Origin: Cyanobacteriota bacterium
GTDB taxonomy: Bacteria > Acidobacteriota > Vicinamibacteria > Vicinamibacterales > UBA2999
Direction of reading: 5' to 3'
Assembly (NCBI GenBank): GCA_019752015.1
Contig: JAIEMQ010000024.1
Span: forward strand, 1-64,000
DNA: 64,000 bases
The notes beneath the pieces were generated by a model that was not told where the DNA came from, did no database searches, and was given only the letters and a program-made list of their open reading frames with translations. A program made the position numbers and the translations under genes. Of the stretch, positions 1-64,000 are shown piece after piece. Positions within the stretch are counted from its first letter, which is position 1; each line of letters opens with the position of its first letter.

Positions 1-3000
1 CCGGTGACGCCCGGCAGCTGCGACGCCAGCACCGACAGATCGGCGCCGATCGAGAGATCGCGACCGGAGAAGTCGATCGAGAACTCGAGCAGCGGCGATA
101 CGTCCGCGGTGACCGGCAGGAACGACGACACCACCGCCGATTGAAAGGCGATCGGCACATCACCCGTCGTCAACGCGCCCTGCGCGATCGACAGCGTCGC
201 GCCGGTGGTCGTCAACGAGAGCGATCCGTTGCCGCCGGCGCTGCCGCGCACACTTTCGCGCCCCGCCAGGATGTCCAAATGCACCACGCCCTGCGCAAGC
301 GTCGACGCGTCGAAGGATCGCGATGGGACGACCGGGAATGACGCCACGAGTCCAGCGGGCGCGCGATAGAGGACGAAGTCCTCGGTGCGGGCATCTACCG
401 AAATCGCATCACCACTCACCAGTGTGAATGTTTCGGTGACGTTTGCCTGGACGACCGTGCCGGACGGCAATGGCGTCGGTGAAGTAACCGTCAAGGTGCC
501 GATCGACCGGCCGCCACTTGGCGACAGAATCGGCGGATCGAGCACGCCGGTGCTGGTGGCCGTCAGCGGAATCACCACGGCCGCGGCGCCCGGCAACGGA
601 TCGCCGAGCGCGGGAACCACTGGTGCGCCGGCGCCGGTATCGACGACGACGAGCGCGGCGCTGATGGCCTCCGACTGCGGCAACGCGACGCCGATAATGC
701 CATTCGCATCTGGTGTCAGCGGCCCGGAGGTCAGATGCCACGTGCGATTGACGTACCTCGCAAGATATGAAGGCGCAGATGATCCCAGGGCCGCAGCAGG
801 CACAGAAAGCGCAGACAGGTTGACACGGAGTGACAAGGGCAGGCTCGGCGCCGAGCCGCGAAGATCCACGGCGGCGAGCGGCGACCAGCCGAGCGGCAGA
901 AGTCCCGGCAGGCCTTGACCGGTCAGCGGCGTGACCCTGATGCTCGATCCATCCGCGAACGCGCCTGCCGGCACCGCCACCGAGATCGACGCGCTCGCAT
1001 CGATCGTCGCCGCGCTCGAGCCGACGGCGGTCGCGGCCGACAGTTTCGTCAATCGCGCATCGACGGCGGCGCTGCCGGTTTCCGCCGCGACATCGAGCGC
1101 GCGATCGACCGTGGTGTGATCGGCCTTCGAGATCGACAACGCGATGTGCGTGTCGTGGGCCGCGAACGTGTAGCGCCCGCGGCCGTCGCTGGCCAGCGTT
1201 GCCGCGCCGTCGACCGCGATTGCGGCATCGGCGAGCGGCAAGCCGTCGGCGTCGGTGAGGACCTGGCCGGCCACCGCACCGTCACTCACGACGTTGACGA
1301 TCGAGGCTGACTGCGAGCGGTTGCCGAGCCGATCGATCGCTTCGGCGACCACCGCGATGGAGTCGCCCCCGCGCGCATTGGCCGGAGCGGAAATGTTCAG
1401 CGCGAACGGCGGCGCGGTGAACGTCTGCACGATGGCGCCATTCACCGACACCGTCACGCGATCGAGCGCCAGGTTGTCGGCGGCGACGATGCTGGCCGCG
1501 ACAGGCCGCAATGGCGACACCTTCGGTCCGAGCGTCAGCGCAACGCTCGGCGCAATCGAATCGCGCGTCACCGTGACCTGCGCGGCGGTTTCGCGATCGG
1601 CCGCGTCCCTGGCCAGCGCGACGATCGTGTTGTCACCTTCCGATAACGCGACGGTGGCCGTGAAGCCGCGCGGCGAATTCCCTGACGGCGGATCGAGCGC
1701 CGCCGCGACGCCGTTGACGGTCAGCGCCGACACGCTGATGTCCTGAACGGTCCCCGAGACCGCGGTCGATCCGCCGACGGTCATCGCGCCCCCTGATGGC
1801 GATGCGATCGTGACGATCGGCGCGTTCAGATCGACGAGCACCGGCTTCGACGTCGTCGCGGTGTTGCCGGCGCCGTCGATCGCCTCGACGTCGATCGTCC
1901 GCTGTCCTTCCTCGAGCGAACTGATTGTCGTACTCCACGCCGAGCCGGACACCGTGACGGGTGTGCCGTTGACCCTCACCGTCACGCCGGTGAGCAGCTC
2001 CTGCGCGGTGCCCTGTACCGTGAGCGGCAGTGACGAGACGACCGTGCCAGTGGGATTCGTGATCGTCACGACCGGCGCAGTGTGATCGAATGTGACGTTG
2101 ACCCCGGCGAGCGCCTCGTTGCCCGCCGCGTCCGTCGCCGTGAGAATCAGGGTGTTGGTGCCTTCGGAGAACAGCGGCATCGTGATTTCGAAGAGGCCAT
2201 TGACCGGCGTCACGGTGGCTCCGCCGGCGGTGACCAGCACGGTTGACGAATCGCTGACCCTGCCGCGCACCGCGATAGGTGACTGGTTCGTGATCGCATC
2301 TGCCGACGGCTCGGTGATCGTGATCACCGGCGCGACGCTGTCGATGGTCAGTGCGCGCGTCACCGTCGTTTCATTGCCGGCCAGATCGTGCGCCTTCGCG
2401 GTCAGCGTGGCCGCGCCGTCCGGAAGCGGAACCTGGCCGCTGAAGGTGGTACCGCTCACCGTCATCGGCTCGTCGTTCACGGTGACGAACACGGTGCTGG
2501 CGTCGGACACGGTGCCGTTCACAGTGATCTGCGGCCCGGTCAGCACCACGCCAACCGCCGGCGAGGTGATGGCGACGGCAGGCGCGACGCGGTCAATGTG
2601 GACAGTGACCGTCGCGCTCCCCTGGTTGCCCGCGGCGTCGGTGGCGGTCACGGTGATCGTCTGCTGCGCGGCCGCGGTGAGCGGCACGCCCAGCACCGTG
2701 AAGGCGCCGGTGTCGACCGCCGCCGGGATGCCATCGACGACCACCGTCGTGGCGGTGGCATCGACCACGCCGCCGTGCACTTCCATCGTCTGCGCATTGG
2801 TGTATTGATTGGCCGCCGGATCGATGATCACGACCTGCGGCGCCATGCGATCGATCGTGAACGACACCGCGGCAGACGAGGCGCCGTTGCCGGCGTTGTC
2901 GGCGATCGACGCGACCATGGTGTGCTGGCCTTCGCCGAGCGAGGCCAGTTGCGCGGCGGCCTGCCCATTCGCCCAGGTGAACTGGCTGCCGAGATCGACG

Positions 3001-3737
3001 TTGTCCACCATCACGCGCAGCGACGATTGATTCAGCCCCGAGATTGGCGCTCCCGCGGCGCCCGCCGGATCGGACGCCTGCAGGGTGACTGCGATGGTGG
3101 CGCTGCTCGTGAACGAGCTCGCGACCGGAGTGGTAATCGCGATTTGCGGCGCGGTGGTATCGCTGACACTGTTGGTGCCGTAGAAGGTCACCGTCATGAA
3201 CGATTGCGGGGCGCTGGTGAGACGATACTCGACCGTGTTCTGCGCCTGCAGCGATACGCTCCTGTCAAAGGCGGCGACCTGCTGGCCGAACGCGCTGGGG
3301 CTTGCCACTTCGACGCCGTTCAGCGTGATGCGGGCCGATGACAGACGATTCGTGCCGTTCGCATTGCCGTTGACGACGCGCATGGTGAACGGGCCGGTGA
3401 CTCCGCTCGGCCGGGCAAACGACACGGTGTAGGTGTTCGGCGGACCCGCCGTGCGCGGGTAAGTGTTGGGGCCGAATACCACCACTTGCCCCGAACCCTG
3501 GGCAGGTTCCACAGGTTCCACAGGTTCCACTGGTTCCAGAGGTTTGGTTCCAATGGTTGCTGGTTCCACGGTTCCAGGGGTGGTTCCGGGTTCTGGGGCT
3601 GCCGGTTCCCGGCTCCCGGTTCCCGTCACGGTCGCCGCGCCTGTCGCCGTGATGGCAAACGTGTGCTGGGCGATCGGCTGGAGATAGATCGCAAACGCGA
3701 GCAGCGTGGCAACAAGACGTCGTCGCTTCACCATCAT
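1..3737 (-). CDS. Giant secreted Ig-like repeat protein (C-terminus beyond window)
   Basis: The minus-strand frame is open from the ATG at 3735-3737 to the window edge (1245 codons). The start overlaps the preceding gene's stop as ATGA, so translation is probably coupled. The protein begins with a basic then hydrophobic signal peptide (MMVKRRR, then LVATLLAFAIYL), followed by a Pro/Glu-rich linker with VEP repeats. Then come about seven to ten Ig-like modules of roughly 85-100 residues, each marked by AP-x-V-x-I-T-x-P and ending T-A-x-D-x-A-G-N, as in glucodextranase-B or Big-type domains. A carboxypeptidase-regulatory-like module follows, then a region with VPAGAFADGS. No catalytic motif is visible. 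The last part resembles pre-RHS regions of acidobacterial secreted proteins, so YD/RHS repeats may follow outside the window; that is inference. Confidence 0.85.
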   Translation of the reverse strand, partial: MMVKRRRLVATLLAFAIYLQPIAQHTFAITATGAATVTGTGSREPAAPEPGTTPGTVEPATIGTKPLEPVEPVEPVEPAQGSGQVVVFGPNTYPRTAGPPNTYTVSFARPSGVTGPFTMRVVNGNANGTNRLSSARITLNGVEVASPSAFGQQVAAFDRSVSLQAQNTVEYRLTSAPQSFMTVTFYGTNSVSDTTAPQIAITTPVASSFTSSATIAVTLQASDPAGAAGAPISGLNQSSLRVMVDNVDLGSQFTWANGQAAAQLASLGEGQHTMVASIADNAGNGASSAAVSFTIDRMAPQVVIIDPAANQYTNAQTMEVHGGVVDATATTVVVDGIPAAVDTGAFTVLGVPLTAAAQQTITVTATDAAGNQGSATVTVHIDRVAPAVAITSPAVGVVLTGPQITVNGTVSDASTVFVTVNDEPMTVSGTTFSGQVPLPDGAATLTAKAHDLAGNETTVTRALTIDSVAPVITITEPSADAITNQSPIAVRGRVSDSSTVLVTAGGATVTPVNGLFEITMPLFSEGTNTLILTATDAAGNEALAGVNVTFDHTAPVVTITNPTGTVVSSLPLTVQGTAQELLTGVTVRVNGTPVTVSGSAWSTTISSLEEGQRTIDVEAIDGAGNTATTSKPVLVDLNAPIVTIASPSGGAMTVGGSTAVSGTVQDISVSALTVNGVAAALDPPSGNSPRGFTATVALSEGDNTIVALARDAADRETAAQVTVTRDSIAPSVALTLGPKVSPLRPVAASIVAADNLALDRVTVSVNGAIVQTFTAPPFALNISAPANARGGDSIAVVAEAIDRLGNRSQSASIVNVVSDGAVAGQVLTDADGLPLADAAIAVDGAATLASDGRGRYTFAAHDTHIALSISKADHTTVDRALDVAAETGSAAVDARLTKLSAATAVGSSAATIDASASISVAVPAGAFADGSSIRVTPLTGQGLPGLLPLGWSPLAAVDLRGSAPSLPLSLRVNLSALSVPAAALGSSAPSYLARYVNRTWHLTSGPLTPDANGIIGVALPQSEAISAALVVVDTGAGAPVVPALGDPLPGAAAVVIPLTATSTGVLDPPILSPSGGRSIGTLTVTSPTPLPSGTVVQANVTETFTLVSGDAISVDARTEDFVLYRAPAGLVASFPVVPSRSFDASTLAQGVVHLDILAGRESVRGSAGGNGSLSLTTTGATLSIAQGALTTGDVPIAFQSAVVSSFLPVTADVSPLLEFSIDFSGRDLSIGADLSVLASQLPGVT
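3503..3538. repeat. 9-bp tandem repeat (about 4 copies) coding VEP
   Basis: Four consecutive copies of CAGGTTCCA (the last begins CTG) lie here. Degenerate GGTTCC units continue to about 3600. On the minus strand they encode a V-E-P tripeptide repeat in the linker after the signal peptide of the giant Ig-like protein. The unit is a multiple of three, so copy changes would keep the frame. Confidence 0.9.
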
Positions 3738-4231
3738 CGAATCCAGCTCGTCACCAACGACTGTACCGCTGCGGCGTTCATGCCGGCAGCGTTGCGCGAC
3801 CACATCACGCGATTACCACGAAGGCCCACGACCACCGGCGCGCCGCTAGCGCCGATCGCGCCGAGGGCGGCCCTGGCCTCGTCGAGATACCAGCCCGCAC
3901 CGGAGAGCTGGACGAGACCGGAGCGCAAGGCCGCCAGCTGCGCGGATGAAACGGCAGACACGATCACCGTGACGCGCTCGCGGTGCGCGAAGGTGAGCGC
4001 CTGATCGATGGCGCTGAATGCGGCGTCGCACGCGCGGCACGGCATCTGCGCGACGATCAAGACCCAGGCGCCGTCGCGCGCAAGGGCGTCGCTCGACGCC
4101 GGCGCACCGGCCGCGGTGGTCAGCGCAAACGACGGCAGCGTGCGCCCCTGCTGGGCGCGGAGCTCCGGCGCGTGCGCGATCGACAGCGCGATGAGCCCGG
4201 ACACGATGGAGCGAACGATCGAATGCGTCAT
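3734..4231 (-). CDS. Exported thioredoxin-like protein with CxxC motif
   Basis: 165 residues. The N-terminus is a signal peptide (hydrophobic IVSGLIALSIAHA, likely cleavage after AQQ). The mature part resembles the TlpA/AhpC-type thioredoxin fold: LPSFALTTAAG near the start, C-R-A-C at residues 65-68 in the position of the redox motif, and GAPVVVGL as the likely cis-proline segment. It probably works outside the cytoplasm as a thiol oxidoreductase or reductant. It overlaps both neighbouring giant-protein genes by 4 bp (ATGA each time), so the three are surely co-translated. A role in disulfide handling of those proteins is possible but unproven, since few cysteines are seen in them. Confidence 0.75.
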   Translation of the reverse strand: MTHSIVRSIVSGLIALSIAHAPELRAQQGRTLPSFALTTAAGAPASSDALARDGAWVLIVAQMPCRACDAAFSAIDQALTFAHRERVTVIVSAVSSAQLAALRSGLVQLSGAGWYLDEARAALGAIGASGAPVVVGLRGNRVMWSRNAAGMNAAAVQSLVTSWIR

Positions 4232-7200
4232 GGCGGAAGAATGATGGTGACGGTCTGCGGCACGTTGGTGACGTGCGTGACCGTGACGGTCTGCGACTTG
4301 CCCTGCCGCGTCGCGGTGATGGTGACCGTGCCGGCGGCATGCCGCGTGAACGTGACTCCGCCGCTGGGCACGTTGCCGGCGCTGTTGGCCACCGTGCCCA
4401 GGAACGTGCCGGTGGGCGTGGCGGTCTGCACGAACGAGCCGCTGACGTTCTGGCCGCTGCTGTTCTGCACGATGACGGTGAGACTGGCGGCCTGCAGCGT
4501 CACATCAATCGTGGCCGTGCCCGCCGTCACCTCGAGCACCGTCTGCCCAACGACGTTGGCCTCGTAGCCGATCACCGAGACGGTGCCAAACGGAACGTTG
4601 TTGAAGCTGTACGCACCCGCTGCGCTGGTCTGCACCACTCGCACGGGTCCGGATCCCGATTGCAGGTAGATCCACGCGAACGGCGCCGCCGAACCGTCTT
4701 CCCTGCGCAGCGTTCCGGAGACCGTGGCCAACGGTGCCAACGTCACGTCCACCGTCAACGTGTCACCGCTGTTCGCGAGCGTGCCGGACGCGGTGCCCGT
4801 GACTCCGACCGACGTGAGTGTGGCCTGCACCGACACGTCGCCGATCGCAACGGGATCGAACGAGTAGGTGCCATCGGGATTCGACCAGGTCGCGAACTGG
4901 CCATACGTCGCATGCGTGAGCTCGACGAGCACGGATTCGTTGACGGGCGCGCCGTCCGCATGCCGGACGGTGCCGCTGACCGTGCCGTACGGCGGCAACT
5001 CCACGTCGAGCACGAGCGTATCGCCGCCGTTTGCCAGCGTGCCTGAGGCCGCGCCCTGCACTCCGAAGCCGAAGTACACGTACGCCGTGACCTCGCCGAT
5101 GGGAACCGCCGGCGCGATGTATTCGCCGTTTTCATCGGTCGTCGCGTACACAGTGCTGATGGCCGTCGAGATCGCGACGTCGACGAACGGCACCGGCTGA
5201 TTCGATGACGTGCGTACCGTGCCGCGAACAGTGCCGGTCGGCGGCAACGCGAGGTTCGCGGTCACCGGCGTGGCGACGCCGGCAATCGTGACCGTTGTGG
5301 TCGCCATCAGCGAAGACACCGGATCTTGCGCGGTGACGTTGACGTCGCCGGCAATCGGTCCGGCAATGACGTAGCCTCCAGCCACGTTCGGATCGGCGAC
5401 CGCGTAGTAGTAGTTCGTCCACGACGCGCCCTGCTGCTCCGCGGTCACCGACGCGGCCTCGACCGCCGAGCCATCGGCGTAGGTGACGACACCGCGAATC
5501 ACGCCCACCGGCAAGACGATCGGAATGTCGAACGGACCGTCGCTGAGCCGGTGCACGGTCTGCGTGATTTCTGAATCGCCGAACCGCACGGTGATCTGGA
5601 TGAACTCTCCGGCGACCGCGCTCGCGAACTCGACGGTCCCGGTGGCATCCGCTTGTCGCGAACCGCCTTCCCACGGATTCTCGAGGTCGGTCACGGTGAA
5701 GAACGGCGCTGGTGTCACGCCATCGGCGGCCAGCAGCCGCACGGTGATCGGCCCGCCAATCGGCCGCGCCGCGAAGTCCACGCTGACGGTCTGGCCCGCC
5801 TGTGCCGGCGTGATGGTGCCGGCAACGGAGGTGGTCTGCCGCTCATCCTCAGGGCCGAGCGCGTAGATCGAATAGTCGCCAATGCCGGTATTGGTGAGCA
5901 GCGCATATCCCGCGGCATCGGTGTTCGCAGAGCGGCTGACGCCGCCGCGCTGATAGAAAACGGTCGCGCCCGGCACGGGCACGCCATCCGGCGTGCGATA
6001 GCGCACCAGCAGATTGGTCGTCGGTTGCGTGATAGTGAACGCCGCCTGAGCGATGGCGCTCGCGGCCGGGTAATCAGGATGCGTCGCCCTGGCGCGGACC
6101 GTCCTGTTGTCGGTGAGCGTGAACGGACCGGCGTAGGCGATGTCGGGGGTCCCGCCCTGGACGGTTGTATAGAAGATCGATGCGCCCGGAATCGCACTCA
6201 GCGTCACGGCCACGGAGCCGGCGAACGTGCCGCCGTTGGGCGAAATCGACGGCGCAGGCAGCGCGTAGTTGAACGTCGCGGTACGCACCAACGATGGCGT
6301 CCAACCGGCGATGAAAGCGCGAGCCTTCACGACGGCGGGACCGGCAATGGTGATCGCGCTGCCAGGATATTCCGTGGACGCATCGGTCGGATCGGCCGGC
6401 GGATTCGACGGCGTGCCGATCGCATAGCGGACCACCGCGCCGGCGGTGCTCACGCTCATCGTGACGTTCTGCGGCGCGGTCAGATTCGATCCGTCGGTCG
6501 GCGTGATGGCCGGCGTCGCCGGCTGCAGAATGAAGACCTGCTGCTCGGTATTGCTCGGCGGCTTGCTGCCATCCAACCGGAATGACTTGACCGTCAGCGT
6601 CTGCGTCGTGGTGATCTGAACCTGGCCATTCGCCGGCACTTCCTCGTCGTCGAACGCCGGCTCAACACCGTTGCGAGTGTACGTCGTCCTGACATCGGGT
6701 CCCTCGATGTTGTCGACGATGGCGATCTTGTTCACGCTGAACGTGCCGCCGTCGATGTCCACTGACGGCGTTGCCGTCTTCCACAGATAGTCCTCGATGC
6801 TGACCGCGACCGGGCTGTAGCGATGGCGATTGTTCACGCCGTCGCCGGTCTCGTACCACCCGTTGTTGCCCCAGCCGAAGACGACGCCGCTGTCGGTGAT
6901 CGCGTGCGATCCGTTCCAGCCGGCGCCGATGTCGACAATGTTGGCGAGGCCGGGTAGTTGGTACGGCGTGCCGCGCGTGTGGCTGCTCTCGTCGCCATCG
7001 CCAAGCGCGCCTGATGTGTTCTGACCCCACACCCACACGGTGCGATCGGACTTCAACGCGAGCGTGTGATGCAGACCCACGGCGAGCCGCGTGACGCCGG
7101 TCAGGTCGAGGACGGAAACCGGCGTCGTCCGATCGGATGCCGAGCCGCTCGATCCGTCGCCGACCACGCCGCCGCCGCCGGCGGCCTTCAATGTGCCGTC

Positions 7201-10200
7201 GGCAAGACGGACGACACTGAAGGTGTTGCCTGACGCGACCTCGACTGCCGTGGTGATGCCGCTCATCTGCACGAACGTCGATCGCACATTCGCCGTGGAG
7301 CCGGAACCGAGCTGGCCATTGCCGTCCTGACCCACGCCCCACACCGTGCCGTCGTTCTTCACGATCAGCGTATTGCCCGCCCCTGCCGCAATCGCCGTGG
7401 CGCCGGTCATGATCACGTGCGGAATCGGGAACGTCGCGCTGGTGTCGGCGCTGACCTGTTGTCCGCTCTCGTTGCGGCCCCACGAAACGACGTCGCCGTT
7501 CGATCGCAGCGCCACGGAGTGGAACCGGCCGGCCGCAATGGCGACGATCGAGTCGAGTGTCATCGCCGAAGGCGTCGATCGCGACCCGCCGGTGTCGCCG
7601 AGCTGTCCAAAGCTGTTCGACCCGAACACGTAGACGGTCCCGGTGTTGGTCAGCGCCAGGCTGTGACTGTCACCGGCCGCGAGTTGGACGATGTCGTTGA
7701 GCCCGCCGGCGACAATGCCCGGCCTCGGAATGGCTACGAAGCCGGCCGATCCGCCCTGGCCGAGATCGCCGCTGCCGCTTCGTCCAAAGCCCCACACCGG
7801 ACCGCCCGGCTGGGCGATCAACGTCGCTTCGTTCGCAGCGGCAATGCGTCGCGCAACGGGCGCGATGACCAGCGCAGCCACTTCCGTGTTTGACAGTGCG
7901 CGATCGTAAATGCGGACCTCGTCGAGCTTGCCGTTGAACGAATCGGTCACGCCCGCGCGGCCAAGCCACACATCACCATCGGCATTGGCCAGCACGCCGC
8001 TGACGGGTGTCGAGGCCGCCTCGATGCCGTTCACGTAGATCCTGAGCGTCGCCTGGTCGTAGGTCGCTGCGAGATGCGTCCACTGGTTGAGCGGAATGGG
8101 CGCCGTGGTTTGCAGCGACGTCGCCACACCGTTCGGATACATCACCGCAGTGACGCGGCCGCCGGTCTCGAGCGACAAGGCATAGGCGCCACCGCGGTAG
8201 ATCACCGATTGGGCCGCGCCAAATGTCTGCGGCGCGACCCACGCGGTCATCGACACGCCGGTTGACGCGTCGAAGTCATCGTGGTCAGCGACCTGCACAC
8301 CGTCGTCGATCCCGTCAAAGCTGATCGCCTTCGAGAACCGTCCGATCGAGAGCCACGCGGCGCCGTTCTCGAGCGTGCCCGGATGCCCGTTGCCGGTCGC
8401 ATCCGCCGTCGTCGTGCCGGCGCCCTCGTCGAACGGCCAGCGCGCCACCGGTGTCGAGCGATCGATGACGATCGTGCGCGTCCCGGTCACCACTTCGCTC
8501 AACAGGCCGATCGCAGTGACGGTCAGCGTGTTATTGCCTTCGGGCAGCGAGTTGACGGGCAGCAGCGCCGAGTGAGAGTTGCCCGCGGCAGTGCCGGTGA
8601 TCGTCACGCCGCCGAGCGTGAAGTCGACACGGATGACGGGTTCGCTGACGGTCGCCGTCGCCGTCAGCGGACGCCGCGTGGTGAAGCCTGCGGCCGGAGA
8701 CGTGATCGCCAGCACGATTGGATCGTTGTCGACCACAATCGTGGTCGGGTCGCTCGTGGGTCCGGCGTTGCCGGCGTAGTCGGTCGCCTTCGCGGTGAGC
8801 AGGTGCCGGCCTTCGGACGTCGATGCGGAGTTCCACGTGCCGCTGAAGCCCGCCGTGTCCTCGAGGGTCAGGATCTTGAGTCCGTCGCGGAAGATCTCGA
8901 TGAAGTCCACGCCGGACAAGGCATCAGTGGCGGTCGCAGTGATCGTGGTCGTGCCCGCAACGGTTGGGCCATCGCCAATGTTGTCGATTGCCGCGACCGA
9001 CGGCGCGGTGGCGTCGATCTTGAACGTGCCGGGTATCGTCGCGGTGTTGCCGGCGCGATCCGCAGACGAGGCGGTAAACACGTGGGTGCCATCGGCCAGC
9101 GCCGCTGCCGCGGGCACGGTATGGCTGATCGCTCCCGAGCTCCTGCTGGTCGTGACCGCGATGCCATCGATCGCGATCACACCTGACGTCGTCTCGATGC
9201 CGCTGGTCGCGTCGGACCGCAGCACCACGATCGCCGGCGTGTTGTCCTTGAGCCAGGCGTCGCTTTGCGGCGGCGCACTGATCGACAGCGCCGGCGGCAC
9301 GGTGTCGGTGGTGGCAAAGCGCGTGATCTTTGCGGCGCCCTGCTCGTTGCCGGTCGCGTCAACTGCGCCGTCTACGGTGACCGTATAGATCGCGTTGCCG
9401 GCCAGCGCCGGCGACGGCGTGAACGTCAAGACATTCGCGGGCCCTTGCGCCGTCGAGCCGGTCACGACGATGCCGGAACGGGTCACCGCGATCAAGCCGT
9501 CGAAGCTCGCGTTCGCAACGGGCTCCGAGAACGTCACGACGATCGGTGCGGAGACGCCGGCTTCGATGGCGTCGTCGGGTGGCGATACGATCGACACGGC
9601 CGGCGCGGTCGTATCCACGGTCGTGAACACGGTATTCATCGTCGACACGAGATGGCGGCCGAACACGTCGACCACGCCGGTCGTCACCGCGATGGTGAGC
9701 TCGGAACTATCGGGCCAGGTGCCGCTCAGCGTCAGCGTCCTGCCATCCGCAGACAACGAACGCGACGCGCCGAGCGTGGTCACGCCTTGCTTCACGTTCA
9801 CGCCGGCCGTGCTCGAGAGCGGATCGGTGAAGGTCACGACGACCGGTTGCGTGCGCAACACGCCAATCGCGCCATTGACCGGCGAGATCGACGCCACCGA
9901 GACGACGCCGTTATCGAGCACCAGCGCGCCGGTCTCGAAGGTGTCGCCGTTTTGTGCCAGCGTGACGTTGAGCGCGCGCGCATAGGCGTTGGTCGCCGGG
10001 TCGTAGACGCTGATCGTGTAAGTGCCCAGGGGCAGGCCGGTGAACGAGAACTCACCGGTGGAGAACGCCTGAGCGGTGACATCGACACCGTTGCCGAACA
10101 ACCTGACGGCGGCGCCGATGGCCGGCGTGCTGCCGCCGGGACGCAGCACGGTGCCGTGCACATCACCCGTCGATTGCAGCGTCACAGTCACCGACGCGGT

Positions 10201-13200
10201 TTGATCGGGCGTGACCGTGCCGGCCGACGTGCCGTAGAGCGTCGCGGCGCCGGATGAATGGCGGACCTTCGCGGTGAATGGACCGGCGAGCACTTGTGCG
10301 GCGGCGAACGACCCGTCGGGGTTCACGGTCACGGTTGCCGACCACGCAATGACGCCGGTGCCGGTCAGCGTCACGGTGCCGCCCGCCGGCGATCCGTTCG
10401 CCGCTTGCGCATACCCGCTGATCGATCCCACCCCGGTCAGCGAGAGGTTGACGACCACGGTGTCCCCGCTTGCCACGTTCGCGCTGCCCCTCGCGGTGTC
10501 GATGCTGCCAATCACGTCGACGGTAACGGTCCGTGCGCCCGCGGGAACCAGATCGATACGATACGCGCCCTGATCGTCGGTGGTCGACGAGAAGCGCGTG
10601 TTGCCGACCATGATGGTGACAATCGACGGCGGCGCCGCGAGGCTGCTGTTGGCCCGCGTGATCGCGCCGGTCACCGTGCCGGTGGGTTGCAGCTGGACGT
10701 CGATGGTGACGCTGCCGCCTTCGCCGATCAGCGTGCCGCCGGCGGTGCTGCTCTGCAGCGCGCCGGCGAGGTCGGCGTTGACGGTCACCTGCCCTTCCGG
10801 AACACCGGGGATGCCGTAGACGCCGTTGCCGTCCGCGGTGGTCTGAGCTTTGAACGTGCCCGACGAGACGCTGACGCGCGCGCCAGCCTGCGGATTACCG
10901 TTCTGCGTGACCTGACCCGTGACGGTGCCGAGGCCCTGCGCCTTGACATCGAGAATCAATGCCTGGCCGTCGCTGACGATCTGCCCGACCGCTACGCCGC
11001 TTCTGCCGGTGGCGGGATCGAGTCCTTCGATCCGCACTGTGCCCGCGGGGACGTACGTGAATGCAAACGCTCCCGCGTTTTCACCGGAATCCGACGTCGC
11101 CTGACCGATCACCCTGCCGTTGGCGAGCAACTTGAGCGCACCAAATGGAATCGCCGTCACGCCATCGGGCATCAGGAATCGACCCGTCACGGTTCCCGTC
11201 ACGGTCAGCCGCACGGTGACATCGACAGTCGCACCATCCGACGGCAACTCTCCCGAGACGCGGCCACCGCGGCCGAAGATGTCGGATGCCGACACGCTGA
11301 AGTCCCCTTCGGAAACGTTCTCGAACGTGACCACACCCTCGTTCGACGGCTCGACCACGCCTTCAAACGTCTCGAACGGGAACCCGGATTCCTTCAACGT
11401 GACGAGCGCACCCGAGACGGCGACGTTGCCGCCGTCGACGACCTTGATGCGAACGGTGCCGCGCCCCTTCAGACGGAAGTCGTGCGGCACGGGCTCAACG
11501 TTAGGGACCCTGGCCTTGAGCCTGACGACTTCCTGCGCCACGCCGCCGCTGGCGGGATCTCGAATGGTGACGCGATAACTGTCGATCGGCAGGATTTCCG
11601 GGAACGCGAAGTAGCCCTGGTCGTTGGTCGTGACCACCACATCGGGCAATGCGCCCTTCGCGGTCACCGACACGCCCGCGCCGGCGCTGGTCACGCCGTC
11701 AGGCAGGAATACCGTTCCGACCAGGCGCTCGGCGAGCGAGTTGATCAGCTGAACGTCGATCACCAGTTCGTCGCCATCGCGCGCGAGCACGCGGCTCGCG
11801 CCGATTGGCGTGGGATAGAACTCCTGGCTGATCCGGACGCTGACCGCGCCGACCGGAACGCCGGTCACGCGATAGGTGCCGTTGACGCCGGTGCGGATCC
11901 GATGCGACACGCCGGGAACGAGACTGCAGGATCCCGATTCGTAGATCCGCGACGAGACCTCGACCGTCGCGCCGAACACCGGCGCGCCGGTGTCATCCGT
12001 GACGGTGCCGCGGATGCCGCCGCCGCCGCCGAAGCGCAACACACCATTGACCTCGGCGCCCTCAAACGGGATCGCGGTATCGAGCTTGGCCACGTCGACG
12101 CCGGTGACGGTGGCACGCAGCGATACCGCTCGCACCTGGCCGACTTCGAGGCCCGCGAACTGCGCCCGCCCGTCGTTGTCCGTCGTCGCGAGGTAGAACG
12201 CGGTGCAGTCGTTCGGCGAAGCGTTGCGGCCGGTGCGGGCAATCTGCACGATCTGATTGCGGACCGGATTGCCGGCACTGTCGATCACCGCGAGATTCAG
12301 CGTCCCGATGCCGTTCAACGTGACGAGGACATTCGAGACCTGCTGGCCGGACAGATTGACGAGGACGTTCGCCGTCCCCTCCCGCAAACCATCAGCCGAC
12401 GTCGCGCGAATGGTTTGCGCGGTGGATTGGAACCTGACACCCTCGATCGTGAACGTGCCGTCTTCCCCGGCGACCACGCCGCGACTCGACAGCAGGACCA
12501 CTGCCCGCGGGGCCACGCTGCCATCCGGGTACTGCACGACACCGGACACGACCGCGTTGCGAACGACTTCGATGATCAGGTTGCGTCCGGTGATCACATC
12601 GCCGGCCGTGGCAATGCCCTGGAAACTGATGAAGTCGCTGGTGGCGATGCGGGCACGAAGCGTGTACGGACCCGTCGGCATGCCAGTGAACGAGTACCCG
12701 CCGTCGATGGCCGTCGTCGCCACACCGGCGACGATCGGCTCCGGACCGCCCAGCGGACTCGGCGTCTCGTACACGACGATCGCGCCCGGCGCCGGCGCGA
12801 GGACGCCGTTCTCCTGCGTCTTGATGACGCCGGAGAGGGACACTCTACCATCGTTGAGCGTGAGATCGGCCTGCGCGATCATGCCGGCACGCGAGATCTG
12901 CCCGCTCGCGGCGCCGACCGCGAGGCCCTTCGCGGCCCTGATGCTGACCGGACCGACGGTGATGTTGCTCAACAGGTAGCGGCCATCGCCGTCCGTCGTG
13001 GTGGCGCCGCCGACGTTGGTCTCGAGCGTGCTGACAGCGATCACCTGCGCGCCCGGCACCGGCTGGCCGCTCAGGTTTCGGACGGTGCCGGCGATCGAGC
13101 CGCGGCCCAGCAGCGCGATGTCGGCGGCGATGCGCTCGCCCGCGGTCCGCACCTTGCCGGACACCAAACGCTGCGATTGACGGACCTCGTCGATGGCGCG

Positions 13201-16113
13201 CATGCCGAACGCCACGCCGCAGCGATCCTGATAGACGTAGCGGAATTGATAGCGGCCTTGCGCGTCGGTGACGGCCGCGGCAAATGGCGTGGTGTCGGTC
13301 GACTGGCAGTCGCTCCAACTCGAGTTGCCGCTGTAGATCACGCGCACGCCGGCGGCGAGCTGGCCGTCGCCGTTGATCACGCGGCCGGACACCACCGCAC
13401 CCGGCGCTTCCAGCAATGATTGCAGCGGCTTCACTTCGGTACCGCCCGCCACCCCGCGCACGTCGGTCATGCCGCTGACCGTGACGGCCGACGGCACATA
13501 CGGACCTTCCGGGAACGCGAGCGTGCCGAGCACGATGCGTCCGGATAACTGCCGGCGGGCGCCGTAGAACTCATTGTCGGGAATCGAGTAACGCGTCCGA
13601 TCCGCTGACGCCGTGTTGTCGACAATGCGATCGAACAGCAACGCGACGTTGAATCCGAACGGTCCTGCAGTCTGGAATGTTTCGGGACCGACGACGCTCG
13701 CCGACAGGAACTGCGGGCCCGCCGCCGTGATCGTCTCCGTGGTCAGCGGCGTGGACGTGGCGATCGATCCTTCGCCATCAGCCTCCACATCGACCGTCGG
13801 TGATGCGCGCGATGGATCGATCACGATGCGCGCTTTGCCGCCAGCGGCGATGAAAACGCCGCTCGCCGTCGCGCGCGTGAAGCTGCCGTCGCCGCGCGGA
13901 TAGGTGATCGAGATGTCGGCCGGCGATCCGCGCCCGCTCAACTCCAGCGTGTAGGGCATCGCCGCCGGTGCGGCGATCACGCCAAACACCGGCGCGTCTT
14001 GCGGATCGCCCAGCGGCGCGATCACTGCGGATGCCACTGCGGGGCGAGGATCGCCGTCGGCGCCGGTGTAGACCAGCGCGCGTCCGGCGGAATCGGTCAG
14101 GCGAATACCGGCGTCCGCACCCGCGGTGCCGTTCTGGATCGCGAACGAGACGAAATCGCGTCCCGACGCCGCGATGCGCGCGAAATCTTCTTCCACGGCC
14201 GACGCGTTCGTGCTGCCGAGATTGGCGAGGGCAGCGCCGACGGCGCGATTGAAATTGCGGCCCGCATCCGTCATGCGCAGCAACTGGTCGAAACCGCGAT
14301 CGATCGGCGCCGGCCCGTAAAAGTCAGGCAGGAGATCGCGAATCGCGGTCGCCGCCGGCTGACCGAGGCGGATGCGCAAGCCGGCTTCGGCAAGCGCGAG
14401 TGCCCTGGCCGTGACCACCGATTTCGACATGCGAATGACACCCGCCGGCATCGCGTTTGGAGGGGTGTTCGCAATGCTCCAGGCCTGGCCCAGCACGCGC
14501 ATCGACGCCGCGATCAGTTCCGCCGGCAGCTCGTCGACCGATGCCGGCAACACCAGCGTGTCGGGCGAGAGCGGAACACCGCGCTCGCCGACGCCGACCC
14601 TGAACCTGATGCCGCCGGTCGCGCCGTCACCCTCGAACTTCAAGTACGTCGCGACCGCCTGGCCGGTGCGCAGCGCCTTGAAGTCGAAGACCAGCGTCTC
14701 CGCTTCGCCGGGTTTCAGCATCGGGATCGAGCGAGTGCCGCTGCCAAGCAGCTGCACGCCGCTCAACGACCCGCTGTCGAGCGTCATCGACACGTCGTTG
14801 GCGATGCCCTGCCCCTTGTTGGTCACCGTCGCATAGAGCTTGAACGGCTCTTCCGCGCGCACCACTGTCGGCAGCGTGAAGCTCACGTCGAAGAACGGAT
14901 TGCGCACGAGCACGCCGCCCCTGGCGGTTCCGGTGACGGTGATCGGTCCCGTCGGCAGGCCGTCGAGCACGCCTTCGATGTCGAAGCTGATGTTGTGGAA
15001 GCCCTCGGCATCCCCGCGCACCAGGAATTCCGCCATGCCCTGCTCGCCCGCGCGCAGGCTCGCGACGTCGTCCGGGGTGCCGGGCTTGCCATCGGGACCG
15101 GCCGCCGCGATCGTCATCGTCGCCGGCTGCGGACCATTGATCGTTTCCGCGAGCGACAGCGGATCGATCGAGTTCGCGTCCGGGTTGTCGGGAAGCGTGA
15201 TCGTCCCGCTGAGATTACGAACGGTCAGGTTCGCGGTCGCCGGCGTACCGTTGCCGACGAACAACTGTGCCGAGAAGAACTGTTTCAGGAAGCCAACTTC
15301 GCCTGGAATAACGAGCAGGCTGGGAATCTTGATGTCGTCTTCCCTGAAATTGAGGCCAAGCGTCGATCCCGGACCGAGCTTCGGGATCTTCATCATCATC
15401 GGCACCAGCTTCGGTACGATGACGGGTTCTCTCAGACCCTCGACGTCGAGCGCGGGCAATGATTGCGGCAGCGGCACCGCGATGCCCTGGCGATCGAACA
15501 CCACCGGGAACGCCAGCTTCACGGGCTTCGACTCGAGCAGCACGCCGAGCGTGAACTCGAAACCCAGATAGTCGTCGCTGTCGAGAACGATGCCCTTGTC
15601 CTTGATCTCCTGAAGGGTCAACGGCCGTGTGCGGACCGATGTGATCAGTACTTGATCGACCACGTTGACGGGCACGACCTGCGGCTGCAGATCCAGCAGC
15701 GGCGCGTCGAAGGTGTTGACGATGCGCAGATTCGAAAGCGTGTGTTCGCCGGCCACCGCCATGACCGGCAACGGGAGGATGACGTCGGGGCCGGCGGTCG
15801 CCGGGAGAATCCGCTGGCGAACCGTGACCGTTTCACCGAACGAAGGTCCGGACAGCTCGCCCGCCACATCGAACGCACCGAGGAGGCTTGCCGCGTCGGC
15901 CGGCGTCAGCGTGCCGCCACCGCCGCGAATCAGGATCTTGACGCCGGAGGCGACATTCTTGGGGATGGCGGGACGAGCGCCGTCGACCGTGGCGCTGAGC
16001 CCGACGAGGGCCAGCTCCATTTCGCCGATCTTGCGGAGCTGCTGGGCCTGCGTCGACACGGTCGCGCACACCAGCAGCAACACTGCGAGCGAGGGGAGCA
16101 GTCGCGTTCGCAT
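4228..16113 (-). CDS. Giant secreted mosaic protein: carboxypeptidase-regulatory, LamG, RCC1 and CHB_HEX-like domains
   Basis: 3961 residues from the ATG at 16111-16113. I chose this start because a clean signal peptide follows (MRTRLLPSLAVLLLVCATVS, then TQAQQ); an in-frame extension to 16203 looks non-coding. Approximate layout: N-terminal unique region; CARDB-like module (415-500); about a dozen carboxypeptidase-regulatory-like beta-sandwich repeats (900-2050) recognisable by G-T-V-T-x-x-G and A-x-V-x-V; Big_5-like modules (2070-2270); Ig-like modules (2275-2550); a LamG/concanavalin-like domain (2558-2745, starting RWPFDEG); RCC1-type repeats (2758-3110, with repeated GDSHSLAL and GxNSFGQLG motifs); two CHB_HEX_C-like modules (3195-3365); and more carboxypeptidase-regulatory-like repeats to the end. 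No enzyme active site or cell-wall sorting signal was seen. It is likely a surface or extracellular binding/adhesion protein. It is the first gene of the operon with the two genes downstream. Confidence 0.85.
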   Translation of the reverse strand: MRTRLLPSLAVLLLVCATVSTQAQQLRKIGEMELALVGLSATVDGARPAIPKNVASGVKILIRGGGGTLTPADAASLLGAFDVAGELSGPSFGETVTVRQRILPATAGPDVILPLPVMAVAGEHTLSNLRIVNTFDAPLLDLQPQVVPVNVVDQVLITSVRTRPLTLQEIKDKGIVLDSDDYLGFEFTLGVLLESKPVKLAFPVVFDRQGIAVPLPQSLPALDVEGLREPVIVPKLVPMMMKIPKLGPGSTLGLNFREDDIKIPSLLVIPGEVGFLKQFFSAQLFVGNGTPATANLTVRNLSGTITLPDNPDANSIDPLSLAETINGPQPATMTIAAAGPDGKPGTPDDVASLRAGEQGMAEFLVRGDAEGFHNISFDIEGVLDGLPTGPITVTGTARGGVLVRNPFFDVSFTLPTVVRAEEPFKLYATVTNKGQGIANDVSMTLDSGSLSGVQLLGSGTRSIPMLKPGEAETLVFDFKALRTGQAVATYLKFEGDGATGGIRFRVGVGERGVPLSPDTLVLPASVDELPAELIAASMRVLGQAWSIANTPPNAMPAGVIRMSKSVVTARALALAEAGLRIRLGQPAATAIRDLLPDFYGPAPIDRGFDQLLRMTDAGRNFNRAVGAALANLGSTNASAVEEDFARIAASGRDFVSFAIQNGTAGADAGIRLTDSAGRALVYTGADGDPRPAVASAVIAPLGDPQDAPVFGVIAAPAAMPYTLELSGRGSPADISITYPRGDGSFTRATASGVFIAAGGKARIVIDPSRASPTVDVEADGEGSIATSTPLTTETITAAGPQFLSASVVGPETFQTAGPFGFNVALLFDRIVDNTASADRTRYSIPDNEFYGARRQLSGRIVLGTLAFPEGPYVPSAVTVSGMTDVRGVAGGTEVKPLQSLLEAPGAVVSGRVINGDGQLAAGVRVIYSGNSSWSDCQSTDTTPFAAAVTDAQGRYQFRYVYQDRCGVAFGMRAIDEVRQSQRLVSGKVRTAGERIAADIALLGRGSIAGTVRNLSGQPVPGAQVIAVSTLETNVGGATTTDGDGRYLLSNITVGPVSIRAAKGLAVGAASGQISRAGMIAQADLTLNDGRVSLSGVIKTQENGVLAPAPGAIVVYETPSPLGGPEPIVAGVATTAIDGGYSFTGMPTGPYTLRARIATSDFISFQGIATAGDVITGRNLIIEVVRNAVVSGVVQYPDGSVAPRAVVLLSSRGVVAGEDGTFTIEGVRFQSTAQTIRATSADGLREGTANVLVNLSGQQVSNVLVTLNGIGTLNLAVIDSAGNPVRNQIVQIARTGRNASPNDCTAFYLATTDNDGRAQFAGLEVGQVRAVSLRATVTGVDVAKLDTAIPFEGAEVNGVLRFGGGGGIRGTVTDDTGAPVFGATVEVSSRIYESGSCSLVPGVSHRIRTGVNGTYRVTGVPVGAVSVRISQEFYPTPIGASRVLARDGDELVIDVQLINSLAERLVGTVFLPDGVTSAGAGVSVTAKGALPDVVVTTNDQGYFAFPEILPIDSYRVTIRDPASGGVAQEVVRLKARVPNVEPVPHDFRLKGRGTVRIKVVDGGNVAVSGALVTLKESGFPFETFEGVVEPSNEGVVTFENVSEGDFSVSASDIFGRGGRVSGELPSDGATVDVTVRLTVTGTVTGRFLMPDGVTAIPFGALKLLANGRVIGQATSDSGENAGAFAFTYVPAGTVRIEGLDPATGRSGVAVGQIVSDGQALILDVKAQGLGTVTGQVTQNGNPQAGARVSVSSGTFKAQTTADGNGVYGIPGVPEGQVTVNADLAGALQSSTAGGTLIGEGGSVTIDVQLQPTGTVTGAITRANSSLAAPPSIVTIMVGNTRFSSTTDDQGAYRIDLVPAGARTVTVDVIGSIDTARGSANVASGDTVVVNLSLTGVGSISGYAQAANGSPAGGTVTLTGTGVIAWSATVTVNPDGSFAAAQVLAGPFTAKVRHSSGAATLYGTSAGTVTPDQTASVTVTLQSTGDVHGTVLRPGGSTPAIGAAVRLFGNGVDVTAQAFSTGEFSFTGLPLGTYTISVYDPATNAYARALNVTLAQNGDTFETGALVLDNGVVSVASISPVNGAIGVLRTQPVVVTFTDPLSSTAGVNVKQGVTTLGASRSLSADGRTLTLSGTWPDSSELTIAVTTGVVDVFGRHLVSTMNTVFTTVDTTAPAVSIVSPPDDAIEAGVSAPIVVTFSEPVANASFDGLIAVTRSGIVVTGSTAQGPANVLTFTPSPALAGNAIYTVTVDGAVDATGNEQGAAKITRFATTDTVPPALSISAPPQSDAWLKDNTPAIVVLRSDATSGIETTSGVIAIDGIAVTTSRSSGAISHTVPAAAALADGTHVFTASSADRAGNTATIPGTFKIDATAPSVAAIDNIGDGPTVAGTTTITATATDALSGVDFIEIFRDGLKILTLEDTAGFSGTWNSASTSEGRHLLTAKATDYAGNAGPTSDPTTIVVDNDPIVLAITSPAAGFTTRRPLTATATVSEPVIRVDFTLGGVTITGTAAGNSHSALLPVNSLPEGNNTLTVTAIGLLSEVVTGTRTIVIDRSTPVARWPFDEGAGTTTADATGNGHPGTLENGAAWLSIGRFSKAISFDGIDDGVQVADHDDFDASTGVSMTAWVAPQTFGAAQSVIYRGGAYALSLETGGRVTAVMYPNGVATSLQTTAPIPLNQWTHLAATYDQATLRIYVNGIEAASTPVSGVLANADGDVWLGRAGVTDSFNGKLDEVRIYDRALSNTEVAALVIAPVARRIAAANEATLIAQPGGPVWGFGRSGSGDLGQGGSAGFVAIPRPGIVAGGLNDIVQLAAGDSHSLALTNTGTVYVFGSNSFGQLGDTGGSRSTPSAMTLDSIVAIAAGRFHSVALRSNGDVVSWGRNESGQQVSADTSATFPIPHVIMTGATAIAAGAGNTLIVKNDGTVWGVGQDGNGQLGSGSTANVRSTFVQMSGITTAVEVASGNTFSVVRLADGTLKAAGGGGVVGDGSSGSASDRTTPVSVLDLTGVTRLAVGLHHTLALKSDRTVWVWGQNTSGALGDGDESSHTRGTPYQLPGLANIVDIGAGWNGSHAITDSGVVFGWGNNGWYETGDGVNNRHRYSPVAVSIEDYLWKTATPSVDIDGGTFSVNKIAIVDNIEGPDVRTTYTRNGVEPAFDDEEVPANGQVQITTTQTLTVKSFRLDGSKPPSNTEQQVFILQPATPAITPTDGSNLTAPQNVTMSVSTAGAVVRYAIGTPSNPPADPTDASTEYPGSAITIAGPAVVKARAFIAGWTPSLVRTATFNYALPAPSISPNGGTFAGSVAVTLSAIPGASIFYTTVQGGTPDIAYAGPFTLTDNRTVRARATHPDYPAASAIAQAAFTITQPTTNLLVRYRTPDGVPVPGATVFYQRGGVSRSANTDAAGYALLTNTGIGDYSIYALGPEDERQTTSVAGTITPAQAGQTVSVDFAARPIGGPITVRLLAADGVTPAPFFTVTDLENPWEGGSRQADATGTVEFASAVAGEFIQITVRFGDSEITQTVHRLSDGPFDIPIVLPVGVIRGVVTYADGSAVEAASVTAEQQGASWTNYYYAVADPNVAGGYVIAGPIAGDVNVTAQDPVSSLMATTTVTIAGVATPVTANLALPPTGTVRGTVRTSSNQPVPFVDVAISTAISTVYATTDENGEYIAPAVPIGEVTAYVYFGFGVQGAASGTLANGGDTLVLDVELPPYGTVSGTVRHADGAPVNESVLVELTHATYGQFATWSNPDGTYSFDPVAIGDVSVQATLTSVGVTGTASGTLANSGDTLTVDVTLAPLATVSGTLRREDGSAAPFAWIYLQSGSGPVRVVQTSAAGAYSFNNVPFGTVSVIGYEANVVGQTVLEVTAGTATIDVTLQAASLTVIVQNSSGQNVSGSFVQTATPTGTFLGTVANSAGNVPSGGVTFTRHAAGTVTITATRQGKSQTVTVTHVTNVPQTVTIILPP

Positions 16114-16261
16114 GCTTGCGTGGGTATCTTGCCGATATAGACTGCCAGGCGCCGCAAACTTCTCACAGTATTTGCACGCTATTTTTTGCGGAAATGGCAG
16201 CATTTCTGCTGCGTACGACGAAACTGCGTACTTTTTGTGCAGGTCTGGAACAGCTCGGCCG

Positions 16262-17542
16262 TCAGCGGATCAGATAGCGCCTCAACAGATCGATCGCCCA
16301 GTTCGCTGACATGGCTTTCACCATTTCACGTCCGCCAGGAAACCGAAACGTGCGCACCCTGGTCTCTCCGCCATCAACGGCGATGCAGACGGTGCCGACC
16401 GGCTTCTGTTCGCTCCCTCCGCCGGGCCCCGCAATCCCGGTGATCGCGACGCCGACATTCACACCGGTCCTCTTCCGGATGCCTGCCGCCATTGCCGCCG
16501 CGACGGGTTCGCTCACGGCGCCGTGCTCGGCGATCAATGCTTCGGGCACGTCGAGCAGTTCAATCTTGGCGCGATTGCTGTAGGCCACGATGCTGCGCTC
16601 GACGTATTCAGAGCTGCCGGGAACGTCCGTCATCCTCGACGTCGCGAGCCCGCCGGTGCACGACTCCGCAAAGGCGACCCACCAGCCCCGCGCGCGCAGC
16701 AGATCGCCGACGACGGCTTCCAGCACCGAGCCGTCGGTGCTGACGAGATCGGGGCCAAGCGCCGTCGCGAGATCCGACACGGCGGCGTCCAGAGTCTGCG
16801 ATGCTTTCGCCTGATCGCCGGATTGCATTACCAGATGCAATTCCACCTGGCCGAGCCCCGCGAGAATCGTGGTGACGATCGGCGGCGATTGATTCAGCCA
16901 CTGCGAGTAGATCGGCTGGACGATCTCCTCCACCATCGACTCGCCTTTGCCGGCCACGCGCACGAGCCGGCGGTGCAGGCGGACGCTGCCGGTGATCTTC
17001 TCCAGGCGGCGGCGAACATCGCCGTCCATCATCGGCATCATTTCGCGCGGCGGCCCCGGTAACAGCGCGATGTAGCGCTTGCCCCCCGTAGCTTCATGCG
17101 AAGGGGGGTGCTCGATCCACAGACCCGGAGCGGTGCCGTGCGGATTCGGCAGTACCGTCGCACCACGGGGCACCATCGCCTGGCGCCGGTTGACGGCGGG
17201 CATCTTCCAGCCGCGCGCGGCGAATCGCCGTTCCATCGCCTCGATGATCGCGGGATCTTCGTCGAGCGGCAGGCCAAGGTGCGCCGCCACCACTTCGCGC
17301 GTCAGATCATCGTCCGTCGGGCCCAGCCCGCCGGTGAGGATCAGCACGCGATGACGCGCCAGCGCATGGACCACGTGCGACGTCAGCTCGGCGCGATCGT
17401 CGCCGACGATCGCCTTGAAGGCGACGGCGATGCCGAGATCGTTGAGCACCTTGGTCACGTAGAGCGAGTTGGTGTCGGTCTTGTGCGGCGTGAGGAGCTC
17501 GCTGCCGACGGCGAGAACCGCCGCGGTCAGGCCGTCAGCCAT
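16262..17542 (-). CDS. cinA: CinA family protein (NMN deamidase)
   Basis: 426 residues from the ATG at 17540-17542; a GTG 21 bp upstream is possible, but MADGLTAAVLAVGSELL matches the usual family start. The N-terminal half is a MoCF-biosynthesis-like domain (AVGSELL, LTGGLGPTDDD). The C-terminal half is the CinA deamidase domain with SCTGG, AYSN, and GIAGPGGG. The family hydrolyses nicotinamide mononucleotide to the nicotinate form in NAD salvage and was named for competence and damage induction. The segment PPSHEATGGK after residue 165 is a likely in-frame insertion encoded by a palindrome (see separate entry). The start overlaps the end of pgpA by 16 bp. Confidence 0.93.
   Translation of the reverse strand: MADGLTAAVLAVGSELLTPHKTDTNSLYVTKVLNDLGIAVAFKAIVGDDRAELTSHVVHALARHRVLILTGGLGPTDDDLTREVVAAHLGLPLDEDPAIIEAMERRFAARGWKMPAVNRRQAMVPRGATVLPNPHGTAPGLWIEHPPSHEATGGKRYIALLPGPPREMMPMMDGDVRRRLEKITGSVRLHRRLVRVAGKGESMVEEIVQPIYSQWLNQSPPIVTTILAGLGQVELHLVMQSGDQAKASQTLDAAVSDLATALGPDLVSTDGSVLEAVVGDLLRARGWWVAFAESCTGGLATSRMTDVPGSSEYVERSIVAYSNRAKIELLDVPEALIAEHGAVSEPVAAAMAAGIRKRTGVNVGVAITGIAGPGGGSEQKPVGTVCIAVDGGETRVRTFRFPGGREMVKAMSANWAIDLLRRYLIR
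17082..17108. repeat. Palindromic element inserted in cinA
   Basis: C-tract (17082-17087), GTAG, then CTTC-ATGC-GAAG and a G-tract (to 17108) form a two-part hairpin. On the minus strand it encodes the PPSHEATGGK stretch of CinA, between the well-conserved GLWIEH and YIALLPGPP segments, where other CinA proteins have no such stretch. Peptides of this kind recur in unrelated acidobacterial proteins, from memory, which suggests a dispersed small palindrome that tolerates insertion into genes. Confidence 0.5.
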
Positions 17543-17994
17543 GACGGCACCATCCACACGCACGCGCGGAGCGCGAGATGCGCATAGAGTCCCGCGACCG
17601 CGTCATCGGACATGATCCCGAGACCGCCATGCAGGTGCTCGAGCTGCGCCGCGGGATAGGGCTTGACCACGTCGAGCGCGCGAAAGAACAGGAACCCGAG
17701 CGCGATGCCCCACAGCGACAGCGGCAGCAGGGCGAGAGTGATCAGCATGCCGAGCACTTCGTCGATCACGACGACGCCGGGATCCTTGCGGCCGAGCGCG
17801 ATCTCGGTGCCGTGCGCGGCCCAGACGCCGGTCGCGAAGACGACGACGATCGCCGAGAGTTCGATGGCGGGCACGCCGATCCACTTGATGAAGGCAAACA
17901 GCGCGAGCGCCGCCAGCGATCCGGCCGTGCCCGGCGCGATTGGAAAGAAGCCGACGTAGCCGAAACTGGCGATGAAGACCGCCAGAGCCTTCAT
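17527..17994 (-). CDS. pgpA: Phosphatidylglycerophosphatase A
   Basis: 155 residues with the family signatures PIAPGTAGSLAAL, RKDPGVVVIDEVLGM, FFRALDVVKPYP and HGGLGIMSDDAVAGLYA. The enzyme removes the phosphate from phosphatidylglycerophosphate to give phosphatidylglycerol and sits in the inner membrane; three to four hydrophobic segments are visible. It starts at 17994, overlapping the RDD gene's stop by 4 bp (ATGA), and its 3' end overlaps cinA, so it lies in the middle of a compact operon. Confidence 0.93.
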   Translation of the reverse strand: MKALAVFIASFGYVGFFPIAPGTAGSLAALALFAFIKWIGVPAIELSAIVVVFATGVWAAHGTEIALGRKDPGVVVIDEVLGMLITLALLPLSLWGIALGFLFFRALDVVKPYPAAQLEHLHGGLGIMSDDAVAGLYAHLALRACVWMVPSWLTA

Positions 17995-19040
17995 TCCTGG
18001 ACCACGCGCGTCCCCGCGAGCCGATCATGAATCGCGCGATGATCGCTCGTGAACAGCGCGGGCAGATATGAGAGGCCCAGCGTGATCGGGACCAGCATGC
18101 AGCCGAGCGCGCGCAGCATGCCGCCGGCCGCATCCACCGGACGGCCGTCATCGCCAATCACACGCAGGCTCAACACCATCTTGCCGATGGTCTGCCCGCC
18201 GGCCACCGTGAACGCGGCGACGTAGCCGAATGCGAGCGTGACGAGGAAGCCGATGAACGGCACCGGCGGCAGCACGCGGAGATCTTCGAGCGAGTTCTGC
18301 AGACCGGTGACGCGCAGCGTCAGATACACCACCGCCGCATCGATGCCGACGAGCAGGACGAGGTCGATCGCGCCCGCGCTGACGCGCGCGCCGAGCGACG
18401 GCAGCTCCATCAGCGACGCCACCGTGTCGCTGGCGGCCTGCGACGCGGCACTCGAACGTTCCGGCGATTCGAAATCAAGCGCATCGACCTTGACCGGCCG
18501 CGTCGTGCGCGGACGATTGCGCGGCACTTCGGGTGTCGATCGGCGCACGGCGAGCGGCGGCCGTGCCGCCGGCGGCGGCACGATCGGGCCATCTTCGAAC
18601 GGCAGCGCGCCGTCATCAATGGACAGCGGAACCACCGGCGGCGGATCGACCACGGCCTCCGCCGGCTCGATCTCCATCGACATCGCCATGACCGGCGAAG
18701 ATTCGGCGGCGGCCACCGCCATCTCTTCTTGGTCGTCGTCAAGAATCGTAATGGTCGGGGGTTCGAGCTTTCGCACCGGCATCGGCGCCGGCGGCGGGGC
18801 TGTCTGCGACTCGGGATCGCCGAACAGGCGATCGAGATCGAGGGCCGAGGCGCTCAGCCGGTCGCTCGGCCTGGCAATCGCCGGCAGGTCGAAATCGGCC
18901 GGTGAGTCGATGTTGCGATCGGCGCCGTGAAGCGTCAGCTCCGGCTCGGAAGAAAATGGGGCAAGCGAAAAATCATACTGACAGTTCCGGCACCGATCCG
19001 TGGTCTCAAACCCGAGGTAGCCGCACTTTGGACATTTCAT
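17991..19040 (-). CDS. RDD-family membrane protein with N-terminal zinc ribbon
   Basis: 349 residues. The first 25 residues hold a zinc-ribbon pattern (C-P-K-C, then C-R-N-C). A long low-complexity, Pro/Ala/acidic linker follows to about residue 200. The C-terminal 140 residues form an RDD domain with three hydrophobic segments (LGARVSAGAIDLVLLVGIDA; PFIGFLVTLAFGYV; then TIGKMVLSLRV, a typical RDD motif). RDD proteins are membrane proteins of poorly known role, some linked to ion transport. The start overlaps the upstream TPR gene's stop as TGATG, and the stop overlaps pgpA's start. Confidence 0.85.
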   Translation of the reverse strand: MKCPKCGYLGFETTDRCRNCQYDFSLAPFSSEPELTLHGADRNIDSPADFDLPAIARPSDRLSASALDLDRLFGDPESQTAPPPAPMPVRKLEPPTITILDDDQEEMAVAAAESSPVMAMSMEIEPAEAVVDPPPVVPLSIDDGALPFEDGPIVPPPAARPPLAVRRSTPEVPRNRPRTTRPVKVDALDFESPERSSAASQAASDTVASLMELPSLGARVSAGAIDLVLLVGIDAAVVYLTLRVTGLQNSLEDLRVLPPVPFIGFLVTLAFGYVAAFTVAGGQTIGKMVLSLRVIGDDGRPVDAAGGMLRALGCMLVPITLGLSYLPALFTSDHRAIHDRLAGTRVVQE

Positions 19041-19867
19041 CAGCGAGGTGGCGATCCTTGAGCGGCAGTGGACGATGCCGATGACGCTTCGGCGCCGGCG
19101 ACCGCCAGCAGTTCTCGTTGAATGTCAGCACGAAGACGGTCCGCATCCGGCCGCAGCGCGTCACCAGCCGGCACACGATCGAGCGCGCGCAGCGCGTCGC
19201 GCAGCTTGCCGCCCGCAAACAACGCCCGCGCCTGGGTCACGTACGCCTCGGTCGGCGACGGCAGCGGCAGCGGTGTTGGCGGCGTCACCAGGGCCGACGG
19301 CGCGCCGGTCGTGGCCTGCGCGGGGAACCAGTCGGCGAGCCCATTCGGCGTGACGAGCACGAACGCAATGGCCCCAACGATGACGATCGCGGCGGCCGTG
19401 ATCCACCACATCGCGATCGTTCCGCGGCGCAGGTTGGCTTCCGCCAATGGCGATGTGCGCGGCGCGCGCCTGCGTGCCGCCGGCGCAACCGGCGATGCCG
19501 CGCGCGTGCCGGCATCAAGACGATCGATGCGGCCGAGCACGCCAAGCGCGACGTCGTGCGACGCTCCCTGATCGAGCGCGTCGCTCAGCAGCGCGCGGGC
19601 GCGGACGACTTCACCCTTGTCGAACGCGTCGAGCCCCTCGTGCACGAGCGCTTCGGAAATGCGCTGCTGCTCCGCCTGCGCGCTCCGCGCGCGATCGATG
19701 TAGGCGCGCGCGCGATCGTGATTGCGATCGAGGAACAGGACCCGGGTCCACAGGTTGATGGCCTGCTCGAACTCGCCGGCAAAGTAGTGATCGAGACCGG
19801 TCACGAGCAGATTCTCGATCCGCGCCTCATCATCGGCGCCAGGCTGCGCCTTGAGCGGGTCGGCCAT
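19040..19867 (-). CDS. TPR-containing membrane-anchored protein
   Basis: 275 residues. The N-terminal 110 residues contain tetratricopeptide-like helices (ENLLVTGLDHYFAGEFEQAI, then a second pair beginning HEGLDAFDKGEVVRAR). A single transmembrane segment follows near residue 150 (MWWITAAAIVIVGAIAFVLV). After a Pro-rich linker another helical repeat appears (YVTQARALFAGGKLRDAL). The N-terminus is probably cytoplasmic, since no signal peptide is visible. It is the first gene of the run TPR-RDD-pgpA-cinA, joined to the next by a one-base TGATG overlap. Specific function is unknown. Confidence 0.8.
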   Translation of the reverse strand: MADPLKAQPGADDEARIENLLVTGLDHYFAGEFEQAINLWTRVLFLDRNHDRARAYIDRARSAQAEQQRISEALVHEGLDAFDKGEVVRARALLSDALDQGASHDVALGVLGRIDRLDAGTRAASPVAPAARRRAPRTSPLAEANLRRGTIAMWWITAAAIVIVGAIAFVLVTPNGLADWFPAQATTGAPSALVTPPTPLPLPSPTEAYVTQARALFAGGKLRDALRALDRVPAGDALRPDADRLRADIQRELLAVAGAEASSASSTAAQGSPPR

Positions 19868-19917
19868 GTAAGTCGCGGCAAATTATAGCACTTATATGAA
19901 TTAAGCTGTTGAGGAAC

Positions 19918-20800
19918 ATGGCTGTGATCGAATGCGTTCCGAACGTGAGTGAGGGGCGTCGCCAGGACGTCATCGACAAGCTGGCCGGCGACCTCCGCGC
20001 GGTGCCCGGCATGCGCGTGCTCGACGTGCAGTCGGATGCCACGCATAACCGATCCGTCTTCACGCTCGCGGGCGACGCGGCGGCAATGGCGGCCGGTGTG
20101 CCGAAGCTGTTCGAGGGCGCGATCGCCGCGATCGACTTGCGCACGCACAAGGGCGAGCACCCGCGCATGGGCGTCGTGGACGTGACGCCGTTCATTCCGA
20201 TCGACGGCGTGACGATGGCGGAGTGCGTGACGCTGGCGAAGAACGTCGCCGAGGACATTGCGAAGCGTTTCTCGCTGCCGATCTATCTCTACGAAGAAGC
20301 GTCGGCCACCCCGGCGCGCAAGAACCTCGAGGACATCCGCCGCGGTGAGTTCGAGGGCCTGGCCGCCAAGATGGCGAAGCCGGAATGGAAGCCCGACTTC
20401 GGACCTGACACTCCGCACCCGAGCGCCGGCGCGTCCGTGATCGGCGCGCGCATGCCGCTCATCGCCTACAACATCAACCTCAATACCGATCGGCTCGAGG
20501 TCGCCAGGAAGATTGCCAGCGCGATCAGGATGAGCAGCGGCGGCCTCCGCTATGTGAAGGCGATGGGGATCCCGCTCGACGATCGCGGCATCGTCCAGGT
20601 GTCGATGAACCTGACCAATTACGAGAAGACGCCGATCTTCCGCGTCTTCGATCTGGTGAAGCGCGAAGCCGGGCGGTACGGCGTGAGCGTGCTGGAGAGC
20701 GAGATCGTGGGACTGGTGCCGGCCGCCGCGTTACGGCAATCGGTCGAGTACTACCTGCAGCTCGAAGGCTTCTCCGCCGACCAGGTGCTCGAGAACAAGC

Positions 20801-20823
<23 letters not shown>
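19918..20823 (+). CDS. ftcD: Glutamate formimidoyltransferase
   Basis: 301 residues. The start [15 protein letters not shown] matches the formiminotransferase N-terminal domain, as do [38 protein letters not shown] and YVKAMGIPL. It transfers the formimino group between formiminoglutamate and tetrahydrofolate in histidine degradation. The cyclodeaminase domain found in the mammalian fusion is absent. GAGGA at 19911-19915 is too close to this ATG but well placed for a GTG at 19924, so the start may be two codons later. It is divergent from the TPR gene, and its last 23 bp overlap the 3' end of the ntrX-like gene on the other strand. No other hut gene is in the window. Confidence 0.92.
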
Positions 20824-22179
<1,356 letters not shown>

Positions 22180-22180
<1 letters not shown>

Positions 22181-24459
22181 CAGGCGGGCAACTCGATGAT
22201 GAAGCGTGTGCCGGTCGGCACGTTATCCGTCACGTCGATGCTGCCGCCGTGCTCGGCGACAATGCGGCGCACGATGGCCAGACCGAGGCCGCTGCCGCGG
22301 CCCTTGGTCGAGTAGTACGGGAGAAAGAGCTTGTCGCGCTCGGCCGGCGGGATTCCGGGGCCGGTGTCCGCGACCACGATTCGGACCAGGCTGTTCGACA
22401 CATCGCGCGCCGTCTCGACCACGATGGTGCCGTCGCGGCCCATGGCCTCGATGGCGTTGTCGACCAGGTTGATCATCACGCGCTTCATCTGTTCCGGATC
22501 GAGCCGGACCTGCGACACGCTCGGGTCGTAATGCTTCTCGAACGCGACCGACGCAAACAACCCGTCGTAGATCGCGAGCGTGTCGTTCAAGAACGCATGC
22601 AGCTCGGTCGGCACCGCGCGCGGTGCCGGCATGCGCGCGAACTGCGAAAACTCGTCGACCAGGCCTTTGAGCGATTCGACTTCGCCGATGATCGTCGACG
22701 TGCACTCCTGGACGAGCTCCTGAAGCGGCGGCGAGACGTCGTTCAGCTTGCGGCGCAGCCGCTCGGCCGATAACTGAATCGGCGTCAGCGGATTCTTGAT
22801 TTCGTGCGCCAGCCGGCGCGCGACCTCGCGCCATGCCGCCACCTTCTGCGCGCGAATCAGCGGCGTGACGTCGTCCACGACGAGCACGGTGCCGTCGAAG
22901 CTGCCGTCGGTGCCGGCCACGCGCGTCGCCGCGGCAACGACATGCCGCTCGCGGCCATCGCGGACGAGCGCCACTTCCTGCGCGAACGAATCCATCTTCG
23001 CGCGCGCCGCCTGATCGAGGACGTCGTTGACCGGGGCCAGATCGCCGCGGGCAAACACGTCGACGGCTGCCCTGCCGATCACTGCGTCGGTCAACTCGAG
23101 GAGACGCAGTGCCGCCGGATTGATCGTGCCGATGCGGCCGTTGCGATCGATCGAGACCACGCCGGTGGCAATCCGCTCGAGGATCGCCTCGATGTAACGA
23201 CGCCGTCCCTCGCCTTCATCGTGCTTGCGCTCGAGATCGACGGTGGCCCGTTCCAGCCGGCGTCGACTCTGCGCCACTTCGGCGGCCATGGCGTTGAACG
23301 CCTCGACCATCGATCCAAATTCGTCGGTGCCCTCGTCGTGCTCGATGCGGTGGTCGTAGTGGCCGGCGCCGATCTCCCTGGCCGCTTCGGCCAACATCTG
23401 GACCGGGCGCGTGATCCGTTTCGCAAGATACAGACCCATCCACGTCGAGCCGACCAGAATCAGCAGCGTCACCATCACGAAGAACGAGACGTAGACGCCG
23501 GCCAGCGGCTGCTTCAAGACCCGCAATTGCGAGTAGGCCTCGTAGGCCTGCGCCATGCTGCGCGCGCGCTCCGCCATGTCGCCCGAGAGATAGTCACTGG
23601 CCACGACCACGCCGGTGATCTGGCCGCCGCCATTGCGCACCGCGGTCGCCACGTGCTTCAAGAGCCCGCCCGCGGCCATCGGTTCCTCGATGCTCGGCGC
23701 GGCTTCGCTGCCACTGGCGGCGCGCGCCGCCAGCCGATCCGCGGAGGCGCGCGCCCAGCCTTGCGGCATCGACGGCGATGCCACGTCGACGAGCGACACC
23801 ACGTCCGGCGCCTGATTCGGCACGCGCACGACGCGATACACCTGCACCATGCTGATGCGCTGCCCCGCCACTTCCGGAGTCACCACCTTCTGCACGGTGG
23901 CGATTTCCGCCGGGGCGAGGTCGACGCGGCTCAACGACCGCGCCAGGCGCGATGCCTGATCGGCGACGATGCGTTCCCGTTCCTGGTAGTAGTCGCCGGC
24001 GATGCTGTTGGCGCCGGCCAGGATTTCTTCGACCGGCGCGTTGAACCAGCGATCGACGGCGGTCAGCACGACGCGGCTGCCGACGATCAGCACGAGCACG
24101 GCGGGAATGACCGTCATGCCGAGGAGCGCGAGCACGAGCTTCGCGCGGAAGCGGCCGAACGGCAGGCCGCTGCGGCCTTCCATGATCGACTTGATCACGT
24201 TGCGCGCCAGCACGAACGCCAGCGCCACGAGCATCGTGACGTTGGTGATCGATAGCGCGATCAGCACGACCTCGGTCAGGAAGTCCGGCGACAGGGTCGA
24301 CGTGCGGCCCGCGAGCCAGACAATGACGCCGAGCATCGCGAGCAGGATCACGATGCCGGCGAGAATCAGCGGCGGGTTGTCGCGGAACGGCCGGCGCGCA
24401 GGCGTCGCCGGCTTGGCCACCGGACGCGACACCGAGCTCAACTTCGCCGTGCCTGCCAC
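22180..24459 (-). CDS. ntrY: NtrY-like membrane sensor histidine kinase
   Basis: 759 residues from a GTG at 24457-24459; no ATG is near. Three hydrophobic segments occur within about the first 130 residues ([60 protein letters not shown]). A periplasmic region and a fourth segment follow ([20 protein letters not shown]), then HAMP (about 343-395), PAS, HisKA with [20 protein letters not shown] (His near 551) and an HATPase domain with [15 protein letters not shown] and GSGLGLAI. It phosphorylates the downstream NtrX-like regulator in response to an unknown signal. It starts 2 bp after nrdR. Confidence 0.92.
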
Positions 24460-24461
24460 AG

Positions 24462-24926
24462 TTAGTCCTTGTGGCCTTTCAAGGCGCGGACTTCGTGCGC
24501 GAAGTCGTCGACGTCACGGAAGTCGCGATACACGGACGCGAAGCGCACGTACGCGACCTGATCGAGCTTCTTCAGCTCCGACATCACGTGCGCACCCAGC
24601 TCGCGGCCCGACAGTTCGCGCTCCGGCCGATCGTTCAGCATCTGTTCGGCGCGATCGGCGATCTCGTCGATGTCCGACGGCTTGATCGGGCGCTTCTCGC
24701 ACGCCTTCAACAATCCCGCCACGAGCTTCGACCGCTCGAAGCGCTCGCGCGTGCCGTCCTTCTTGATCACCATGTACGGGATCTCTTCGATGCGCTCGTA
24801 GCTCGTGAAGCGCTTCTTGCACTGGTCGTTGAGGCATTGGCGGCGGCGGCGAATGACGTCGCCCTCGCGGCTTTCTCGCGAGTCGACCACCTTGTCGCCG
24901 ATATCGCCACAGAACGGACACTTCAT
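24462..24926 (-). CDS. nrdR: Transcriptional repressor NrdR
   Basis: 154 residues with the NrdR N-terminal zinc ribbon (MKCPFCGDIGDKVVDSRES, then RRRRQCLNDQCKKRFTSYER) and the ATP-cone domain (IKKDGTRERFERSKLVAGL). NrdR represses ribonucleotide reductase genes by binding NrdR boxes when loaded with dATP/ATP. The second cysteine pair is C-x4-C (CLNDQC) rather than the usual C-x2-C, a two-residue insertion in the ribbon. It follows the flippase-like gene with a 4-bp ATGA overlap and precedes ntrY by 2 bp. No nrd gene or obvious NrdR box is in the window. Confidence 0.95.
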   Translation of the reverse strand: MKCPFCGDIGDKVVDSRESREGDVIRRRRQCLNDQCKKRFTSYERIEEIPYMVIKKDGTRERFERSKLVAGLLKACEKRPIKPSDIDEIADRAEQMLNDRPERELSGRELGAHVMSELKKLDQVAYVRFASVYRDFRDVDDFAHEVRALKGHKD

Positions 24927-25927
24927 ATCTCGCCTCTAGCCATGCCGCCGAGTTTCAACCCGTCCTGCACGATGAACAGCAGTCCGACAACGATCACCGG
25001 CCCAACCGAGATCGCGTGCAGCACAATGGCCGCGCCGACCGCGGTGTCGTTGTCGGCGCCGAAAAATCCCGTCGCGCCGAATCGATAGGCCTCGTGAAAA
25101 CCACCGACGCCTCCCGGCGTCGGCACCGCGACGCCCACCACCAGCGGCGCGAGCATCAGCCACGCGCCGGTGAACGGCATGGCAATGCCGAATGCCACCG
25201 ACACCGCCCAGATGCCCGCCGCGATCGCGATCCACAACACCAGCGACCACGCCATGGCGGCGACCAGGCGTGCCGGGCTGCGCACGACCGCGAAGCCCTC
25301 CGCGAATGTCTGCGCGAATCGCGCGATCATCCCGGCAATCCGCGCCGGCAGGATCGCTTCCGCCTTCAACACCCACGCGTGCAGACGCTCGGGATGTCCG
25401 GCCATGAAAAACATCACGGCCAGCGTCCCGACCGCGACCGGCGCCATCATCAGGCCGCCGAAGCGAACCGCTTCGAAGGCATTCGAGTCGCGCGCCGCGA
25501 CGCCCGGATCGAAAACAATCAGGAACGCCGCCATCAGCAGCAGCACCGCGACCAGATCCAGAATGCGCTCGACGATGATGGTCGCAAACGCCGCGGTGGC
25601 GCTCAAACCCTCGCGCCGCGCCAGCAGGTACGGCCGAATCACTTCACCCGCTCGCGCCGGCAACACGGCCGACGCCGCAAAGCCAATCACCGTCGTGCGA
25701 AACACGTTGCTGAACCGCGTCTTGCCGAGCGGCCCGAGCAGGTACTGCCATCGCTCGGCACGCACGACGAACGTCGCGCACGTCAACGCGAGCGCGAGCA
25801 ACAGAAAATCCGGACGCGCCGTGGTGACCGATGCCCAAACCTTCCCGAGATCCGCGTTACGAAGAAAAATGGCCAGCAGGCCAACGGCCAGGGTGATGAC
25901 TACGACCGTCCGAATGACGTTGCGCAA
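24923..25927 (-). CDS. LPG-synthase-TM/flippase-like integral membrane protein
   Basis: 334 residues from a TTG at 25925-25927; the only nearby ATG is out of frame and soon stops. About eight hydrophobic segments run throughout. Motifs RAERWQYLLGPLG, GFAASAVLPARAGEVIRPYLL, and PTPGGVGGFHEAYRFGATGFF place it in the lysylphosphatidylglycerol synthase transmembrane (UPF0104, AglD-like) family. Members lacking the soluble synthase domain, as here, are thought to move lipids or lipid-linked precursors, but the substrate is unknown. It is the first gene of a minus-strand operon with nrdR, ntrY and ntrX, and is divergent from purC. Confidence 0.85.
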   Translation of the reverse strand: MRNVIRTVVVITLAVGLLAIFLRNADLGKVWASVTTARPDFLLLALALTCATFVVRAERWQYLLGPLGKTRFSNVFRTTVIGFAASAVLPARAGEVIRPYLLARREGLSATAAFATIIVERILDLVAVLLLMAAFLIVFDPGVAARDSNAFEAVRFGGLMMAPVAVGTLAVMFFMAGHPERLHAWVLKAEAILPARIAGMIARFAQTFAEGFAVVRSPARLVAAMAWSLVLWIAIAAGIWAVSVAFGIAMPFTGAWLMLAPLVVGVAVPTPGGVGGFHEAYRFGATGFFGADNDTAVGAAIVLHAISVGPVIVVGLLFIVQDGLKLGGMARGEI

Positions 25928-26036
25928 TTCAATTCCATACTACCGGAAGTGTCGCATCCTAGACACACCCCACTTATTGGCGTCCGCCTTCGCTCGCGAG
26001 AGAAAAACCCCTGCGAGCTTCGGCGAGACTCACGGC

Positions 26037-26065
26037 TTGAATACGTTCCGTTGCACGCGTACTAT
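26037..26065 (+). promoter_or_regulatory. Sigma70-type promoter of purC
   Basis: TTGAAT (26037-26042) and TACTAT (26060-26065) are separated by exactly 17 bp, with the purC start 57 bp downstream. Seen directly; activity is inferred. Confidence 0.6.
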
Positions 26066-26122
26066 GTGGATTCCCGCCTGCGCGCAGACGCGACGGCGCG
26101 GCAGGCTTTCACGCGAGCGCCC

Positions 26123-27031
26123 GTGCCTTCACACGTTCTCTTAGATACGAAATTCGACGGCCTCTCCCTGCTTCGCCGCGGCAAAGTGCGGGACGTCTAC
26201 AGCGCCGGTGAGCACCTGATCATGGTGGCCACCGACCGCATCTCGGCGTTTGATTACGTGCTCGGCTCGGGCATTCCGGACAAGGGCCGCGTCCTCAATC
26301 AGCTGTCGGCATTCTGGTTTGGTCGCACCGGCCACATCGTCACGAATCATCTGATCTCGACCGACGCCGACGCGTATCCCGAGAGCGCGCGGGCGTTTCG
26401 ATCGCAGCTCGAGGGACGATCGAGCCTGGTGCGAAAGACCAATCCGATCCAGGTCGAATGCGTGGCGCGCGGCTATATCTCCGGCTCGGGCTGGAAGGAT
26501 TACAAGGCGACCGGCGAAGTGTGCGGCATCGCGCTGCCGAAGGGCCTGAAGGAATCGGATCGCCTGCCGGAAGTGCTCTTCACCCCGGCAACGAAGGCCG
26601 AGTCCGGTCACGACGAAAACATCAGTGAGGAAGCGGCTGCGAGAGTCGTCGGCGCTGATCTGCTCGCGCGCCTCAAGAAGCTGACGCTGGAGCTCTACGC
26701 GCACGGCGTCGCGCACGCGGAATCGAAGGGCATCATCCTCGCCGATACGAAATTCGAATTCGGCCTGACCGATGACGGCGAGCTGATCCTGATCGACGAG
26801 ATGATGACGCCGGATTCATCACGCTACTGGCCGAAGGACACCTACCACCCCGGCGGCCCGCAACCCAGCTTCGACAAGCAATACGTGCGCGACTATCTCG
26901 AGTCGATCAAGTGGAACAAGCAGCCGCCGGTGCCGTCGCTGCCCGATGACGTCGTTCAAAACACGCGAGCGAAGTACCTCGATGCATTCAGCCGCCTGAC
27001 CGGCCGCGAACTGGTGACCACGCGTGCATAG
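26123..27031 (+). CDS. purC: SAICAR synthase
   Basis: 302 residues from a GTG at 26123-26125, the first plausible start after the promoter. LLRRGKVRDVYSAG, ATDRISAFDYVLGSGIPDKG, ECVARGYISGSGWKDY, TPATKAESGHDENIS, ILADTKFEFG and IDEMMTPDSSRYWP are all family motifs. It joins aspartate to CAIR in purine synthesis using ATP. The length fits the yeast-like PurC type. The frame continues open upstream over the antisense of the divergent membrane gene, but that part is not protein-like. The 3' end overlaps the next gene by 8 bp. Confidence 0.95.
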   Translation: MPSHVLLDTKFDGLSLLRRGKVRDVYSAGEHLIMVATDRISAFDYVLGSGIPDKGRVLNQLSAFWFGRTGHIVTNHLISTDADAYPESARAFRSQLEGRSSLVRKTNPIQVECVARGYISGSGWKDYKATGEVCGIALPKGLKESDRLPEVLFTPATKAESGHDENISEEAAARVVGADLLARLKKLTLELYAHGVAHAESKGIILADTKFEFGLTDDGELILIDEMMTPDSSRYWPKDTYHPGGPQPSFDKQYVRDYLESIKWNKQPPVPSLPDDVVQNTRAKYLDAFSRLTGRELVTTRA

Positions 27032-27242
27032 GCTGCTCGACGAGCTGGTCACGAAAATGGTCGAGAAAGGCATCCATTACGAAGATGCCCTTCGCGAATT
27101 CGATCGCCGGTTCATCGTGGAAGTGGTCGAGAAGAGTGACGGCAACCTGTGCAAGGCGGCCGACGTGCTCGGCGTGCACCGGAATACGCTGGCACGCAAG
27201 ATCAGGGATCTGAAGATCAGGGCGAGGCCTTCGGCCTCGTAG
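27024..27242 (+). CDS. Small Fis-type helix-turn-helix protein
   Basis: 72 residues from a GTG at 27024-27026 overlapping the end of purC. FIVEVVEKSDGNLCKAADVLGVHRNTLARKIRDLKI is a clear Fis/NtrC-C-terminal type HTH (stated here in part: key residues G-N-L, A-A-D-x-L-G, R-N-T-L-x-R-K). It is a free-standing domain with no receiver or AAA+ part. It probably binds DNA as a dimer. Translation is likely coupled to purC. The last five codons lie in a palindromic repeat. Target genes are unknown. Confidence 0.8.
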   Translation: MHRLLDELVTKMVEKGIHYEDALREFDRRFIVEVVEKSDGNLCKAADVLGVHRNTLARKIRDLKIRARPSAS

Positions 27243-27314
27243 GCGCGTGGCTTCGCCCCGCGTGGGCGGCGCTCGCTTCTCTCGCGCCGTAAGGGCCTCG
27301 GCGGCTTCGCCGCC
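27223..27314. repeat. REP-like palindromic repeat cluster
   Basis: A perfect 7-bp hairpin (CGAGGCC-TTC-GGCCTCG, 27223-27239) forms the end of the Fis-type gene. A second hairpin (GGCGGC-TTC-GCCGCC) is at 27300-27314, with further GC-rich inverted segments between. No T-tract follows, so it is not a typical terminator. Confidence 0.6.
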
Positions 27315-27356
27315 TCGGTGGGCGCCACGTGGAATCATGCTTGCTTAGGCGGCTTC

Positions 27357-27749
27357 ATGCCGCTACCCCATCACAATCTCGTCGTCTGGCAGCGCTCGGA
27401 CGATTTGTTTATCGAGATTCACCAACTCACGCATAAGAAGTTCCCGCGTGGGGAAAAGTACGAACTTTCTTCGCAGCTACGCAGAGCGGCGTACTCAGTT
27501 CCTGCCAACATTGTTGAGGGAACGCAACGCGAACATGCCCGAGAGTCGCTGCACTTCTGCAGCATCGCCTCGGCGTCGCTCGCGGAGGTTGGGTACGGAC
27601 TACACGCCGCCAGGCGGCTTGGATATTTGCTACCCGACGACTACGAATCGCTCGAACAGAAGATCAGGATGATCGCCGCGCCCCTGCGCGGCTTGATGGC
27701 GAAGTATCGTCGACGAGAAACGCTGAGGCCTACGGCGCGAACGAAGTGA
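27357..27749 (+). CDS. Four-helix-bundle protein (23S rRNA intervening-sequence family)
   Basis: 130 residues from ATG 27357. The motif series HNLVVWQRSDDLFIEIHQLT, FPRGEKYELSSQLRRAAYSV, PANIVEGT and LAEVGYGLHAARRLGYL is the TIGR02436 four-helix-bundle family. These proteins were first found inside 23S rRNA intervening sequences but are also free-standing, as here. The molecular role is unknown; RNA or protein binding has been proposed. It sits between two palindromic repeat clusters, upstream of groESL, and looks like an accessory insertion. Confidence 0.85.
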   Translation: MPLPHHNLVVWQRSDDLFIEIHQLTHKKFPRGEKYELSSQLRRAAYSVPANIVEGTQREHARESLHFCSIASASLAEVGYGLHAARRLGYLLPDDYESLEQKIRMIAAPLRGLMAKYRRRETLRPTARTK

Positions 27750-27751
27750 GC

Positions 27752-27799
27752 GCCGCCCGCCGGAGGCGCCGAGCGCAGCGAGCCGCCCGCCGGAGGCGC
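27752..27799. repeat. Tandem GC-rich repeat, 18-bp unit at 30-bp period
   Basis: GCCGCCCGCCGGAGGCGC occurs at 27752-27769 and again at 27782-27799, with GAGCGCAGCG between. AAGCGCCGAAG and CCAGG follow at 27801-27817. The same modules recur at about 32967-32999. Confidence 0.7.
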
Positions 27800-27829
27800 G
27801 AAGCGCCGAAGGCCAGGCGCGGCGCCCCC

Positions 27830-27859
27830 TTGACCGCGTCTTCAACGTCCGGGTATGAT
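27830..27859 (+). promoter_or_regulatory. Promoter of groESL
   Basis: TTGACC (27830-27835) and TATGAT (27854-27859) are separated by 18 bp. The CIRCE operator begins at the end of the -10 element, so repressor binding would cover the transcription start. Confidence 0.75.
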
Positions 27860-27885
27860 TAGCAGTCGCTTGCAACGACTGCTAG
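27859..27885 (+). promoter_or_regulatory. CIRCE-type operator (HrcA site) of groESL
   Basis: Inverted repeat with the 9-9-9 spacing of CIRCE: left arm TTAGCAGTC (27859-27867), nine-base spacer, right arm GACTGCTAG (27877-27885). Consensus arms are TTAGCACTC and GAGTGCTAA; position 7 of the left arm and its partner in the right arm are both changed so that pairing is kept. HrcA repression of groESL is established for such sites; hrcA itself is not in the window. Confidence 0.85.
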
Positions 27886-27974
27886 CTCAGAGAGTGGTCG
27901 ACTGCCAGCACGCGTAGGCACCAGATCAACAGTTCAAGAGATCAACCGTTCATCAGTTCCGGAGAGCACCCACT

Positions 27975-28277
27975 ATGGCTTTAAGACCGCTCCACGACCG
28001 CATCCTCGTGCAGCGCATCGAGGAAGAGGAACAGAAAGTCGGCGGCATCATCATCCCCGACTCCGCCAAGGAAAAGCCCCAGCAGGGCAAAGTGGCCGCC
28101 GTCGGCGCCGGCAAGGCCGACAAGGACGGCAAGCGGATCCCCCTCGATGTCAAGGAAGGCGACACGATCCTGTTCGGCAAGTATTCGGGACAGGAAGTGC
28201 GGGTCGATGGCGAGGATTACCTGATCATGCGCGAGGACGAAGTGCTCGCGGTGATCGAGGGCGGCAAGAAGAAGTAA
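27975..28277 (+). CDS. groES: Co-chaperonin GroES
   Basis: 100 residues. [20 protein letters not shown] and [18 protein letters not shown] (mobile loop region) are diagnostic, as is the C-terminal [18 protein letters not shown]. It caps GroEL rings and works with the gene 23 bp downstream. GGAG about 10 bp before the ATG serves as ribosome binding site. Transcription is under the CIRCE promoter 90 bp upstream. Confidence 0.98.
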
Positions 28278-28285
28278 CCAGCTGA

Positions 28286-29935
<1,650 letters not shown>

Positions 29936-29980
29936 CGATCTGAATCTGGCGATCTCGTGATCGCGTGATCTTGTGATTTG

Positions 29981-30014
29981 GCCCGGAGGCGAAAGCTTCC
30001 GGGCATTTGTTTTT
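29981..30014 (+). terminator. Intrinsic terminator of groESL
   Basis: A 10-bp stem (GCCCGGAGGC / GCTTCCGGGC, one G-U pair) closed by a GAAA tetraloop is followed by ATTTGTTTTT. It lies 46 bp after the groEL stop. Confidence 0.9.
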
Positions 30015-30016
30015 GG

Positions 30017-30532
30017 TCAGATCTCGTCGGCTGCCCGGTGAACAAGATCGTCAAACGGCGCCACGAGACCCGGCGCGTGCGAAACCAGGTATCGTCGGCA
30101 CGCCTCGACGTCCAGCCCCGCGTTGACCAACCCGACAATGTCGCCGCGGTCGCGCAAGCGCGACGCTTTGAGCTTCATGTAAACCAGGCGGGCTGCATCG
30201 ACCGGTGCACCCGGTGGCGCGGCGAGGGCGGCGGCAAGGTGTTCCTCGCCATCGCGCGGCGAAAGATAATCGATCGGCACGCCATTGACTTCGATTGGCA
30301 ACGCGACGTTCATCGTCACGATGCCGCCCGCGTGGTGTGTGAACGCCTCATCACCCACGAGAAAATCGACATCCTTCGTCGCCCGCGGATAGCCGTGCGC
30401 CCCCACGGCCAGCCCGCCGACGACCACATGGCGCACACCCGCGCGGATCAGCGACCCGGACGCAAGTCTGAGTGCGTCGAGCACACGGGCGGCGACCACA
30501 TCGGTCAGCAGGGCGAAGTCGGGAGTTGTCAT
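30017..30532 (-). CDS. Nucleotidyltransferase-fold protein (MNT/AbiEii-like)
   Basis: 171 residues from ATG 30532 (an in-frame ATG at 30580 would add 16 residues). HVVVGGLAVGAHGYPRATKD followed by VDFLV matches the small nucleotidyltransferase signature GG-x(9,13)-D-x-D-(F/L). The rest is a helical region. Such proteins act as toxins, antitoxins or orphan enzymes; no HEPN partner is adjacent. It faces the groESL terminator from the opposite strand and starts the accessory patch that runs to 33409. Confidence 0.7.
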   Translation of the reverse strand: MTTPDFALLTDVVAARVLDALRLASGSLIRAGVRHVVVGGLAVGAHGYPRATKDVDFLVGDEAFTHHAGGIVTMNVALPIEVNGVPIDYLSPRDGEEHLAAALAAPPGAPVDAARLVYMKLKASRLRDRGDIVGLVNAGLDVEACRRYLVSHAPGLVAPFDDLVHRAADEI

Positions 30533-30576
30533 CCGATCGGGGGCGTGGCGGCGAACCGACACGTGCGTCCGAGAGA

Positions 30577-30593
30577 GCATACGCCGAGTATGC
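30577..30593. promoter_or_regulatory. Inverted repeat upstream of nucleotidyltransferase-like gene
   Basis: GCATAC-GCCGA-GTATGC is a perfect 6-bp inverted repeat with a 5-bp spacer. It lies 45 bp upstream of the chosen start and overlaps the alternative one. It could be an operator; that is inference. Confidence 0.35.
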
Positions 30594-30765
30594 CATGATC
30601 CGCCGAGACTACGCGTCGGCCGGAATTGACGACTTGCCGCTGCTCAGGGACGCCACGAAGCTCCGTTCGCGAGCGTCGCGGGCGTCAGCCGCGTCGACCG
30701 TTGGCTGCCAGTTGAACCGATGCAGATGTCCCGCGTTGACCCGACACGCTCGCCGCAATCCCGGC

Positions 30766-31103
30766 TCAGAACGCCACGATCGTGGAAGGCGGCGGCGTCG
30801 GAGCGGTCTCCTGGTGAAATAGCGCGACCCATCTCCCTGCGCGATTCACGTAGGTCGTCGACGCGAGCGTGGTTCCCGGGAGCGGCTGTCCTGCCATCGA
30901 TCCTTTGGTGACGACTTCAGGAATCCATCATCGACAACAATGGCCCTGAACGCGGCGAGGTCTCCCATCTGAATCGCGACGTAAATAGCGCGCTCGCTGG
31001 CCTCGAGCTGCTTGGCAATTGCGTCGCGATTGGCTTGAGCGAACGCGATCGACGGAATGAACGAGGCGACGAAGACGGCGGCGACGAGCGGCCGACGAAT
31101 CAT
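30766..31103 (-). pseudogene. Decayed exported SnoaL/DUF4440-like gene with internal deletion
   Basis: The start encodes a signal peptide (MIRRPLVAAVFVASFIPSIA) then RDAIAKQLEASERAIYVAIQ, as in NTF2-like DUF4440 proteins. Near 30915 the frame changes. The continuation in another frame reads KGSMAGQPLPGTTLASTTYV, then RWVALFHQETAPTPPPSTIV and a TGA at 30766-30768. By comparison with the neighbouring copy, about 50-60 residues from the middle are missing. The two pieces line up with the two ends of the paralogue at 31143-31754, so this is a broken duplicate. Confidence 0.75.
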
Positions 31104-31142
31104 GTGGCCTCCCAGGCGCGGCAAAGTCAATCGGATCAATTG

Positions 31143-31754
31143 CTACTTCTTGGGAGGCTCCGCCTCAGGCCGACGAGCATGTGCGATTCGGCTCCGCCTC
31201 GCAGCGTCGCTTGGCCCCGCCTCCGGCGGGGCGAGAGTCTTGACGGGCGGTCTAACAACTTGACTCATTCGGTCAGGATTCCGGCCCTTCAAGACTCTAG
31301 TGGGTGGAGGCGGCGCGATCGGCGTCTCCTGGTGGAACGCCGACAACCACTTCCCGTCTCGATTCAGATACGCGCTCGATGCATATTCCTGCGGGAGCGG
31401 CTGACCCATGTAGCTGCCCTTCGCGGTAAAACGGTACGAGAGGATCGCCGCGGTATCAGTCAGAAACGTGACCCGCACCTCTGATTGAGGGTGAAGGACT
31501 CGAGCTTCACCTGGCCGAGCGTCTTTAGAAACTCGGCGTTGGTCATGACGCCACCCGGACTGATCGCGATGCCGTCCGGCCCGGTGACTCCGGCCAGAAA
31601 GCCCTTCGCGTCGTGCTTCTGGATCGCGCTGAGCACGGCGCGTTCATTAGCTTCGATCGCTTTCGCCGCGGCATCCCTGCCGGCTTGAGCGTTAAGAACA
31701 ACGGGAACAGACGATGCGAGGAAGACGGCAACGAGAAGCAATCGAACGGATCAT
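31143..31754 (-). pseudogene. Decayed exported SnoaL/DUF4440-like gene with two frameshifts
   Basis: Reading from ATG 31754, M-I-R-S is followed by one extra base, then LLLVAVFLASSVPVVLNAQA and NERAVLSAIQKHDAKGFLAG. After VKLESFTLN (about 31484) a missing base shifts the frame; the other frame carries on as SEVRVTFLTDTAAILSYRFT and LNRDGKWLSAFHQETP. Combined it gives one full NTF2-like domain. The tail runs past the expected end into a palindromic repeat before TAG at 31143-31145. If the frameshifts are sequencing errors the gene could be intact, but its broken neighbour makes decay likelier. Confidence 0.75.
31214..31232. repeat. REP-like hairpin
   Basis: GCCCCGCC-TCC-GGCGGGGC is a perfect 8-bp stem with a 3-base loop. 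It lies at the 3' end of the frameshifted DUF4440-like gene. Two GGCTCCGCCTC copies lie close by (31155-31196). Confidence 0.6.
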
Positions 31755-32088
31755 AGGCCCTCCCGCGGCGTAGTGTATCACCGCTGAGCTGGCCCGTTTT
31801 GGCACCGACCTAGCCAGCGGCTGTGCATCGACGTCCTGAACGCCGGAGGGAACGTGCTGCGCGCACGACCTTGCCTGACAGCACACGACATCCTGCGCTA
31901 TGAGTCCGCGGGTGAGGGCTCGATGACACCGAGTCTCCGGCCACCTGCGTGAGGTGTGTTCCAGAAGCGTCAGGCCGGACCGTATTGACGGGCCGTCAGC
32001 GCGGCCGGGAGCGAGGTGAATCCTATCACCCGTGCCACTGACGGGACAGCCGGATAAGGCACCGGTTGCATCCCCGCCCACAGTTGAC
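31755..32088. other. Non-coding stretch, no gene recognised
   Basis: About 330 bp between the pseudogene and vapC. Short open frames exist but none gives a protein-like product. No promoter, RNA gene or strong hairpin stands out. It may hold unrecognisable remains of accessory DNA. Confidence 0.5.
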
Positions 32089-32535
32089 TCAGGAGCTTGC
32101 GATCAACTCGACCGCTCGTCGTTCCACGGACCGCGGGGCCGTCAGTTCGACGACGCCGGCATCGAGCGTCACCAACCGGCCGCTTTGTTTGAGCGCCAGC
32201 GCCACCAGGTAGCCATCGGTGACCTGTTGATGTCCGACGAGCCGCGTTCCGGTCGACGCCAAGACCGACGCGATACCGAGATCGATCGGCCAGAACACGT
32301 GATCGTCAGCGCCGGTATTAGCGGCCAGGAGACCGGCGGCCTCGCGCGGTGTCACCGCATCCCGTGAGAACGCGGGGTTCGACACGATACGGACGAACGC
32401 CGCTTCGGTCAGCGGACAGGTGGCCCACCGCTTCGCCCGGTGCCTGCCGAACCACGCGAGTACCAGGTCATGACTCGTGTGGCTGGGCCACAGCAGCGCA
32501 ATCAACACATTGGTGTCGAGCAGATACCCGTTCAT
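32089..32535 (-). CDS. vapC: PIN-domain ribonuclease toxin, VapC family
   Basis: 148 residues. YLLDTNVLIALLWPSH gives the first acidic residue, LTEAAFVRIV the conserved Glu-bearing helix, and TDGYLVALALKQSGRLVTLD the later Asp residues of the PIN fold. VapC toxins are Mg-dependent RNases that cut tRNA or rRNA and are held inactive by VapB. The start overlaps vapB's stop by 4 bp (ATGA), as usual for such pairs. Confidence 0.9.
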   Translation of the reverse strand: MNGYLLDTNVLIALLWPSHTSHDLVLAWFGRHRAKRWATCPLTEAAFVRIVSNPAFSRDAVTPREAAGLLAANTGADDHVFWPIDLGIASVLASTGTRLVGHQQVTDGYLVALALKQSGRLVTLDAGVVELTAPRSVERRAVELIASS

Positions 32536-32759
32536 GCTCCATCAGACTCGAGACGCCGGACATCCGCCGAGGCCACCTTCGGGGAGTCCGTCGGCAGGTC
32601 GAACACCACGACACCCGCCTTCCGGGCTGAACGCGTGGGCGCATTGAGGCCGCGCCGCACCAGCTCGGAGACCGTCTTGCCAATTGATGCGCCACGAGCC
32701 CTCGCCTGGCGCACCACGGCCTCGGCTACGTCATCATCCAGATTCAACGTCGTCCGCAT
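32532..32759 (-). CDS. vapB: Ribbon-helix-helix antitoxin, VapB type
   Basis: 75 residues. MRTTLNLDDDVAEAVVRQAR then IGKTVSELVRRGL is a ribbon-helix-helix DNA-binding domain. The C-terminal part (VVFDLPTDSPKVASADVRRL) should wrap the toxin. It should repress its own promoter with VapC as co-repressor. Confidence 0.88.
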   Translation of the reverse strand: MRTTLNLDDDVAEAVVRQARARGASIGKTVSELVRRGLNAPTRSARKAGVVVFDLPTDSPKVASADVRRLESDGA

Positions 32760-32765
32760 GCAACA

Positions 32766-32794
32766 ATGATGCGTCCCTGCAAGTTTGATGTCAA
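32766..32794 (-). promoter_or_regulatory. Promoter/operator of vapBC
   Basis: On the minus strand TTGACA (32789-32794) and CATCAT (32766-32771) are 17 bp apart, ending a few bases before the vapB start. The -35 lies in a near-palindrome (TTGA-CA-TCAA, 32785-32794), a plausible site for VapB autoregulation. Confidence 0.6.
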
Positions 32795-32929
32795 GCAGGC
32801 AATATCACATCAATAATGACTGCCGGCATCTGACCGAAACAAATCAACGGCATCAACCACCGGGTGAGTCCAAGCGTGCCGATCTGACTCGCACAGCATC
32901 CCGGCCGGTCGTGGCGGTCCGACGTTACG

Positions 32930-33355
32930 GTGCCCCGTCGGGTGGCGGCGCAGGCGCCCGGGGCCAAAGCGCCGAAGCGCCAGGGTCCGAGCGCAGCGGT
33001 CGTCGAGCCGCAGGCGATTTCGGGTCTCGCATCGAGCGGCCGCAACTGCATCGGGCCATCCGGCGCCAACGTCCACTCGATCGGCTGGGTGCCGTCGAAC
33101 AGCCGCGTCAGCATCACGTTCTCCTCGGACTTCGATCCGGTCGCATCGGTCACTAACACGCAGCTTGGCAGCGAGGCTCCCAACAGCGTGGCGCGATCGG
33201 CGTTCTGGGCGGATGACGATGGCGGCGGCAACTTCGAGCCGCTGCTCAACTTCACCACCACCTATTCAGGCACGCTGGTCCTGCACGTCAGCAAGTTTTC
33301 GGCGGAGCGGTCGGCGGGCTGCTACTTCTACAAGGTCGAGATCATCACCGAATAA
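32930..33355 (+). CDS. Orphan protein, C-terminal beta-rich domain, possibly truncated
   Basis: 141 residues from GTG 32930, with an in-frame stop at 32885. Codon use after residue 45 is clearly coding (SIGWVPSNSRVSITFSSDFD, NFTTTYSGTLVLHVSKFSAE), resembling a beta-sandwich typical of exported proteins. No signal peptide is in frame. The first 30 residues (AQAPGAKAPKRQGPSAAVVE) are encoded by a GC-rich palindromic repeat, so the original 5' end may have been lost or replaced. A terminator follows directly. Function not recognised. Confidence 0.5.
   Translation: MPRRVAAQAPGAKAPKRQGPSAAVVEPQAISGLASSGRNCIGPSGANVHSIGWVPSNSRVSITFSSDFDPVASVTNTQLGSEAPNSVARSAFWADDDGGGNFEPLLNFTTTYSGTLVLHVSKFSAERSAGCYFYKVEIITE
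32949..33016. repeat. GC-rich palindromic repeat inside the orphan gene
   Basis: Contains GGCGCCCGGGGCC, AAGCGCCGAAG, CCAGG and GAGCGCAGCG, the last three shared with the repeat at 27770-27817. It covers the 5' part of the gene starting at 32930. Confidence 0.55.
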
Positions 33356-33378
33356 CGAGCGACTCGGTTCCTCCAGTG

Positions 33379-33409
33379 GGCCCAGGCGCCGACGCCCGGG
33401 CCATTTTTT
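33379..33409 (+). terminator. Intrinsic terminator
   Basis: GGCCC-a-GGCG, loop CCGA, CGCC-c-GGGCC form a 9-pair stem with one internal mismatch, followed by A and six T. It ends transcription of the plus-strand gene ending at 33355. Confidence 0.85.
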
Positions 33410-35004
33410 CAATCTTCGTGAAAGGCGAGGAACTTCACGTCGGGATTGGTGCGCTGCGCGTAGTCGAGCGCCCACTCCGATTCGAACAGCATCACCGGCC
33501 TGCCCTGGCGATCGTTGACGAGGCGCGTGCCCGCGCCGCTCGTCATCGCGTCGATCTTGTCCTGCGGCCCCGATAGCCAGCGCGCTGAGGTATACGACAG
33601 CGACTCGACGTCGGCATCGACGTTGTATTCATCCTTCAAGCGCACGGCGAGCACTTCAAGTTGCAGCGGACCGACCGTGCCGAGGATTGGCTCGCGGCGA
33701 CCGATCGTCGGAAACAGCACCTGCATCAAGCCTTCTTCTTCGAGCTGGCGAATCGCCTCGTCGAACTGCTTGAACCGCACGTCGCGGAGCCGCGCGACGC
33801 CGAAATGCTCGGCGGGGAACCGCGGGATCGCCGGATACTTCACCGGCTCGTCGGCATAGAGCGTGTCGCCGATGCCGAACTGGCCCGGGTTCACCAGTCC
33901 GACGACATCGCCGGGGAACGCCTTCTCGATCGTCTCGCGCTTGCCGCCGAAGAATCGATACGGCCGCGCCGCGCGGATCTCCTGCCCTTCGCGCGCGTTC
34001 GTGATCACCATGTCCTTCTCGAAGACGCCGGAGCAGACGCGCAGGAACGCGACCCGATCGCGATGCCGCTTGTTCATGTTCGCCTGGATCTTGAACACGA
34101 ACCCGCTGAAGTGCGGCGTCTCCGGAGGAATGACGCCGCGATCGCTGTCGCGGCCCTTCGGCGGCGGCGCCAGTTCCGTCAACGCATGCAGGAACGGCTC
34201 GAGACCGAAGTTCGATAACGCGCTGCCGAAGAACACCGGCGTGTGACGGAAGTCGAGATATGCCTCGTGATCGAACGCGGTGCCGGCGCCGGTCACGAGC
34301 GACGTCTCGTCGATGAGGTGCTGCCACGCATCCTCGCCGATCAGCTCGGCAAGCTTCGGATCATCGGCAGCGCCGACGTTGACCGGCGCGGGATGCGCGC
34401 GTTCCTTGCGATCGTAGAGATGGACGATGCCGTTCTGCAGGTCGTAGACGCCGCGAAAGCGATCGCCGCTGCCGATCGGCCAGTTCATCGGCACCGCGTG
34501 AATGCCGAGCACGCGCTCGATCTCGTCGAGCAGGTCGAACGGATCGCGGCTCGGCAGATCCAGCTTGTTGATGAACGTCAGCACCGGCAGCCGGCGCAGC
34601 TTGCAGACCTCGAACAGCTTGCGCGTCTGCGACTCGATGCCCTTCGCGGCGTCGATGACCATGACGACGCCGTCGACGGCGAACAGCGTGCGATAGGTGT
34701 CTTCGCTGAAGTCCTTGTGGCCCGGCGTGTCGAGCAGGGTCAGGTGATGACGCCCGAGATCGAATTCGACCGCGGCCGAGGTCACCGAAATGCCGCGCTC
34801 ACGCTCGATGTCCATCCAGTCGGACACGACGTGCCGATCGGTCTTTCGTCCGCGCACCGCGCCCGCCAGCTCGATCGCCCCCGCGTACAGCAGGAGTTTT
34901 TCGGTCAGCGTGGTCTTACCGGCGTCGGGGTGGGAAATGATCGCGAACGTGCGGCGGCGCTCAACCTCGTTCTTGAGCGCCGATTGTGCGACTACGGTTT
35001 CGAT
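33409..35004 (-). CDS. prfC: Peptide chain release factor 3, non-canonical start codon
   Basis: 531 residues if read from the AUC at 35002-35004, matching the usual RF3 length of about 530. The G-domain has SHPDAGKTTLTEKLLL (G1), RERGISVTSA, LLDTPGHKDFSEDTYR and FINKLD; FSGFVFKIQANMNKRHRDR is a further RF3 signature. RF3 is a GTPase that recycles RF1/RF2 after peptide release. The first ATG/GTG/TTG in frame is GTG 34857, which would remove the P-loop and 49 conserved-type codons, so it is unlikely. Directly before the AUC is the UAG stop of the upstream hydrolase gene in the same frame; AGGAG lies about 9 bases upstream of the AUC. Either AUC initiation, UAG readthrough or a sequence error must explain it. 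Confidence 0.88.
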   Translation of the reverse strand: METVVAQSALKNEVERRRTFAIISHPDAGKTTLTEKLLLYAGAIELAGAVRGRKTDRHVVSDWMDIERERGISVTSAAVEFDLGRHHLTLLDTPGHKDFSEDTYRTLFAVDGVVMVIDAAKGIESQTRKLFEVCKLRRLPVLTFINKLDLPSRDPFDLLDEIERVLGIHAVPMNWPIGSGDRFRGVYDLQNGIVHLYDRKERAHPAPVNVGAADDPKLAELIGEDAWQHLIDETSLVTGAGTAFDHEAYLDFRHTPVFFGSALSNFGLEPFLHALTELAPPPKGRDSDRGVIPPETPHFSGFVFKIQANMNKRHRDRVAFLRVCSGVFEKDMVITNAREGQEIRAARPYRFFGGKRETIEKAFPGDVVGLVNPGQFGIGDTLYADEPVKYPAIPRFPAEHFGVARLRDVRFKQFDEAIRQLEEEGLMQVLFPTIGRREPILGTVGPLQLEVLAVRLKDEYNVDADVESLSYTSARWLSGPQDKIDAMTSGAGTRLVNDRQGRPVMLFESEWALDYAQRTNPDVKFLAFHED

Positions 35005-36084
35005 CTACTTAAGCTCCTGCAGGAATTTTACCAGTTCTCCGCCCCAGATCGCAGGCAGCGAATGCGTGCCGTGGCCGCGCGTCTCGTCGGTGATCGGCAG
35101 CAGGATGAAGCGGCCGTGCTTCACCTGCTTGATGAGCGTCTGCATCATCGGCAGCTCGGGCGGGTTGACGAAGTCGTCCGCGGAGTTGATCGCGAGCAGG
35201 TGCGAGGTGATCTTCGAGAGGTGCGGCGCCGGGTTGTAATCCTCGATCGCGTGGTAGTGATACAGCATGTCGTTGGCGTCGGTCGTCTTCGATCGCGACG
35301 CGACCTGCTCCTCGACGTATTTATCCGCCGCGGCGATGGTCGGGAATTGTTTCTGCCACTGCAGCGGGACGCTGGTCGCCATCATCAGGAAGCCGATCGC
35401 GCTGGCGAGCCCGCGCGGCTGCTCGGTGTAGTCGCCGTTCTTCCACGTCGGATCTTTTTCGATCGCATCGATCAGGAACTTGCGCCAGACGCGATTGCGT
35501 CCGCCGATCTCGACCGGATTGCTGGCCAGCGGCACAAGGCCCGCGGCGAATCCCGGATACATGTAGCCCCAGTTCCACGCGTGCATCGCGCCCATTGACG
35601 TGCCCATCACGAGCTTGAGATTGGTGAGCCCGAGACCTTTCGTCACGAGCTCGTACTGCAGCTTCACCATGTCGGTGTAGCGATACTTCGGAAACCTCAT
35701 CCGCATGCGGTCGCTCGGCTTGCTCGACTGCCCGTGACCGACGTTGTCGGGCAGGATGATGAAGTACTTCTCCGCATCGAGCGGCTGGCCTTTGCCGAAC
35801 AGCCGCCCGCCGTAGTTCGGGCCGGTGAAGGCCGCGCCGCTGCCGCCCGTGCCATGCAGGATCAACACGCCGTTGCGGACCACGCCGTCGGCGTCTTTGC
35901 GCGGCGCGCCGACGGTTCGATAGTGGATCTTCACTTCCGGCAGGCGCTCACCGCTCGCGAACGCGAAATCGCGCGCGACGAAGTCGTGCTCGACAGCGGC
36001 AGGAAACGGCGCGGGTTGCGCGGCGGCGGTGGCTGCGAGGAAGAGGGCTGCGACGAAGGTAACAATGCGCACCATGCCGCGCAT
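35005..36084 (-). CDS. Exported alpha/beta hydrolase, MetX (homoserine acetyltransferase)-like
   Basis: 359 residues with a signal peptide (VRIVTFVAALFLAATAAAQ). The fold matches the homoserine O-acetyltransferase family: ILHGTGGSG (oxyanion region), GTSMGAMHAWNWG with the nucleophile Ser, NSADDFVNPPE with the acid, and GHGTHS with the His. True MetX works in the cytoplasm, so an exported relative is more likely a hydrolase or acyltransferase of unknown substrate. A second in-frame ATG at 36075 is an alternative start. It ends TAG immediately before, and in frame with, prfC. It follows the TonB-family gene by 4 bp. Confidence 0.85.
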   Translation of the reverse strand: MRGMVRIVTFVAALFLAATAAAQPAPFPAAVEHDFVARDFAFASGERLPEVKIHYRTVGAPRKDADGVVRNGVLILHGTGGSGAAFTGPNYGGRLFGKGQPLDAEKYFIILPDNVGHGQSSKPSDRMRMRFPKYRYTDMVKLQYELVTKGLGLTNLKLVMGTSMGAMHAWNWGYMYPGFAAGLVPLASNPVEIGGRNRVWRKFLIDAIEKDPTWKNGDYTEQPRGLASAIGFLMMATSVPLQWQKQFPTIAAADKYVEEQVASRSKTTDANDMLYHYHAIEDYNPAPHLSKITSHLLAINSADDFVNPPELPMMQTLIKQVKHGRFILLPITDETRGHGTHSLPAIWGGELVKFLQELK

Positions 36085-36088
36085 TCTA

Positions 36089-36955
36089 TTACCGAAGGGT
36101 GAAGGTCAGTTCGATGGTGATGATGACCGGTACGGGCTCGCCCTGGCGCATGCCGGGACGGAACTTCCACATCTTCGCGGCCTTGATGGCTTCCTGATCG
36201 AGACCGAAGATCGGATCGAGCGAGCGCGTGACCTTGACGTCGCCGACGCTGCCGTCGGGCATGACGATGCACTCGAGCCAGACCGAGCCCTGCACCTTGG
36301 CGCGCATCGCATCCGCGGTATAGGCCGGCTTCACTTCGCGAAGCACCGTCGGCAGCGTGACGCCGGAGCCCGGACGAAACGCGCCGCCGCCAAATCCGCC
36401 GCCGAATCCCGGTCCAAGACCCGAGCCCTGACCGGAACCCGCGCCCGTGCCTGGCCCCGAGCCGGCTCCACCGGTGGTCGGCGCAGACGGTGAAATGACA
36501 CCGGGCAGCGTCATTTCCGCTTCGGACATCGGCTTGAACGGGACCACCATCTCGAGCGGCGGCGGCTCCTCCACCTTGGGCGGCGTCGGCGTGGGTGTCA
36601 CCGGGGCTGGAACCGAAATCGGGTCCACTTTCTTTTCGACCTGGGCCTTGCGAGGCGGCTCCGGCTTCGGATCGCCGCCGCCACCGCCGCCGCCGCCCGG
36701 ACCGGGCGTGGGCAGGAAGACCGCCATGTTGATGTCGAGCTGATCCGCAATTTCAGGCGGCAATGCCTGCGGCGCGAAGCGGATGATCAGCAAGACGACG
36801 GCGATCAGCGCGATGTGTGTAAGAACCGAGGTTCCCGCCCCGACCTTGGACTTCGCGCTTTCGAAGCCGAAGCTGTACTCTTCCGGCCGATCATCGAGCC
36901 GCAGCTGCGATCCGCGGATTAATGCGGGCGCTTTGTTGCCGGTAGCCTTTGCCAT
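36089..36955 (-). CDS. TonB-family protein
   Basis: 288 residues. One transmembrane segment near residues 45-62 (LTHIALIAVVLLIIRFA), a long Pro/Gly-rich periplasmic linker (G-rich run near 95, then PTPTPPKVEEPPP), and a C-terminal TonB domain (PTVLREVKPAYTADAMRAKV, GSVWLECIVMPDG, AAKMWKFRPG). TonB proteins pass energy from ExbB/ExbD to outer-membrane receptors; stand-alone TonB-C proteins may do other jobs. No exbBD or TonB-dependent receptor is nearby. The gene is divergent from tatA. Confidence 0.88.
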   Translation of the reverse strand: MAKATGNKAPALIRGSQLRLDDRPEEYSFGFESAKSKVGAGTSVLTHIALIAVVLLIIRFAPQALPPEIADQLDINMAVFLPTPGPGGGGGGGGDPKPEPPRKAQVEKKVDPISVPAPVTPTPTPPKVEEPPPLEMVVPFKPMSEAEMTLPGVISPSAPTTGGAGSGPGTGAGSGQGSGLGPGFGGGFGGGAFRPGSGVTLPTVLREVKPAYTADAMRAKVQGSVWLECIVMPDGSVGDVKVTRSLDPIFGLDQEAIKAAKMWKFRPGMRQGEPVPVIITIELTFTLR

Positions 36956-37043
36956 CAGGGTTGAGAGTCAGCCCAAAGCCATTGTGACCGACGGGTTTAG
37001 ACGTGACAAGTGCAAACCCGGCGCCATGAGGATTTGACGCCAT

Positions 37044-37072
37044 TTAGGGACAACTGGCCGAGGTGCTACAAT
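37044..37072 (+). promoter_or_regulatory. Candidate promoter of tatA
   Basis: A good -10, TACAAT (37067-37072), is preceded at 17 bp by a poor -35, TTAGGG (37044-37049). It lies 41 bp before the tatA start. Confidence 0.4.
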
Positions 37073-37113
37073 CGAGCCACGGTCGCCGGGTCCGGTGGCC
37101 TCAAGGAGTCATC

Positions 37114-37266
37114 ATGTTTTCCCTGTTTGGGCCCATCGGCTTGCCGGAAATGCTCATTATTCTGGCGATCGTCATCCTGATTTTCGGCGCCAACCGGCTG
37201 CCCGAGCTCGGCAAGGGCATCGGCGCCGGCATCAAGAATTTCAAGAGCTCGATGAAAGACGAATAA
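37114..37266 (+). CDS. tatA: Sec-independent translocase subunit TatA
   Basis: 50 residues from ATG 37114, preceded by AAGGAG at 37103-37108. [20 protein letters not shown] and [20 protein letters not shown] are the TatA/E transmembrane helix, hinge and amphipathic helix. It forms the pore-like part of the Tat export system for folded proteins. tatB/tatC are not beside it. Its stop codon directly abuts the selB stop codon on the opposite strand with no gap. Confidence 0.95.
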
Positions 37267-39165
<1,899 letters not shown>

Positions 39166-39196
39166 CTCAGATCTCAGACTTCTGAATTCCGAAATC

Positions 39197-41473
39197 TTAC
39201 CTCTTCGATCTCTTTCGCTCACTCTTGCCGAGGCGTTGCTTGCGTTTCCGGCGCTGCTCCTGCGTGCCCTTGCGGTCGTCCTTCTTCATGCGCGCCCCGC
39301 TGCGCGCCGGACCGCGCGAGCGTTCGTCGCGCCGGACCTTCTCGAGCACGTCGTCCAGGCCCAGATCGATCTGCCGCCGCTCCATGTCGACGCGGATGAT
39401 CTGCACGCGCACCTGATCGCCGAGCCGGTACGTCTTCCTGGTGTTCTCGCCGAACAGCGTATGCGCCTGCTCGCGGAACCGGTAGTAGTCGTCGGCCATG
39501 GTGCTGACGTGGACCAGGCCTTCGACGTAATGCTCGATCAGCTCGACGAACATGCCGAACGGCGCGACACCGGTGATGTAGCCCTCGAAGACGTCGCCGA
39601 CCTTGTCGGCCATGAAACGCACTTTCTTCCACTGCAGGATTTCGCGCTCGGCCTCGGCAGCGCGCCGCTCCATCTCCGACGTGTGCCGGCCGGCTTCCGG
39701 CAGATCCTCGTCGAGCTCCGCCTTGCGCTCGTCGCTGACTTTCGTGTGGCGCTGCTCGCGCAGCAGGCGATGCACGACCAGATCGGGATAGCGCCGGATC
39801 GGTGACGTGAAGTGCGTATACGTTTCCGCGGCCAGGCCGAAGTGACCGACGTTCATCGCGTCGTAGCGCGCCTTCTGCATGGTCCGCAGCATCAGGAACG
39901 CGATCGGACGTTCGGCCGGGTTGCCGCGGATCTTTTCGACCAGCTTCTGAAAGTGCTTCGGCCGCACGGCGTTCTCGGACGCGCCGAGAGAGAATCCAAA
40001 GCCGCTGACGAATTCCTCGAACTGCAGGACCTTCAACGGATCGGGCGGCTCGTGGATTCGGTACAACGCGGGCATGCCGCTCGACTCCAGGTGCCCCGCC
40101 ACCGTTTCGTTCGCCAGCAGCATGAACTCTTCGATGAGGCGATGCGCGACGTTGCGTTCCGACGCGACGATGTCCTCGATGAAGCCTTCTTCGTTGAGCA
40201 CGACCTGCGCTTCCGGCAGGTCGAAGTCCACCGAGCCACGGCGGTGGCGGCGGGCATTCAGGATCTCGAACAGCTCGCGCATCAGCTCGAACATCGGGAC
40301 GAGCTGGTGATACTGCTTGATCGCCGCCGGATCCTTCTCCGTCAGGATCGCGTTGACGGCGGTGTAGGTCATGCGCGCGTCGCTGCGGATGACGCCGTCG
40401 TGCATTTCGTAGCGGACGACGTCGCCGCGCGACGTCACTTCCATCAGGCATGACTGGACCAGGCGATCGACGTGCGGATTCAAGCTGCACAGCCCGGTCG
40501 CCAGCTCCGACGGGAACATGTGCACGGCGCGCTCCGGGAAATACACCGAAGTGCCGCGCTCGTATGCTTCCTGATCCAGCGCGCCGCCTTCCTGGACGTA
40601 GTGGGCGACGTCGGCAATGTGCACGCCGAGCCAGTAGTGGCCGTTCTTCAGCTTCTCGATCGAAACCGCATCGTCGAAATCGCGCGCGTGCTCGCCGTCG
40701 ATGGTGACGACGGCGCGATCGCGGAAGTCGGTGCGGCCGGCGATGTCCTTGTCCTTGACGGCGGCGCCGATGCGCTTCGCCTCCGCGATCGACTCCGGAC
40801 TGTGTTCGTCCGGAATGTTGTGCTTGCGAAGGATGATCTCGGTATCGACGCCGGGGTCGTTGATGTCGCCGAGCACTTCAACGATGCGTCCCGCCGGTCC
40901 GCGCGTCGGCGTCGGCCAGCGCGTGACTTCGACCGTCACCATGGCACCGGGCTCCGCATCACGCGTTTCGTCTCGCGGGATTTGAATGTCAGCGGTCAGG
41001 CGCTTGTCGAACGGCGTGACGAAGCCGAGTCCGGACGGATCGCTGACGTATCGGCCAACGACCGTGGTCGCCGCCCGCTCGAGCACCTGGACGATCTTTC
41101 CTTCCGCGCGCCCGTCTTCGCGATAACGCTCGATGCGGACGACGACGCGATCGCCGTGCATCGCTTCCTTGAGGTTGTGCTCCGCAACGTAGATGTCGCG
41201 GGTCAGCCCTTCGACGGGACGCTCGGGCCGAACGAAGCCGAAGCCGGAGGGATGACCGTCCAGCTTGCCGACGACGAGATCCATGCGGTCAGGCAACCCG
41301 TATCGATTGCCTTTGATCTGGACGAGTGAGCCGTCGTTGACGAGGCTCCTCAAGTTGCGCTTGAAGCTGGTCCGCTCGTCGCGCGGGATTTTGAGCACGC
41401 GCAGCAACTCGCGCGGCGTGGCCGGATGCGGCACTCGCTGCCGCATGAGCCGAAGTAAGTCTTCCTTATTCAA
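39197..41473 (-). CDS. rnr: Ribonuclease R
   Basis: 758 residues from a TTG at 41471-41473, giving MNKEDLLRLMRQ, the usual RNase R start; ATG 41446 is the alternative. Order: N-terminal winged helix, two cold-shock-type domains, RNB catalytic domain with GEHARDFDDAVSIEKL (metal-binding aspartates near 258-268), S1 domain (GDVFEGYITGVAPFGMFVEL) and a basic tail (RRKRKQRLGKSERKRSK). It degrades structured RNA 3'-5'. The start overlaps the end of the glycerate kinase gene by 8 bp. Confidence 0.95.
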   Translation of the reverse strand: MNKEDLLRLMRQRVPHPATPRELLRVLKIPRDERTSFKRNLRSLVNDGSLVQIKGNRYGLPDRMDLVVGKLDGHPSGFGFVRPERPVEGLTRDIYVAEHNLKEAMHGDRVVVRIERYREDGRAEGKIVQVLERAATTVVGRYVSDPSGLGFVTPFDKRLTADIQIPRDETRDAEPGAMVTVEVTRWPTPTRGPAGRIVEVLGDINDPGVDTEIILRKHNIPDEHSPESIAEAKRIGAAVKDKDIAGRTDFRDRAVVTIDGEHARDFDDAVSIEKLKNGHYWLGVHIADVAHYVQEGGALDQEAYERGTSVYFPERAVHMFPSELATGLCSLNPHVDRLVQSCLMEVTSRGDVVRYEMHDGVIRSDARMTYTAVNAILTEKDPAAIKQYHQLVPMFELMRELFEILNARRHRRGSVDFDLPEAQVVLNEEGFIEDIVASERNVAHRLIEEFMLLANETVAGHLESSGMPALYRIHEPPDPLKVLQFEEFVSGFGFSLGASENAVRPKHFQKLVEKIRGNPAERPIAFLMLRTMQKARYDAMNVGHFGLAAETYTHFTSPIRRYPDLVVHRLLREQRHTKVSDERKAELDEDLPEAGRHTSEMERRAAEAEREILQWKKVRFMADKVGDVFEGYITGVAPFGMFVELIEHYVEGLVHVSTMADDYYRFREQAHTLFGENTRKTYRLGDQVRVQIIRVDMERRQIDLGLDDVLEKVRRDERSRGPARSGARMKKDDRKGTQEQRRKRKQRLGKSERKRSKR

Positions 41474-42722
41474 TCAGTAACACCTGTAAATCTCCGACAT
41501 TCGTGTCGGTGCGCCCAAGCCGGACGGCATCGTCCAGCGGCGCGAAAAACGCGAACGAGTCGTTCGCTGCAAGATAGTTGCCCGGCGGTGCGAGTCCTGC
41601 TTTCATCGCACGCGCCATCGTCGTGGAGTCTACGACACCGCCGGCAACACCGGATGAGCCGTCGATGCCATCAGTGCCGATGCTCGCCATGGCGACGCCG
41701 GGCATCGACGAGATCGGTTCGGCGAGCGCCAGCGCAAACTCGAGGTTGCGGCCACCGGTCCCCGGGCCCCGCACCGTCACCGTGGTCTCGCCGCTCGAGA
41801 TGACGCAGACCTTCCGAGGGGACGGCCCGATCAGATTTCGCACGCGCGCAAACCACTCCGACGCCACGATCCTTGCCTCACCTGTCACCGCCTCAGGCAT
41901 CACGATCGCGCGATAGCCACGTTCGGCTCCGGCCGTACGAGCGCCTTCCATTGCATCGACGCGGCTGCCGATCACGCGCGCTCTCGAACGCGCCATCGAT
42001 GGATGTCCCGGCGACGGCGTATCCGGCAGCGCTCCGTCAACGCCCGATCGAATCACGCTCCGCACTCGATCGGAATGCGCGTTGCCGCCAAAACGCTCCA
42101 GCGCCGCCGCCGCATCGGACCACGTCGTTGAATCCGGCACGCCGGGACCGGATCCGATCGCGTGAAGGTCGTCGCCGACGACATCGGAAATCGCAAGAGT
42201 GATGGTCGTGCCGATGCACGCCGCCGCAAGGCGCCCGCCTTTCACTTTCGACAGATGGCGCCGCACCGTGTTCAGCGCGTGGATATCAGCGCCTGCCGCC
42301 ATCATCCGCCGCGTCGTGTCGATCTTGTCGGCCAGCGAAATGCCGTCGATCGGCGACGCCATCAAGGCCGACGCCCCGCCCGACAACAAGATGACGAGCG
42401 CTTCGCCGGAATGAACGCTCTGGGCGATTGCAACGGCACGGTTCCCGGCCGCTTCGCTGCGCGCATCGGGAAACGGATGGCTCGATTCGATCCATTCAAC
42501 CGTGGGTGGCAGATCCGCGTGCGCGTGCGTGCCGATCGCAATCGCCTGACGTATCGCGAGATGCGGCGTCGCGACAAACACCGCCGCCATTGCCGCCGCC
42601 GCTTTGCCCACCGCGATCACATGCAGACCGCGGCCGCTCAGCACGTCGGCCGCTTCCGCATCGGCCAGCGCGCGAGCGATCACACGGCGAGCGCTGACCG
42701 CGTCCACGCCGGCGCGGATCAC
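41466..42722 (-). CDS. Glycerate 2-kinase (TtuD/GckA-like, MOFRL family)
   Basis: 418 residues from a GTG at 42720-42722; no ATG is available. VIAVGKAAAAMAAVF, ILLSGGASALMASP, TISDVV-type AISDVVGDDLHAIGSGPGVP, then GPGTGGRNLEFALALA and ASIGTDGIDGSSGVAGGVVD identify the glycerate kinase family with MOFRL domain. It phosphorylates D-glycerate to 2-phosphoglycerate in serine, glyoxylate or sugar-acid metabolism. It starts 38 bp after the orphan gene and overlaps rnr. Confidence 0.93.
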   Translation of the reverse strand: MIRAGVDAVSARRVIARALADAEAADVLSGRGLHVIAVGKAAAAMAAVFVATPHLAIRQAIAIGTHAHADLPPTVEWIESSHPFPDARSEAAGNRAVAIAQSVHSGEALVILLSGGASALMASPIDGISLADKIDTTRRMMAAGADIHALNTVRRHLSKVKGGRLAAACIGTTITLAISDVVGDDLHAIGSGPGVPDSTTWSDAAAALERFGGNAHSDRVRSVIRSGVDGALPDTPSPGHPSMARSRARVIGSRVDAMEGARTAGAERGYRAIVMPEAVTGEARIVASEWFARVRNLIGPSPRKVCVISSGETTVTVRGPGTGGRNLEFALALAEPISSMPGVAMASIGTDGIDGSSGVAGGVVDSTTMARAMKAGLAPPGNYLAANDSFAFFAPLDDAVRLGRTDTNVGDLQVLLIE

Positions 42723-42760
42723 GCGATCGAGATCTTGTCTGAGTCTGGAAACGGGAACCG

Positions 42761-43066
42761 TCAGTGAACCTTGCAGGGATCCGACCAGCCCGATAGGCCG
42801 GTCACCACGTCGAACTCTTTCAACAACTGGGCGACGACGTATTCCGCGTTGGCTTCTTCGGAGAGCCGATCGAGGTCGGCGATGATTTTCAGGAGGGCGT
42901 TCTCTGCGTTTTCAATGGCCTGGGCGCTGAAGTATTCGCGCTGGGCCTGAAGGCATTGGTGATGTTTCAGAAATTCTTCCCGGTAGAACTCGGTGAGCGC
43001 CGAAACCGTCGGCGGAGTTACGGGATCCAACAGGAAGCCTGGGATTCGGGTTCTTGCCCTCGGCAT
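42761..43066 (-). CDS. Small orphan protein, helical
   Basis: 101 residues from ATG 43066, no relative recognised. It is mostly alpha-helical by eye (TVSALTEFYREEFLKHHQCL, ALLKIIADLDRLSEEANAEY) and has no membrane segment or signal peptide. It lies between ftsX and the glycerate kinase gene on the same strand (49 bp after ftsX, 38 bp before the kinase). Codon use is like the neighbours. Confidence 0.6.
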   Translation of the reverse strand: MPRARTRIPGFLLDPVTPPTVSALTEFYREEFLKHHQCLQAQREYFSAQAIENAENALLKIIADLDRLSEEANAEYVVAQLLKEFDVVTGLSGWSDPCKVH

Positions 43067-43115
43067 ATCGGATTAACAGCAGTGTAAAAGGGTTTCCTCC
43101 TATGTGTCAACGCAT

Positions 43116-44003
43116 TCAGCGCGCGGCTCTTGACGCCACAGTGCCCGCGGCCGCGCCAACCCCTACTCCGCCTAATAGCATCATTACGGATTCTGTGATT
43201 CCGAGGAATCGCAGCTGACCAATACCAGCGTATCCGGCGAGATCGGATCCAAGCCATCGCGACAGCGTCGAATACAAAATTGCGATCACGCCCAGCGCCA
43301 CGGCCGCGCCGATGCCCCCGAGCAGCAGCCCCTCCACGACAGCGGGACCGCGAATGTAGCTGAATGGCGCGCCAACGAGTTTCATGATTTCGAGCTCGTC
43401 GCGGCGCGCAAAAAGAGAGAGCCTGACGACCGCGGCTACGGTAAAGGCGGCCCCGAGCATCAGGATGGCCGCCACGACGCCGGCCGCAAGCCTCGCCGCC
43501 GTGACGATACCGACCAGACGGGCCAGCCATCGACGGTCGTAGCGGATATCGCTGACGCCGGCCTGGCCCGCAACCTCCTTCGACAGCGCATCCGCGGCGG
43601 CATCCCCGCCGTTCTCCGTTCGCAGCCGCACTTCGATGGCCGACGGAAAGGGATTCTGGCCGAGCCCCGAGGTGACGTCGCTCAGTTCGGGAAAGTCAGC
43701 GCGGAACCGCTCGAGCGCGCGCTCCCGCGAAACATATTCAACCGCCGCGACCGCAGGCTGCGCCTTCAGGAACGATTCCAGCGCGGCGCGATCTGATTCA
43801 CTGATCGTATCGTGGAGATACACGGACATCTCCGCCGCCTGCAGCCACTGATCCAGGACGCCCTGCACATTGACCGAGATGAGCAGGAACCCGCCGAGGG
43901 TCGCAAAGGCGATCGCGATCGTACCGATCGAGACGAGCGCCGATCGACCCGATCGAAGCAGGCTGATCCACGCTTCCTCAAAGGAGTAGCCGACGACCGT
44001 CAC
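43116..44003 (-). CDS. ftsX: Cell division protein FtsX
   Basis: 295 residues from a GTG at 44001-44003, overlapping the ftsE stop by 4 bp (GTGA). Four membrane segments: one after the cytoplasmic start (STALVSIGTIAIAFATLGG-like region near residue 25), an extracytoplasmic domain (MSVYLHDTISESDRAALESF), then LVGIVTAARLAAGVVAAILM, a loop RRDELEIMKLVGAP, and two C-terminal segments. FtsX with FtsE regulates peptidoglycan hydrolases at division. Confidence 0.93.
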   Translation of the reverse strand: MTVVGYSFEEAWISLLRSGRSALVSIGTIAIAFATLGGFLLISVNVQGVLDQWLQAAEMSVYLHDTISESDRAALESFLKAQPAVAAVEYVSRERALERFRADFPELSDVTSGLGQNPFPSAIEVRLRTENGGDAAADALSKEVAGQAGVSDIRYDRRWLARLVGIVTAARLAAGVVAAILMLGAAFTVAAVVRLSLFARRDELEIMKLVGAPFSYIRGPAVVEGLLLGGIGAAVALGVIAILYSTLSRWLGSDLAGYAGIGQLRFLGITESVMMLLGGVGVGAAAGTVASRAAR

Positions 44004-44668
44004 GGCCTGGGCTCCTGACCGACCAACAGCCCCTGATCGAGCGTGATGACGCGGCGGCCCACCCACTTGATGAGCTCTCGATCGTGCGTGGCAACGAGCA
44101 CGGTGGTGCCGCGCGAATTCATGTCGCGAAACAGGTTCATGATTTCGAGCGACAGGTCCGGGTCGAGGTTGCCGGTGGGTTCGTCGGCGAGGACGAGATG
44201 CGGATCGTTGACGAGGGCGCGGGCGATCGCCACGCGCTGTTGCTCGCCGCCCGACAGCTCCTCCGGGAGCGCATTGAGCCGATGCTGCAGCCCCACCCAC
44301 TTCAGGACCTGGTAGGTGTTCTGGCGCTGCTGCTCGATCGGCTTGCCGAGCACGCGTCCGACGAACGATACATTTTCGAAAATCGTCTTCGTCGGAATCA
44401 GCTTGAAGTCCTGGAAGACAAACCCGACCGTCCGGCGATAGGCCTGCGTTTCGTCGCGCGTGAGGTGGGAAAGATTACGGCCGTTGACCATGACTTCGCC
44501 TTCGGACGGCCGCTCCTCGAGCAGCAGCAGCCTCAGCAGCGTGCTCTTGCCCGCGCCACTCGGACCGGTGAGGAAGACGAACTCGCCCTTGTCGATCTTG
44601 AGGCTGAGCTCTTTCAGCGCGTACATGCCGCGGCCATAGGTCTTGGCCAGCGACTGCGTTTCGATCAC
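44000..44668 (-). CDS. ftsE: Cell division ATP-binding protein FtsE
   Basis: 222 residues. Walker [30 protein letters not shown] (FtsE-type Q-loop region), signature [15 protein letters not shown], Walker [14 protein letters not shown] and an ATHD switch. Its ATPase cycle drives FtsX. It comes 18 bp after the sensor kinase gene. Confidence 0.96.
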
Positions 44669-44686
44669 GAACCGTAGTTTAACGCG

Positions 44687-46363
44687 TCAATGCGTCGTGC
44701 GCACTTCCGATCGCGGCATGGGCGCGACGGTGCGCCGCAGGAACACGTTGAAGGTGGAGCCGACGCCCTCGACGCTGACGACGTCGATGCAGCCGCCGTG
44801 GCGCGTCACGATGTCGTGGACGGTCGCGAGCCCGATGCCGCTGCCGGCGCCGTCGGCCTTGGTGGTGAAGAGCGGCTCGAAGATCCGCGGCTGGACATGT
44901 TCGGGAATGCCGCAGCCGGTATCGGTGACCGCGAAGCACACGAAATCTTCCGGCGCGGCGGCCACGGCGGCCGGCACGGCGCAGTTGTTCGGCGCGCAGG
45001 TCGTGAAGGTGATCGTGCCGCCATTCGGCATCGCATCCCTGGCGTTGAGCATCAGGTTGAGAATCACCTGCTCGATCTGGGTGGGATCGGCGGTCACGTA
45101 TCGCGCGTCGGCGGCGAGGCGTGTCTCGAGCCGGATGCTGGAGCCAACGACGCGCCGCAGCAGCGCGGCCGACTGTTCAATCGCGGTGTTGAGGTCGACG
45201 CGCCTGGTCTCCGATTCGCGATGCCGGCTGAACGCCAGCAGCTGCCGCGCCAGGTCGGCGCCGCGAGTCACGGCTTCCTGAATCGCATCCACGTACGAAT
45301 GGCGCGGATCGTCGGCAGTGGTCCTGAGCCGCATCACGTCAGCGTGGCTGCGCACCACCATCAGGATGTTGCCGAAGTCGTGCGCGATGCCGGTCGCGAG
45401 GCGCCCGATCATTTCCGTCTTCTGCGACTGGCGGAGCCGATCTTCGAGGCGGCGCCGATCGGTGAGGTCGCGCGCGCTCAGCACCTTGATGGTCTGGCCA
45501 TCGGCGTCGTGGTGCTCCGCCACCGTCACTTCCATGGTCAACCACGTCTGGTCCTCGCGGCGCAGGCGCGCTTCGACGGAATAGCCTTGCGATCCGCCGA
45601 TGCGAAGCAGCGCCGCCACCGACTCGCGATCCAGTGGATGCACGAGATCGACGACCGGCAGGCCGGTGCACGTCTCCGGACAGAACCCGAGCACGCGCTC
45701 GATTGCCGGCGACACCGTGCTGAAGGCGCCCTTCGCATCGAGGATGCCGACGATGTCCTGGGTTTCGGAAATCATGCCGATAAACAGCGCGTCGCGCCGC
45801 TCGAGCTCGCGCGCCGAGCGCTGCCGCTCCATTTCGGCTGCCGCGCGGTGCGCGACGATCCGGGACATCATGGTCGTGGTCATGTCATCCACCTTCGCGG
45901 CATGGCCGAAGCCGCAGATGATGCCGAGCGGACGGCCGTCCGATCCCGTGATCGGCAGATCGAAGGCCGCGTCGCTGGCGATGTCGCCCAGGCGGGAAAA
46001 ACCGCTTTCAACCAGCCGCTCACAGTGCGTGCTGATGAGCGCCTGCATCACAGGACTGGAACCCGCCGACGCCGGATAGGTGGCGATCGGCAGCAATCCC
46101 CCGTCGCCGTCGGGCGGCAACTCCGCGATCACCGCGACCTCGAAGCCGAGGCACTCCGCGATGAATTCCACCAGCAGCTCGAAGAATTCATGACCCGTGG
46201 CCGGCGAGAGGTCATTCGCGAATCGCGCCAACGCCCGCTCGCGCGCCGTCGTCAGTTCATCGGAAATCGGGAAGCGGGCGACGCCGAGCGACAACGGACT
46301 GCGCGGACCCTGTATGGGCCGCGCGGTGCGTCGCTCCTGCACCGATAGCGTGGTCGCTCGCAT
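44687..46363 (-). CDS. GAF-PAS hybrid sensor histidine kinase
   Basis: 558 residues from ATG 46363; a TTG at 46408 would add 15 residues. GAF-like domain (LGFEVAVIAELPPDGDGGLL), PAS (FIGMISETQDIVGILDAKGA), HisKA with HDFGNILMVV (His near 328) and HATPase with NLMLNARDAMPNGG, TDTGCGIP and GSGIGLAT. No membrane segment, so a soluble sensor. No response regulator adjoins it; it sits in front of ftsEX with an 18-bp gap, so they may be co-transcribed. Confidence 0.88.
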   Translation of the reverse strand: MRATTLSVQERRTARPIQGPRSPLSLGVARFPISDELTTARERALARFANDLSPATGHEFFELLVEFIAECLGFEVAVIAELPPDGDGGLLPIATYPASAGSSPVMQALISTHCERLVESGFSRLGDIASDAAFDLPITGSDGRPLGIICGFGHAAKVDDMTTTMMSRIVAHRAAAEMERQRSARELERRDALFIGMISETQDIVGILDAKGAFSTVSPAIERVLGFCPETCTGLPVVDLVHPLDRESVAALLRIGGSQGYSVEARLRREDQTWLTMEVTVAEHHDADGQTIKVLSARDLTDRRRLEDRLRQSQKTEMIGRLATGIAHDFGNILMVVRSHADVMRLRTTADDPRHSYVDAIQEAVTRGADLARQLLAFSRHRESETRRVDLNTAIEQSAALLRRVVGSSIRLETRLAADARYVTADPTQIEQVILNLMLNARDAMPNGGTITFTTCAPNNCAVPAAVAAAPEDFVCFAVTDTGCGIPEHVQPRIFEPLFTTKADGAGSGIGLATVHDIVTRHGGCIDVVSVEGVGSTFNVFLRRTVAPMPRSEVRTTH

Positions 46364-46661
46364 GTCGGAATGACTCAGCAATTGAACGGCCAGATTCAAT
46401 TGGGTCAAAAACGCTAAACGACATTAAGTGACTTACGTGTCATATAAACGAGTCAGAAGCCGCTATAGAAAGTGTTTGATGTTGGGCTATGAGGCGGCTA
46501 GTTGTCGTCAATTTCACACGTGATTTGTTTGTGAAAACGCGCGTTTGCTGAGGGCGATCGCGGGCGCAGGTCGACTTATGTTCTGTTTTGATAATTACCA
46601 ATAACAATTTTAATTACTGGTAGTTAGAGACAGGATTGTTACGATTTTGATCCGTTGGTGA
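46364..46661. other. AT-rich non-coding region upstream of the sensor kinase
   Basis: About 300 bp with no gene. The part from 46570 to 46660 is markedly AT-rich for this genome (for example TTTTGATAATTACCAATAAC) and holds related copies of AATTACCAATAA and AATTACTGGTAG about 20 bp apart. It separates the minus-strand MCP operon end from the sensor kinase start and probably contains the kinase promoter; I could not assign clear -35/-10 boxes. Confidence 0.5.
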
Positions 46662-46696
46662 ACACTCCCATAGCCGGGATTCAGCTATGGGAGTGT
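46662..46696 (-). terminator. Perfect 13-bp hairpin at end of the chemotaxis operon
   Basis: ACACTCCCATAGC (46662-46674), 9-base loop, GCTATGGGAGTGT (46684-46696): a perfect stem 6 bp after the stop of the last MCP gene. No T-tract follows on the minus strand, so it may stabilise the 3' end or terminate weakly rather than be a textbook intrinsic terminator. Confidence 0.65.
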
Positions 46697-46701
46697 CACT
46701 A

Positions 46702-48195
46702 TTAGATCTGTGGAACGACGGCGGGACGATAGCTGGGCGCGAGGCGATGCCCCGTCGCGGCCGCTCGTCGCCCGCCGCCGATCAACGCTTCGAGCTCCTG
46801 GACCATCCTGGTTGCGCCCGCAGCCAGGGCGTTCAGCTCCTGCGAGGCGGCCGCACTCTGCTCCGCCGTCGCGGCGGTCGTCTGCGTCACGTGCTCCATC
46901 TGCACGACCGACTGGCGCACCTGCTCGAGCCCGTTCGCCTGCTGACGCGTGGCTTCGCTGACTTCGCCGACGAGCGCGCTGAGGCTGGTGACGCTCGTCG
47001 TAATCTGGCCGACGGTGGCTGACATGCGATCGAGCTTGACGACGCCGTCCCTGGCGCTCGTCGAGGCGCGCTCGATCAAGGCGGTGGTGTCGCGCGCCGC
47101 GGTGGCCGCGCGCTGGGCGAGATTTCTCACTTCATCGGCGACCACCGCGAAGCCCATGCCCGCTTCGCCGGCGCGAGCCGCTTCGACCGCGGCATTGAGC
47201 GCGAGGATGTTGGTCTGGAACGCAATCTCGTCGATCGTCTTGACGATCTTCGACACCTGCGCGCTCGATTCATGAATCGCCGACATCGAACCGGCCATCG
47301 AGATCAGCGCGTCGTTGGCCTGGCCCACGCTGCGATCGACGCCGCGCACCAGCTCCGCCGACTGACGCGAACGCTCGGCATTCTGCCGTGTCGTCGCCGC
47401 GAGCTCCTCGGTTGATGCGGACGTTTCCTCGAGCGAGGCCGCCTGCTCCGACGCGCCTTGCGAGAGCGATTGCGCAGCGGCGGCGACCTGTTCGGCGGCT
47501 GCCATCACCTGCTCTGCCCCCGCCGACAACGCCGTCGTGGTGTGGCGGACGGTGCGCATGGCGCTGCTCGCAAGCCACAACGCGATCGCCATCACCAGGA
47601 TCGCGACCGACAGGAACGCGCCGATCAGGCTCCACAACTCGCGGCGCACGTCCTCGATGTGAATGCCGGATCCGATCACCCAGTTCCAGCGCGGATAGAG
47701 CTTCACGTACGACAGCTTCGGCTTCGGTTCGGTCTCGCCCGGCTTCGGCCACATGTACTCGAAGTGGCCGCCGCCGTCGCGGCTCGCCATCTTCACGGCC
47801 TCGACGTAGATCAGCTTGCCGTTCGGATCCGCAAACGTCGACACGTCCTGGCCAACCAGCTTCTCGTTGATCGGGTGCATGACCACGCGGGGGTGCACGT
47901 CGTTGATCCAGAAGTAATCGGTCTTTTCGTAGCGCAGCGACTTGATCGCCGCGGCCGCCGCTTTCCGTGCGTCGGCATCGGACATGGCGCCCGACTCAGC
48001 CAGCTGGCCGTAGTAGGCCATGACGCCGTAGGCCACTTCCACGGCGTGCCGCGTCGCCGCCTGCTTTTCGCGATAGAGGCTGCGCTGCTGGAGGCACGCG
48101 CCCGACAGGCCGAACGCGATCGTCGCGCCGGCGATCAGGAGCGAGAAGCGAGTCGATAACGTGAGCCGCCGACGGAAGATGTGCTGTATGCCCAT
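46702..48195 (-). CDS. Methyl-accepting chemotaxis protein with single Cache sensor
   Basis: 497 residues. TM1 near 15-35, an extracytoplasmic sCache_2-type domain ([37 protein letters not shown]; then [17 protein letters not shown]), TM2 near 190-212, and a signalling domain with [44 protein letters not shown] is not obvious. Cache domains of this type often sense small carboxylates. Last gene of the chemotaxis operon, 15 bp after the other MCP. Confidence 0.93.
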
Positions 48196-48210
48196 GGCCT
48201 CACCGTCTCA

Positions 48211-49794
48211 TCAAAACTGTCCGTAGGTGCCGTCCGCCGGAAAGACCCTCGCGTGATCCGCGAGCACCGGCCGTTTTGCGGCGCGCGGCTGCACCATTGC
48301 CAGCCGTGTTGACGCGCGGCTCGGTTCCGGCCGCTGCACCGGTTCTACCGTCGCGGACGCGCCCGCGCCGTGCCCGACCATTGATTCGAGCCGCTGGACG
48401 AGCCGCATTGTGACGCCCGCCTGCGCGCTCAACTGCTCGCTGGCGGCGGCGCTCTCTTCGGCCGTGGCCGCGGTTGTCTGCGTGACCTTCTCCATCTGCC
48501 GGATGCTCTGCAACACCTGCTCGATGCCGTGCGCCTGTTCGCCGCTCGCCACGCTGACGCTATCGACGAGGCGTTTCACGGCGGTCACGCGCGCCGTGAT
48601 CGCCGCAAACGATTCCGCCGCCTGGCTGACGCGCTGACTGCCGTCGCTCGCGCTCCTGGCCGCGCCTTCGATCAGATCGGTGGTGTCGCGCGCCGCCTGC
48701 GCCGAGCGCTGCGCGAGGTTGCGGACCTCGTCGGCCACGACGGCGAAGCCCATGCCGGCATCGCCGGCGCGCGCGGCTTCAACCGCGGCGTTCAAGGCGA
48801 GGATGTTGGTCTGGAAGGCGATCTCATCGATCGTCTTGATGATCTTCGAGACGCGATTGCTCGATTCGCGGATGCTGTCCATCGCCCCGACCATGTCGCC
48901 GAGCGACTGGTTGCATTGATCGAGCACGCGCGCCGCTTCCGCCATCAGCGTGGCCGCCTGCTGCGAGTTGTCGGCGTTGGTGCGCGTCATGGCCGCGATC
49001 TCTTCCATCGAGGCCGAGGTCTCTTCGAGCGACGCGGCCTGTTCGGCCGCGCCCTGCGACATCGATTGCGCGGAGGCCGCCATCTGAGACGACGCTTCGA
49101 CGACCATCTGTCCGCCTTCGCCGAGCTCGCGCGACATGCCGCGCAGGCTGCCGTTGATCGATCGCACCAGCCACGCGACGAGTGCACCAACCAGCAGGGC
49201 GATGGCAATGACCGCGGCGGTCATCGTTCGCGATCGCGACTGCGACAACGACAGCGTTGCATCGTCGGTGGCCTTGAACATTTGAGCGGCGATCGACTGG
49301 GCCGACTCCTCCGCCGATCGGAACAGCGGGGTCGCCCTGGTGCGCAACATCTCGAGCGCTTCGGCGACGCGCGCGCCGTCTGCCGCTTCGACGATCTGCG
49401 CGTGCAGGGCCTTCCATTCGTCGAGCTTGCGGCGCAGCGCGGCCGCCTGCTCCTGGTTGCCGGTGTTGGACATGCGCGTGGCGAGGGTCTCGGCCGCCTG
49501 GCTCGCCGTGGCGAATTCATCGAGCGTGGCCTTTTTCTCGGCCGCATAGAGTGCCTGGTCGTTGTCGAGCGCCGCCCACAGCATGCTCTTGACGCTGCTT
49601 TCGATCTTGAACAGCGACGTGTAGATCGCCAGCGTGCGCTGCAGCTCGCCGGATCGCTGCGTCACTGCCCTGATATCGGCTTCGACGCGCGCTGCTCCCC
49701 ACACCGCGACGCCGCCCTCGACGACCGTCAGGAGCAGCAGCACTCCCACGCCCGCGTAGAGCTTTTCGCCGATCGTTCGCGACCCAGTCATCAT
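48211..49794 (-). CDS. Methyl-accepting chemotaxis protein with four-helix-bundle sensor
   Basis: 527 residues. TM1 near 10-30, a periplasmic helical region typical of the 4HB_MCP family ([20 protein letters not shown]), TM2 near 190-212 ([20 protein letters not shown]) and the signalling hairpin [20 protein letters not shown] with [20 protein letters not shown]. Signals to CheA/CheW encoded upstream in the same operon. It follows the binding-protein/TonB fusion by 10 bp. Confidence 0.93.
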
Positions 49795-49804
49795 TACGTA
49801 GTCC

Positions 49805-50581
49805 TCACAACGTGAACGTCACTTGCACCACCATCGTCACCGGCACCGCGGCGCCATTGACGATGGTTGGCGCGTACTTCCATTGCTTGACGGCATCGAG
49901 CGCCGCCTTGTCGAGCTGCGGGATGGATTTCACGATCTGCGCGCGTGCGACGTTGCCGGTGGCGTCAACCACGATCGCCACTTCGACGACACCTTGCACG
50001 TGTCCGGTCTTGGCAATCGCCGGATACACCGGCGGCCTCGTCACCAGGCGTTGCGGCATGGCGATGCGGCCGCCCACCGGTACCGGATCCGCGCCCGGCG
50101 CCGGCGCCGGTGCCGACGCGAGCAGGTGCTCCGTCTTGCCGCCGACCGAGACGACCTTGACGCCCGTCACATCGGCGGCCAGTGACACGTAACCAATCGC
50201 GCCCGGCTTCAATCGAACGTAAGCGAGCACTTCGCGATCGGTCGCCAACGCGGGCGGCGGATTGACGCCCGCGGCCTGCGCCGAATCACGCATGCGATTC
50301 ACCGCGGCGGGAATCGGCAGGCCCAGCACTTCTCGCGAGAATCCGTCGCGGACCGGCGAGCTCGGAAGCAAATCCACCGGCGATACGGCTGCGCCGTCTT
50401 CCCACGTGCCCTTGTCAAGAAACAATTTCGACACCTGGTTTCTCGACAGCGACGAGACCGGGTTCGAAGGATTCACAACAATGCGATAGCCATCTTGCGC
50501 AACGGCTGTCGCACTCGCCGCCACCACCGCGGCGATCGTCGCCACCGTCATCACGATTTGTTTCCGTACACTCCACGCCAT
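49805..50581 (-). CDS. Fusion of PstS-like periplasmic binding domain with TonB C-terminal domain
   Basis: 258 residues from ATG 50581, preceded by GGGAGAG at a usable distance. Signal peptide [20 protein letters not shown], then a short phosphate-binding-like domain ([53 protein letters not shown]), a linker, and a TonB-type C-terminal domain ([44 protein letters not shown]). There is no TM anchor besides the signal peptide. Its place between cheB and two MCP genes suggests a periplasmic partner for signalling, but that is inference. The first half could also be an evolutionary fragment of PstS. Confidence 0.8.
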
Positions 50582-50707
50582 CGAAAGATCTCTCCCGCCG
50601 CGCCATTGAGCAAAACCGGAGCCAACTGCGGCCTCGCGATCACGTCTGCGCAACTGGCGGCGAATCAAGTGGTTATCGTGAGGGTGCATGTCGATCGCTC
50701 CACCGAT

Positions 50708-51811
50708 CTACGGATGCAGTCTGAACGCTGGACGATTCCGGTCTGCACTCTGGACGGCGGTGCGCGCGCGTCCCGGCGCAAACGCGGACGCGATCGCGCG
50801 CGGCATGGCGCCGAGTGCAGCCACATGCATGGCGCCGCCGCGCTGAATCGCGGCGGCCGGCATGCCGAAGACCACGCACGATCGCGCATCCTCGGCAATC
50901 GTGGTGGCGCCGGCTTCGCGCAACATCACCATGCCATCGGCGCCGTCGGCGCCCATGCCCGTCAAGAGCATCGCGACAATCGGCACACCGCGCAGCGCTG
51001 CCGCGGATTGAAACAGTACGTCGACCGACGGCCGCTGATACAGGACGCGCTCGCCACCGCGGACGCTGGTGACCAGCTCTCCATGCCGGGCGCCAACCAG
51101 CAGATGGGAGTCGCCTGGCGCGATGTAGACCACGCCGCGCTCGAGCCGCATGGAGTCGGCGGCCTCGATCACGCGCTGCGGGCAGATTTTGTCGAGCCTG
51201 GCGGCAAACGCGCGTGTGAAGTACGCGGGCATGTGCTGCACCACGGCGATCGGCGGCGCGTCTGCGGGCAATTGCATCAGCAGCGTTTCGATCGCCTGGG
51301 TTCCGCCGGTTGATGCGCCAATCAGAATCAGTCCGTTGGCGTGCGCCAGACTGGGCGCGACCGGGGCCGGCGGCGGCGAGTGGCGAAGCCGCGAGAAGTG
51401 CACGGCCCGGCCGGTGCGCAAGGCGCGAATGCGGTACGTCAACTGGTCGGTGATGTCCGCGACGGAATACGGCCCGCCAGGCTTCGCCAGCACGTCGATC
51501 GCTCCCGCTGCCAGCGCATCGATGCTTGCCGCCGATCCGGTTTGCGTGGTCGAGCTCACGATCACGACCGGCAACGGCTGTTCGCGCATCAGCTGGCGCA
51601 GGAACGTGAGACCGTCCATGCGCGGCATTTCGAGATCGAGCGTGACGATGTCCGGCTGGTGCGCGGCGATCAGATCGCGCGCCACGATCGCGTCGGCGGC
51701 AACGCCGACGACTTCCATGTCCGGCTCCGCCTTGATCGCGTTCGACAGCATCGTCCGGACGATTGCGGAATCGTCGACGATGAGCACGCGGCTGCGGCGG
51801 ACAGGAGCCAT
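50708..51811 (-). CDS. cheB: Chemotaxis response regulator/methylesterase CheB (copy 1)
   Basis: 367 residues. Receiver with phospho-acceptor Asp59 (VTLDLEMPRMDG), then the methylesterase domain with GASTGGTQA (Ser), VQHMPAYFT (His) and TGMGADGADGM (Asp). It removes methyl groups from MCPs in sensory adaptation. One of two cheB genes in this operon; follows the CheX-like gene by 3 bp. Confidence 0.95.
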   Translation of the reverse strand: MAPVRRSRVLIVDDSAIVRTMLSNAIKAEPDMEVVGVAADAIVARDLIAAHQPDIVTLDLEMPRMDGLTFLRQLMREQPLPVVIVSSTTQTGSAASIDALAAGAIDVLAKPGGPYSVADITDQLTYRIRALRTGRAVHFSRLRHSPPPAPVAPSLAHANGLILIGASTGGTQAIETLLMQLPADAPPIAVVQHMPAYFTRAFAARLDKICPQRVIEAADSMRLERGVVYIAPGDSHLLVGARHGELVTSVRGGERVLYQRPSVDVLFQSAAALRGVPIVAMLLTGMGADGADGMVMLREAGATTIAEDARSCVVFGMPAAAIQRGGAMHVAALGAMPRAIASAFAPGRARTAVQSADRNRPAFRLHP

Positions 51812-51814
51812 TGG

Positions 51815-52318
51815 TTACCGCCTGGCCGGCGCGGATTCCGGGGCCGCGGTCAAGTCCCAGTCGATCGCGAGCGGGCGATCATTGACTTTGACCCACAAGC
51901 GTCTCGTGGAGCGCATGTCGGGCCGCGGCGCCCGCACCACGATCGGCGGGCTCAATTGGAAGGCCCACTGTCCGTGGCAGCGCGACAACCAGTCGCCGCA
52001 CACCATGTTGGAGAATTCGCCGACGAGATCGTCGACGTGATGCGCGGGCGGTGTCGGCGCCGCCGGATCGCGGCCGCTGAACGAATCGAACAGCATTTGC
52101 GCCAGCTCCGGCGGCAGCCAGCAGGCCAGCGAGCCTGACGTGCGGCCATCGTCGAAACGCACGAAGGCGAACAACCAGAATGGCGCGGTGGTGACGCCGG
52201 GATCGTCGCAGCCGTCGACGATCGCGAAGAAGCTCTTTTCCGCCACGGCGCTGACGGCGTCGCGGATCGGCGCGCCGTCAAACACGGACAGTTTCGGCCG
52301 CGTGTGTGAGGACGTCAC
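51815..52318 (-). CDS. CheX/CheC-type chemotaxis phosphatase-like protein
   Basis: 167 residues if it starts at GTG 52316-52318, which overlaps the end of cheY by 41 bp. AEKSFFAIVD, then VDDLVGEFSNMVCGDWLSR contains the E-x-x-N pair (EFSN) used by CheX/CheC to dephosphorylate CheY-P. Only one such motif is seen, so CheX-like. Location right after cheY supports this. The exact start is uncertain. Confidence 0.65.
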   Translation of the reverse strand: MTSSHTRPKLSVFDGAPIRDAVSAVAEKSFFAIVDGCDDPGVTTAPFWLFAFVRFDDGRTSGSLACWLPPELAQMLFDSFSGRDPAAPTPPAHHVDDLVGEFSNMVCGDWLSRCHGQWAFQLSPPIVVRAPRPDMRSTRRLWVKVNDRPLAIDWDLTAAPESAPARR

Positions 52319-52658
52319 GGAGCACCTCCGGGCTGAACGGTTTCTTGAGATAGCAGCGCACCGACAGGCCGGCGGCTTCTTCACGACGCTGCGTCGAGCC
52401 GTCGGTCGAAATGATGACGCGCGTCAATTTGCGGTAGCGATCGCTCCTGGCGACCTTGCGCAGCAGATCGGCGCCGTTCATCACCGGCATGTTGATGTCG
52501 GTGAGCAGCAGCTGCACGTCGTGGGCCTCGAGGAGCTCGAGCGCCTCGGCGCCGTCGCCGGCCTCGAGGATCTCGTCGACGGGCACCCGGGTCATCTTGA
52601 CGACGCGCTTGATCATCGCGCGCATCATCGACGAGTCATCCACAATCAGGATCCGCAT
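52278..52658 (-). CDS. cheY: Chemotaxis response regulator CheY
   Basis: 126 residues, a single receiver: VDDSSMMRAMIKRV, phospho-acceptor Asp54 (LLTDINMPVMNG), the Thr in ISTDGS and the Lys in YLKKPF. Phosphorylated by CheA; output would be the motor or another effector. 2 bp after cheD. Confidence 0.93.
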   Translation of the reverse strand: MRILIVDDSSMMRAMIKRVVKMTRVPVDEILEAGDGAEALELLEAHDVQLLLTDINMPVMNGADLLRKVARSDRYRKLTRVIISTDGSTQRREEAAGLSVRCYLKKPFSPEVLRDVLTHAAETVRV

Positions 52659-52660
52659 GA

Positions 52661-53191
52661 TCAGAGTTCCTTCTGCGAGTGCCCGCTCAGGACCTGCAGC
52701 CGGCCGTCATCGACCGCCATGTGCACAGTGCGGGCGCCTGTGCCGCCGACATCCTCCGCCGTGATGAACACGCCGTTGCGCCACAGCAGGTTTCTCGCCG
52801 CCAGCAGGTTGCGCCTGCCGGTGTTGAACGCGCCGGAGGTCTGCGCCATGTCGGCGCCGCCGACCAGCTTGACCACTGCGCGTTGCTTGACGAGTCCGAG
52901 GCCGTAGGCTTTCTGGAACAGGAGGGGGATGCCGGTATCGGCAAAGGCCGCCGGGTGCGCGCTCGCGCGATCCGGGTTGATGCTCGCTTCAGGCAACAGA
53001 AAGTGCAGCATGCCGGCCACGCCCGCATGCGGGTCGCAAATGCAGACGGCAATGCAGCTGCCGACCGCGTGAGTGGAGATCCGGCTGCCGCGCTCGGTGG
53101 TCACCACCATCTCGCCGATGCCGATGACGAGGCGATTCGGTGCCTGTTCGTCGTCGCGCCACATGGCCGGTAATTGCATCGAGCCGCTCAT
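52661..53191 (-). CDS. cheD: Chemoreceptor glutamine deamidase CheD
   Basis: 176 residues from ATG 53191, overlapping the cheR stop by 4 bp. STHAVGSCIAVCICDPHAGV holds the catalytic Cys in GSC, then MLHFLLPE with the His, and the C-terminal ...TGRRNLLAARNLLWR. CheD deamidates receptor glutamines and is often regulated by CheC/CheY. Confidence 0.92.
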   Translation of the reverse strand: MSGSMQLPAMWRDDEQAPNRLVIGIGEMVVTTERGSRISTHAVGSCIAVCICDPHAGVAGMLHFLLPEASINPDRASAHPAAFADTGIPLLFQKAYGLGLVKQRAVVKLVGGADMAQTSGAFNTGRRNLLAARNLLWRNGVFITAEDVGGTGARTVHMAVDDGRLQVLSGHSQKEL

Positions 53192-54021
53192 GCCGCACCC
53201 CGCCGATAGATCGCCGGCGCGACCCACGACAACCCGTGGCGCACGCCGTTGAGACTTTCCGAATGCGAGATGAACAGATAGCCGCCGCGCGCGAGGCGGG
53301 CCTCGAGTGAATCGATGACGCGCTGCTGCGCCGCGCGATCGAAGTAGATCATCACGTTGCGGCAGAAGATGAAGTCGAACGGCGGTCCCGGCGGCGCGGG
53401 ATGCAGCAGATTCAACCGCCGGAACTCGATCATCTGGCGGACCGAAGGCGTGACTTGCAGCACACCGGATTGCGGCGAGCTGGCCTTCTGGAAGTACTTG
53501 AGCACGAGATGCCGCGGCATGTCCGCCGTTCGTTCGGATCGAAACAGGCCGGCCGCGGCGCGCGCCACCGCGCGCGAGGAAATGTCGGATGCCAGCAGCG
53601 TGACGCGGCGGCTGGCGGCATCACTGAGCGCCTGGCACGCGGTAATCGCGACGGTGTAGGCCTCTTCGCCGGTCGAACACGCCGCGCTCCAGCCGAGGAT
53701 TGGCTTGCCGTTGGCACGATCGCACAGCGTCGGCAGCACCGTCTGCGCGAGGAAGTCGAAGTGCTGCGGTTCGCGGAAGAACGACGTGTGATTGGTGGTG
53801 ATGGCGTCGAGCATCGCGGTCAGCTCCTCGCCGGACACGTCCCGCTGCAGCACTTTGATGTAGTCGCGAAAGCTCGCGGCCCCGGTCTGCCGCAGCCGCT
53901 TCTGCAGCCGCGCCGACACGAGCGCGCGCTTGCCGGCGTGCAAGGTGATGCCGCTGGTCTCGTAGACCATTCGCGCAATGGCCGCCAGGTCACGATCGGT
54001 GCATTCCGGGCTGAGCGACAC
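53188..54021 (-). CDS. cheR: Chemotaxis methyltransferase CheR
   Basis: 277 residues from a GTG at 54019-54021. N-terminal helical domain (GITLHAGKRALVSARLQKRL) and SAM-dependent methyltransferase domain (TTNHTSFFREPQHFDFL, GWSAACSTGEEAYTVAI, VTLLASDISSRAV, FDFIFCRNVMIYFD). It methylates MCP glutamates. 19 bp after cheW. Confidence 0.95.
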   Translation of the reverse strand: MSLSPECTDRDLAAIARMVYETSGITLHAGKRALVSARLQKRLRQTGAASFRDYIKVLQRDVSGEELTAMLDAITTNHTSFFREPQHFDFLAQTVLPTLCDRANGKPILGWSAACSTGEEAYTVAITACQALSDAASRRVTLLASDISSRAVARAAAGLFRSERTADMPRHLVLKYFQKASSPQSGVLQVTPSVRQMIEFRRLNLLHPAPPGPPFDFIFCRNVMIYFDRAAQQRVIDSLEARLARGGYLFISHSESLNGVRHGLSWVAPAIYRRGAA

Positions 54022-54040
54022 GAGCGGGCTCGCTGCAGGT

Positions 54041-54544
54041 TCAGGCCGCGGCGATCGCAATGGGCCCGTCGCTTCCGAGGACGCGGTCGAGATCGAGCAG
54101 GATCTTGACCCCGCCCTTGACCTTCGCAAGTCCGAGCAGATAGTCGGTGGTCCGGCGGCCGCCAAAGTCCGGCGGCTGCTCAATCTCGGCGGCCGCGACG
54201 TTGACGACCTCGGAGACAGAGTCGACCACCACGCCCATCATCAAAGTGGACGAAGCCAGCGCCACTTCCGCGACGATGATGCACGTGCGATCGGTCGGCG
54301 CCTGCGGCTCGAATCCAAACTTGCGGCGCAGATCGATCACCGGGATCACCTTGCCGCGCAGATTGATCACGCCGAGCACGTGCTCAGCGACTTGCGGCAC
54401 GTGCGTGATGTCCATCACCTTGATGATTTCGCGGACCTTGAGCACCGGCAGGCCGTACTCCTCGCGGCCCAGCGCGAAGGTCAGGTACTTGCCTCCGTTC
54501 GCTGACGCGCCGGCATCGGTCGTTCGTTCCGTGTTGGTGTGCAT
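54041..54544 (-). CDS. cheW: Chemotaxis adaptor CheW
   Basis: 167 residues. YLTFALGREEYGLPVLKVRE, VLGVINLRGKVIPVIDLRRK and MGVVVDSVSEV are CheW motifs. It links MCPs to CheA. 11 bp after cheA. Confidence 0.95.
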   Translation of the reverse strand: MHTNTERTTDAGASANGGKYLTFALGREEYGLPVLKVREIIKVMDITHVPQVAEHVLGVINLRGKVIPVIDLRRKFGFEPQAPTDRTCIIVAEVALASSTLMMGVVVDSVSEVVNVAAAEIEQPPDFGGRRTTDYLLGLAKVKGGVKILLDLDRVLGSDGPIAIAAA

Positions 54545-54555
54545 GTCTGCTCCGT

Positions 54556-56286
54556 TCAGGCCGCGGCTTGCGGCTGAGTCGCGGACGCCAGCGCCAGCAG
54601 GCCGCCGGTGTCGAGAATCAATCCAATGCGGCCGTCGCCGAGGATCGCGCCGCCGGCAATGCCGCGGACACCGCGGAACATCTCGCCGAGGCTGCGGATC
54701 ACGACTTCGCGCTTGCCGAGCATTTCGTCGACGACGAGCGCCACTTCACGCCCGTTGTCTTCGGCGATCACCACGGTGCCGTCCGTGATCGCGGTGCGGG
54801 CGTTGCCAATGCTGAACAGCTCGCCCAGGTGCAGCAGCGGAATCAGGCGATCGCGCACCTGCACCACGCTGGGCCGTCCGTGCGTGGTGTGGATCTGCTG
54901 CGCCGTCGGCCGCAGCGACTCGCGCACTGCCGGCGTCGGGATCACGAACCGATCGCCGCCGACGCCCAATACCAATCCGTCGACGATCGCGAGGGTCAGC
55001 GGCAGGTGGAGCGTGAAGGTCGCGCCCCGCCCTCTCACCGTCTGAATGTCGATGCGACCGCGCAGCATCTGGATGTTGCGGCGCACCACGTCCATGCCGA
55101 CACCGCGGCCCGAGACTTCGGTGACGCGATCGGCCGTCGAAAAGCCCGGACGGAAGATCAGTTGATGAATCTCCGCCACGCTCATCTGGCTGCCGTGCGG
55201 CACCATTGCCTGCGCGACGGCGCGAGCGAGAATCCGCTCGGTATCGAGCCCCGCGCCGTCGTCGGCAATCTCGACGACGACGCCGCCGGCGCGGTGACAT
55301 GCTCGCAGCTGGATCTGTGCGGTCTCGGGCTTGCCGGCCGCAAGGCGCTCGGCCCCCGGTTCGATGCCGTGGTCAACGGTGTTCCTGACCATGTGCATCA
55401 GCGGATCGGTCAGCTGTTCGATCAGTTTGCGATCGAGCTCGGTGTCTTCGCCGATCAGCGTCACGTCCGCCGGCTTGTCGAATTTTTTCGAAAGATCGCG
55501 GACCAGCCGCGCCATCTTCTGGAAGGTGCGGCGAATCGGCACCATCCGCATCGACATCGCATCGCGCTGGATGTCGCTGGTGATGCGGCGGATCTGCGCC
55601 ATTTGACGCGAGAGCCGATCGTCGCCCGGGCGTTGCAAGGCCGGGTTGTCGGCCAGGATGGTCTGCGCGATCACCAGTTCGCCGACCATATCGACGAGCG
55701 CGTCCAGCTTTCGGGTGTTGACCTTGATGGTGCTGTCTTCGTCGATTCGCGCCGCCATCGAACCTTCGAGCTCTTGCGGCGCCGGCACGGCAACACTCTC
55801 GATCGGAGCGGCGCTACCGCCCGCAATCAACGCGTCCACCGTCGCCAGGATGTTCTGGCAGGACGCCGCGAGGTCGGTGTGCGGCTCGCCGGCCACTCGC
55901 GCCGGCAGCTCCCTGACCATGATGGTCAGGGTGTCGACGGCGCTCAGGACGACGTCGATCTCGGCCTGCCCCATCGGATGCGATCCGGATCGCGCCAGGT
56001 CGAGCAGCGTTTCGAGCTTGTGCGCGAACGCTTCGACCGAGCGAATGCCGAGCACGCCGGCGTTGCCTTTGACCGTGTGAAACGGCCGGAACAGATCATT
56101 GACGAGCGACAGATCGCCCGGCGCCTTCTCGAGGCGCAGGATCGTCTGTTCAATCGTGCCGAGATGCTCGAGGCCATCGGCCACGAACATCGACGCCAGC
56201 TCCGGATCGGCGGCAAAAGTCGCGAGCTCGTCATCCACGATGACGGGCGGCTTCTTGGCGCTCTTCTTCCGGGCGGTCTTGCTCAT
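54556..56286 (-). CDS. cheA: Chemotaxis histidine kinase CheA (lacking P2)
   Basis: 576 residues. Hpt domain with His70 (RPFHTVKGNAG), then a short Pro-rich linker straight to the dimerisation domain (KVNTRKLDALVDMVGELVIA), the ATPase domain (MVRNTVDHGIEP, EIADDGAGLD, SGRGVGMDVVRRNI) and the CheW-like regulatory domain. No P2 CheY-docking domain can be seen between Hpt and dimerisation domains. The start overlaps the cheB copy 2 stop (ATGA). Confidence 0.95.
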   Translation of the reverse strand: MSKTARKKSAKKPPVIVDDELATFAADPELASMFVADGLEHLGTIEQTILRLEKAPGDLSLVNDLFRPFHTVKGNAGVLGIRSVEAFAHKLETLLDLARSGSHPMGQAEIDVVLSAVDTLTIMVRELPARVAGEPHTDLAASCQNILATVDALIAGGSAAPIESVAVPAPQELEGSMAARIDEDSTIKVNTRKLDALVDMVGELVIAQTILADNPALQRPGDDRLSRQMAQIRRITSDIQRDAMSMRMVPIRRTFQKMARLVRDLSKKFDKPADVTLIGEDTELDRKLIEQLTDPLMHMVRNTVDHGIEPGAERLAAGKPETAQIQLRACHRAGGVVVEIADDGAGLDTERILARAVAQAMVPHGSQMSVAEIHQLIFRPGFSTADRVTEVSGRGVGMDVVRRNIQMLRGRIDIQTVRGRGATFTLHLPLTLAIVDGLVLGVGGDRFVIPTPAVRESLRPTAQQIHTTHGRPSVVQVRDRLIPLLHLGELFSIGNARTAITDGTVVIAEDNGREVALVVDEMLGKREVVIRSLGEMFRGVRGIAGGAILGDGRIGLILDTGGLLALASATQPQAAA

Positions 56287-57380
56287 GCAGCGCCTCTGCC
56301 GCCGGCGACCGCCGACGGGCGGGTCGTGCGCCGAATCAATTCAGCGGCGATGTCGCCGAGCGGCAGCACCGCGTCGGCAAAGCCGGCCTTCGCGACCAGG
56401 CCGGCCATCTCCCACACCACACTCGATGCTTCGTCCTGGACGAGGATGCGGCCGCCGGCGGCGCTGATCGCCTCGCAGCCTTTGACGCCGTCCTGTCCCA
56501 TGCCGGTGAGGATCACGCCGAGCGCGCGCGAGCCGTAGGCATCGGCGACCGAGTCGAACAGAAAATCGGCCGCCGGCCGGTGCGAGTGCAGCGGCGGGTC
56601 CTGGGTCAGAGACAACGCGGTCGCGCCGTTATCGCGCTGCACCGTCAAATGAAAATCGCCCGGCGCGACATAGATCACGCCTGGCTGAATCGCTTCACCG
56701 TCGGTGGCCTCGACGACCTTGAGCCTGGTTTGCGCCGAAAGACGCTCGGCAAAGAAGCGCGTGAACATCGCCGCCATGTGCGGCACGATCAGAATCGGCA
56801 CGCGGAAGTCGGCCGGCAGCTTCGACACGATCTCGCCGATCGCCGCCGGTCCGCCGGTCGACAGGCTGATCGCGACGACGTCCGCGGTGATCGTCGGCCC
56901 GAGCGGTCGCAGCGTGAACGCCGCGGCGGCCGGCTTCGCGCCCTTGCTCTTGAGCGCCTGCACGCCGCTGACGACGCGGCACAGGGATTTGATCTTCGGG
57001 ACCAGGTCTTCGCGAATGCGCGCCTGCGCGAGCTCCTTGCCCGCCATGCCCGCCGGCTTCGTCACGTAATCAGACGCGCCGTAGTGCAACGCCTCGAGTG
57101 TGTCGGCGGCGCCGCGCTCGGTGACGGCGCTGAACATGATCACCGGCAGCCGCGGATGCGTCTTGCGAATGGCCTTGAGCGTTTGCAGGCCATTCATTTC
57201 CGGCATCTCGACGTCGAGCGTGACGAGATCCGGGTTGAGTTGTGAAATTTTCTGCAGCGCGACTTTTCCGTTCGGCGCTTCGCCGACGATTTCGATCGCG
57301 GGATCGGCCGCGAGCACGTCGGTCACCATTCGCCGAATCAACATCGCATCGTCGACGACAAGGACTTTCGCTTTTTTCAT
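56283..57380 (-). CDS. cheB: Chemotaxis response regulator/methylesterase CheB (copy 2)
   Basis: 365 residues from ATG 57380; in-frame starts at 57416 and 57437 add a few residues. Receiver Asp56 (VTLDVEMPEMNG) and methylesterase motifs LSTGGPAAI (Ser), VPHMAAMFT (His) and TGMGQDGVKG (Asp). First gene of the operon, read away from the divergent control region. It differs clearly from copy 1, so the two are not a recent duplication. Confidence 0.95.
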   Translation of the reverse strand: MKKAKVLVVDDAMLIRRMVTDVLAADPAIEIVGEAPNGKVALQKISQLNPDLVTLDVEMPEMNGLQTLKAIRKTHPRLPVIMFSAVTERGAADTLEALHYGASDYVTKPAGMAGKELAQARIREDLVPKIKSLCRVVSGVQALKSKGAKPAAAAFTLRPLGPTITADVVAISLSTGGPAAIGEIVSKLPADFRVPILIVPHMAAMFTRFFAERLSAQTRLKVVEATDGEAIQPGVIYVAPGDFHLTVQRDNGATALSLTQDPPLHSHRPAADFLFDSVADAYGSRALGVILTGMGQDGVKGCEAISAAGGRILVQDEASSVVWEMAGLVAKAGFADAVLPLGDIAAELIRRTTRPSAVAGGRGAA

Positions 57381-57675
57381 ATTCGCGTCTTTCGGCGGCG
57401 GGAGTGCAACGTCCATGCCCGGCGACATCGCGATCACGATTGCGTGAGTTCAGGCGCAATACGCGTCGACGGCGTCTGGTGTCGTCTGGACGGCGCGGAG
57501 GAATCGTCTAGAGGCTGGACGACAGTCCAACTCTCAGACCGATGGCGCGCATCGATCGCGCGATCGACTTCGAGATCGTTCGAAAACTTCAACGTTCTCG
57601 CAATTTGGCGCGGAGGCACGAACGTTGCACAGCGCCACGCGCAGATGACTGATTTCCATTTCCTGGGTGTGCGTC
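57381..57675. promoter_or_regulatory. Divergent control region between two chemosensory operons
   Basis: 295 bp with no gene, flanked by two outward operons. It should hold both promoters. A 5-bp inverted repeat TGGAC-GACA-GTCCA lies at 57516-57529; convincing -35/-10 boxes were not found on either strand. Confidence 0.5.
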
Positions 57676-59301
57676 ATGATTCGCGCTGACATTGCACCGG
57701 AGCAGCAGCTGGCGACCGCACTGCGCCACGGCGTGATCGCCGCGCAGGCGCGTGATTTCGATCGCGCGCGCCCCCTGCTGCAGCACGTGACCGAGAAGAG
57801 TCCTGACGATGTGATCGCGTGGTACTGGCTCGCGATCGCGTCGCCGTCCGCCGAAGCGGCCATTCCCTGTCTGCGCAGAGTCCTGGCGATCGACGATGGA
57901 CACGCGTTGGCGAAAGAGGCGTTGTCGCGGTTGTTGATCGCGGAAGCGCATAACGCCGCCGCCGGCGGAAACAAACAGCAGGCGCGCTCGCTTGCGACCG
58001 AGGCGACGAGCCTCACACCTGAAAACACCGCCACGTGGCGGGCACTCGCGGATCTCGCCACGTCACAGGTGGAACGCATCGACGCGTTGCGCCGCATGGT
58101 GCAGTTCGCGCCCGAAGACGCCAACATCCGTACTCAGCTTCGCCAGGCCCTGCTCGCGCGCGCGGTGATGATTGCGCGCACCGATCGCGACGAGGCCCGC
58201 GCCCGATTCCAGGAGGTTGCTGCTTTGAACCCAAGCGACCCTCGTATCTGGCAGGCGCTCTGCAATCTCGCCGACACTCGCGAGGAACAGGCGAAGTACC
58301 TGCGTGAACTGCTGCGCGTGACGCCCGATCATCAGCCGGCGCGCGCGGCGCTGCGCCGTGTCCTCGTCGACGGCGCGCGAGAGCTACAGGCCGCGTGCCG
58401 GTTGAACGACGCGCGCATCCGCTGGCAGGAAGCCATCGACGTCGCCGGGAGCGATGTCGAGTTGTGGCTTGGCTACGCCGACGCCTGCGACGACGAAGTC
58501 GAGGCGAGGCGCGCGATTCATTCCGCGCAGGAGATCGATTCTCACGATCCGCGCGTCATCGAGGCGCTGTCGAATCTCAACGGCCAGCCGATCGATCCCA
58601 CTGCCCTGCCCTCTCCTGGTGATGCGTTCGCGCGGTTTGATGCCGCGGCCGCGCCCCAGAACGGCGCCGGCGGTGCCGAACACGTCGACGATTCGCTGCT
58701 CGAGTCGATCGCGAAGCTGCCGGATGGACCGCCGCCCTCGCCGCGCGTTGCCGCCGAAGCGGCGTTCGAAGACGACATGATCCGCGCGGTCTCGGAAAAG
58801 CTCGAAGTGATCACACCGGCCGTGGCCGCGCCGGTCGTCGCGGCGCCCGCGATCGCCGAACCGCCGGCGATCGCCGAACCGCCCGTCGCCGCCGCATCAG
58901 CAAATGGTTCGGGACCCGCGACGATCATGGTCGTCGACGACAGCCCGACGATCCGCAAGATTCTCGGCCTGACCCTCGAAAAGGCCGGCTACAACGTCGT
59001 CGTCGCCAACAACGGCGAATCCGCGCTGCAGCGTTTGCAGGATGTCGTGCCGAAGCTGGTCCTGCTCGATATTTCGATGCCGGATCTCGACGGCTACGAA
59101 GTCTGCAAGCGCATCAAACAGGATCCGCGCACCCGCGCGGTCACCGTCATCATGCTCTCCGGCAAGGGCGCCTTTTTCGACAAGGTCAAAGGCCACCTTG
59201 CCGGTGCCACCGAATACCTGACCAAACCTTTCGAAACACCCGCGGTACTGGATGTCGTGAACAGCCACTGCCAGTCCGCTGTCGAGGCACATCATGGTTG
59301 A
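57676..59301 (+). CDS. TPR protein with C-terminal receiver domain (PilG-like)
   Basis: 541 residues from ATG 57676; a GTG at 57667 is an alternative start. The first 300 residues are tetratricopeptide-like helices (HGVIAAQARDFDRARPLLQH, DVIAWYWLAIASPSAEAA, DDEVEARRAIHSAQEIDSHD). A Pro/Ala linker with a short repeat (AIAEPPAIAEPP) leads to a receiver domain with VVDDSPTIRKI, phospho-acceptor Asp465 (LLDISMPDLDGYE) and the Lys in YLTKPF. Receivers of the DSPTIRK type are common in PilG-like regulators. First gene of a plus-strand operon; overlaps the next by 8 bp. Confidence 0.85.
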   Translation: MIRADIAPEQQLATALRHGVIAAQARDFDRARPLLQHVTEKSPDDVIAWYWLAIASPSAEAAIPCLRRVLAIDDGHALAKEALSRLLIAEAHNAAAGGNKQQARSLATEATSLTPENTATWRALADLATSQVERIDALRRMVQFAPEDANIRTQLRQALLARAVMIARTDRDEARARFQEVAALNPSDPRIWQALCNLADTREEQAKYLRELLRVTPDHQPARAALRRVLVDGARELQAACRLNDARIRWQEAIDVAGSDVELWLGYADACDDEVEARRAIHSAQEIDSHDPRVIEALSNLNGQPIDPTALPSPGDAFARFDAAAAPQNGAGGAEHVDDSLLESIAKLPDGPPPSPRVAAEAAFEDDMIRAVSEKLEVITPAVAAPVVAAPAIAEPPAIAEPPVAAASANGSGPATIMVVDDSPTIRKILGLTLEKAGYNVVVANNGESALQRLQDVVPKLVLLDISMPDLDGYEVCKRIKQDPRTRAVTVIMLSGKGAFFDKVKGHLAGATEYLTKPFETPAVLDVVNSHCQSAVEAHHG

Positions 59302-60130
59302 AGGCGATCTGCTCGATCTGACGTTGCCGAGTCTCTTGCAGGTCATGTCCCGCGAGTGCTCGACCGCGATGCTTCGTTTGCAGCGCGGCACCGATCAAGG
59401 CGCGATGTATTTTTCGGAGGGCGTGCTGGTGCACGCCGTCGCGAACCAGGTCCAGGGCGACGAAGCCGCCTGCGAGCTGCTCGGCTGGCCCGACGGCCGT
59501 TTCCGCCTGGCGCGTGATCCGGAATCACACCCGCGGACCATCACCGCCCGTCTCGCGCGCCTCGTTGTCGATACGGAATCAAGCCGTCCAACGAGCAAGA
59601 AGACCAAGAAGGGCAAGAACGCGAGCGCGCCGAACGTCGACGAGGCATTGCTGCACGACTTGCTCACGCAGCTGACCGAGCTCGAACAAGACACCACGCG
59701 TCTGCAGGAAGGCCGCGTCGAAGGCGGCACCGTTGCAGCGCTGCTGCTGGTGACGGCCGTCGTCAATTCGATGGTCAGCGTCGTGACGGCGCGCTGCAGC
59801 GATCCGGGCATGAAGCCGTCGCACGTGCTGCCGCGCCTCGCCGAAGAACATCCCTATACGCAGCTGCTCGGCGAAGAGCGCGATCGCATCTCGATCGCCA
59901 CCGCCGCCAGCGTGCTCAAGACCTGGAACAGCACGAGCGAAAGCCGCGAGCAGCTCTACCTCGAGCTGTGCCGGGCGCTCCTCGACGTGCTGACGTTCTA
60001 TGGCAACACGGCCAGCACCTTCTTTCATTCGAACCGCGAGCGCGAGGAATGGCGCGCCACCTTTGCGCTGTTCGTCGAGGGCCTGACCGCGGCGACCGCG
60101 AACCCGCCACGAGAGGGTCATGACGAATAA
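59294..60130 (+). CDS. DUF4388 (PATAN-like) protein
   Basis: 278 residues. The first 100 match the DUF4388 type: MVEGDLLDLTLPSLLQVMSR, ECSTAMLRLQRGTDQGAMYF and FSEGVLVHAVANQVQGDEAA. The rest is helical (HDLLTQLTELEQDTTRLQEG; EQLYLELCRALLDVLTFYGN) with no known motif. DUF4388/PATAN domains often accompany Pil-Chp style response regulators and bind receivers. Overlaps both neighbours by 8-11 bp. Confidence 0.75.
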   Translation: MVEGDLLDLTLPSLLQVMSRECSTAMLRLQRGTDQGAMYFSEGVLVHAVANQVQGDEAACELLGWPDGRFRLARDPESHPRTITARLARLVVDTESSRPTSKKTKKGKNASAPNVDEALLHDLLTQLTELEQDTTRLQEGRVEGGTVAALLLVTAVVNSMVSVVTARCSDPGMKPSHVLPRLAEEHPYTQLLGEERDRISIATAASVLKTWNSTSESREQLYLELCRALLDVLTFYGNTASTFFHSNREREEWRATFALFVEGLTAATANPPREGHDE

Positions 60131-60485
60131 GCAAGTGCTGGTGGTCGACGACAGCCCGACCGGCCGCCAGGCCGCCGTGAACCTGCTCGAGAAACGCGGC
60201 TACCAGGTCACCGCCGCGGTCGACGGCATCGATGCGCTCGAGAAGATCGCATCCTCGCGGCCGCTGCTGGTCGTCCTCGACATCGTGCTGCCGAAATTGA
60301 ACGGCTACGAAGTATTGCGGCAACTGCGCGCGTCGGAATCGACGCGCAGCATCAAGGTGATTCTCGTCAGCAGCAAGAGCCAGGAAAGCGATCGCTTCTG
60401 GGGACTCAAGCAGGGCGCCGACGATTACATCGCCAAGCCGTATCAGGACGACGCGCTGCTCGCGGCGGTCAGGAAGCAGCTGTGA
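60120..60485 (+). CDS. Single-domain response regulator (PilH/CheY-like)
   Basis: 121 residues. VLVVDDSPTGRQAAVNLLEK, phospho-acceptor Asp54 (VVLDIVLPKLNGYE), Ser in LVSSKSQESD and the Lys in YIAKPYQ. Sits in the order receiver-CheY-CheW-MCP-CheR-CheA known from Pil/Chp clusters, where PilH works opposite PilG. TGATG overlap with the next gene. Confidence 0.9.
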   Translation: MTNKQVLVVDDSPTGRQAAVNLLEKRGYQVTAAVDGIDALEKIASSRPLLVVLDIVLPKLNGYEVLRQLRASESTRSIKVILVSSKSQESDRFWGLKQGADDYIAKPYQDDALLAAVRKQL

Positions 60486-61060
60486 TGGACGCGTCGCCGA
60501 CTCTGCTCGACGCCGTCAACGAGTGCGATCGGCAGCTCGATGCCGGGGCCGGTCAGGTCGCGCCCGCGCCGGCAGCGGAGCAACCAACGACCCGGCGTTT
60601 CGTGCTGCTGTCGATTGCGGCCGGGCACTACGCCATTCCAGAAGCCTCGGTCGTCGAGCTCGAGCGCGTCCCGCGCATCACGCTGGTGCCGCAAACGCCA
60701 GAGTGGATGCGCGGCGTCACCAACGTTCGCGGCGACATTGTTTCGGTCGTCGACATGCATCGGTTCCTGCAGCTCGACACGCAGCCCGGCCCCACCGCGC
60801 GGCTGCTGGTCGTTCGGCTGCTGGACGAACCGTTCACCACCGGGATCATCGTCGATGCCGTCGATCGCATCGTGGCGGTGAACACCGACTCGATCACGGC
60901 GCCGGCGGCTCCCCTTGAAGGGCCGCTGGCGCCATTCCTCGGCGGCGTGTGCCAGGCAGGCGACCGTCTCGTGGCCGTGCTCGACATCGACCGCTTCCTC
61001 CGCTCGAGCGAGATTCGACAATTCGACGACCCAAAGGATCCAGAGGACCATCATGCGTAG
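60485..61060 (+). CDS. cheW: CheW-like adaptor (PilI-like)
   Basis: 191 residues from ATG 60485 (TGATG). Residues 30-180 form a CheW domain (FVLLSIAAGHYAIPEASVVE, MRGVTNVRGDIVSVVDMHRF, FTTGIIVDAVDRIV). Couples the adjacent MCP to the ChpA/CheA-type kinase. Second CheW-type gene of the window, unlike the first in sequence. Confidence 0.88.
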   Translation: MDASPTLLDAVNECDRQLDAGAGQVAPAPAAEQPTTRRFVLLSIAAGHYAIPEASVVELERVPRITLVPQTPEWMRGVTNVRGDIVSVVDMHRFLQLDTQPGPTARLLVVRLLDEPFTTGIIVDAVDRIVAVNTDSITAPAAPLEGPLAPFLGGVCQAGDRLVAVLDIDRFLRSSEIRQFDDPKDPEDHHA

Positions 61061-62903
61061 ATCAATGACCATCAAGGCCCGGCAGTACATGACGCTGGGC
61101 TTCGTCGCCGTATTGCTGGCCGCCGCGGCGGGCCTGGCCGCGTGGCAGCTGCGATCGGTGAGCGGCCAGGTTGCGGCCGTCGACGCGAGCGCGCAATCCG
61201 CCGCCAAGATCGCCGCGCTGGGCGGCCAGGTCGGGAGCCTGCTCGCCTACGAGCGCAGCTACTTCCTCGATCTCGCGCGGCAGCATCCTGTCGACGCGGC
61301 GCTCGAGCGCTGGAACACCGCCCGCCTCGCGGTGGTCACGACGCTCGACGCGATCGAAAAGGCGACGGCCGGCAGCGCCGTCACCGCCACCCGGGCCACG
61401 CTGACCAAGTACGAACGTGAGTTCGCATCGCTGCGAGACCGCGTCGCGCTCGAAGGGCTGGCCGCGGCGGATCCCGAGGGACCCGCGGGCGAGGCCACTC
61501 GCACGGCGTTCACCCAGCTCACCGCGCGCGTGGACACCTTGACCGCCGACGTCGGCACACAGCTCAGTGCCGGCACCGCGGCCGCCGGCGCCGGCATCTC
61601 GCGTGGTTACTGGATGATCGCGCTCGGTGTGGTCTCGGCGATCATGATCGCAGCCATCGGCTTCACGCTGATGACGTTCGGTCGGGTCGCAGCGGACACC
61701 GCCGCCCTCGTCAGCGTGTGTGACTCAGTGTCGACCGGCGATCTGGATGCGCGCGTCGCGGATCTCGGCGACTCCGAACTGGGACGCGTTGGCCGCGCCC
61801 TCAACTCAATGCTCGATCGCACCGCGCGTCTTGCCGATTCGCAGCACGAACGCGATCAGATGCAGGCGGCGTTGATGAAGCTCCTGTCGGAAGTGAGCGG
61901 TGTCGCCGAAGGCGATCTCACCGTGCAGGCCGAGGTCACGTCCGACGTCACCGGCGCGGTCGCCGATTCGTTCAACCTGATGATCGTCCAGCTGCGCCAG
62001 ATCATCGGCCAGGTGCAGGCCGCGTCGCGCCAGATCAGCATGGCGGTCGGCGAGCTGCGCGACGTCACCGAAAACCTGGCGAGCGGCAGCGACGACCAGG
62101 CCGCGCAGGCCGTCGAAGCGTCGGTCGCCATCGAAGAAATGGCGGCGTCGATCCACTACGTCTCCGAGAACGCGTCTTCGTCGGCGACCGTCGCCGAACA
62201 GGCGCGCGCCAATGCCGAGCACGGCACGCGCGCGGTGACGCGCACCATCGAAGGCATGAAGGCCGTGCGTGACCAGGTGCAGGAAACCGCCAAGCGCATC
62301 AAGCGGCTCGGCGAAAGCTCGCAGGAGATCGGCGAGATCGTCGAGCTGATCGGCGACATCGGCGATCGCACGAGCATCCTCGCACTGAACGCATCCATCC
62401 AGGCGGCCATGGCCGGCGAAGCGGGCCGTGGCTTTGCGATTGTCGCGGACGAAGTCGAGCGCCTGGCCGATCGCGCCACCGAGGCGACCAAGCGCGCCAG
62501 CATGCTGGTGAAGGCGACGCAGAGCGAGACCGCGGAAGTGATGACCGCCATGGAAGACACCACGCGCGAGGTCATCAACCGCTCCAACATCGCGAACGAG
62601 GCGGGCGTCGCGCTCGCGGAGATTCAGGGCGTTTCCAACCGCCTGGCGGAATTGCTCCAGGCGATCTCCGATGCCGCACAGCAGCAGGCGCGCGGCTCGG
62701 AACAGGTCGCCAAGTCGATGAACGAAATGTCCGCCGTGACGCGCAACACCGCGTCGGGCACCAAGCAGACTGCCGCCGCGATCCACTCGCTCGGCGTGCT
62801 GGTCGACAATCTCAACGGCATCGTCACGCGGTTCAAGCTGCCGGCAGCGGCCGACGCTGAGACGCCGGCGTTCGCGCAACCCCGTCTGGTCGCGTCACGG
62901 TAA
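61053..62903 (+). CDS. Methyl-accepting chemotaxis protein (PilJ-like)
   Basis: 616 residues from ATG 61053, preceded by GAGGA at 5 bp. TM1 (MTLGFVAVLLAAAAGLAAWQ), helical periplasmic region (YERSYFLDLARQHPVDAALE), TM2 near residues 185-207 (YWMIALGVVSAIMIAAIGFT), HAMP-like region and signalling domain with VELIGDIGDRTSILALNASI, QAAMAGEAGRGFAIVADEVE. The DRTSILALNASIQAAMAGEAG motif (given in part) is of the PilJ kind rather than the classic [16 protein letters not shown] overlap with the next gene. Confidence 0.9.
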   Translation: MRRSMTIKARQYMTLGFVAVLLAAAAGLAAWQLRSVSGQVAAVDASAQSAAKIAALGGQVGSLLAYERSYFLDLARQHPVDAALERWNTARLAVVTTLDAIEKATAGSAVTATRATLTKYEREFASLRDRVALEGLAAADPEGPAGEATRTAFTQLTARVDTLTADVGTQLSAGTAAAGAGISRGYWMIALGVVSAIMIAAIGFTLMTFGRVAADTAALVSVCDSVSTGDLDARVADLGDSELGRVGRALNSMLDRTARLADSQHERDQMQAALMKLLSEVSGVAEGDLTVQAEVTSDVTGAVADSFNLMIVQLRQIIGQVQAASRQISMAVGELRDVTENLASGSDDQAAQAVEASVAIEEMAASIHYVSENASSSATVAEQARANAEHGTRAVTRTIEGMKAVRDQVQETAKRIKRLGESSQEIGEIVELIGDIGDRTSILALNASIQAAMAGEAGRGFAIVADEVERLADRATEATKRASMLVKATQSETAEVMTAMEDTTREVINRSNIANEAGVALAEIQGVSNRLAELLQAISDAAQQQARGSEQVAKSMNEMSAVTRNTASGTKQTAAAIHSLGVLVDNLNGIVTRFKLPAAADAETPAFAQPRLVASR

Positions 62904-63781
62904 TGTCCAAAGCCGCGTCCGGCGTTCGCACCAGCGACGCCGAAGGGATCGCGCCGCAGGCGTGGTCCGATCTGATCGTGCGCCGCTGCGGTCTTGCCTT
63001 CCGGCACATTCGCATGCCGGAGGTGATCGGCATCGTGCATGGACAGATGCGCGCGCGCGGCATCGAGCACGAGACGGAGTACTACACGTTGCTGGCGAGG
63101 CCCGGCGACGGCAGCGGCGAATGGGACGCACTGATTGAGCGGCTCACCAATCACGAGACGTCGTTCTTCAGGCATCCGCCGTCGTTCGACGCTCTGCGAT
63201 TGCACATCCTTCCCGAGCTCCGCGCGACCCGGCCGCCCGGCGGACGCCTGAGCCTGTGGAGCGCCGGCTGCTCCACCGGACAAGAGGCGTACTCGCTGGC
63301 GATGTGCGCGATTGCGGACAACGCCCATGGCCAATTCACGGTCTGGGGCAGCGACATCAGCCACGAGGCGATCAAGATTGCGAGGCAGGCGCGATTTGGC
63401 CGGCGCTCGATCTCGACGATCCCCGAACATTACCGGCAACGCTATCTCGTCCCGATCAACGACAACGGCGCGGGCGACTTCACGATCGTCGAGGACTTGA
63501 CGCAGCGCGTTCGATTCATGGGGACCAACCTCGTCGAACCCGACGGCTTCCGCGCGAGCCACGACGTTGTCTTTTGCCACAACGTCCTGATCTATTTCTC
63601 ACCTGCTGCCGTGACCCAGGCGGTCGCGCGGCTGGCCGCGAGTGTCGGCCTCGGCGGCTACTTGCTGCTCGGTCCCGGCGAAGCCCCGCACGATCGCCCG
63701 CCCGGCCTCGAGCCGGTGATCGTCAACGGCGTGCGCGCGTTTCACCGCCGGACGGCGCGCCCGATGGAGATCAAGTCATGA
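62903..63781 (+). CDS. cheR: CheR-type methyltransferase (PilK-like)
   Basis: 292 residues. N-terminal region, then TNHETSFFRHPPSFDALRLH, SLWSAGCSTGQEAYSLAMCA, FTVWGSDISHEAI and HDVVFCHNVLIYFS. It should methylate the PilJ-like MCP just upstream. Start overlaps the MCP stop (TAATG) and stop overlaps the next start (ATGA). Confidence 0.92.
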   Translation: MSKAASGVRTSDAEGIAPQAWSDLIVRRCGLAFRHIRMPEVIGIVHGQMRARGIEHETEYYTLLARPGDGSGEWDALIERLTNHETSFFRHPPSFDALRLHILPELRATRPPGGRLSLWSAGCSTGQEAYSLAMCAIADNAHGQFTVWGSDISHEAIKIARQARFGRRSISTIPEHYRQRYLVPINDNGAGDFTIVEDLTQRVRFMGTNLVEPDGFRASHDVVFCHNVLIYFSPAAVTQAVARLAASVGLGGYLLLGPGEAPHDRPPGLEPVIVNGVRAFHRRTARPMEIKS

Positions 63782-64000
63782 ATCCGTCGATCGATGCCGC
63801 GGCAGTTGCGGCGTTCACCGAAGAGTTCAGGCAGAGCCTGCCGGCGATTCAGATCGCGATCGAAACCGCCGGCCGCGATCGCCTCGATCGCGCGGCCGCG
63901 CGCGAAGCGCATCGCCTGATTCATGCGCTCAAAGGCGCCGCATCGATGGTCGGCCTGGCCGCGTTCGGATTCCTGCTCAACGAGCTCGAGGAGATCGTCG
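63778..64000 (+). CDS. ChpA/CheA-like kinase, Hpt domain start (cut by window)
   Basis: 74 codons to the window edge. An Hpt domain is visible: HRLIHALKGAASMVGLAAFG with the phospho-accepting His in IHALKG. By position it should be the large ChpA/CheA kinase of the Pil/Chp-like operon. The rest lies beyond 64000. Confidence 0.8.
   Translation, partial: MNPSIDAAAVAAFTEEFRQSLPAIQIAIETAGRDRLDRAAAREAHRLIHALKGAASMVGLAAFGFLLNELEEIV

Follow-up and report, generated by a model that had tools for sequence, protein, structure and literature searches.

A small protein family with a putative thioredoxin fold is encoded beside paired giant exported proteins in several genera and in MAGs from other phyla

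The window analyzed here is a 64,000-nucleotide stretch of contig JAIEMQ010000024.1. It begins with three genes, all on the minus strand, which encode two giant proteins (giant B and giant A) and a small protein between them (Table 1). An earlier reading of this DNA, made from the sequence alone, had described a 3961-residue giant, a 165-residue CxxC protein, and an Ig-like giant joined by ATGA overlaps, and both overlaps were confirmed. The open reading frame of giant B spans 16203-4228 (3991 aa). Starting from the ATG at 16113, which lies just before a leader resembling a signal peptide, the protein has 3961 aa. Hydrophobic export-type leaders are present at the start of giant B, the small protein, and giant A, as judged by reading the sequences rather than with a predictor. 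A scan of positions 15950-16350 for promoters and terminators found none. Gene calls were made with our own simple ORF script and do not represent an annotation.

Table 1. Positions of the genes, junctions, and borders of the giant-protein cluster in the window
Feature	Position	Strand	Remarks
Giant B (giant 1)	4228..16113	-	3961 aa; leader resembling a signal peptide; N-terminal region of ~900 aa conserved
Small exported protein, putative thioredoxin fold	3734..4231	-	165 aa; CRAC; cis-Pro-like GAP
Giant A (giant 2)	1..3737	-	ATG at 3737; first 1245 aa to base 3, contig end
Stop of giant B overlapping start of small gene (ATGA)	4228..4231	-	
Stop of small gene overlapping start of giant A (ATGA)	3734..3737	-	
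Overlap with contig C10 (593-760)	1..169	-	98%; giant A appears to end on C10
cinA, upstream border of the cluster	16262..17563	-	named by eye from the sequence

Giant A consists of a leader, an N-terminal domain common to other A giants, and repeated Ig-like domains of the Glucodextran_B, Big_13, and Big_7 types. Its gene runs off the contig, but the terminal 169 bases of the window match positions 593-760 of contig C10 of the same genome at 98%, and the frame continues there for ~350 residues to about C10:1820. The joined protein would measure ~1600 aa (1245 + 407 - 54 shared), which is far shorter than giant B. The 407-aa piece on C10 has matches at 23-31% to ten A giants from elsewhere, two of them reaching no better than E 0.002, and a much weaker resemblance to two B giants. 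Beyond the end of giant A on C10 are genes read as thpR, plsY, gpsA, and ftsY, and in 8/8 other genomes of the genus cinA is directly followed by thpR and plsY. Given the overlap and the intact cinA-thpR-plsY order in all eight congeners, the two contigs very likely adjoin. Thus, the three genes form an insertion between cinA and thpR in this genome. Positions 1-592 of C10 (L009), to the left of the overlap, do not continue giant A, possibly due to an assembly fault or a strain mixture. Other contigs of this genome also contain nine short matches (82-94%) to a stretch of giant A (window 767-816), which is perhaps a domain shared with further large proteins. Elsewhere in the window, the minus strand carries a 187-aa ORF with the look of a nucleotidyltransferase (30017-30580) and a 148-aa ORF with the look of a VapC-type PIN-domain protein (32089-32535), both judged by eye.

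The Pfam content of giant B comprises ten CarboxypepD_reg stretches, Big_5, LamG, RCC1 repeats, and CHB_HEX_C_1, together with a CARDB-like match below the cut-off. In BLAST comparisons with giant B of other loci, the best pieces are 28-33% identical over about 1100-2450 residues, beginning at residue ~55. The N-terminal region scores 287.8 bits with alignment A3, which includes the window sequence itself, and its identity to the A3 reference is 30%, compared to 57-73% for six other B giants. This region is present in 20/193 genomes of the class, in 9/141 genomes of the Geobacter order, and in 31 loci of named records that include Geobacter argillaceus, Desulfuromonadales, Nitrospirae, Elusimicrobia, KSB1, Aminicenantes, and Myxococcota, the MAG names being as given. 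Alignment A4 contains the window sequence and 20 of these 31 loci; L108 was dropped after stops appeared and L106 was dropped alongside without a test, while L115, L116, L118, L120, L121, L123, L126, L128, and L131 were never taken in. In a tree of the N-terminal region (support values not shown), which retained two 153-aa fragments of about 27 bits (L151 and L160), the window protein falls into a second subtype. A structure model of the region was usable (pLDDT 77.3), and its structural matches are common beta-sandwich domains, with none of the listed matches centered on the helical part at residues ~500-630. The top S-layer matches rest on a single Ig-type domain within residues ~777-882, on which SbsC superposes with Z 14.5-14.8 and rmsd 1.5-1.6 over 94 residues.

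The relatives compared with the small protein are 18-30% identical to it. D117, P132 (the cis-Pro position), W144, and W163 are invariant in 16 relatives. A GVLNDP-type C-terminal stretch is found in most relatives and is absent from the window protein. The family profile A1 matches 2m72_A at E 4.2e-7 and 5um7_A at 1.8e-4, profile A2 agrees, and there is also a weak match to 3gl3, a DsbE-like protein. These modest profile matches suggest that the small protein has a thioredoxin fold. The window protein itself has no Pfam match at 0.01 (AhpC-TSA reaches 13.6 bits against a cut-off of 26), and thioredoxin or AhpC-TSA matches at E 0.01 or better were obtained for 3/16 members of the family. A single-sequence structure model of the window protein was unusable (pLDDT 36.9).

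Searching with the window protein as a single sequence produced matches in 9/162 genomes of the order, its own included. Profile A1 identified at least 19 clear members (143.7 bits or more) in at least 11/193 genomes of the class, and the scores then drop directly to 44 bits. The first protein below this gap (G019 C7) reads as an ordinary TlpA-like protein and has no giant beside it. A sample of 396 genomes from the phylum added at least two further members, both from a single genome (G416; 72.7 and 46 bits). The contigs of the named B records led to 20 genomes, five of which have a match to the small gene; three of the five are new (two Desulfuromonadales MAGs and one Nitrospirae MAG), while the matches in G548 and G556 belong to genomes already counted as G156 and G164, as judged by identical positions. 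The family thus comprises at least 24 members including that of the window, and some may have been missed because the scored candidates were limited to at most 18 per class genome and at most nine per phylum-sample genome. In one locus (G051 C81; L032 9454-10573), two family members lie in tandem after one giant, one with and one without CxxC.

The sequence-only reading had held that finding the small gene next to unrelated genes elsewhere would refute its proposal. This is not what was seen in 19/24 members, in which the directly upstream gene encodes a giant, some of these being truncated at the end of a contig or interrupted in their frame. A single gene intervenes in three more (G018 C415, G162 C226, and the second tandem copy in G051 C81). 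In G416 C1, the small gene follows only a 408-aa ORF of CarboxypepD_reg-like look, while in G051 C701 it lies at a contig edge. The B N-terminal region was found in 10/11 class genomes carrying the small gene, an association that is partly circular because A3 was built from those loci. With a giant directly upstream in 19/24 members, the linkage is real and exceeds chance, and it connects the small gene with giants in several genera and in MAGs from other phyla. The proposal that the small protein is made in fixed ratio with both giants fared less well, as it rests on the ATGA overlaps, which are not conserved across loci: a 4-base overlap like that of the window recurs between the small gene and the giant in G416 C5, while many other loci that were read have gaps, the start codons behind this comparison being our own choice.

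The arrangement of the three genes also varied. B and A do recur as a pair, but the order in most class loci with enough upstream sequence is A-B-small, and the B-small-A order of the window recurs once (G051 C220, whose A has matches of up to 47% among the other A giants). Among loci of the second B subtype, A comes right after B and the small gene is missing in four (G001, G166, G169, and G192), and a fifth (G165) has B with neither A nor the small gene, while G173, G178, and G164 C54 could not be judged. The window thus combines this second subtype with a small gene, which was not found at the other loci read for it. A fixed three-gene order was consequently rejected. Geobacter argillaceus has the order A-PpiC-B with no small gene detected. 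Because B, mostly together with A, occurs without a detected small gene in these five loci and in G. argillaceus, whatever help it provides is not always needed.

The main rivals to a folding role for the small protein are that it is a catalytic redox enzyme or a structural part of the giant assembly. According to the first, it would be a genuine thiol-disulfide enzyme of the TlpA/DsbE type that reduces or isomerizes disulfides of the giants, with the cysteine-less relatives being derived. The CRAC motif and cis-Pro-like residue of the window protein, the profile match to solved thioredoxin-like proteins, and the DsbA-like proteins encoded at some loci are all consistent with this, as is the even number of cysteines in the mature window giant B (four after the leader, at 966, 995, 1333, and 1426). 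Against this explanation, CxxC is present in 11/24 members and missing in 13/24, the two kinds being intermingled on a weakly supported tree, while the cis-Pro position is kept in 23/24. The sequence-only reading had named a lack of cysteine-containing domains in either giant as evidence against its proposal; this lack is seen in giant A, which has no cysteine in its known 1245 aa, but not in giant B. Among loci with a sufficiently long B (10/24 members fell outside, mostly with B partial or not extracted), B contains 1.0-4.3 cysteines per 1000 residues beside eight CxxC members vs. 3.0-5.1 beside five cysteine-less members (p 0.019). When G053 C1 is added, a cysteine-less member whose B has a broken frame (3086 aa, 1.3 cysteines per 1000), the latter range becomes 1.3-5.1 and p rises to 0.11. 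Therefore, we restrict the claim to there being no excess of cysteine in B beside CxxC members, rather than a firm deficit. Neither the survival of CxxC nor the cysteine counts support a redox service of the giants' cysteines, or the earlier suggestion that the small protein reduces the giants. With about half of its relatives lacking the redox cysteines, the small protein looks more like a folding helper than a disulfide enzyme, and we consider the enzymatic explanation unlikely.

Several loci encode further proteins of interest alongside the giants. A PpiC/SurA-type isomerase gene separates A from B in G547, G545, and G019 C8, while in G051 C220 it immediately precedes B; the proteins exceed the Pfam cut-off in the three loci tested, and that of G545 was judged by eye. 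A DsbA-like protein is encoded after the small gene in six loci: those in G018 C147, G053 C1, and G416 C5 pass Pfam, those in G019 C4 and G009 C5 look similar without a Pfam match, and that in G416 C1 was assigned by eye. The protein directly 3' of the small gene in G416 C5 (L096 471-2312) has 614 aa and three tandem DsbA-like domains. Five loci were tested for a PEP-CTERM gene directly upstream of A, which exceeded the cut-off in G547, G053 C9, and G545, fell just under it in G053 C36, and was absent from G159; none was seen by eye in other loci. The window cluster has no visible PpiC/SurA isomerase, DsbA-like, or PEP-CTERM gene. The PEP-CTERM motif itself (PF07589) is absent from window B, the known part of window A, and two giants of other genomes, a B and the C-terminal 4126 aa of an A. 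Exosortase (PF09721) was found in 47/193 class genomes, including the present one, where it lies on another contig. It occurs in 9/11 genomes with the small gene vs. 38/182 without it (Fisher p 5.9e-5, with relatedness not corrected for) and in 1/10 genomes with B but no small gene, the one being G097, which has a weak B match (29.6 bits).

These neighbors also bear upon the second main rival, in which the small protein would be a bound subunit, lid, or secretion adaptor of a giant surface assembly instead of a transient helper. In favor of such a part, the fold is retained among members with and without the active site and the gene stays linked to the giants, and the conserved W144 and W163 and the GVLNDP-type stretch of most relatives would likewise suit it. 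However, PpiC and DsbA-like neighbors are typical of folding functions and no anchor or repeat was recognized upon reading the window small protein, so we regard a structural part as improbable. Much less probable still is that the small gene is a generic thioredoxin-like hitchhiker in a mobile or recombining island with no functional tie to the giants. Although the module is an insertion absent from 8/8 genomes of the same genus and the small gene was not found at the other loci read for the B subtype of the window, its linkage to giants recurs at low identity in 11 class genomes and in Desulfuromonadales and Nitrospirae MAGs. Finally, despite an LPLGWSP-type stretch in giant A, which we take to be of a kind found in RHS-bearing proteins, the giants are most improbable as RHS/polymorphic-toxin or contact-dependent effectors with the small gene as an accessory or immunity protein, since no RHS/YD repeat or toxin domain is present in the scanned giants (window B, the 1245 aa of giant A within the window, and the B and C-terminal A sequence of other genomes named above) and the small protein has an export-type leader.

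Overall, we favor, with a probability of roughly one half, a role of the small protein as a periplasmic foldase or holdase that is dedicated to the paired giants and need not be redox-active. The export-type leader, the thioredoxin fold suggested by profile, and the tie to giants make help with folding the best guess, and this portion of the originally proposed helper role still stands, while its redox portion is weak. The fold core being kept while the presence and absence of CxxC intermingle also argues for a dedicated helper, as do the PpiC/SurA-type and DsbA-like neighbors at some loci and the exosortase enrichment, whereas the restriction of the PpiC and DsbA partners to a minority of loci, the window cluster not among them, argues against it. 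The fast evolution of the small protein is consistent with a partner-specific protein, as it is with weak constraint. As such a foldase or holdase, the small protein would bind the giants in the periplasm during their export and folding, and members that retain CxxC may additionally act upon the small number of disulfides in B. The giants themselves are probably surface-exposed; B and A would end up at the cell surface or within the extracellular matrix, where the pair most likely forms a surface or matrix structure. A more ambitious and quite tentative extension, against which we would still place the odds, is a multi-phylum assembly line for paired giants: a new system of surface-structure biogenesis combining a thioredoxin-fold chaperone that repeatedly loses its redox site, PpiC and DsbA-like proteins encoded in the cluster, and display coupled to exosortase and PEP-CTERM, all on an island that moves between species. 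Bacterial proteins of 4000-6000 residues need to be exported and folded, and to our knowledge, few of the helpers involved have been described. A small gene that persists beside giants in distantly related bacteria, with its catalytic cysteines present in some and absent from others, offers a testable candidate for a non-redox helper with a thioredoxin fold.

The pairing had been called unfamiliar by the sequence-only reading, and within the portions of the literature that our search covered, we likewise recognized no description of a module of this small gene with giants. Individual components do resemble known systems. Like exported thioredoxins of the TlpA/ResA/DsbE type, the small protein has an export-type leader, a profile-predicted fold (2m72, 5um7, and weakly 3gl3), a cis-Pro and, in the window, CxxC, but the window protein scores under the AhpC-TSA cut-off, about half of the family is without CxxC, and the genomic partner is a giant. 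The periplasmic parvulins SurA and PpiC have counterparts beside giant B in four related loci, although here they are encoded within the giant cluster and the cluster in the window has none. An Ig-like domain in the giant B model superposes on SbsC, but this likeness to the S-layer proteins SbsC and SbsB concerns one common Ig-type domain and says nothing about function. The PEP-CTERM/exosortase system for surface proteins (Haft et al. 2006, cited in PMC7726332) has parallels in the PEP-CTERM gene that immediately precedes A at some loci and in the enrichment of exosortase with the small gene, while the scanned giants are without the PEP-CTERM motif and no PEP-CTERM gene was seen at the window cluster. 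Lastly, the Giant1-5 genes of Apilactobacillus kunkeei are consecutive genes for giant extracellular proteins (PMC12863079). Their host is a lactic acid bacterium and the consulted part of that paper notes no linked foldases; by description, they share with the present cluster the adjoining placement of genes for surface proteins of thousands of residues.
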